29,690 nucleotides of DNA, from IMG/VR virus record IMGVR_UViG_3300044644_002207, positions 1-29,690 of that record; one strand, 5' to 3'. The notes beneath the pieces are model-generated. The model saw only the letters and a list, made by a program, of their open reading frames with translations, ran no database searches and had not been told where the DNA came from. The DNA is from a virus. The position numbers and the translations under genes are program-made. Below are positions 1-29,690 of the stretch, piece after piece (position 1 is the first letter of the stretch; each line of letters opens with the position of its first letter).

Positions 1-1365
1 ACAAACATATCTAATACAAAACTTTTGTATCAAGGAGTTTTTAAAGAAAGTCCTATTTTTGCTTCTACGGGTTCACTGAACGAAACGTTTGTTTTAAATT
101 CTCCGAACGCTTCTACTGATCACTTCAATGTTCATGTATATGTATACGAAGGAAGAAAAGAAAAATGGGTTCAGTATTCAGAAGTTAACAATCTTTATGC
201 AGAACAGCCTTACTCCACTGTGTACGAAAAACGTTTAAATTCTGATTTGCTTTATGAAATTACGTTCGGAGATGGCATTGCAGGAAGAAAATTAGAAGTT
301 GGAGATAAAGTCGTAGCGTATACCTTACAAAGCTCTGGTTTGCAAGGAGTGATGGGACCTGGAGTATTGCAAAGTATACGGGCTGCCTCTCCTTTTGATA
401 CTGCTACTTTTAATGGGTTATATAATGATGTTAAGCAAGAAAGAGCTTCCGTTGTACTAAATGGCGTAACTTTAAGACTTCTTAAATTCGATAACACAGC
501 TGGATCAACAATTCCAAAAGAAATTGAAACAGCGGACAGCATTAGAAAAAATGCTCCTACAAATTTTAAAAGCCAATATCGCTTAGTTACTCAGAAAGAT
601 TACGAAACATACATTCGAATTAATCACAACTCATTTATTTCTGATGTGAAGGTTTTTAATAACTGGGAATATATGTCAATGTATTTAAAATATTTTAACG
701 ACATCCAAATCCAACCTTCTTCCTTTCAACAAATTTCATTCAATCAACTTCAATATGCAGACGCTTGTAACTTCAACAACGTATATGTTTGTGCAGTACC
801 AAGAGTTTCTCAATTCTCTTCGTTAAATTATCTCTTGCCAGCTCAAAAAGAAAAAATATTAAGTTCCGTATACCCAATAAAAATGCTTACCACAGAAGTA
901 ACGTTTATGGATCCAGTCTTTAAGGCTGTATCGTTTGGTACGAGTAGTTCGTTAAATGCGTTAAACGTTAGTGACAGAGACGTTGTTAAGGTGGAATTAG
1001 TTAAAACTCCTGGAAACAACAGAACTAATCAAAGCATCATTGCTGATGCAGCATCCGTTTTCCAAAACGCATTTGATACTAAACTGCAAGTACTAGGCAA
1101 CACTTTTGATTATACTACACTAATGAGTCTTTTGTTAAAAATTGACGGCGTGGCTGAAGTTAATACGGTTAGGACTGATACTCAAGAAAAAGTTTCAGGC
1201 ATTTCATTCTTCTTGTGGAACCCCAATTATCCTGATTTAGATAAAGCAATATTAAAAAACAATATTATATTACAACCGTTTGAATTCTTATATTTTGAAA
1301 ATTTAGCTTCAGTCAGTGACAAGTTTTTTATTACTGAAAGCCCAACCGGTAGCATCAAATACTAA
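1..1365 (+). CDS. 6: Baseplate wedge protein, T4 gp6-like (5' partial)
   Basis: The reading frame is open from base 1 to the TAA at 1363-1365, so the first codons lie outside the window; the TTG at 25 is an internal codon, not a credible start. About 454 residues are visible. Near nt 260-310 is YEITFGDGIAGRKLEVGDKV, the FGDG...G-K/R-L...GD signature of gp6/baseplate-J-like wedge proteins. Downstream, around nt 575-610, is the family's R-L-V-T-x-K-D-Y-E element, followed by a C-terminal part with a QKEKIL helix and a TTEVTFMDPVF-type strand. In T4, gp6 forms the inner ring of the baseplate wedge that holds the tail sheath base. The next gene starts 2 bases after the stop, so the two are probably co-transcribed. 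The family call is good; the exact T4 equivalence is inferred from motifs and from the large tail genes that follow. Confidence 0.75.
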   Translation, partial: TNISNTKLLYQGVFKESPIFASTGSLNETFVLNSPNASTDHFNVHVYVYEGRKEKWVQYSEVNNLYAEQPYSTVYEKRLNSDLLYEITFGDGIAGRKLEVGDKVVAYTLQSSGLQGVMGPGVLQSIRAASPFDTATFNGLYNDVKQERASVVLNGVTLRLLKFDNTAGSTIPKEIETADSIRKNAPTNFKSQYRLVTQKDYETYIRINHNSFISDVKVFNNWEYMSMYLKYFNDIQIQPSSFQQISFNQLQYADACNFNNVYVCAVPRVSQFSSLNYLLPAQKEKILSSVYPIKMLTTEVTFMDPVFKAVSFGTSSSLNALNVSDRDVVKVELVKTPGNNRTNQSIIADAASVFQNAFDTKLQVLGNTFDYTTLMSLLLKIDGVAEVNTVRTDTQEKVSGISFFLWNPNYPDLDKAILKNNIILQPFEFLYFENLASVSDKFFITESPTGSIKY

Positions 1366-1367
1366 CA

Positions 1368-4300
1368 ATGGCCTCTTTAGAGTTTTCTGTATCTCCAAAT
1401 AAAAAAGGTGACGTTTATGCTACAACATTTACGTTTACTAAAACTACTCTTCCTTCTTATCTCAATACAACTTGGGACTTTGGAGACGGAAACTTTGCTT
1501 ACAATAGTAATAAGGTTAGTCACGTGTACAACTATCCTGGAATATACACTGTAGCACTTTCTGCTTGGTCTCCAGTAGGAGAACTTGTAGTAGCTTATGA
1601 TTTTATTGACGTTGATTACATCTATAGAGATGCAATAACTATCACAAACTTACCTAAAACATGGGACGTTCCTGGAGTCGTATCAGAAGAGCCTTTTTTT
1701 GTGTCTCTTACTTCTGCAAAAATAAACGAACCGTTATCGATTGTATTGCATTCTTTAAATTCTAAATCCTTGCCATATGACGTATCAACTAGCAAATGGA
1801 ATTTTTTAAATCCGAGATGGCGATTTATTGACGCTCAAACCAATCAAGTGGTAAAAGGACCAATTCAGCTAAGTTCTGCTCCAATTTATAAAGACGGAAT
1901 AGTTGTAGCTGTAAGTTCATTAGCAGCTTTCTTTTATGTTGATGACAGTCCAACTCTTGTGGAGGAGGCTTCGTGTCCGGTTATTGTCATTGCTACTTTA
2001 AGCACAGAAAACTTTTCTTATCCTCCAGAATCTTTAGTTTATCCCTATTATAGCTACAGCAATAATGAGACTGTTCAAGCTGCTACGATTTGGCAAACTA
2101 AAAATCCAATTCCAACCCATCTTAAGGTTACAGAAAATTACTATAACGACATTTATTATTACAAGTGGACTGGAGTACCAATTCCTGTTATGCTTACTTG
2201 TAGTTTCGATCCAGCTAAATTAGACACATACGGGTTTGTTAATAATGTTTCTCAAACGGACCTTTTTAGCTATCCAAAAATAAATGCTTATGGATTAAGA
2301 AACGCTGTTGATTTGAAGTTGGAAGGTTATGCTCCATCCGAATACAAAGTAGATGATGCTCCTTTATACTTTCAAAGATTAGACGAAAACGGCCTTCCAA
2401 TCGGAGGATATATCTTTACAACAATTACTCCTTTAGTATCAAGTAAAGGAACTACAACGTTTATTACGGCAAGCACAGTAGCAACTCACAACTTGCAAAG
2501 CACTGATAACTTTATGTTTCCGTATGCATATCCAATAGATCCGATTGCATATGTGGCTCACCCTTATCAAAACAACATTAATAAGATACAATTAGCTTAT
2601 TACGATTCTTCTTGTGGTATAGCTAAATCATATAAAGACAAGGGATTCTTAGCTGATGGGTTTATTAATTGCATCAACGTTCCTGCATTATATGTGACCG
2701 ATACATCTAATTTAGAAATCTCAGGAGCTTCCAACATTTATGGTTTAACTTATAATCCTATAACAAGAACGTTGTATGGAGCGGATGCAGATAGAAACAC
2801 AATATGTTCTATAAATGCAAATGAACAAATTACAAACATTACTGAGATATCTGCTGTTACTCAAAGAATATACGATACTCCGTCTTATATTTCTATAGAC
2901 AGAAATTTTAACGTTTGGGTATCTTTGTATGATAGTGCGACGGTTATTAAATATAGTCCGGATCTACAAACTGTTTTAGCTTCAGCTACTCCTGTTTTAA
3001 GTGCCTATGATATATTGGATGAAGAGGGCAATCCAATGATTGAACCGTCTGTAGTAGAGACTGACAGAAATAATGACGTGTGGGTTTGTTACTCTCATCC
3101 ATTGAGTAGTTTGCTTGTTAAATACAGCTCTTCTGGAGTACAGCTTACTGGATATAATCTTGGATATAACAAAGTTCCAACTAGCTTGGCTATTGATATT
3201 TCAAATAACGTTTGGGTGGCTTCTTATAACGGCAGTAAACTAGAATGTTTTAACACTCAAGGCAAACTGTTAAGTTCCTATGATTTTTTAAAGCCTAGTT
3301 ACATTGCAATTGATAGACAAAATAATGTATGGGTTGCTCACGGTTATAACTTATGCAGTGTGCTAAACACTAAAACATCAGCAGTCAGTTCGTGGCAAGT
3401 AGACACTACTACTAAAACTAAAAAGATTCTATTTGATCAATATACCCCTCTTAGCGGATATCCTTCTTCTTTTGTACAGCAAACAATTGCTTTAAATGAA
3501 ATTTGGGGCGGTATTGCTATTGACGTGTTTGATAGAGTGTGGTTGGTAGATTCAGAAAATAATAACATAGGAGTGTTTTCTACCAGCACAGTAAATGAAT
3601 TTAATGTATTTGGAGTTGCTCCGAAGGTTTCAAAAAACTTTATTATTAAAGGTAATGACGATTTTACTTCTGAGATTCCTGCAACGGTCGCTCGATCAGC
3701 CCAAGCAAATGGAGATTGGACAGGAAACAGGTGGTATCAGAAATATGCTACAGAGTATCTTACTACAAATATATCAGGGTCCTCAACTCCTTTTTTAATA
3801 AACAATTTGGATACAGTATTCACAGTAGCAAAAGTTAATGACGATTTTAATTGTGGAGCTTACATGAAGTCATTAGCTTTGCCTGAAATCTTAAATCAAA
3901 ATAGAGAATTTTTTGATAAATTTTTACCAGCCGTTGTTGGAAGTGGAGACGTAACAAAGCAAGATTTGGGCAGAACCAGTTACGAACGAATTGCAAACTT
4001 TGTAACTAATCACTCCGATGTGGATACAGCTGAAATTCCTCAACTCCATTCTTTAGCAGACGAGGTGGGGGTTCCTACAAAACGGTATGGAGTGGAGTTT
4101 CCTGGAGAAGTTAACTATTATTTGAGCTTGTTTTCAGTTCCTCGAAAGCAATTAATGGGAACTGAAAAGCTCGATCCTGACTTTGAAAATACTATAGGGC
4201 CTTTAATTAACTTTACTGATAGTATATCTGCTGGACAATACATATATGCTAAAGATAGACGTTACAGCAATTATCAATTAATATTTACAACAAGAACGTC

Positions 4301-4550
4301 AGCTCAAAATTTAGTGTATCCACTTTCTGCACTTGATGTTGATGGTCTAAGAGAACCTTTGCATGAAAATTATTATTTCTTTGAATTTCAACCAAAATTA
4401 CTTGGTTATACTTCAAACGTTGTAGATTGGAACTCAACTTATACTACAATTCCCCGCAGTCTTTCGTCTGATGAAATATGGTACGGAGAGGATCAAACAG
4501 TAGAATTATATTTCAATAATTTGCTTACCAAACGACTGTTCAGCAAATAA
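1368..4550 (+). CDS. Large virion protein with N-terminal PKD domain and central beta-propeller
   Basis: 1060 aa, ATG two bases after the gp6 stop. Residues about 5-90 are a PKD-type Ig fold: WDFGDG at 36-41 followed by VSHVYNYPGIYTVALSAWS. Residues about 455-745 hold repeated blades of the NHL/Vgb-lyase type, each with a (I/V)xxDxxNNVWV core (for example AIDISNNVWVASYN and AIDRQNNVWVAHGY), ending at AIDVFDRVWLVDSENNN. The C-terminal 250 residues have a helical part with an ERIANFVTNHSDVDTAEI stretch, then a tyrosine-rich tail. No signal peptide or membrane segment is visible. Its place directly after gp6 suggests a baseplate or tail-periphery role; T4 gp7, of similar length, occupies this slot, but I see no sequence reason to equate them. 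The propeller and PKD suggest protein or glycan binding; the actual ligand is unknown. Confidence 0.7.
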   Translation: MASLEFSVSPNKKGDVYATTFTFTKTTLPSYLNTTWDFGDGNFAYNSNKVSHVYNYPGIYTVALSAWSPVGELVVAYDFIDVDYIYRDAITITNLPKTWDVPGVVSEEPFFVSLTSAKINEPLSIVLHSLNSKSLPYDVSTSKWNFLNPRWRFIDAQTNQVVKGPIQLSSAPIYKDGIVVAVSSLAAFFYVDDSPTLVEEASCPVIVIATLSTENFSYPPESLVYPYYSYSNNETVQAATIWQTKNPIPTHLKVTENYYNDIYYYKWTGVPIPVMLTCSFDPAKLDTYGFVNNVSQTDLFSYPKINAYGLRNAVDLKLEGYAPSEYKVDDAPLYFQRLDENGLPIGGYIFTTITPLVSSKGTTTFITASTVATHNLQSTDNFMFPYAYPIDPIAYVAHPYQNNINKIQLAYYDSSCGIAKSYKDKGFLADGFINCINVPALYVTDTSNLEISGASNIYGLTYNPITRTLYGADADRNTICSINANEQITNITEISAVTQRIYDTPSYISIDRNFNVWVSLYDSATVIKYSPDLQTVLASATPVLSAYDILDEEGNPMIEPSVVETDRNNDVWVCYSHPLSSLLVKYSSSGVQLTGYNLGYNKVPTSLAIDISNNVWVASYNGSKLECFNTQGKLLSSYDFLKPSYIAIDRQNNVWVAHGYNLCSVLNTKTSAVSSWQVDTTTKTKKILFDQYTPLSGYPSSFVQQTIALNEIWGGIAIDVFDRVWLVDSENNNIGVFSTSTVNEFNVFGVAPKVSKNFIIKGNDDFTSEIPATVARSAQANGDWTGNRWYQKYATEYLTTNISGSSTPFLINNLDTVFTVAKVNDDFNCGAYMKSLALPEILNQNREFFDKFLPAVVGSGDVTKQDLGRTSYERIANFVTNHSDVDTAEIPQLHSLADEVGVPTKRYGVEFPGEVNYYLSLFSVPRKQLMGTEKLDPDFENTIGPLINFTDSISAGQYIYAKDRRYSNYQLIFTTRTSAQNLVYPLSALDVDGLREPLHENYYFFEFQPKLLGYTSNVVDWNSTYTTIPRSLSSDEIWYGEDQTVELYFNNLLTKRLFSK

Positions 4551-4553
4551 ATA
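4547..4553 (+). promoter_or_regulatory. T4-type late promoter motif
   Basis: ATAAATA overlaps the stop codon of the preceding gene and lies 9 bases before the GTG start at 4563. It resembles the T4 late -10 element (TATAAATA) recognised by a gp55-type sigma factor. It is one of a family of such motifs at gene starts in this window. Confidence 0.45.
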
Positions 4554-4562
4554 TATATAATC

Positions 4563-7500
4563 GTGGATTCTTCAACAACTCAACAACTCAACTATGAGAA
4601 AGACATAGATTCTCCTTATTCTTATTTGGAGTGGAAAGACAGAAACGCTGGTTATGAAAGTTCTGGCTCTTATAGTCGCTATGTTGCTGACTGGTTCGTA
4701 AAACACCAATATAAACCAATCTCTAAAAAATTTTTGATTCGTCAGAAGTATTTGTACATGCTTAGCCAGTTACAGACTTTTTTTACAGACGAAGAACTTC
4801 AGAACTGGTACAGCAAAGCAAATTTGCAAGACGATAATGATTTGCTATTAAGCATACCTTTTTTTGCAAAAAAACTTAAACAAATAGCGCTGTATTATTT
4901 AAAATTACGTAAAAGATTAAAAAGCGCAAAAATAAAATATAATATAGTAGGGTCAAAGAGAGGACTTGAAACAGAAATTCAACATAGACTTTATGAAGTG
5001 TTTTCTACATTAAATGAAGAACTTCCTCCTGAAGTAAGAAACAATCTGGTGGGTCCTGAAACTCTCACTCAAACACTAAATGTTGAATTAGAAGAATTGT
5101 ATGATGATTCATCATATTTTGATAAATCTTCTTCTGTTCCTTTATCCAGTTACGTTGACCTATTATATGAACCTACGAGAGAGTTATTTTTATCAAAAGG
5201 GCTTGCTTTGTCTTCAGATAGTTGGGCGTTTAATGCTTTGGCCGTTCCTTCATTTGAAGACGTAGATGCTTTTGTATCAAGTCTTACAGGAAATATATTC
5301 GAAACATCCGATGCTGATTTATACAAAAGTTTTATACAAAAGTTCATAAACGAAAACAAACTTTCAACTACGTTTAATTCAGCGAGCACTTCTGTGTTAG
5401 AGCTGTTTATTCCTTTATTATCAGGAAACAATAGATTCTTTTATCCAACTGGAATGGCTGACAGCACAATTAAGTTAGATTATGTGTTGGATCCCGTTCC
5501 TTTAAGTTCAGTCGTTCCAAGCTTGGGCACTGCTTCTACCACGATAAGCGCAGCGGATACCATTTTCGTAAGAAAGGGAGATACAACTAAAGGAGCTTGG
5601 TTAAAATATAGAGAGTTTAACGAAACAAAAACAGAAATGGAAGCCTACTTAAAGGCTAACAAGAAAACTACATTTATTTTTCCTTACCCAGGTTATGGTT
5701 TATCAGGAGAGGATGTGGCTTGGACTGGCAGTAGTCTTTCAGCAACATACGAATATGATTTCTTGTCTGAAGAAAATAAAAAGGCCACTTACGAATCCTA
5801 CTGGAATCAAATTTTGCCAGACGATACAGTGGATTCTGTGTTGATAAACAATACCTCTCTTGTATTTCAAGGAGCGACGAGTACAAAAAATCCAAATTTT
5901 TCTGATAAACTATACGTGTCCGAACAACGTCCTGTTGCTCCATTTGATATGCCAGGTGGAGAGGAAATAGGAACTTGGCTCTACAAGTTTGATAAAACAT
6001 CAATTCCGGTTGTACCTGAATCATTTGACGGCAAAGTATTAGTGTGGCCTTATGAGTATACTTCACAGGATACAGAACTATCTGGTCAATTTTTAAATTT
6101 TGATTTTAAAAAAGTTTGCGAACCGATATCCATTCACAATCTATCTGTTCCGTTTGCTACTGCTGGAACAAGCATCAATGGCTCAGAAAAAATATACAAA
6201 CTAGCAAGACACAATGATTCAATAGAAGATGCTATTGAGTGTTGCTGGTTATCTGGTCAAACAATTACTACAGAAGATATTAATTGGATTTCCCAACAAG
6301 GGTTTTCTGCATTATTTGCTCCAAATATTCCAACTAAGTTCGTGTGGACTGGAGCAAATAACACTCCTTTGAGTAGCGTTTTTGGTTTTGTGACACATTC
6401 CGAAGATTGTCAGTTTGCTCAGAATTTAGAAGAAACTAATCCAACAAAGTGTTCGTGCAAACAAGTCTACTATTCTCCTTACGGTCATCCAGGAGAGACG
6501 TTTACAGAGTATAACTCAAGAGCTGATTATATTATTAAGCTTCCTACTCTCGACCCCGCTCCTTTTGATTTAGGTTCGTGGTCAGATAGTAATAACAAAC
6601 TTCCTGTGGACTCTACAGAATTTGTTTGGTTTAAGACAAATTCTGCACAAGGGTGGGGTAACGGTAAATGGGTTTGTGGAGCTCATTGGTCAAAACCATT
6701 TTCACTTGAAACAGGAAAAGCTTATATTTTTAATCGCACTCAATCGCGAGACGAAACTATTTATCCTCCATACTCTGTTAATTTTAAACACTCCACCACA
6801 AATCAAACAAAATGGATTCAAGCTAGAAAGACTGAAGATTCAGATTGGATCTCTGCTGAAAAAACAGCAAACACTATATTTCAAGCAGGAGACTTTATTA
6901 AATGGAACAGAGCAGATTCTGTTGCTAGTTATTTTTTATCTGCTACTCAAGTAGAAAACGAAACCAAAAGACTAAGCAGCTTGTGGGCGTCTTATGATCA
7001 AGTAACTGTTAATAGCACGTTGTTGCCTTCCACGACGCTGACATTCCCGTTTATTTCTCAAGTCACTAGCGACCCTTCTTCTACTACTCAATTGCCTATT
7101 CTGAGTGCTGGACGTTACATTAGTTTTTCTGACATTGCTCAAGTATATTGGTGGAAATTTACTAACACGAGTATTCCAGGAAGCTCTCCGTTTTATGTTT
7201 ACAACGATGTAGCAGCAACGTTTACTCCAACAATTACAGGAACATACACCGTGGAAGTTTCTGCTGAAGTAAATACAACGTTTGCTATAACTACAGCTGG
7301 AGGAGAGCAACTGACACAAAACGTATATTTTAATAGCTCCGTCATTCCTCCTATATACGCAATTCCAACGTATAGAATCGAACTCGTTCCAATTGAAGTT
7401 AAAACTCCTACTAGCGGGTTTTTAATAGAGCAGCAATTAACTGGCTGGAACTATGACGCAAGTACATATGATGGAACTTCAAATGGAGGAAGACCATACT

Positions 7501-10169
7501 GGGCTGAACTATATTTAACCAAAGAAGAAAATACAAAGTTCAAAAACTTAGTTGTTTGGGGGTACGGTTCTGAATTTATTAACGGATATATTCCAGACTT
7601 TTCTCCAAAACTTTCAAACATACAATTAAATTACGGAAATGTAGTTTACTATGAGAGAATTGGGAGTTCGTTTGCTTGGTCTCAGCCAATTACATTTAAA
7701 GAGTTTATTGGCTTAACGGAATGGTGTGAATTAACCTCGTCTTCTGTAACATATGGAGCGTTATCTTCGTTATATTACATAGGAGCTGAAGGCAATCCTT
7801 CTGGAGATGCTACTTCTCGCCCTACTGATATTACGTTAACAAATTTTGATAACGGCTATCCAGTTGAAGTATTTTACAATGCAATGTCTACGTTTGATTG
7901 GGCATTGTCTGTCGTAAAGCCAGTTACTCCAGCAGACCCAACAACTATAGTGGCATTAGAGGCATCGTCTCCTTGGAGTGTATTGTCAAATAGATTCAAT
8001 CCTACTATTGCTACAGCTCCTGAATTATCTAAATTATATTCTATAAAAGACGTTGGAGGATATTTTACGCCGGAACGCTTGGGCGCGTCTCAGTATATTA
8101 ATAAAAATTTCAATGTTGCTACTCTTTCGAGTAACAATAACTTTACAGCAATAACAGAAGATACAGCTGTTCATGTCGGAGGATACGGGCTGACTACCGA
8201 GCTTCAGCCAACCTTATACAAATGGAGTGAAGACAATCGTTGGATAAAAGAACCTCCTACCACAAACAAGTTAGCCGGTTCAATTAAAAAGACGCTATCC
8301 CAAACTCTTCAGTCGTTCGTGCCTTATCAAACCACCAACAAACAAAAACAACTCGGTCTAAATAAAACAGATGACAAAAAGAGTCCTTGGGGAGGAATAA
8401 CAAAAACCGAATGGACAGAGGGATCTGACAACTTTACGAGCTTTACAGGAGTTCACAGTGTTCCTGCATGGACTGACTTGCAAATTAGCAAAGATAGAGG
8501 AAAAGTAATGGATCAGTGGGCACACGATGTTTACGGAAACAATTACGGTTTGTTGAAAGAAACTCTTAGTAGCACATCTGGAAATTTGTGGGTCAGAAAG
8601 CCAGATCAAACAATAACTCCTGGTCAGGTTTCTTTATCTTCCGTATTTGCTCCAATAAAAGATTTATCTCTTAGTGTTTACTCAGAGTTAACAGGAAATG
8701 GAGTCAAAAACTTAAATTGTTATTTTGATACATTAATGCTGGAAACTTCAGGAGCAGTTGTGTTTGCAAAAGTAATTTATGATTTTGATACGAATCAAAT
8801 TAAAAGCACTCTAGATGATATTAAATTTATAAACTTAGTTAGTTCTTTAACCAGTGTTCGTACTCAAGTTAACCAAACATGGCATCTTCCTGAAAGCAAT
8901 AAAATTGTTTCCTCGTTTACCGTACTGTCCTCTAATAAAATTTTTCCGGAGATTTATGAACTAGATTTAGCTTCCAATACTCTCATAAAGCAATATCCAA
9001 CGGATAAGGCAGAAGCTGAAATGCTTTATCAATCTTTGAGTGGGTTGAACGTACAAACATTGCAAACTGGCTTACTTACGTACAATAAAAATTTACATCA
9101 GTTCTTGTTAACTATTCCTGGAACTCAAACAAATGATACACCATTTGTAGTTGATATACTAATTGATCGCAGACAGTATTATACCACATCAGATGTTAAG
9201 ATATATAAAACATTTGAAGTAATAAATCCTCCGTACGTTGTTAATTTTGAAACTATTAATAACGAATATGTGGATATTCAATTCTCTCGTTCGTACTCTT
9301 CAACGGAAAAAATCCAAAATGTAATTCTATTCAATACAGATGGATCAACCATAAAAGTGTTGTTTACAAATGACAATACGTTTACACTTTCTGGTTCATT
9401 TAATTCTACTGGAACTAAACAAGTAATATGTGAAGTGTCGAACTCGGCTGGAAAAAATGCATTTCCATTGACTTTTAACGTAGCGAATGCTCCAACGCCT
9501 ACTCCGACCTCCACTCCGACCTCCACTCCGACCTCCACTCCGACCCCGACTCCAACTATATTACCTTTAAGATATAGCTTGGTGGCTGATCCAAGTTCTT
9601 GTGTTGATGGAGCATATTTTGCTGATTATGTGTTTGTTGATGGTTCCACGCTTTGCGATTCGTATAGTTTGTTGTCAAATGAATTTTCTCCATATTCTGA
9701 TGGAGCGTATATAAACATTTCTGATGGAATAACTGTCAGAGAAGGCGTTATATTTAAAACACAAGGAGAAGGGATTGGAATTACCTTTACTGGAATTTGT
9801 CAATCGTGCTTTGGTTCTACTCCAACTCTTACTCCTACTCCAACATTTACTCCTACTCCTACTCCAACATCTACTTCAGCTGGTCTCGTTCCAGGAACGT
9901 ATTATGCTTACGCTTTAGATGCAGGAACAAACGTTTGTGTTTCAACAGATATTTTAAATTCTGCTGAGTTAAACTTGGGAGCAACATCATTTAATACAGC
10001 AACATCAATTGAATCAGGAACATTAGAAGCATTACTTGATCTCAGCACCATTAACATTGGAGATACTCTCTACATATCGAATGGCATCACAAAGAGATCC
10101 GGAACCCTCAATATAACAGGAGGAGTAGTTAAGATAACATTCTCTCCTGGATTTAACTCTTGTTCCTAA
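4563..10169 (+). CDS. Giant tail/baseplate structural protein with PKD and duplicated C-terminal domain
   Basis: 1868 aa from a GTG start; the next in-frame ATG is near residue 67 and would cut into the helical N-terminus. Residues 1-150 are charged and helical, quite unlike the rest, and probably anchor the protein in the virion. Residues about 150-1550 are beta-rich, with many aromatic and Ser/Thr residues, a small Cys cluster (CSCK near 635) and an Ig/PKD-like stretch near 895-925 (FTPTITGTYTVEVSA). A PKD-like domain at about 1552-1640 is followed by a Pro/Thr linker (1642-1665), an 85-residue domain, a second Pro/Thr linker (about 1751-1773) and a related 95-residue domain at the C-terminus. 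Both terminal domains share ISDGIT/ISNGIT, a Gly-rich turn and a final Cys pair or single Cys. It is likely a long tail-periphery protein or fibre. I do not recognise the middle section. Confidence 0.65.
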   Translation: MDSSTTQQLNYEKDIDSPYSYLEWKDRNAGYESSGSYSRYVADWFVKHQYKPISKKFLIRQKYLYMLSQLQTFFTDEELQNWYSKANLQDDNDLLLSIPFFAKKLKQIALYYLKLRKRLKSAKIKYNIVGSKRGLETEIQHRLYEVFSTLNEELPPEVRNNLVGPETLTQTLNVELEELYDDSSYFDKSSSVPLSSYVDLLYEPTRELFLSKGLALSSDSWAFNALAVPSFEDVDAFVSSLTGNIFETSDADLYKSFIQKFINENKLSTTFNSASTSVLELFIPLLSGNNRFFYPTGMADSTIKLDYVLDPVPLSSVVPSLGTASTTISAADTIFVRKGDTTKGAWLKYREFNETKTEMEAYLKANKKTTFIFPYPGYGLSGEDVAWTGSSLSATYEYDFLSEENKKATYESYWNQILPDDTVDSVLINNTSLVFQGATSTKNPNFSDKLYVSEQRPVAPFDMPGGEEIGTWLYKFDKTSIPVVPESFDGKVLVWPYEYTSQDTELSGQFLNFDFKKVCEPISIHNLSVPFATAGTSINGSEKIYKLARHNDSIEDAIECCWLSGQTITTEDINWISQQGFSALFAPNIPTKFVWTGANNTPLSSVFGFVTHSEDCQFAQNLEETNPTKCSCKQVYYSPYGHPGETFTEYNSRADYIIKLPTLDPAPFDLGSWSDSNNKLPVDSTEFVWFKTNSAQGWGNGKWVCGAHWSKPFSLETGKAYIFNRTQSRDETIYPPYSVNFKHSTTNQTKWIQARKTEDSDWISAEKTANTIFQAGDFIKWNRADSVASYFLSATQVENETKRLSSLWASYDQVTVNSTLLPSTTLTFPFISQVTSDPSSTTQLPILSAGRYISFSDIAQVYWWKFTNTSIPGSSPFYVYNDVAATFTPTITGTYTVEVSAEVNTTFAITTAGGEQLTQNVYFNSSVIPPIYAIPTYRIELVPIEVKTPTSGFLIEQQLTGWNYDASTYDGTSNGGRPYWAELYLTKEENTKFKNLVVWGYGSEFINGYIPDFSPKLSNIQLNYGNVVYYERIGSSFAWSQPITFKEFIGLTEWCELTSSSVTYGALSSLYYIGAEGNPSGDATSRPTDITLTNFDNGYPVEVFYNAMSTFDWALSVVKPVTPADPTTIVALEASSPWSVLSNRFNPTIATAPELSKLYSIKDVGGYFTPERLGASQYINKNFNVATLSSNNNFTAITEDTAVHVGGYGLTTELQPTLYKWSEDNRWIKEPPTTNKLAGSIKKTLSQTLQSFVPYQTTNKQKQLGLNKTDDKKSPWGGITKTEWTEGSDNFTSFTGVHSVPAWTDLQISKDRGKVMDQWAHDVYGNNYGLLKETLSSTSGNLWVRKPDQTITPGQVSLSSVFAPIKDLSLSVYSELTGNGVKNLNCYFDTLMLETSGAVVFAKVIYDFDTNQIKSTLDDIKFINLVSSLTSVRTQVNQTWHLPESNKIVSSFTVLSSNKIFPEIYELDLASNTLIKQYPTDKAEAEMLYQSLSGLNVQTLQTGLLTYNKNLHQFLLTIPGTQTNDTPFVVDILIDRRQYYTTSDVKIYKTFEVINPPYVVNFETINNEYVDIQFSRSYSSTEKIQNVILFNTDGSTIKVLFTNDNTFTLSGSFNSTGTKQVICEVSNSAGKNAFPLTFNVANAPTPTPTSTPTSTPTSTPTPTPTILPLRYSLVADPSSCVDGAYFADYVFVDGSTLCDSYSLLSNEFSPYSDGAYINISDGITVREGVIFKTQGEGIGITFTGICQSCFGSTPTLTPTPTFTPTPTPTSTSAGLVPGTYYAYALDAGTNVCVSTDILNSAELNLGATSFNTATSIESGTLEALLDLSTINIGDTLYISNGITKRSGTLNITGGVVKITFSPGFNSCS
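9501..9545 (+). repeat. 12-bp tandem repeat encoding Thr-Pro-Thr-Ser
   Basis: ACTCCGACCTCC occurs three times in perfect tandem (9501-9536), followed by a partial copy. Each unit is four codons, so gain or loss of a unit keeps the frame. It forms the first Pro/Thr linker of the 1868-aa protein. A second, diverged ACTCCTACTCC-type tract follows at about 9814-9880. Confidence 0.9.
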
Positions 10170-10172
10170 GAA

Positions 10173-10496
10173 TTAAGGAGAAGTAGGCCAAACAATTTTG
10201 GCAGGGTTAGTATACATTTGAGGGATTTGTCTTAACAACATTCTGTAAGTCATCCACTCGGTTTTCTTTGCTACAGCTGCGTCAGGCAGAGCAGTCCAAT
10301 CTGACTCCATGAGCATCTGGTTTCTTTTTTCTCTTACAGATCTCCACGTTTGCTGAGCTGTTAATTTTTCTACAGGTTTGACTTCTGCTTCGTTGTTTTC
10401 TATTTCTTTTGCAATGACTGCATAATAAGGATGATCAACGGGAACAAGAAAATCTCCTGTGTCAATTCCACTTTCAGTTTCGTAATAAGTTTTCAT
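10173..10496 (-). CDS. Tail fibre assembly chaperone-like protein
   Basis: 107 aa. The C-terminal half carries the pattern typical of the phage tail assembly chaperone family (Pfam Phage_tail_APC type): WRSVREKRNQMLMESDW, then TALPDAAV, a W-x-x-Y-R-x-x-L-R-Q-I-P helix and a closing VWPTSP. In that family the R-N-x-L-L-x-x-S-D-W...YRQALRDIP...WPxxP order is diagnostic. The ATG overlaps the stop of the 854-aa fibre gene in an ATGA arrangement, so translation is probably coupled. This fibre-then-chaperone order is common in tailed phages and suggests that it helps the preceding fibre fold or trimerise. It ends 3 bases from the stop of the convergent 1868-aa gene, with no terminator between. Confidence 0.75.
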   Translation of the reverse strand: MKTYYETESGIDTGDFLVPVDHPYYAVIAKEIENNEAEVKPVEKLTAQQTWRSVREKRNQMLMESDWTALPDAAVAKKTEWMTYRMLLRQIPQMYTNPAKIVWPTSP

Positions 10497-13057
10497 GCGA
10501 TAAAGTATTCTGCATCAGCTGCCCAATTGTAAACAAAAGGATTTGTAATAATGTTGTTTCCGTAAGCTGAATATTTTGTTCTAGTGTGCGTGTTTGATAC
10601 ATTAAAGAACGAATGATTGACAACATTTGAAGAAGAATTTAATCCAGCGTTTTTAAATAAAACTGTTCTATTATCAGTTCTCATTAGAGGAGTAATTCTT
10701 TTAGCAACTTTGAACGGTATTTCTACTCTATTTTCTTCAGCCATTACTCCTATTTGAGCAGAAAAGCTGTCTCCTGTTTCAAAGTAACGCTGACACAACA
10801 TCAGTTCAGCTCCATATGGTCTTGGCTCAAAAGATGTTGCTATTGAACCTTCTTCTAATTGAACACTAGAAAAGTCAATATATCTATCCATGTTTCCTGG
10901 TAGCTCAAACACTATTTGTGTAAACGATTCCACAAACATTTGATTATAATCAGGAGCATTACTATTCCAAGCAGCATTTAACATTGTCTTTCTTATCGTT
11001 GGGACGTTAAATGTAATCGAGTATCTTTGCCAGCCACTAGTTAAATTAAAATTAGTTATTGGATTATCTTTGTAATATGTATTGTATTGAGGATAAGAAG
11101 CTTTGTAATACTGGTTTAAAAACAATTTGATTGTAGGTGAACCTAGATTATTTGAACGAGCGTAAAACGAAAGTGTAACTTTCTTGCCCGCAAGTTGAAA
11201 TACGTTTTCAATACGGTGAAACAAAGTTGTAGGAATAATTTGTTCTTCTGTACCAACTGCTCTTGATTTCAAAGTAACTCTGCCATAAAAAGAAGGTCTT
11301 GAAGGTATGGCGAATATGTCATTTGCGTCCGCTTGCTTCTTGCTAAAAGTGGCCAATTGAGTTCCTGCTCCTCCTGTAGTGGGTTTGCCAGCATAAAATG
11401 CCCATCTATCGGCTAAGTAGCGAGAAATTGAACTGTTATTAGAATCTACTATTTCTGAGTCAGTAACTGTAGAAACATTTCCTGTCGTGGGGTTTAAAAT
11501 TGATCTCGTTGCCCATTGCCATATATCAAAATTGCCATTAATAACTTTGTTTTTATATGACGTTGTTAAAGAGTCTAAGCTGGCTTGCAGCGTAGAAGAA
11601 ATTATTACATCATGAGTTCCTGTAATAATTGACATTCCAGGACCAGCTTTAATTGTTCTGTATTCTAAAATGTTGTCAGTTTTGCCTTTAAACACTTCTC
11701 CAGTTCCTGAACCAAATACGGCATTTCTGGCATTTGTAACAACCCCCGACAATTGAACTGCTACATTTAAAGGAGTTTGAGTAATGACAACGTTTGGTCC
11801 ACCACTTAGGCTTCTGAATGTTAAGAATCCACTTGATGTTTTGATGCCTGTGTGCATGCCTGCTGTGTTGAGAGCTGCTTCGTTTTCATTGTATGCTCCA
11901 ATAACATCCCCTCTTCCTGCCACAGGAGGAATTGCGCTAATTGTTATAACGTTTGAACCTTGCGATACATTAATACCTGGGCCAGCACTTAGTGTTCTGA
12001 ATAATAATTCTACTCCGTTTTTATCCTTGTAAACTTCCACTCCGGAGCCTAAATTTCTTCCCTCATTAACTTCTCCTCCGGATCCCGTTGCGACAGCGTC
12101 GATTCTAATTTCCGTGCCGTTATCTGTTAATTGAATATTGTTGCCTTTTTTGAGAGTTTTTAATAAAAGCTCGCTTCCTGACTTTTGAGCAAATATTGCT
12201 CCCGTACCAGTTCCTATATTTCTTCCTGTAGTAATTTCATTAACTCCGATTGCAATATCTTGAGCTCGTTCTGTAATTGTAACGTTTGGAGTAGAACTTA
12301 ATAAACTTTTAAACACTAAACCATTACTCAGTTTTTCTTTAAATAAATAAGCTCCGGTTCCCACATTAAGCCCTGTGGTGGTTTCATTTACGTGAATAGC
12401 AAGCTCATTGGCTTTGTTTTCAATAAAAACGTTACCGGTTCCATTGGTTATTGATTTTAATAAAAGGTTGTTACCGGAAAGAGATTTGTAAACTCCTGTG
12501 CCAACTCCAACGTTTTTTCCTGATAAAGCTGTGGATATAATAACTGAAGTAGAGCCACTAGCTATACTAATTCCCTGTCCGGGAACAAGAGATTTAAAAG
12601 GCAACACAGACCCTGAGCCAACAGCAGCAATCCCTACTCCTGTGCCTAAATTTTGAGTCGTAATTCCAGGAGATCCATTTATTCCCAATGCTGCAATTTT
12701 AATAGTATTGCTGTCTTCAGTGATTAAAATATTTGTGCCGCTTCCTACAATTCTTTTGAATGTTAAATTTTGACCGCTCTTTTCTTTAAAAACTCCAGCT
12801 CCAGTTGTTCCTAAGTTCTGACCACTCAACACAATATTGCTATTGTTGATTGTGCTATTGATAGTAACAACTCCTGAACCACTCAAAGGAGATATTGTAA
12901 TGTTTGAGCCAGCAACTATTTTTTGTACGTTTGTACTCAAAGATGCTTCCAATGCATCAACTCTAGTTCCAACTTTGGAAAAGTTGTTGTTAATAGCAGA
13001 AAGAGAATTTCCAATACACTCGTTCTGGCTAATTTGGGTCAAACTGTTTGAAAGCAT
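10493..13057 (-). CDS. Tail fibre with eight beta-repeats and a carbohydrate-binding-like tip
   Basis: 854 aa. Residues 1-50 resemble phage fibre attachment segments (NSLSAINNNFSKVGTRVDAL). Residues about 80-489 hold eight imperfect repeats of 45-55 residues with the pattern N-(L/V/I)-G-x-G-x-x-V-(Y/F)-K-x-K-x-G-x-x-L-x-F-(K/R)-x-L, then G-x-x-(I/V)-x-I-T. Residues about 495-740 start with KNKVINGNFDIWQWATR and form a jelly-roll, CBM-like domain of a kind common in phage fibres (NGNFDxWQ, FYARSNN, then a closing YIDFSSVQLEEG). The C-terminal 115 residues follow a PRPYGAELMLCQRYFETGD motif, usual at fibre tips. It is likely a host receptor-binding fibre acting as a trimer. Upstream is a TAAATAAT late-type motif; downstream is the overlapping chaperone gene. 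Confidence 0.8.
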   Translation of the reverse strand: MLSNSLTQISQNECIGNSLSAINNNFSKVGTRVDALEASLSTNVQKIVAGSNITISPLSGSGVVTINSTINNSNIVLSGQNLGTTGAGVFKEKSGQNLTFKRIVGSGTNILITEDSNTIKIAALGINGSPGITTQNLGTGVGIAAVGSGSVLPFKSLVPGQGISIASGSTSVIISTALSGKNVGVGTGVYKSLSGNNLLLKSITNGTGNVFIENKANELAIHVNETTTGLNVGTGAYLFKEKLSNGLVFKSLLSSTPNVTITERAQDIAIGVNEITTGRNIGTGTGAIFAQKSGSELLLKTLKKGNNIQLTDNGTEIRIDAVATGSGGEVNEGRNLGSGVEVYKDKNGVELLFRTLSAGPGINVSQGSNVITISAIPPVAGRGDVIGAYNENEAALNTAGMHTGIKTSSGFLTFRSLSGGPNVVITQTPLNVAVQLSGVVTNARNAVFGSGTGEVFKGKTDNILEYRTIKAGPGMSIITGTHDVIISSTLQASLDSLTTSYKNKVINGNFDIWQWATRSILNPTTGNVSTVTDSEIVDSNNSSISRYLADRWAFYAGKPTTGGAGTQLATFSKKQADANDIFAIPSRPSFYGRVTLKSRAVGTEEQIIPTTLFHRIENVFQLAGKKVTLSFYARSNNLGSPTIKLFLNQYYKASYPQYNTYYKDNPITNFNLTSGWQRYSITFNVPTIRKTMLNAAWNSNAPDYNQMFVESFTQIVFELPGNMDRYIDFSSVQLEEGSIATSFEPRPYGAELMLCQRYFETGDSFSAQIGVMAEENRVEIPFKVAKRITPLMRTDNRTVLFKNAGLNSSSNVVNHSFFNVSNTHTRTKYSAYGNNIITNPFVYNWAADAEYFIA
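11590..12817 (-). repeat. Eight coding repeats of the tail fibre shaft
   Basis: This stretch encodes about eight units of roughly 135-165 bp with a conserved protein core (NxGxGxxVYKxKxGxxLxFKSL, with variations). The units are diverged at the DNA level, which points to old duplication rather than recent expansion. They probably form the elongated shaft. Confidence 0.7.
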
Positions 13058-13064
13058 AATATGT

Positions 13065-13072
13065 ATTATTTA
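13065..13072 (-). promoter_or_regulatory. T4-type late promoter motif (weak)
   Basis: On the minus strand the sequence reads TAAATAAT, seven bases before the ATG of the 854-aa fibre gene, in the 17-base gap after the preceding gene. It is a one-base-shifted, weaker match to the ATAAATAA motif seen elsewhere here. Confidence 0.35.
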
Positions 13073-13074
13073 AT

Positions 13075-16000
13075 TTAATTAAAGTAATTTGCCAGCAACT
13101 GGATGTTGGTCCATAGCTGTTTAGTTAGTCTATTAATTACAGAATTTGTAACTATTTCGTTTTGTCCGATGGTTATGTCGGATTTAGTATATAAAGGAGC
13201 CACATATGTCTTTTGTTCTGGATGTGTAGCCATATTATAATGCAGCGAATTGCGAATTAATTCTACGTTGTCCCACAGTCTGTGAAAGGCTTTGAGATAA
13301 ACCCAAGACTGTATATATTCCTCTTTGTGGATTTTAATGTTATCAAAACCCCAATACAAATCGCTTGGGATTGGAGATTTAGTAGATACTAACTTCATTC
13401 TGTCTGTATATTTTAGTATTTTGTCATTTGCACAAATATACAATTCTCTCTTAGCGTTGTGAAAAACTCCTTTAAATTGCTCTAAATATAAACCATTTGA
13501 GCAAGACATTTTGTTTATTAACGCATCAAACAATACTCCGGTTCTAAAGTATTTGTCTACTCCGTGAAAATGAGAAACGTAAATTATTTCTCTATTGTGA
13601 GAACATACGATTTTAGAAGGATTACGGACATTAGAAGATAATTTATATTCCGTTACATATTCTCCACTTTGATTAAGAACAATTACTTTTGTGGTTAAAA
13701 GTACGTGCATGAGCCGAGCAGAATCGATACAAACACTTATTGGAGACTCAGCATCAAATGAAGAATGTTTGTATGTTTTAAGATATTTTCCAGCTAGTGT
13801 ATATTTTTTTATAACCTTGTTCCCTGTATCGGTTATATATAATGAATTGTTTTGATCAACTGCAATGTCTTTCGGTCTATTAAATCCATAAGCATTAGAC
13901 ACAAGTCCAAACCGACCCCAAGAATCTACTTGAGTCAATCTATCATTTTCTACTTCATATACTGAAACTCTCGGAATTAACGAATCCAGCACATATACTT
14001 TATTTCCAGCAGAACACACTCCTTCAATATTAGCAAAAGCATACAACGTGTCAGCTAATCCCGCTCTGTGTAATTTAGAAGGAGCGTATGTATTTTTAAC
14101 TAATACTAATTCGGTTTTTTTTGCTATAACTAAATAATTTCCAATTTCTATACAAGCATTATTCACACATCCTTCTGTATATCCACAAAATTGTAATGGG
14201 AAAAATTCTTGATCAATGGTGCTTGTGTGCCAGCTTCCTAAATCGCAAGGCAAAGCAATAGAATCTAATTCGCAAGGTTCGTAGGACCACTTCTTTGCCA
14301 AAGAAGCCCCCGTTCGAGTACTCTTCCAAGTTGTCGGAATAGTGGAGTTTGCTCTGCGGCGAGCGTCCCATCTCCATTCTAAACAATATTTTTGCAAGCA
14401 AGTTTTATCGCTCTCCACTTCCGTGTTACAGGTTTGTTGATTCCAAAACAAAGGAAACCCGTTACTATTGGTGTCAAGTTGAGTTGGTACATGATCCGAC
14501 CATTTTAATTTATCAGTATTTCCGGGAAGACATTCAAGATCAGTCCAACGGTAATTAGAATTTCCTAGCCAAGCATAAAAGTTACTATCCGTTACATAAA
14601 GATTGGTGTGATTGTTAATCTTTTCTATTTCTTCATATAAAAACTCAAGCACAGTATTAATGTTTTTTTCTGTTACCCACTCATTAGGGGAAAGAGATGG
14701 AGCACTCAACTCATATGTATTAAGAGACGTGTTGGTGGAGTGATAATACTCAACTATGGCTGCATCATCATATGCTTCTACTACATCAACCATGTCAGGA
14801 ATAATGTTAGTAACTTCATCAACCTGATTTGTGTTTATATTTAAAAATGCAGACGTAACAGTCAATGTTTGCTTTCCTAATTTGGTGAAAGTAATCTCAA
14901 ATGGCTTCTGCAGACTACTTCCAGACAAAACTCTCGTATTGGAATGTTCCGAAGAAATACTTACTTTTTGCAGTTGAAGGTGAGGCTGAGCAAAAACTTG
15001 CAGAGGTTCAAAATAAGTTACATCATTCTTGATGGCTAAAAAATTTGGTGTATATAGTTTTACGAACGGCTGCGTAGTTATAACCGTAGCACTGCTATAC
15101 ACTTCTCTTTGAATGTTTGGCTGCCAATCATAAGGAAATTTTTGAATTTGTACCTTTTTAAAAGCTGACACTGTGCTCGTAACAGTTGTATCTGTTAGAG
15201 GAGAAATTTTTAAAATCGGAATAGATTCCGTTGCTGTTTGGATGTAGTTTAAAGGAAATCTATAACCATTTGTTGTTGGAAGGTACGCAGTGCGATATGA
15301 CCAATTGCCTGCTTGTGAAATGTTATCTATTACAGCATCTGTTTGCCACGTAGTAGCGCTCAAACCATAGTACAATAAAGAAGAAATTTGTTTGTCTATT
15401 AATCTAGTTTCAAACCAATTTGTTGTATAATCAAATGGAAGCTGAGTTAAAGACGAACTAAAAGCAGGAACAAACGTATAGTTTGTCGTATTCGGATAAG
15501 GTCTTACGTGAATGTGACTTTTAAATTTATTGTCTGCTCGTTCAACTCCTGAAGGCAGCAAGGATGAATCATAAAAACTATAGTTTTTCTTTTCTCCTGT
15601 AGCATCGTCGTAATAATGAATAGGTCCGTTTAATGTAATATCCGGAGTGGTAAGACGCAAATGAATTGGTATTTTTTCGTCTTGAGATAATGTAGAAGAA
15701 ATTTTTACTGTTGCAGTATTGGAGGTCCTTGGAGTAATCGCCCACTCCGTTGAATTTGTTTGATTTCCTACTAGCCAATTTATATTTGCTGTCGTGCCTC
15801 TTGCTGACAACTGTATTAATTCGGTATGGCCTTCTCCGTAAAAGAATAAACCCGGACCTCTGTCGTATTTTTCTTTGGTTGATGTTATTTGTTCTCCAGT
15901 TTGTTCAATGAAATATGAACTCGGATAGGCAACAAAAGTGGCTGTTGGAAACGAATCCAAAAACTTAACAGACATTGAGTAACCAGTTACATCTGTTGGG

Positions 16001-16275
16001 TCATTTTTGGCTGACAAATAAACTTGTATGGAATGGGTTCCGGCGTATCTTCTATCAAATGATAAAGAAACTCCGCTATTTAAATCAAAGTCAGCCAAAC
16101 TGCTTGGCACGTTGTTTATTGTATATTTTGCTGTAAAATAATTCGGCAAAGCAGACAGCTCGAATGAGTCACTTGATATTCGAGCTGTAGCGCTGTAGGG
16201 AACAGCAGAAATCAATCTGTAGAAAACACTGTTGTTATTACATCTTTCAAAATTTACAAACAGATCAAGTGACAT
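13075..16275 (-). CDS. Large virion protein with C-terminal NHL beta-propeller
   Basis: 1066 aa. Residues about 1-560 are beta-rich, Ig-like and Ser/Thr-rich (for example YAGTHSIQVYLSAKNDPTD near 80), consistent with tandem Ig or PKD-like modules. Residues about 580-708 are rich in Cys and Trp (11 or so Cys, including CEL...LPCDLGSW and GCVNNAC) and may be disulphide- or metal-stabilised. Residues about 725-960 form an NHL-type propeller: GFNRPKDIAVDQNNSLYITD followed by GNKVIKKYTLAGKYLKTY is a textbook NHL blade. The last 100 residues are helical and end with an IGQNEIVTNSVINRLTKQLW stretch, which looks like a virion-attachment or oligomerisation tail. It sits between the LamG/propeller protein and the fibre, so it is probably another adhesin or baseplate-peripheral component. 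Ligand unknown. Confidence 0.7.
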   Translation of the reverse strand: MSLDLFVNFERCNNNSVFYRLISAVPYSATARISSDSFELSALPNYFTAKYTINNVPSSLADFDLNSGVSLSFDRRYAGTHSIQVYLSAKNDPTDVTGYSMSVKFLDSFPTATFVAYPSSYFIEQTGEQITSTKEKYDRGPGLFFYGEGHTELIQLSARGTTANINWLVGNQTNSTEWAITPRTSNTATVKISSTLSQDEKIPIHLRLTTPDITLNGPIHYYDDATGEKKNYSFYDSSLLPSGVERADNKFKSHIHVRPYPNTTNYTFVPAFSSSLTQLPFDYTTNWFETRLIDKQISSLLYYGLSATTWQTDAVIDNISQAGNWSYRTAYLPTTNGYRFPLNYIQTATESIPILKISPLTDTTVTSTVSAFKKVQIQKFPYDWQPNIQREVYSSATVITTQPFVKLYTPNFLAIKNDVTYFEPLQVFAQPHLQLQKVSISSEHSNTRVLSGSSLQKPFEITFTKLGKQTLTVTSAFLNINTNQVDEVTNIIPDMVDVVEAYDDAAIVEYYHSTNTSLNTYELSAPSLSPNEWVTEKNINTVLEFLYEEIEKINNHTNLYVTDSNFYAWLGNSNYRWTDLECLPGNTDKLKWSDHVPTQLDTNSNGFPLFWNQQTCNTEVESDKTCLQKYCLEWRWDARRRANSTIPTTWKSTRTGASLAKKWSYEPCELDSIALPCDLGSWHTSTIDQEFFPLQFCGYTEGCVNNACIEIGNYLVIAKKTELVLVKNTYAPSKLHRAGLADTLYAFANIEGVCSAGNKVYVLDSLIPRVSVYEVENDRLTQVDSWGRFGLVSNAYGFNRPKDIAVDQNNSLYITDTGNKVIKKYTLAGKYLKTYKHSSFDAESPISVCIDSARLMHVLLTTKVIVLNQSGEYVTEYKLSSNVRNPSKIVCSHNREIIYVSHFHGVDKYFRTGVLFDALINKMSCSNGLYLEQFKGVFHNAKRELYICANDKILKYTDRMKLVSTKSPIPSDLYWGFDNIKIHKEEYIQSWVYLKAFHRLWDNVELIRNSLHYNMATHPEQKTYVAPLYTKSDITIGQNEIVTNSVINRLTKQLWTNIQLLANYFN

Positions 16276-16280
16276 TTTAA

Positions 16281-16288
16281 TTATTTAT
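16281..16288 (-). promoter_or_regulatory. T4-type late promoter motif
   Basis: ATAAATAA on the minus strand, followed by only five bases (TTAAA) before the ATG of the 1066-aa gene at 16275. There is no Shine-Dalgarno sequence between the motif and the start. Confidence 0.55.
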
Positions 16289-16300
16289 TCTACAAAAAAA

Positions 16301-18796
16301 TTAGTCGACCCACTCAATCTTAATTAAATCGACGTAAGCTGGTTTGGTTTCCTTGATTAAATCTAATATTTCTTCTTCAACTAGTTTTTTTGTTGTTGGG
16401 TCAGTAATGCCTGTTCCTGTAAGTTTTAATTTAAAAAATTGAGATTTGGCCCCTGGAAGCTTGTGCTTAAACATTCTTTCAATGTGTTCTACATATTGCG
16501 TTTTGGGGATCGGCAAGGGCCAAATTAAATCTTGAGATACCATACTAGCGTGTTCAAATAAATTAATATTGCGAAAGTCTAAAGCATAATCAAACGCTCT
16601 AACGTCTCCTATCTTTCCATTAAAGATGTTGGACACACATTTAAGTTCAGAATTCATTCCAAACACGCTTCCAGTCGGAGTTCCAATAAAAAACGAAGGT
16701 TGAGTATCAAAACTTAAACTGTCTTGACCTCTAAGTTTGAGTTCTGCTATTTTTGTGTCATCACAATATAAGATTCCTATTTTATTTTTAAATACGAGAA
16801 CAAAATGCTTCCAGCTATCTTTTTCCCAATTTTGTATCGAGCCAAATGCTTTTGTTGGGCAGTTATATATTACTCCTGTTTTAGAAGTATCTTTAACAGA
16901 AGCTTTTATTGATATCTGAGGCTTGTTTAAATAAGGAGGTAGCTTACTAAAAATACGCTGTCTCTCATAACCAGTAAAGTCTCCTACTGACAAGAATTGA
17001 GTATTTTCAATTTTTTGAGAAAGTTTTTGTATAAGAATTGGATCAAAAGTTGTGTTTAAATCTAAAGTTTTAATTGGTTTTCCATTCAAACCATAATAAT
17101 ACAAAATTTTCTCATCCGTATAAAAAACAACTAAGTTCCATTCATTGGTATTAGTTTTTCTGTTATATCTTTTCGTAAAACTTATATTTTTAGTTCTCGT
17201 TTTACCGTCTTGAATCGTTGTGTATCCTACATCTAAAGTAAGCATAACAGAAGATAAACTTGGATTGATTGCAGTAACATTATTATTACCATGAGCTATC
17301 CATAAATTGTTGTCTGGACCTATAGAAAAATTAGTTGCTCTGTCTTTAAATGAATAAAATAATACATCATTGCGATACAAATTTCCGTCTTGAGAAGATA
17401 TGGACCACTTGGTTTGTTCATCAAACTTTACATCATATACGTTTGTAGAAACGTCTAATGCAGCTGTACCAAGAGTAGTATCATATCGAAACGCTACCTT
17501 TATATTGTTCTCTTGACTAGATATGCCTATGGAGGATTTGTATACAAAATCAGCATTGAACGAATGTATTGCTTTATTAGTAACAACATAAAAGTCATCA
17601 TTTAATCCACACAATAGTTGTTTCGGTTTTTCTCCGCTAAGAGGAAATACAAATAAAGTAGAAGGATCGTTAATGCTTTTCGTGGTTTTAATTACATAAC
17701 CAGAATGATCCATTTTGTAAATTACTCCAGCACTATCGTCATTACATACGATGACGTGGTTATTAGAATCTATTCCAAAGCAAACTGGATTGACGGAAGC
17801 AAGCCTCGTTTGAACTGACTTATCTAAATAAGCAGAACGATTTTCGTTAATAAAAATCACGTGACCATAAGTTGTCTCCGGAATAGCTAAAAACGGAAAC
17901 GTTTCCAGAGTATCAATAAAAACTCCAATGCCTCCTCCTTTACTTGAAAGATTGCCAATTAATTGAGTGGACGGAGATGCTTGCCAATCTTTAGAATATG
18001 CCCAAAAAGACCACGTAAACTCATTTGTATTTAAATAATTCGAATTGTATTCAAGCTTAGCGTTTACATTGTATGGGTTATTAAAATTTAAAGTAGAGTT
18101 AAAAATACGAACTCCATCATTAGCAGAAGGAGAAACAATTAAAGAAGAAGTGGAAGCATCCGTTTGAATGGAAACGTCAATACTGTTTAGTGAACGATCA
18201 ATTGTTGTTGTGTCCCACTTTGTCAAGTGCATCTTTAATCGCTCTCTGTCTTTTCCTTCAAATGTTTCTATTAATTCCTTTGCTGTCTTTTCTCCTAAAT
18301 GAAAATAACGATACAACACTCCGGGCTCAAAAGTTAATGTAGAAGGAACGTCTTTAAACACCGGATCGGACTTGACATATCGAGGTTGATCAAAAAGTTG
18401 ATTTACTGCAGTATTATAATCAAATTTGCCTGGTTGATAATATCGATCCAACCATCTTGGAATGCCAGTCTCTGAGTCTTTATAAAGCCAACTACAAAAC
18501 CACATGCCGTTATTCGTATAAGCATTACCATTTGGGGTTACGTCACCATACCCTTTTTGGCTTTTAAAAATTCTATCAGATGCTGCAGGAAACATTCCAG
18601 CAGTTGCTCCATTAATAATTAAATCAGTATTAACAAGAGAGATTGGAGTGGCATATGCTGGAACGTGAAAAAAAGTTTCTGTGTCTTTTTTTAGTGTAAT
18701 CTCGTTTTCCTCGTATTGATATCCTAAAGAAATTCCCTCGGAACCTTCTTCTGTCTGTTTGTTTACATATATCTTATTGTAAGTTCTCTGATTCAT
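16301..18796 (-). CDS. LamG-type adhesin with inserted beta-propeller
   Basis: 831 aa. The N-terminal 230 residues are unrecognised. Residues about 258-315 match the first half of a LamG/concanavalin-like domain (EFTWSFWAYSKDW, then NLSSKGGGIGVFID). Residues about 330-600 are propeller-like blades (CFGIDSNNHVIVCNDDSAG; FSIGPDNNLWIAHGNNN). Residues about 655-745 give the second half of LamG (DSWKHFVLVFKNKIGILYCD, a sugar-fold FIGTP strand, then FNGKIGDVRAFDYAL). So the propeller appears to be inserted within the LamG fold. The C-terminus (about 765-831) is a small alpha/beta tail ending YVDLIKIEWVD. Its ATG overlaps the stop of the preceding 300-aa gene by one base (TAATG), so translation is probably coupled. 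It is likely a virion surface protein that binds host or environmental glycans. Confidence 0.7.
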   Translation of the reverse strand: MNQRTYNKIYVNKQTEEGSEGISLGYQYEENEITLKKDTETFFHVPAYATPISLVNTDLIINGATAGMFPAASDRIFKSQKGYGDVTPNGNAYTNNGMWFCSWLYKDSETGIPRWLDRYYQPGKFDYNTAVNQLFDQPRYVKSDPVFKDVPSTLTFEPGVLYRYFHLGEKTAKELIETFEGKDRERLKMHLTKWDTTTIDRSLNSIDVSIQTDASTSSLIVSPSANDGVRIFNSTLNFNNPYNVNAKLEYNSNYLNTNEFTWSFWAYSKDWQASPSTQLIGNLSSKGGGIGVFIDTLETFPFLAIPETTYGHVIFINENRSAYLDKSVQTRLASVNPVCFGIDSNNHVIVCNDDSAGVIYKMDHSGYVIKTTKSINDPSTLFVFPLSGEKPKQLLCGLNDDFYVVTNKAIHSFNADFVYKSSIGISSQENNIKVAFRYDTTLGTAALDVSTNVYDVKFDEQTKWSISSQDGNLYRNDVLFYSFKDRATNFSIGPDNNLWIAHGNNNVTAINPSLSSVMLTLDVGYTTIQDGKTRTKNISFTKRYNRKTNTNEWNLVVFYTDEKILYYYGLNGKPIKTLDLNTTFDPILIQKLSQKIENTQFLSVGDFTGYERQRIFSKLPPYLNKPQISIKASVKDTSKTGVIYNCPTKAFGSIQNWEKDSWKHFVLVFKNKIGILYCDDTKIAELKLRGQDSLSFDTQPSFFIGTPTGSVFGMNSELKCVSNIFNGKIGDVRAFDYALDFRNINLFEHASMVSQDLIWPLPIPKTQYVEHIERMFKHKLPGAKSQFFKLKLTGTGITDPTTKKLVEEEILDLIKETKPAYVDLIKIEWVD

Positions 18797-19698
18797 TAGA
18801 ATGAAGTATTGAAAGTTCCTAAAGTAGAAAAGTTTGTTTTAGTTAGGGATATGTTTACTCCTACTTCGCTTTTTTCAGCTAGATGTGTAGATGGGCAACT
18901 TACAAGCAAATTGGTGTTTAGCTGAATTTGCTTTTTGATGTTTGTTGTCTTTTGATTATCAGTTTCTGATAATTCGTTGTAATATTTAACTTCTTTTGCA
19001 GAAGGATCAAAGTCGTGAGAAACAAATGAAGGAGTAATAAAGTTTGGTTTGAGTATGTAATTGTTAACTTTTGTTTCATTTAAGTTAGCTCCTACAAACC
19101 GAAGGGTTCTGTCCGCTCCGCTTGCTAGATATCTGAGACCATGTTTTGTTTTTGTTTGAAAAGCAATGCTTTTATTATTATAAGACATAAAAAATCGTTG
19201 TCTAACAACTTCATTATCAAGCAACGGTTCTGTAGAGGTCATTAGCGTAAAAGGATAATCTTCTGATGCTTGTACATATAGATTTCCTACCCGAAGTTCC
19301 ACTACTCCAGGCTGAATTAAAATTACGTAAAAGACAGCAGTCTCTCCTTTTCCTCCTAAATAAAACTTTCCGTTGTATACTTTTACAACACTCTCTTCTT
19401 TACTTAAAAAGTTAGTTGATGCCTCTAAATAAAATGAACTAGCAATATGATTAACGTCTACGTTGGAAGATGTTTGAGTAAAGACAGTTTTTAAATCTGC
19501 TGAATTCGTAAGAGCTAATGCTGTATGTTTGCTGAGAGCTACGTCTTTGCTGTTTTTTAAAGCATCGTGAGTTATAAAACTCAAATTACTATTGTTTGTT
19601 TTAAAGCTTGAATTTAATTGCTCTAAGGCATTAAAGTTATACACCAGCTTGACAGGCTTTATGGAACTAAGAGACAAAGTATTTACAGTAAATGCCAT
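18796..19698 (-). CDS. Virion-cluster protein, possible beta-trefoil domain
   Basis: 300 aa, no confident family. Residues about 105-225 show repeating strands of the fascin/ricin-like trefoil kind: GVVELRVGNLYVQASED, then RQRFFMSYNNKSIAFQTKT, then GLRYLASGADRTLRFVG. The N-terminus is Asn/Ser/Leu-rich with no signal peptide; the C-terminus is Ser/Thr/Asn-rich. The start ATG is five bases after the stop of the 444-aa gene, and its own stop overlaps the next start, so it is a middle gene of the minus-strand tail operon. A structural or receptor-binding role is inferred from context. The trefoil idea rests on pattern only and needs structure prediction. Confidence 0.6.
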   Translation of the reverse strand: MAFTVNTLSLSSIKPVKLVYNFNALEQLNSSFKTNNSNLSFITHDALKNSKDVALSKHTALALTNSADLKTVFTQTSSNVDVNHIASSFYLEASTNFLSKEESVVKVYNGKFYLGGKGETAVFYVILIQPGVVELRVGNLYVQASEDYPFTLMTSTEPLLDNEVVRQRFFMSYNNKSIAFQTKTKHGLRYLASGADRTLRFVGANLNETKVNNYILKPNFITPSFVSHDFDPSAKEVKYYNELSETDNQKTTNIKKQIQLNTNLLVSCPSTHLAEKSEVGVNISLTKTNFSTLGTFNTSF

Positions 19699-19703
19699 AA
19701 GAG

Positions 19704-21038
19704 TTATTTAGTTCTGTTCCAAAAAGATGCAGTATTTTGCACGTATCCAGCATACGCTACTCCTTTTTCTGTTATGTAGTTTTGAGTTAGAGCAAAAGAA
19801 TCAGACGAGTGTGGTTGGTATTTTATCGGTCCGATTACCGTGGTAGCACAATCGGATGTGCCCGTTGAACTTGCAATTGCAGTTAAGGAAGGATAAAAAC
19901 AATTACTCGTGTTTACTGTTCTGTTGTATGTATACACTAAATCAAAATTTCTTGGATCAAGAAAATCAGAGTCAAATTCTTTTTGATACACAAATTTAAT
20001 ATCTGATCTATATGCTCGATTGGGATTCAATCTAGTTTTTTCAACAATCGGACTGCCATCTCCTAGATCCCACATAATCTTTTCAATAGGAAAACTACCA
20101 CAGCGAATATTTCTTGGTGTAAGAGTTACTGTATAAGGAGATACTCTGTTAACAACTGGTTGGCTGTGAATTGCTGTAATATATGCTTTTGGTGGTATTT
20201 CAAGTACTTCCAAGAAAGAAGTTAAAGTTTGTGTATGTGTTACAGTAGATAGAGACGGCACCAATTCTAAACATTTGGTTGCAGTAGAGTCCGAAACTAA
20301 ACACTTGTATTTTTTAATTTGTTTCCAAGTGCGAGGAAAAAGAGAGTTTGGTTTTGAGTCTGCCCAAGATATATTTTGGGTATACAACTCAAAAGGTTCG
20401 GGAACGGTTTTTATTTTTTTCCATTGCCACGATACTGGGGAGTGCCGTATCTCTATGGCGGGACCAGAGGCTTCTTCCCAAGTAATTTGCTTTGAGCCTT
20501 GAAATACGCAGTCATCCCATGTAATCAATTCATTTCGAGGTTCAAATGATCCCAGCTTTTCTGTTCTTGGGTCGTAGTCGTCTTTAAAGAAATTGTACCA
20601 TATCCAAGAGAATGGAGGACGAACAGCTTTCAGATCTTCTTTTTCTACATATGTGTCATAAGGATTATAAACCCCGCTCCCGCATTTTGTTACGTCTGTA
20701 GGAATGTAAGTTGTTTGTTTGTATGTCAAGGTATAAACTCCTGGCATCAAATAATTATGACAGAATATTTGTGTTCCACTAGTTGTAGATACTTGAGTAC
20801 TTGTTTCTGAATTATAAAAATCTCCATAGTCAGCGATTCCTCGAAAAGCAATAGCTTGTCCGCTTAAATCTTCTACGCAACACGCGCTTAGCAACACACT
20901 AACAAGAGGAGCATACCCAACAAACCGACCACCGGACAGATTAGAGGAAATCAAAGTGCTTTCCGTTGGATTTAGTTTATCCCAACTATAATCAGAAGCA
21001 ACGGATTTAACTGTCAAGCTGTTAAGAGAAAGGTCCAT
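19704..21038 (-). CDS. PKD-domain virion protein
   Basis: 444 aa, first gene of the minus-strand tail block. A PKD signature lies near residue 320 (KIMWDLGDGSPIVEKT), followed by the FVYQKEF and LVYTYNR strands expected in the fold. An earlier MPGVYTLTYKQ segment near residue 95-105 suggests a second, degenerate PKD/Ig module. Residues about 145-260 contain many Trp (WIWYNFF, ITWDDC, ITWEEA, SWQWKK, ISWADS, RTWKQIK), as if built from short Trp-anchored repeats of about 25-40 residues. A late promoter motif lies 20 bases before the ATG. No enzyme motif is seen. By position it is part of the tail-fibre/adhesin set; the precise role is unknown. Confidence 0.65.
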   Translation of the reverse strand: MDLSLNSLTVKSVASDYSWDKLNPTESTLISSNLSGGRFVGYAPLVSVLLSACCVEDLSGQAIAFRGIADYGDFYNSETSTQVSTTSGTQIFCHNYLMPGVYTLTYKQTTYIPTDVTKCGSGVYNPYDTYVEKEDLKAVRPPFSWIWYNFFKDDYDPRTEKLGSFEPRNELITWDDCVFQGSKQITWEEASGPAIEIRHSPVSWQWKKIKTVPEPFELYTQNISWADSKPNSLFPRTWKQIKKYKCLVSDSTATKCLELVPSLSTVTHTQTLTSFLEVLEIPPKAYITAIHSQPVVNRVSPYTVTLTPRNIRCGSFPIEKIMWDLGDGSPIVEKTRLNPNRAYRSDIKFVYQKEFDSDFLDPRNFDLVYTYNRTVNTSNCFYPSLTAIASSTGTSDCATTVIGPIKYQPHSSDSFALTQNYITEKGVAYAGYVQNTASFWNRTK

Positions 21039-21058
21039 GAATATAAAGGTAACTCTTA

Positions 21059-21066
21059 TTATTTAT
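21059..21066 (-). promoter_or_regulatory. T4-type late promoter for the minus-strand tail operon
   Basis: ATAAATAA on the minus strand, 20 bases before the ATG at 21038. It lies just downstream of the terminator at 21092-21127, so it would restart transcription for the 444-aa gene and the five packed genes after it. This is the most normally spaced late motif in the window. Confidence 0.6.
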
Positions 21067-21091
21067 TGACGCACAATGAAAACCCAAACAT

Positions 21092-21127
21092 AAAAAAGAG
21101 AGGCCCTCTCTCCGAAGACCTCTCTTT
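21092..21127 (-). terminator. Intrinsic terminator after hsp20
   Basis: On the minus strand AAAGAGAGG pairs with CCTCTCTTT across a 15-base loop, and the T run continues (six T in total). It begins 17 bases after the Hsp20 stop codon, where a terminator for that gene is expected. Confidence 0.85.
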
Positions 21128-21144
21128 AGTGTTTTAATTTTAAG

Positions 21145-21624
21145 TTATTCTACTTTAACATCTATGTCAATCGTTTCAGGCTTTACTGCCGGAATGACGA
21201 TTTTAAGCAGACCGTCTTTATAAGACGAGCTAATTTTTTTAGAATTAACTTTTTCATCAAGATTGAAAGTCATGCTTCCTTTTCTTTGACTAATTCCTTT
21301 TTTCAAATACGTTACTGTATCTGAAACTTCGTCTTTGTCTTTGTTAATTTCAATAAGAAGTTTACCATCTCTCACTTTAACGTCGATGTTGTCTTTACCG
21401 ACTCCAGCAAGTGCTACTTCAACTTCGTATTGAATGATTTCTTCTTTTGTATTTCTCACTTGGAGAACATTATAAGGATAAACCGCATTTGGAACATCAA
21501 ATGCTTTATCCACTTCTCCAAAGAGGTTGTCGAACCAGTTATCATTAAACAGAGCGGGTAACTGGCGATAAACCCGTTCAGTGGACGAAAAATGTCCAGG
21601 GACGTATGTTGCTAATGTTGTCAT
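21145..21624 (-). CDS. hsp20: Small heat-shock protein, Hsp20/alpha-crystallin family
   Basis: 159 aa starting at MTTLATYVPG; an upstream in-frame TTG at 21642 would add six residues and is less likely. Residues about 50-155 are an alpha-crystallin domain: YEVEVALAGVGKDNIDVKV, DGKLLIEI, then GISQRKGSMTFNLDE and the family's conserved K-D-G-L-L-K-I-V-I-P strand with its I-x-I/V-type contact near the end. ATP-independent holdases of this family are frequent in T4-like phages of aquatic bacteria; a role in keeping large virion proteins soluble is a reasonable inference, not shown here. A late motif (21686-21693) is about 60 bases upstream and a strong terminator follows, so it can be a single-gene transcription unit beside the tail operon. 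Confidence 0.93.
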   Translation of the reverse strand: MTTLATYVPGHFSSTERVYRQLPALFNDNWFDNLFGEVDKAFDVPNAVYPYNVLQVRNTKEEIIQYEVEVALAGVGKDNIDVKVRDGKLLIEINKDKDEVSDTVTYLKKGISQRKGSMTFNLDEKVNSKKISSSYKDGLLKIVIPAVKPETIDIDVKVE

Positions 21625-21685
21625 ATTATTATTTCTAATCAATACATGTTTGTGCTAGCCACGTAATTGTGCACTAGGACAAAAT

Positions 21686-21693
21686 TTATTTAT
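21686..21693 (-). promoter_or_regulatory. T4-type late promoter motif for hsp20
   Basis: ATAAATAA on the minus strand (context GGAATAAATAAATTTTG), about 60 bases before the Hsp20 ATG. This would give a leader of roughly 50 bases, unlike the near-zero leaders at the structural genes. Confidence 0.5.
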
Positions 21694-21702
21694 TCCAAAC
21701 AA

Positions 21703-21828
21703 TTAATTTTTCCTAGGTGTTTTTGACACTTTTGCTTTGATTCCTCCTTTACGGAGATTAGCTGCTGCTTCCTTTGCTTTTTTGGGAGACGAATAATGCT
21801 CCTTATAAATTTTTGTAGTATTTGACAT
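21703..21828 (-). CDS. 41-aa basic micro-protein
   Basis: ATG at 21828, TAA at 21705-21703. The product begins MSNTTKIYKEHYSSPKKAKE and continues with an Ala-rich helix, then LRKGGIKAKVSKTPRKN: about 12 Lys/Arg against three Glu, so strongly basic. It fills the gap between the terminator at 21866-21903 and hsp20. A TATAAT-like box lies about 28 bases upstream of the ATG (21856-21861, minus strand). The composition, with an amphipathic Lys/Ala stretch, is typical of small phage nucleic-acid-binding or host-takeover proteins, but no family is recognised. Coding status rests on the open frame, its fit in the gap and its sensible composition. Confidence 0.55.
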   Translation of the reverse strand: MSNTTKIYKEHYSSPKKAKEAAANLRKGGIKAKVSKTPRKN

Positions 21829-21865
21829 AGGACACTAGTTTCTAATAGAAATTTTATTATACAAC

Positions 21866-21903
21866 AAAAAAAGTCCCTCCAGGTTGGTAGCCCAGAGGGA
21901 CTT
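21866..21903 (-). terminator. Intrinsic terminator after the 71-aa gene
   Basis: On the minus strand a perfect 9-bp stem AAGTCCCTC/GAGGGACTT with a 15-base loop is followed by seven T. It starts about 14 bases after the stop codon of the 71-aa gene. Confidence 0.9.
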
Positions 21904-21917
21904 AGGGTTCGACTCAA

Positions 21918-22133
21918 TTAAAGACCTCTGTCTTCAACAAATTTATATAATTCTTCTGCTCTTTTAATCACGTCAACAGTTTTAGGAAAGAGATCGTCAA
22001 TAATTTTGTTATCAACCAATCTTCCGTGATCGTCTCTAAACGTGTTTAATTGTTCAAGATAACGCATTTGAGAATCGTTGTGAGCCATTTGGAGTACATC
22101 CAAACGAATTTCGTAAGCATTTTTATTAGCCAT
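21918..22133 (-). CDS. Conserved small phage protein, unknown function
   Basis: 71 aa, beginning MANKNAYEIRLDVLQMAHND and ending EELYKFVEDRGL. It is acidic, almost entirely helical by composition, and lacks Cys and membrane segments. The NAYEIRLDVL...AH opening resembles small hypothetical proteins I know from T4-like phages of aquatic bacteria, but without an assigned role. A good Shine-Dalgarno, AAAGGA at 22142-22147, lies eight bases before the ATG, one of the few clear ones in this window. A strong intrinsic terminator follows. It is transcribed divergently from the 91-aa gene across an 89-base gap. Confidence 0.75.
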   Translation of the reverse strand: MANKNAYEIRLDVLQMAHNDSQMRYLEQLNTFRDDHGRLVDNKIIDDLFPKTVDVIKRAEELYKFVEDRGL

Positions 22134-22141
22134 AGTGTGTG

Positions 22142-22147
22142 TCCTTT
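22142..22147 (-). promoter_or_regulatory. Ribosome binding site of the 71-aa gene
   Basis: AAAGGA on the minus strand, eight bases before the ATG at 22133. It is notable because most starts in this window lack a recognisable Shine-Dalgarno sequence. Confidence 0.65.
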
Positions 22148-22210
22148 CTAAACAATGGGTGTATTGTTGTTATTAATTAAAAGATAATAAGTTGTTTTCA
22201 ACGACAAATG

Positions 22211-22218
22211 ATAAATAA
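22211..22218 (+). promoter_or_regulatory. T4-type late promoter motif
   Basis: ATAAATAA with only four bases before the ATG at 22223 (GATAAATAATATCATGG). If it works as a -10 element, transcription would begin at or inside the start codon. Confidence 0.55.
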
Positions 22219-22222
22219 TATC

Positions 22223-22498
22223 ATGGCTCAATTTAATCGCAATGTTTGTAAATCTTTTTTCTTAACAGGAAACCATACGAAAGTTAAACTTCAGAGTCAG
22301 GAGTGTTCCGAAGTTATTGTTAGAGCGAAACACGTAGCCACTATTTTTGATTTTCAAAATCCTTCTGTTGGGTTTGAAGTGCCAGCAGGAACAGAGTTTA
22401 CTTTTCGTGGATTAACAAATTCTGATCAATTGAGCGCTACAATTAACGGTGATATGTGGTATCGTACTCAGTTCTTTGGTTCTATTCCAGGAATATAA
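22223..22498 (+). CDS. Small beta-rich protein, possible virion decoration protein
   Basis: 91 aa from the ATG of MAQFNRNV; an upstream in-frame ATG at 22208 overlaps the late motif and is less likely to be used. The sequence alternates short strands: CSEVIVRAKHVATIFDF, then GFEVPAGTEFTFRGLTNSDQ and a C-terminal WYRTQFFGS. It resembles in pattern small phage proteins with an S-E-V-I-V opening, a T-F-R-G-x-T-N-S-D-Q core and a closing Y-Y-R-T-Q-F/Y-F, which I associate, with limited certainty, with structural proteins of T4-like marine phages. Late motif control agrees with a virion role. The stop is directly adjacent to the convergent nrdA stop, with no terminator. Confidence 0.65.
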   Translation: MAQFNRNVCKSFFLTGNHTKVKLQSQECSEVIVRAKHVATIFDFQNPSVGFEVPAGTEFTFRGLTNSDQLSATINGDMWYRTQFFGSIPGI

Positions 22499-24157
22499 TT
22501 ACGCTTCACATGACTTACAGGTCGTAATTGATCTCGCAAGCTTTTGAGAAGGGTTTGAACTCCGTTGATAATAAAACGTTTTAATTCCTTGCTCCCACCC
22601 AAAGATGAGCAGTTCGTTAACTTCTTTCGGCTTTGCATCGTGTGGGATCATCAAATTCAGACTCTGCGACTGGTCAATATATTTTTGCCTTTGAGCAGCT
22701 TGAATAACGATTTCTTTTTGGGAAATTTCTCCAAAAGTTTTGAATACATTTTTTTCGTGATCCGATAAGAAATCAAGATGCTGAACAGAACCCCCATGAG
22801 AAAGAATTGACATCCAGGTTTCATCGTCGTTTTTATCCTTTTCTTTTAGCAAGTGTTTCAGGTATGGGTTTTTATACGTGAATTTTCCTTTAGCAAGATC
22901 TTTAACATAATAACAACTGTTCTCCGGTTCTATCGAAGGAGATACTTGACCAAGAATAAAACTCGAAGAAGTGGTTGGAGCTACAGCAAGAGTTGTTGTG
23001 TTTCTTCTTTTTTCTTTGGAAGCGTCATAGATTGGAGCTTCTCCAAAAATTTCTGCAAGTTCTTCTGTTGCTTTATCAGCACGCTCTCGAATAGCTTTCC
23101 AAATTTCAGCATTAATCATTTTTGCATCAAAAGATTCAAACGCAATCATCTTAGATTGGAGAAGCGAATGCCATCCGAGAACTCCTACTCCAAGAGCTCT
23201 TTGATTAATAGCAAATCTTCTTGGAGCTTCCATGAATTGCATATCTTCAGTTTTGTCAATAAACTCAGACATAACAGCATCCAAGAACATAACAAGAGTT
23301 TCTACAGCATCTGTGTCTTTAATAGCATCCCAGCGCTCGAGGTTCAAAGAAGATAAATCGCAAACAAATGACTCTTCGTCGTTATTTGAAAGAGCAATTT
23401 CACTACAGAGGTTTGAATTATTAATTTTCATTCCTTTGTCTTTGTAAATTTGAGGAGAGTTGTTGTTAACTGTGTCCGAAAACATAATATAGGGATAACC
23501 AGATTCAAACCGCTTTTTAATAACGTTTGACCAAACTCTGCGCTTTTCCTTGTCTCCTGCAACCATTTCCTTCATCCATTGATCTGGCACACAAACAGCA
23601 AACGACATTTCTTGAATGTCGTGACCCTCTGAGCGAATTTGAAGAAACTCCTCAATATCTTTATGATCAATAGGCAAATAAGCAGCAAAAGACCCTCGCC
23701 TTACATTGCCTTGAGAAACGACATTCATTAACTTGTTGTATAGTTCCATGAAATGCACAGAACCAGTAGATTCCCCACCACAAGAAATTGGAGTGCCTCG
23801 TCCACGAACTGAACCAAAGTAAGCAGAAGTGCCTCCTCCGTGCTTTGTCATGATTCCAACTTCAGCAATTTTGCCTAAAATTGATTCCATTGTGTCTGAA
23901 ATATACGAACCAAAGCAGGAAATGGGAAGTCCACGCTTTCTGCCAAAATTTGACCAAATCGGAGATGATAGGCTATAAAACCCTAAGGCCATATAATCTA
24001 CGAATTTTTTAGCAAAGCCAGGAATTTTGAGATACTTTTCAGCTGTTTGAGCTATATCTTCAATCCGTTGTTCTGCAGTTTCTCCCTCTAACAAGTATCC
24101 ACGTTCGAGAAACTTTCGAGAATCTTTGTTAAGCCAGTAAAAATTGTCTTTGTGCAT
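22499..24157 (-). CDS. nrdA: Ribonucleoside-diphosphate reductase alpha subunit, short form
   Basis: 552 aa. With NrdB it reduces ribonucleotides to deoxyribonucleotides for phage DNA synthesis. Visible catalytic residues: the first redox Cys at C81 (GLPISCFGS), the N-x-C-x-E active-site triad N249/C251/E253 (NSNLCSEIAL), the second redox Cys at C266 (FVCDLSSLNL), the radical-transfer tyrosine pair in IKTFYYQRSS near residue 530, and a C-terminal C-x-x-C (TTCKSCEA) for re-reduction. All needed residues are present. Compared with about 760 residues in E. coli NrdA it lacks roughly 140 N-terminal residues, so there is no ATP-cone; activity inhibition by dATP is therefore not expected at that site. 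It lies 11 bases after nrdB, and its stop abuts that of the 91-aa gene. Confidence 0.95.
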   Translation of the reverse strand: MHKDNFYWLNKDSRKFLERGYLLEGETAEQRIEDIAQTAEKYLKIPGFAKKFVDYMALGFYSLSSPIWSNFGRKRGLPISCFGSYISDTMESILGKIAEVGIMTKHGGGTSAYFGSVRGRGTPISCGGESTGSVHFMELYNKLMNVVSQGNVRRGSFAAYLPIDHKDIEEFLQIRSEGHDIQEMSFAVCVPDQWMKEMVAGDKEKRRVWSNVIKKRFESGYPYIMFSDTVNNNSPQIYKDKGMKINNSNLCSEIALSNNDEESFVCDLSSLNLERWDAIKDTDAVETLVMFLDAVMSEFIDKTEDMQFMEAPRRFAINQRALGVGVLGWHSLLQSKMIAFESFDAKMINAEIWKAIRERADKATEELAEIFGEAPIYDASKEKRRNTTTLAVAPTTSSSFILGQVSPSIEPENSCYYVKDLAKGKFTYKNPYLKHLLKEKDKNDDETWMSILSHGGSVQHLDFLSDHEKNVFKTFGEISQKEIVIQAAQRQKYIDQSQSLNLMIPHDAKPKEVNELLIFGWEQGIKTFYYQRSSNPSQKLARSITTCKSCEA

Positions 24158-24168
24158 ATAGGTATAGT

Positions 24169-25161
24169 TTAGAATAGATCCTCTTCAGAAAACGATTGGT
24201 TTTTCTTAGCATATCCAACAGGACGGCTATGAAAAAAGTCGGTTGCATTTTCTCCAAGTAGCTCTTCATCAAACCATACTGTAGTTTTTAATAATTCTTT
24301 GTCAACATCAAAAGCCTTTTTAAATTTAATTTGCTTAAGAGATTCATTGATTCTATTTTTAATGAATTCTTTAAGAATTGGTGCACTGAGACCTTCTTCT
24401 TGTATTCCGTTTACCATCCAATCTACAATTTTTGCTTCTGATTCAAATGCCTCCAATGCTTCTTGGCGAATCTTTTCTTCTAGTTCTTCATCAAACAATT
24501 CTGGATATTCCTTTCTGATTGTATTCACAATTTGAATACCAATTAAAGCATGTAAGTTTTCTTCATTGCGCGTGTATTTGACTTGTTGATCTGTATCTTT
24601 TAGCACGTTTTTAAAACGAGCAAACCAATTAACAACATAAAATTGAGAGAACAATGAGACATTTTCAACAAACAGAGTAAACAAAATTAAAGCATAAAGG
24701 TACTGTTTTTTAGAATCCTTATAAAATCTGTGGGTATATTTTTTAAGATATTTTACTCGACCTTGAATCCAATCAAGCTTAAGATTTTCTTCAAACACGT
24801 CTTCTAACCCAAGAACTGTCAAAAGACGTTCGTATGCGTTATTGTGAATAACCTCCGTGTTTGCCATTACATATCCAAGATCAGCAAGAGAAGGATGCGG
24901 GAGATTTTCTCCAAGCTTGGCCCAAAACGTTTTGACAGCAACTTCTATTTGACCAATAGCAGAAAGAGTGCGAATGATAATTTCTTTTTCTTGTTCAGTT
25001 AGCGTGACTTTAAAGTTTTGAATATCAGACTTGAAATTAAATTCTTTATCTGTCCAAAACCCATTGTGAATAGCTTCCATGTACTGCTCTGTCCAAGGAT
25101 ACAAATTAGGCTTTCGAGAGATTTGCTCTTCAAATATTTTGAGGTTGTTTTGAGTTTTCAT
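24169..25161 (-). CDS. nrdB: Ribonucleoside-diphosphate reductase beta subunit
   Basis: 330 aa. It carries the di-metal centre and tyrosyl radical that start each reduction cycle in NrdA. All ligands can be placed: E73 (QIEVAVKTFW), E103 and H106 with the radical tyrosine Y110 (NTEVIHNNAY, the family's ExxHxxxY), E166 (FVENVSLF), and E201/H204 (EENLHA, ExxH). The C-terminal SFSEEDLF is the acidic/aromatic tail that docks on the alpha subunit. The first ligand is Glu rather than the Asp of E. coli. The gene precedes nrdA, the reverse of the common order, and follows a 56-aa gene by six bases, so these form one operon. Confidence 0.95.
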   Translation of the reverse strand: MKTQNNLKIFEEQISRKPNLYPWTEQYMEAIHNGFWTDKEFNFKSDIQNFKVTLTEQEKEIIIRTLSAIGQIEVAVKTFWAKLGENLPHPSLADLGYVMANTEVIHNNAYERLLTVLGLEDVFEENLKLDWIQGRVKYLKKYTHRFYKDSKKQYLYALILFTLFVENVSLFSQFYVVNWFARFKNVLKDTDQQVKYTRNEENLHALIGIQIVNTIRKEYPELFDEELEEKIRQEALEAFESEAKIVDWMVNGIQEEGLSAPILKEFIKNRINESLKQIKFKKAFDVDKELLKTTVWFDEELLGENATDFFHSRPVGYAKKNQSFSEEDLF

Positions 25162-25167
25162 AAATTG

Positions 25168-25338
25168 TTAATTGTTAGGAGTAGTCCACCACCAAAATCC
25201 TATTTTTTCGTCACACATGTACGAAAGCTTCATTGATTTTTGATAAAGTTCAAACATAAAGTCCCATTCAAACTTACATGCTATATCGCCAACATAGTAA
25301 AAAAACATAACTAAAAACTTAAAAAATAAGATCTTCAT
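25168..25338 (-). CDS. 56-aa hydrophobic protein upstream of nrdB
   Basis: I take the ATG at 25338 (MKILFFKFLVMFFYYVGDIA); the longer open frame runs into the 172-aa gene and its extra residues look unrelated. The product has an N-terminal hydrophobic stretch (about residues 2-17) followed by an amphipathic, aromatic-rich part ending KIGFWWWTTPNN. It may be a small membrane or membrane-associated protein. Similar short aromatic proteins are found beside nucleotide metabolism genes in T4-like phages, but I cannot name a family. It lies 49 bases after the 172-aa gene and six before nrdB, in the same operon. Confidence 0.6.
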   Translation of the reverse strand: MKILFFKFLVMFFYYVGDIACKFEWDFMFELYQKSMKLSYMCDEKIGFWWWTTPNN

Positions 25339-25387
25339 TATTTTTGAATATAGGTTGTGCGTATTTGTTGCATCGAGGGTTTTAATT

Positions 25388-25906
25388 TTAACGCTTTGGT
25401 TTAAAATTCCCGCCGCCGGGTTGAGTGTCATCCCACTTGTTAGCTCCAGGAAGCTGGGTGTTTGAATTAGACAAATTCATATCCGATTTTACTTCTTCTG
25501 GACCATGGATGTTGTTTTTGCGGCGAAGGCTGTCAGGAATTGGTCCTCGTTCGCTTCCATCATCAATTACTTCAACTGCCTCGAAAGGAACCGTCATTGG
25601 GTTACGATAAAGACCGGGAGCATATTCAATATAAATGTCTAAAAATACACCATCGGGAGCAGAATGGCCTGCTTGAAAATTATAAGCAGATGTTGGATAA
25701 ATTGACTTTACTGCTCCAACTCTTAAATTTAAATCAAAAGAAGGTTCCATGCAAGCTCTAACAATATCTTGGTAGGATTTAGCTCTACTAGCAATGTAGT
25801 CCATCTTTAAAGCATCTTTTTTAAAACGAATACGGTCTCCAACTACTATGCCTCCTTGTTGGAATCGTTCTAATTCTTTTTCAAATAGTGTATCGAAGTC
25901 GCTCAT
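25388..25906 (-). CDS. Conserved phage protein of unknown function (172 aa)
   Basis: Begins MSDFDTLFEKELERFQQGGI, followed by VVGDRIRFKKDALKMDYIAS and a beta-rich middle (FDLNLRVGAVKSIYPTSAYN; DIYIEYAPGLYRNPMTVPFE), then a disordered, Gly/Pro/Asn-rich tail ending GGGNFKPKR. The VGDRIRF and later strands are compatible with a small barrel-like domain. I have a sense that close relatives exist in large T4-like phages, always as hypothetical proteins. It is first in the nrdB-nrdA operon and has a late-type motif six bases before the ATG. No catalytic motif is seen. Confidence 0.75.
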   Translation of the reverse strand: MSDFDTLFEKELERFQQGGIVVGDRIRFKKDALKMDYIASRAKSYQDIVRACMEPSFDLNLRVGAVKSIYPTSAYNFQAGHSAPDGVFLDIYIEYAPGLYRNPMTVPFEAVEVIDDGSERGPIPDSLRRKNNIHGPEEVKSDMNLSNSNTQLPGANKWDDTQPGGGNFKPKR

Positions 25907-25912
25907 TAAATC

Positions 25913-25920
25913 TTATTTAT
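25913..25920 (-). promoter_or_regulatory. T4-type late promoter motif upstream of the nrd operon
   Basis: ATAAATAA on the minus strand (TTGATAAATAAG), six bases before the ATG at 25906. It shares a 56-base divergent gap with a motif on the other strand. A late motif ahead of an operon containing nucleotide-reductase genes is unexpected. Confidence 0.5.
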
Positions 25921-25941
25921 CAAAACCAAAAAAAATTATCT

Positions 25942-25949
25942 TAAATAAT
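25942..25949 (+). promoter_or_regulatory. T4-type late promoter motif (weak)
   Basis: TAAATAAT in TTAAATAATTTTGG, 13 bases before the ATG at 25963. It is a one-base-shifted match, as at 13065-13072. Confidence 0.35.
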
Positions 25950-25962
25950 TTTGGAATCTCCT

Positions 25963-26154
25963 ATGTCTCGCTATAGAATTAATCAGAAATTAAGAATTCG
26001 TGTAAATAGAATGAACAGAGTTCTTGGTCAAAACATAAAAGCTACTCCTTCGTCGAGAAGTCTTCCTGATTTATCAAAATACGATACAATGCTCATTAAA
26101 ATTTGGGATGATTCTAAGACATGGCAAGATACTATGTATTGGATAGAAACTTAA
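25963..26154 (+). CDS. 63-aa basic protein, unknown function
   Basis: Start at the ATG of MSRYRINQKLRIRVNRMNRV; an upstream TTG would add four residues and is less likely. The N-terminal 20 residues hold six Arg and one Lys, suggesting contact with nucleic acid or an acidic protein. The C-terminal half is aromatic and acidic (KIWDDSKTWQDTMYWIET). No family is recognised. It opens the plus-strand run that leads to the fibre-like and adhesin genes, 37 bases before the next ATG, and is preceded by a weak late motif. Confidence 0.65.
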   Translation: MSRYRINQKLRIRVNRMNRVLGQNIKATPSSRSLPDLSKYDTMLIKIWDDSKTWQDTMYWIET

Positions 26155-26178
26155 ATTTGAAAACAATATCACTTTATA

Positions 26179-26186
26179 ATAAATAA
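26179..26186 (+). promoter_or_regulatory. T4-type late promoter motif
   Basis: ATAAATAA (context TTTATAATAAATAACGG) with five bases before the ATG at 26192. Confidence 0.55.
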
Positions 26187-26191
26187 CGGTT

Positions 26192-26743
26192 ATGTCACAA
26201 CAGACTTTAAATAACGCTGAGTCTCTTTACAATATTAGGACTAAAATTAATGCTAATTTTGCGGAACTATACACTTTTATGCAATCCGTGTCTGGATTAA
26301 TTCCGACAGCAAGGCCTACATCCACTCCGACTCCGACTCCCACTTCTACTTCTTCTGCTCCAACTCCGACTCCGACTCCGACTCCCACTTCTACTTCTTC
26401 TGCTCCAACTCCGACTCCCACCTCCACCTCAACTCCTACTCCGACCCCTACTGGACAAGAAATTGTTATTCCCTTTACTGATTATTTGGAAGGACCTGAA
26501 AGCAGTTTAGAAGATTTGGAGATGGCCTCAACAGAAATAGATCTATTTTTCTTTGACGTCGAAGACGTAACAATTGTTGGCTCTCCAGCTATTATGGATA
26601 TTTACGTCAATTCCATACAACGAGCAAGAATTACATTTGATGGAGGCAGAATAGGTAAACCATTTGGTTATATTACATCCACGTACACAGGAACAGATTT
26701 GCAATTCGAAGGAAATTTTGTAGCAGGGGAAGTTAATTTCTAA
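26192..26743 (+). CDS. Short fibre-like virion protein with Pro/Thr linker
   Basis: 183 aa in three parts. Residues 1-40 (SLYNIRTKINANFAELYTFM) match the kind of N-terminal segment that many phage fibres use to attach, with the K-I-N-A-N-F-A-E-L core, and echo the INNNFSKV opening of the 854-aa fibre. Residues 42-86 are a Thr/Pro/Ser linker of (TP)n type with two TSTSSAP blocks. Residues 87-183 are a compact beta-rich, acidic domain (DLFFFDVEDVTIVG; RARITFDGGRIG) of unknown type. It is probably a short virion appendage with a terminal binding domain. A late motif is five bases upstream. The linker resembles those of the 1868-aa protein and the next gene. Confidence 0.7.
   Translation: MSQQTLNNAESLYNIRTKINANFAELYTFMQSVSGLIPTARPTSTPTPTPTSTSSAPTPTPTPTPTSTSSAPTPTPTSTSTPTPTPTGQEIVIPFTDYLEGPESSLEDLEMASTEIDLFFFDVEDVTIVGSPAIMDIYVNSIQRARITFDGGRIGKPFGYITSTYTGTDLQFEGNFVAGEVNF
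26315..26449 (+). repeat. Pro/Thr linker with a 39-bp direct repeat
   Basis: The tract is built from ACTCCG/ACTCCC hexamers interrupted by TCT-rich blocks. Positions 26324-26362 recur exactly at 26369-26407 (39 bases, 45-base period), so the array can expand or contract in frame. It encodes the linker of the 183-aa protein. Confidence 0.9.
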
Positions 26744-26802
26744 CCAACACACATAAAATCAGAGCTACTCAGCCTCAGTAAAAAAAATTAAAACTAAAAT
26801 TG

Positions 26803-26810
26803 ATAAATAA
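26803..26810 (+). promoter_or_regulatory. T4-type late promoter motif for the large adhesin
   Basis: ATAAATAA in TTGATAAATAATAATAC, 11 bases before the ATG at 26822. Confidence 0.6.
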
Positions 26811-26821
26811 TAATACAACTT

Positions 26822-29690
26822 ATGAGACAAATCAACTTAATTGGCGATCCAAAAACTGGTAAACTCAACTTTTTTAATAACGAAAATACTACTTCAATTG
26901 ATATTAAGCAGTACAATCAGCACTTAATTGAAGTTCAAGCTATTAACGCTTCTGGTACAGGCATTACAGCATACAGACCAGGACCAATCAATACCTTTTC
27001 TACTTTTAAGCCAAATGAAAATTATATTGCTATCGCTAAGGGAGGCTTTTCAATTACGCTTCCGACTGCTCCAGCTGTCTCGAGAGCTGCTTCTACGGCT
27101 AATTTCGCAGTTAAAGGTAACGCCACTGCTCAAAGAGGCAAACCAACTATTTTTGTTTATCCATATGCCAGACCTCAGTTGATTAGCAAATACAACGCCC
27201 AAATTAGCTTGGTTTATTCTCCAAACTCAACCAACACTTTCTTGCGTTCATATCGTCCGTTTTCTACAAGTAACGGCTTCGAAGCTTTTGAACAAGGTAA
27301 AGGCTACATTGTTTTTGCTAGAGAAGATTTTGTAATTGAAAATCCAGATGTAGTTCAACCAATCCCTACTCCTTCAAGAACTCCAGTACCTACTTCAACT
27401 CAGGTTCCAACTCCGACTCCGTGGCCTTCCCCAACTCCGTATCCTGGATGCACCGTTAAACCTCCACTCCCACCACCACCAACCCCAGTCCCTGGTCCAA
27501 CGAACACTCCAGTTCCAACAAATACTCCACGTCCAAGTCCGACACCGTTACCATCAAGTACTCCAGCTCCAACCTCAACCCCAATTTCCCGTATTACGTT
27601 GACCGGACCAACACAAGCTAGAGAAGGAGATGTAATAACATTCGTAATTTCTAACAGCTACCCGAGAACAAGTAGCGTTGCTTGGACAATTGGCGGTCCT
27701 GGAATTAACGTTTCAGATCTTTCTGAAGTGAACGGAGTCACTCCAACTTCTCTAGGAGGTACAGCTCTATATGATGGAAGCGGAGTTGCCACAGTAACAC
27801 TTAAATTTGCTAAAGACGGCTTAACAGCTGGTGCAGGTTTTGAAACATTTACATTTACAGTTGATGGTGGCACAGAAGCAGGCGTTTCTCGAACATGTGC
27901 AGTTTATGATTACATACCACCAGCGCCACTCGTGGATAATGCACAGTTTGTTAGTATGGTTAGTGTTCCAGATTTCGTAAGAGCATATGGACCTGAAACA
28001 TTAACAAACGAAGAAGCTCAAGCTTATTTAGATCGCTATGTTGACTTGCGAAACGCCTTTGGGGCAACTAATATTGCTGCAGCCAAAACCCATTGGGTTA
28101 ATCACGGCCGTAGAGAATACCGAGATGGTTCCATTGCTGGTCGAACATATCCTGTAAGAGTTCGGATGAAAAATACCGGTACGACTACATGGACAAGTGG
28201 TGGAGCAAATCCTTATCGTTTAGGTTCTCAAAATCCACAAGACAATGGGAATTGGGGCACAGGTCGTGTAGAATTACCTAACTCTGTGGCTCCAGGACAA
28301 GAAGTTGAGTTTGTGTTCACTGCTAATGCAACCAACATCTATCCCGGAACTGCCAACTTTAGTTGGAGAATGGTGAGAGAGCTCATCACTTGGTTTGGTG
28401 AAACAGCTACTGACGTAGTAAACGTAGGACAGGCAGCTCCTCTTCCTACTCCAACAGCAACCGCACCGGCAGCTACTCCACTCCCAACTCCAAGTCCAAC
28501 TCCGAGACCGATCACACCTACTCCAACACCAACAATAGTGCCAACAAGCACTCCTACTCCTACTCCGCTTCCTCCAACACGGATGCCGGAGCCAACTCCG
28601 GTTCCTCCAACTACATATGACATAGAAATGCCAGCACAGGCAAATGAAGGGGACGTGGTTACGATTAATTTCGTCCGCAGAGGACCAAACGTTGGATCTA
28701 CTACTACCCGTCCTTGGGCTCTGTATGGCACAGGTATTGTTCTTGCTGACTTTACTAGAATAAATGGAGCAACTCCAACTGCCTTAAACGGATTTGTTGT
28801 TTTAACAAATCAAGGCACTACTAACGGAGTAACTTTATATAGAGGTTCAATTACGGTTGAATTTAAAAAGGACAAATTAAAAGCAATTGGTGGTTTTGAA
28901 ACGCTTAATGTTCAAATTACTAATGAGGCTACAAACTTCCAATACGTTGAGTCTTTAAGAATCATGGACAAAGTGGTGGGGGTAAATTACGAAATTGCAG
29001 GTCGCAATGATACCATCGAAAAAGTGACGTTGACTCAAACTATTACAAAGAGAAATGCTAGCACTAGAGCTGCTTTCCTTGATATTCCTTGGGACATTAG
29101 TGGAGCTAGAGTCAATTTAAATGACTTTGCACAAATTAATGATGTCAAGCCAACAGCACTCAGTGGTTTGTTTAGATTGTACCCTACATCGACGACAAGC
29201 CTTAACGAAAACGGTGGGTACAATTACTCAGCAAATTTCACAATAAACTTCACAGCAAACAAAGACAAAACACCTGGCGGAAAAGAAACTATCTCGCTCA
29301 GATTCAGTCCTTCTGATGCTCCTGCATTTAATAAGTCGATTGACATCTTTGACAATCCTCCTGCAGTTTATTATGAAATTTTAGGACCAGGCGAAGGAAA
29401 TGAAGGAGAAACAATTAACTTTACTATTAACCGTAAAGGCGGAGGTCAAATATCTTCAACTAGAACAGCTACCTGGTCCGTTAACGGCACCGGTATCACT
29501 TTAAGTGACTTTGCTAGAATTAACGGAACATCTCCAGCTAGATTAAATGGAACATTAGAACTCAAACAAACTGGTGTATTCAACAACGTTGGAGGCAAAG
29601 AATACCAAGACCTTTGGCAATTCCAGTTTGCTAAAAACAAAGACAATAAAGTTAGAGGCGGCTTTGAATCATTTACTTTCAAAGTTGATG
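26822..29690 (+). CDS. Large multi-domain adhesin (3' partial)
   Basis: Open from the ATG at 26822 to the right edge (956 codons, no stop). Residues 1-179 ([20 protein letters not shown]...) are probably the virion-attachment part. Residues 180-255 are a Pro/Thr linker. About 256-365 is a Calx-beta-like domain ([12 protein letters not shown]...[11 protein letters not shown]). About 375-440 holds [13 protein letters not shown] followed by [16 protein letters not shown], a Y-L-x-R-Y-x-D-...H-W-x-x-x-G-R-x-E module. About 441-540 matches NBR1-type Ig domains ([48 protein letters not shown]). A second linker (540-598) leads to at least three more Calx-beta-like repeats, each with NEGDxVxINF/NEGExINF, GxxLxDFxxINGxxPxxLxG and GGFE(T/S). 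It is a host- or surface-binding virion protein by inference. Confidence 0.8.
27359..27589 (+). repeat. Pro/Thr-rich linker 1 of the large adhesin
   Basis: Low-complexity tract of ACTCC(A/G)-type codon pairs encoding Thr/Pro/Ser, with a polyproline stretch (PPLPPPPTP) and one Cys in the middle. It separates the N-terminal attachment part from the first Calx-beta-like domain. Confidence 0.8.
28439..28614 (+). repeat. Pro/Thr-rich linker 2 of the large adhesin
   Basis: Low-complexity (TP)n tract (about residues 540-598) between the NBR1-type Ig domain and the Calx-beta-like repeats. Third-position bases vary, so this tract is older or less homogenised than the one at 26315-26449. Confidence 0.8.

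Follow-up and report, generated by a model that had tools for sequence, protein, structure and literature searches.

An FW (NBR1-type) domain and an RTX-type helical module in a candidate fibre-like adhesin of a T4-like freshwater phage

Introduction

Ig-like phage proteins are known adhesins, and those of gut phages are modular (PMC13370021). In phage T4 the Hoc protein is a string of Ig-like beads with one virion-binding part (PMC10385173). FW domains, which take their name from four tryptophan residues (PMC9233695; PMC9582228), are protein-binding modules in eukaryotes (PMC9233695). So far they have come from autophagy receptors, from ILRUN and from bacterial proteins, and the literature that we searched for NBR1 or FW domains together with phages gave no report of one in a phage.

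In this article, we describe an open reading frame (ORF) from a viral contig that encodes such a domain. Its product resembles T4 Hoc (PMC10385173) and the gut-phage adhesins (PMC13370021) in being a virus-encoded string of Ig-like domains, of a kind that occurs in varying combinations and with a virion-binding part. It differs from them in having what is likely to be an N-terminal anchor, in containing both an FW domain and a second, helical module (HW), and in having spacers rich in proline and threonine (P/T-rich). Ig-like phage adhesins are already known; what sets the present candidate apart is the presence of FW and HW among phage-type beads.

Source of the sequence

The ORF lies at the right-hand end of a 29,690-base virus record (IMGVR_UViG_3300044644_002207), the whole of which was analysed and is referred to below as the window. 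Genes in the window include those for a T4-like baseplate wedge protein, for tail fibres and their assembly, for a small heat-shock protein and for a phage ribonucleotide reductase, and the source is a freshwater virus of bacteria that is a distant relative of phage T4. A further contig (L002), encoding proteins that are 100% identical, covers the left region and appears to be a second contig of the same phage. It ends at ~26.2 kb, short of the ORF, at a point inside the P/T repeat of the gene immediately upstream. P/T-rich repeats probably break assemblies in these phages, as the end of L002 inside one illustrates. P/T-rich linkers of the TPTPTS type are recurrent, being found at 26192-26743, in the 3' part of 4563-10169 and in several genes both here and in two related phage loci, L006 and L008. 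Elsewhere in the window, three large proteins (1368-4550, 13075-16275 and 16301-18796) contain stretches that, read by eye, are NHL/beta-propeller-like; the first and third of these are similar to one another (25% over 226 aa, E 7e-5).

Architecture of the open reading frame

The ORF begins with an ATG at 26822 and runs for 956 codons (26822-29689) with no stop codon up to the end of the contig. Its parts are as follows:

26822..29690, + strand: putative modular adhesin/fibre ORF, still open at its 3' end when the contig stops after 956 aa
26822..27352, + strand: N-terminal domain (aa 1-177), a tandem duplication of ~90 aa, by shuffle-tested pairwise comparison
27353..27583, + strand: P/T-rich linker 1
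27584..27919, + strand: beta-sandwich bead 1, earlier labelled Calx-beta-like, assigned by homology to the other beads; no PF03160 match
27947..28129, + strand: HW...HG...E helical module, matching by profile a single HY-type repeat of bacterial RTX-type proteins; modelled as helical
28130..28432, + strand: FW (NBR1-type, PF16158-related) Ig domain with four tryptophans, from intermediates, alignment and model
28433..28609, + strand: P/T-rich linker 2
28610..28981, + strand: beta-sandwich bead 2, the modelled bead, from bead homology and a structure model
28982..29365, + strand: beta-sandwich bead 3, by bead homology
29366..29689, + strand: beta-sandwich bead 4, incomplete at the contig end, by bead homology

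A preliminary description of this DNA had read a single frame holding an N-terminal segment, a linker, one bead, an HW module, an NBR1-type Ig domain, a second linker and further beads, and we could verify this order. It had also proposed three or more repeats after the second linker: three are present, the last of them truncated by the contig end.

The FW domain

Whether the Ig domain belongs to the NBR1 family cannot be read from the curated Pfam profile alone. PF16158, for which the curated cut-off is 28 bits, scored 17.5 bits against the whole phage protein and 22.6-22.9 bits against the isolated domain, so that by the profile threshold named in the preliminary description itself the NBR1-type claim would fail. 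The low score is attributable to membership of a divergent subfamily, since close cellular relatives fare little better: a Terriglobia domain 61% identical to that of the phage scored 23.8 bits, also under the cut-off, and an Acidobacteriaceae domain 58% identical reached 28.0 bits, just at it.

The connection was instead made through intermediate sequences. A search with a seed alignment comprising the phage domain and two Janthinobacterium plasmid proteins (one FG-GAP-like, one RHS) found 37 cellular loci with domains 35-61% identical to that of the phage, from Acidobacteriota, Patescibacteria, Oxalobacteraceae, Bacteroidota, Myxococcota, archaea and others. In the resulting alignment of 41 members (the phage domain and 40 cellular domains), PF16158 matches 40 of the 41, at best with 1.3e-11, and the four conserved tryptophans are present in the phage domain, within TTTW, GNW, FSWRM and TWFG. 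When a profile of the FW members was compared with the whole of the PDB, the two best matches were human NBR1 (4OLE) and ILRUN (6VHI). The structure model of the domain has a pLDDT of >85 across most of its length, and in a structure search ILRUN 6VHI was the third hit (TM 0.69 by target, E 0.002), with other Ig-like folds scoring close to it and no structural hit passing E 0.001.

On the grounds of intermediates, signature residues and fold, rather than of the curated cut-off, the phage domain is a divergent, PF16158-related FW domain. The NBR1-type label of the preliminary description is thereby sustained, the predicted fold agreeing with it, although the N_BRCA1_IG profile search on which that description had meant it to rest stayed below threshold (17.5-22.9 against 28 bits) and the link came by way of intermediate sequences. 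With the rest of the FW/NBR1-type family (NBR1, ILRUN, bacterial RHS, FG-GAP and other proteins) the phage domain shares the four tryptophans, an Ig-like fold and the intermediate-sequence link; it differs in being phage-borne, in belonging to a subfamily marked by LGSQNPQDN and in standing outside any PB1, ZZ, UBA or RHS context. The FW tree gave no resolved placement, its sole hint of origin being a weak pairing with a Pseudoduganella domain (94/43), and for this reason the naming of a donor was rejected.

One bacterial FW domain, used as query against the 50,697 phage records of INPHARED, gave no match. FW or FW-like domains are seen in two other viral contigs. The first (L124:3928-9512) has three, one ending a 529-aa ORF (29.0 bits) and two in a 1362-aa ORF (60.7 bits), where they are followed by right-handed beta-helix domains in a tailspike-like layout. 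The phage nature of L124 is weakly supported by PHROGs, and it could be the edge of a provirus. In the second (L125:7872-9119), a 415-aa ORF begins with an FW-like segment and seems to include an enzymatic domain; this ORF has no Pfam match at E 0.001, and the same contig also carries Dit and tail-fibre genes.

The HW module

The 61 residues directly before the FW domain form the HW module, which has no match in Pfam or in PHROGs. Weak tblastn matches led to Azospirillum RTX-type proteins containing tandem units of the form YLxxYxDLxxAFG...HY...G..EGR. A profile made from ten such bacterial RTX-type units (the HY profile), each verified as present in its locus, scored 38.7 bits against the phage protein, and the maximum over 2000 shuffles was 6.6 bits. 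The separate HW module of the preliminary description is therefore borne out, and the segment is modelled as helical with moderate confidence. By its sequence, the module is a single copy of a helical repeat from bacterial RTX-type proteins. It shares with the HY-type RTX repeats (Azospirillum, L085, L086) the signature YLxxYxDLxxAFG...H[YW]...G..E that underlies the 38.7-bit score, and is distinguished from them by its single copy, one additional residue, HW in place of HY and the lack of RTX nonapeptides.

A DNA pattern for HY/HW at the bacterial spacing, which is one codon shorter than that of the window, found no match in the viral_contigs set. HY-type modules are seen in other viral records. 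Tandem copies occur in L143:397-2883 (E 3e-4), the 198 kb record of L081, an nrdB-related phage contig, where they precede a region that reads as glycosyltransferase-like from its sequence. The unannotated gut phage record MT836085.1 has four module matches around 215-325. The HY-type module is thus widespread and occurs in other viruses too.

The beads

The four beads (27584-27919 and 28610-29689) are mutually homologous, with BLASTP values of about 1e-7 to 1e-18. The preliminary description called them Calx-beta-like, and this label did not survive. There was no match to PF03160 at E <= 10 in either the whole record or the isolated beads. Against seven genuine Calx-beta domains, which PF03160 had located in the Marinoscillum furvescens genome, profile-profile comparison gave P 0.13, no better than the FW control; the score was reached in 5 of 150 shuffles, and the reversed alignment scored higher. 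The bead model is a beta-sandwich (pLDDT 89.9 and pTM 0.83 for the best model, the other four reaching only about 65), and its 50 best PDB hits comprise generic Ig-like folds only, with no NCX calcium-binding domain among them. What the beads have in common with Calx-beta domains is a tandem beta-sandwich of about 110-120 residues and superficial EG...GT...ET motifs. They differ in giving no profile or significant profile-profile match and in having other structural neighbours, and Calx-beta membership was rejected on these grounds.

Compared with viral models, in contrast, the bead model gave seven hits that pass E 0.001, including virion or baseplate proteins of the cyanophages P-SSM2 and S-CAM3, neither of which has a PF03160 match. 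The bead profile finds a 485-aa ORF of P-SSM2 (PSSM2_126, Q58MM8) at E 0.001, which is independently also a fold match and which sits among neck, packaging and sheath genes, that is, late structural genes. This and other cyanophage bead proteins share the bead by sequence profile and by fold, but are without FW and HW. Taking sequence and predicted fold together, the best description of the beads is that of a repeat of phage virions, and not of captured host domains; their nearest relatives are cyanophage virion proteins.

The N-terminal base and the surrounding locus

The two halves of the 177-residue N-terminal domain are similar to each other (z 9.9, 0/1000 shuffles), which makes the domain a tandem duplication. 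Over its whole length, it resembles the N-terminal part of an L006 protein of 548 aa (z 9.6, 0/1000 shuffles), which has a clear homologue in L008 (z 65.6). Direct similarity between the domain and the L008 protein is weak (z 1.8), and the two are linked only via L006; hhalign of the N-terminal domains was not significant, although the full-length pairwise shuffle test was. Beyond the N-terminus the window, L006 and L008 proteins diverge.

The genes and motifs upstream of the ORF are as follows:

24169-25161: nrdB, the second synteny anchor
25388..25906, - strand: divergent neighbour o25388, a synteny anchor present in 20 related phage loci
26178..26185, + strand: AATAAATA, a late-promoter-like element 14 bp before the companion gene
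26192..26743, + strand: companion gene directly upstream of the ORF, with an N-terminal segment, a P/T-rich linker and a C-terminal domain (similarity tests)
26802..26809, + strand: GATAAATA, a T4-type late-promoter-like element 20 bp before the start codon of the ORF

The C-terminal domain of the companion is common to its L006 and L008 equivalents (z 8.4 and 7.4, 0/1000 shuffles each). In both of those loci, divergent from o25388-nrdB, come a P/T-rich gene, a gene of 548 or 557 aa and then an o10493-like fibre gene. The position thus carries fibre-type genes whose bases are related and whose distal parts differ. Relatives of the N-terminal domain were found only in related phages. FW, HW and the beads were not found in related phages, apart from an unrelated G050 protein; the bead profile and PF16158 had no match over 50 related phage records, in sets that held no positive control. 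Searches of viral_contigs and the INPHARED phages with the whole protein, the N-terminal domain, HW-FW and the beads gave no close relative.

Late promoter motifs and composition

The window contains no strict TATAAATA late promoter. The form NATAAATA occurs at ten sites, seven of which precede a gene start on the same strand by no more than 70 bp, where 0.18 would be expected. This placement, together with GATAAATA 20 bp upstream, a usual distance for such an element, supports the earlier suggestion that the ORF is late-controlled. The placed sites (4546, 16289, 21067, 21694, 25921, 26178 and 26802) lie just upstream of genes on both strands, hsp20 and 25388-25906 among them.

Over the ORF, GC content rises to about 44%. 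This reflects amino-acid content, since third-position GC of every segment of the ORF is inside the phage range (that of the FW segment is 0.31; phage median 0.26, 95% 0.35). Recent transfer was rejected, third-position GC bearing no trace of it.

The preliminary description had further proposed that modules of host surface proteins were captured. For FW and HW this holds in so far as both have relatives in cellular proteins; the beads are closest to virion proteins of T4-like cyanophages, and for the N-terminal domain, with its relatives in related phages only, capture can be set aside.

What might the protein do?

Our preferred reading, to which we give a probability of roughly 0.6, is that this T4-like freshwater phage expresses the ORF late, as a protein of the virion that works as a fibre-like adhesin. 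Ig-like domains encoded in a late or structural gene, the mark of an Ig-like phage adhesin, are found here, and since eukaryotic FW domains are protein binders (PMC9233695) and adhesion can be mediated by Ig-like proteins of phages (PMC13370021), an adhesin is the natural reading. The duplicated N-terminal domain would attach the protein to the particle and the P/T-rich stretches would act as flexible stalks, with the Ig-like beads of phage-virion type as spacers or weak binders. The HW-FW pair, placed between the linkers, would be the candidate for making contact with a surface protein or glycan, either of the host or of neighbouring cells. The true tip of the protein may lie beyond the contig end.

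The T4-like context, the late motif and an N-terminal base shared with relatives whose distal parts differ all argue for such an adhesin, as do the matches of FW and HW to bacterial RHS/FG-GAP and RTX-type domains and of the beads to cyanophage virion proteins; we also count in its favour the FW domains beside beta-helix domains in L124. Against it count the lack of a whole-length homologue of established function and the weak direct N-terminal similarity to L008. The modular late-expressed adhesin of the preliminary description is thus a fair reading as regards the late motif and the position of fibre-type genes in relatives; presence on the virion, N-terminal docking, stalks and adhesion itself are what we infer.

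The main rival, though an unlikely one, is a decoration fibre like Hoc (PMC10385173), an optional string of Ig-like beads by which particles would be anchored to a matrix or to other cells; phage would be concentrated in this way, but the host would not be selected. A bead-on-a-string layout with one virion-binding part would fit T4 Hoc (PMC10385173) as it would other Ig-like adhesins (PMC13370021), and an optional gene would be expected to be missing from relatives; the modules were not found in the 50 related records (a set with no positive control). However, the equivalent gene in L006 and L008 adjoins a fibre gene, the Hoc anchor is C-terminal where that of the present protein is likely N-terminal, and capsid-binding homology was not found.

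We think it improbable that the protein is a purely structural component of the tail or baseplate, in which FW, HW and the beads serve as assembly or spacer domains with no surface ligand. The beads do resemble cyanophage virion and baseplate proteins, and eukaryotic FW domains have proteins as ligands (PMC9233695), but assembly parts are usually conserved, whereas FW, HW and the beads were not found in related phages (the unrelated G050 protein excepted) and relatives have a different distal part at this position. Fusion of a bacterial surface-protein gene to a phage contig during assembly, to which the higher GC over the ORF and a junction seen once only (L002 stopping at ~26.2 kb in the upstream P/T repeat) might point, is already disfavoured and very improbable, given that the C-terminus of the companion and the N-terminus of the ORF both match same-position genes of related phages, that homologous phage-type beads flank FW on both sides in one frame, that third-position GC is phage-like and that a NATAAATA motif precedes the gene.

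Beyond the fibre-like adhesin proposed for this one phage, FW Ig domains might serve tailed phages in receptor binding, as cassettes that are swapped on a conserved N-terminal base, with HW-FW recognising a specific surface protein or glycan; this we regard as a tentative and rather doubtful extension.

Concluding remarks

The FW domain characterises the selective-autophagy receptor NBR1 and is present also in bacterial proteins; it is now seen in a phage protein of virion type. A tempting misreading is corrected at the same time, in that the Calx-beta-like beads are best taken as a phage virion repeat and not as captured host modules. If HW-FW does bind a surface ligand, it would offer a handle on the ligands of bacterial FW domains.
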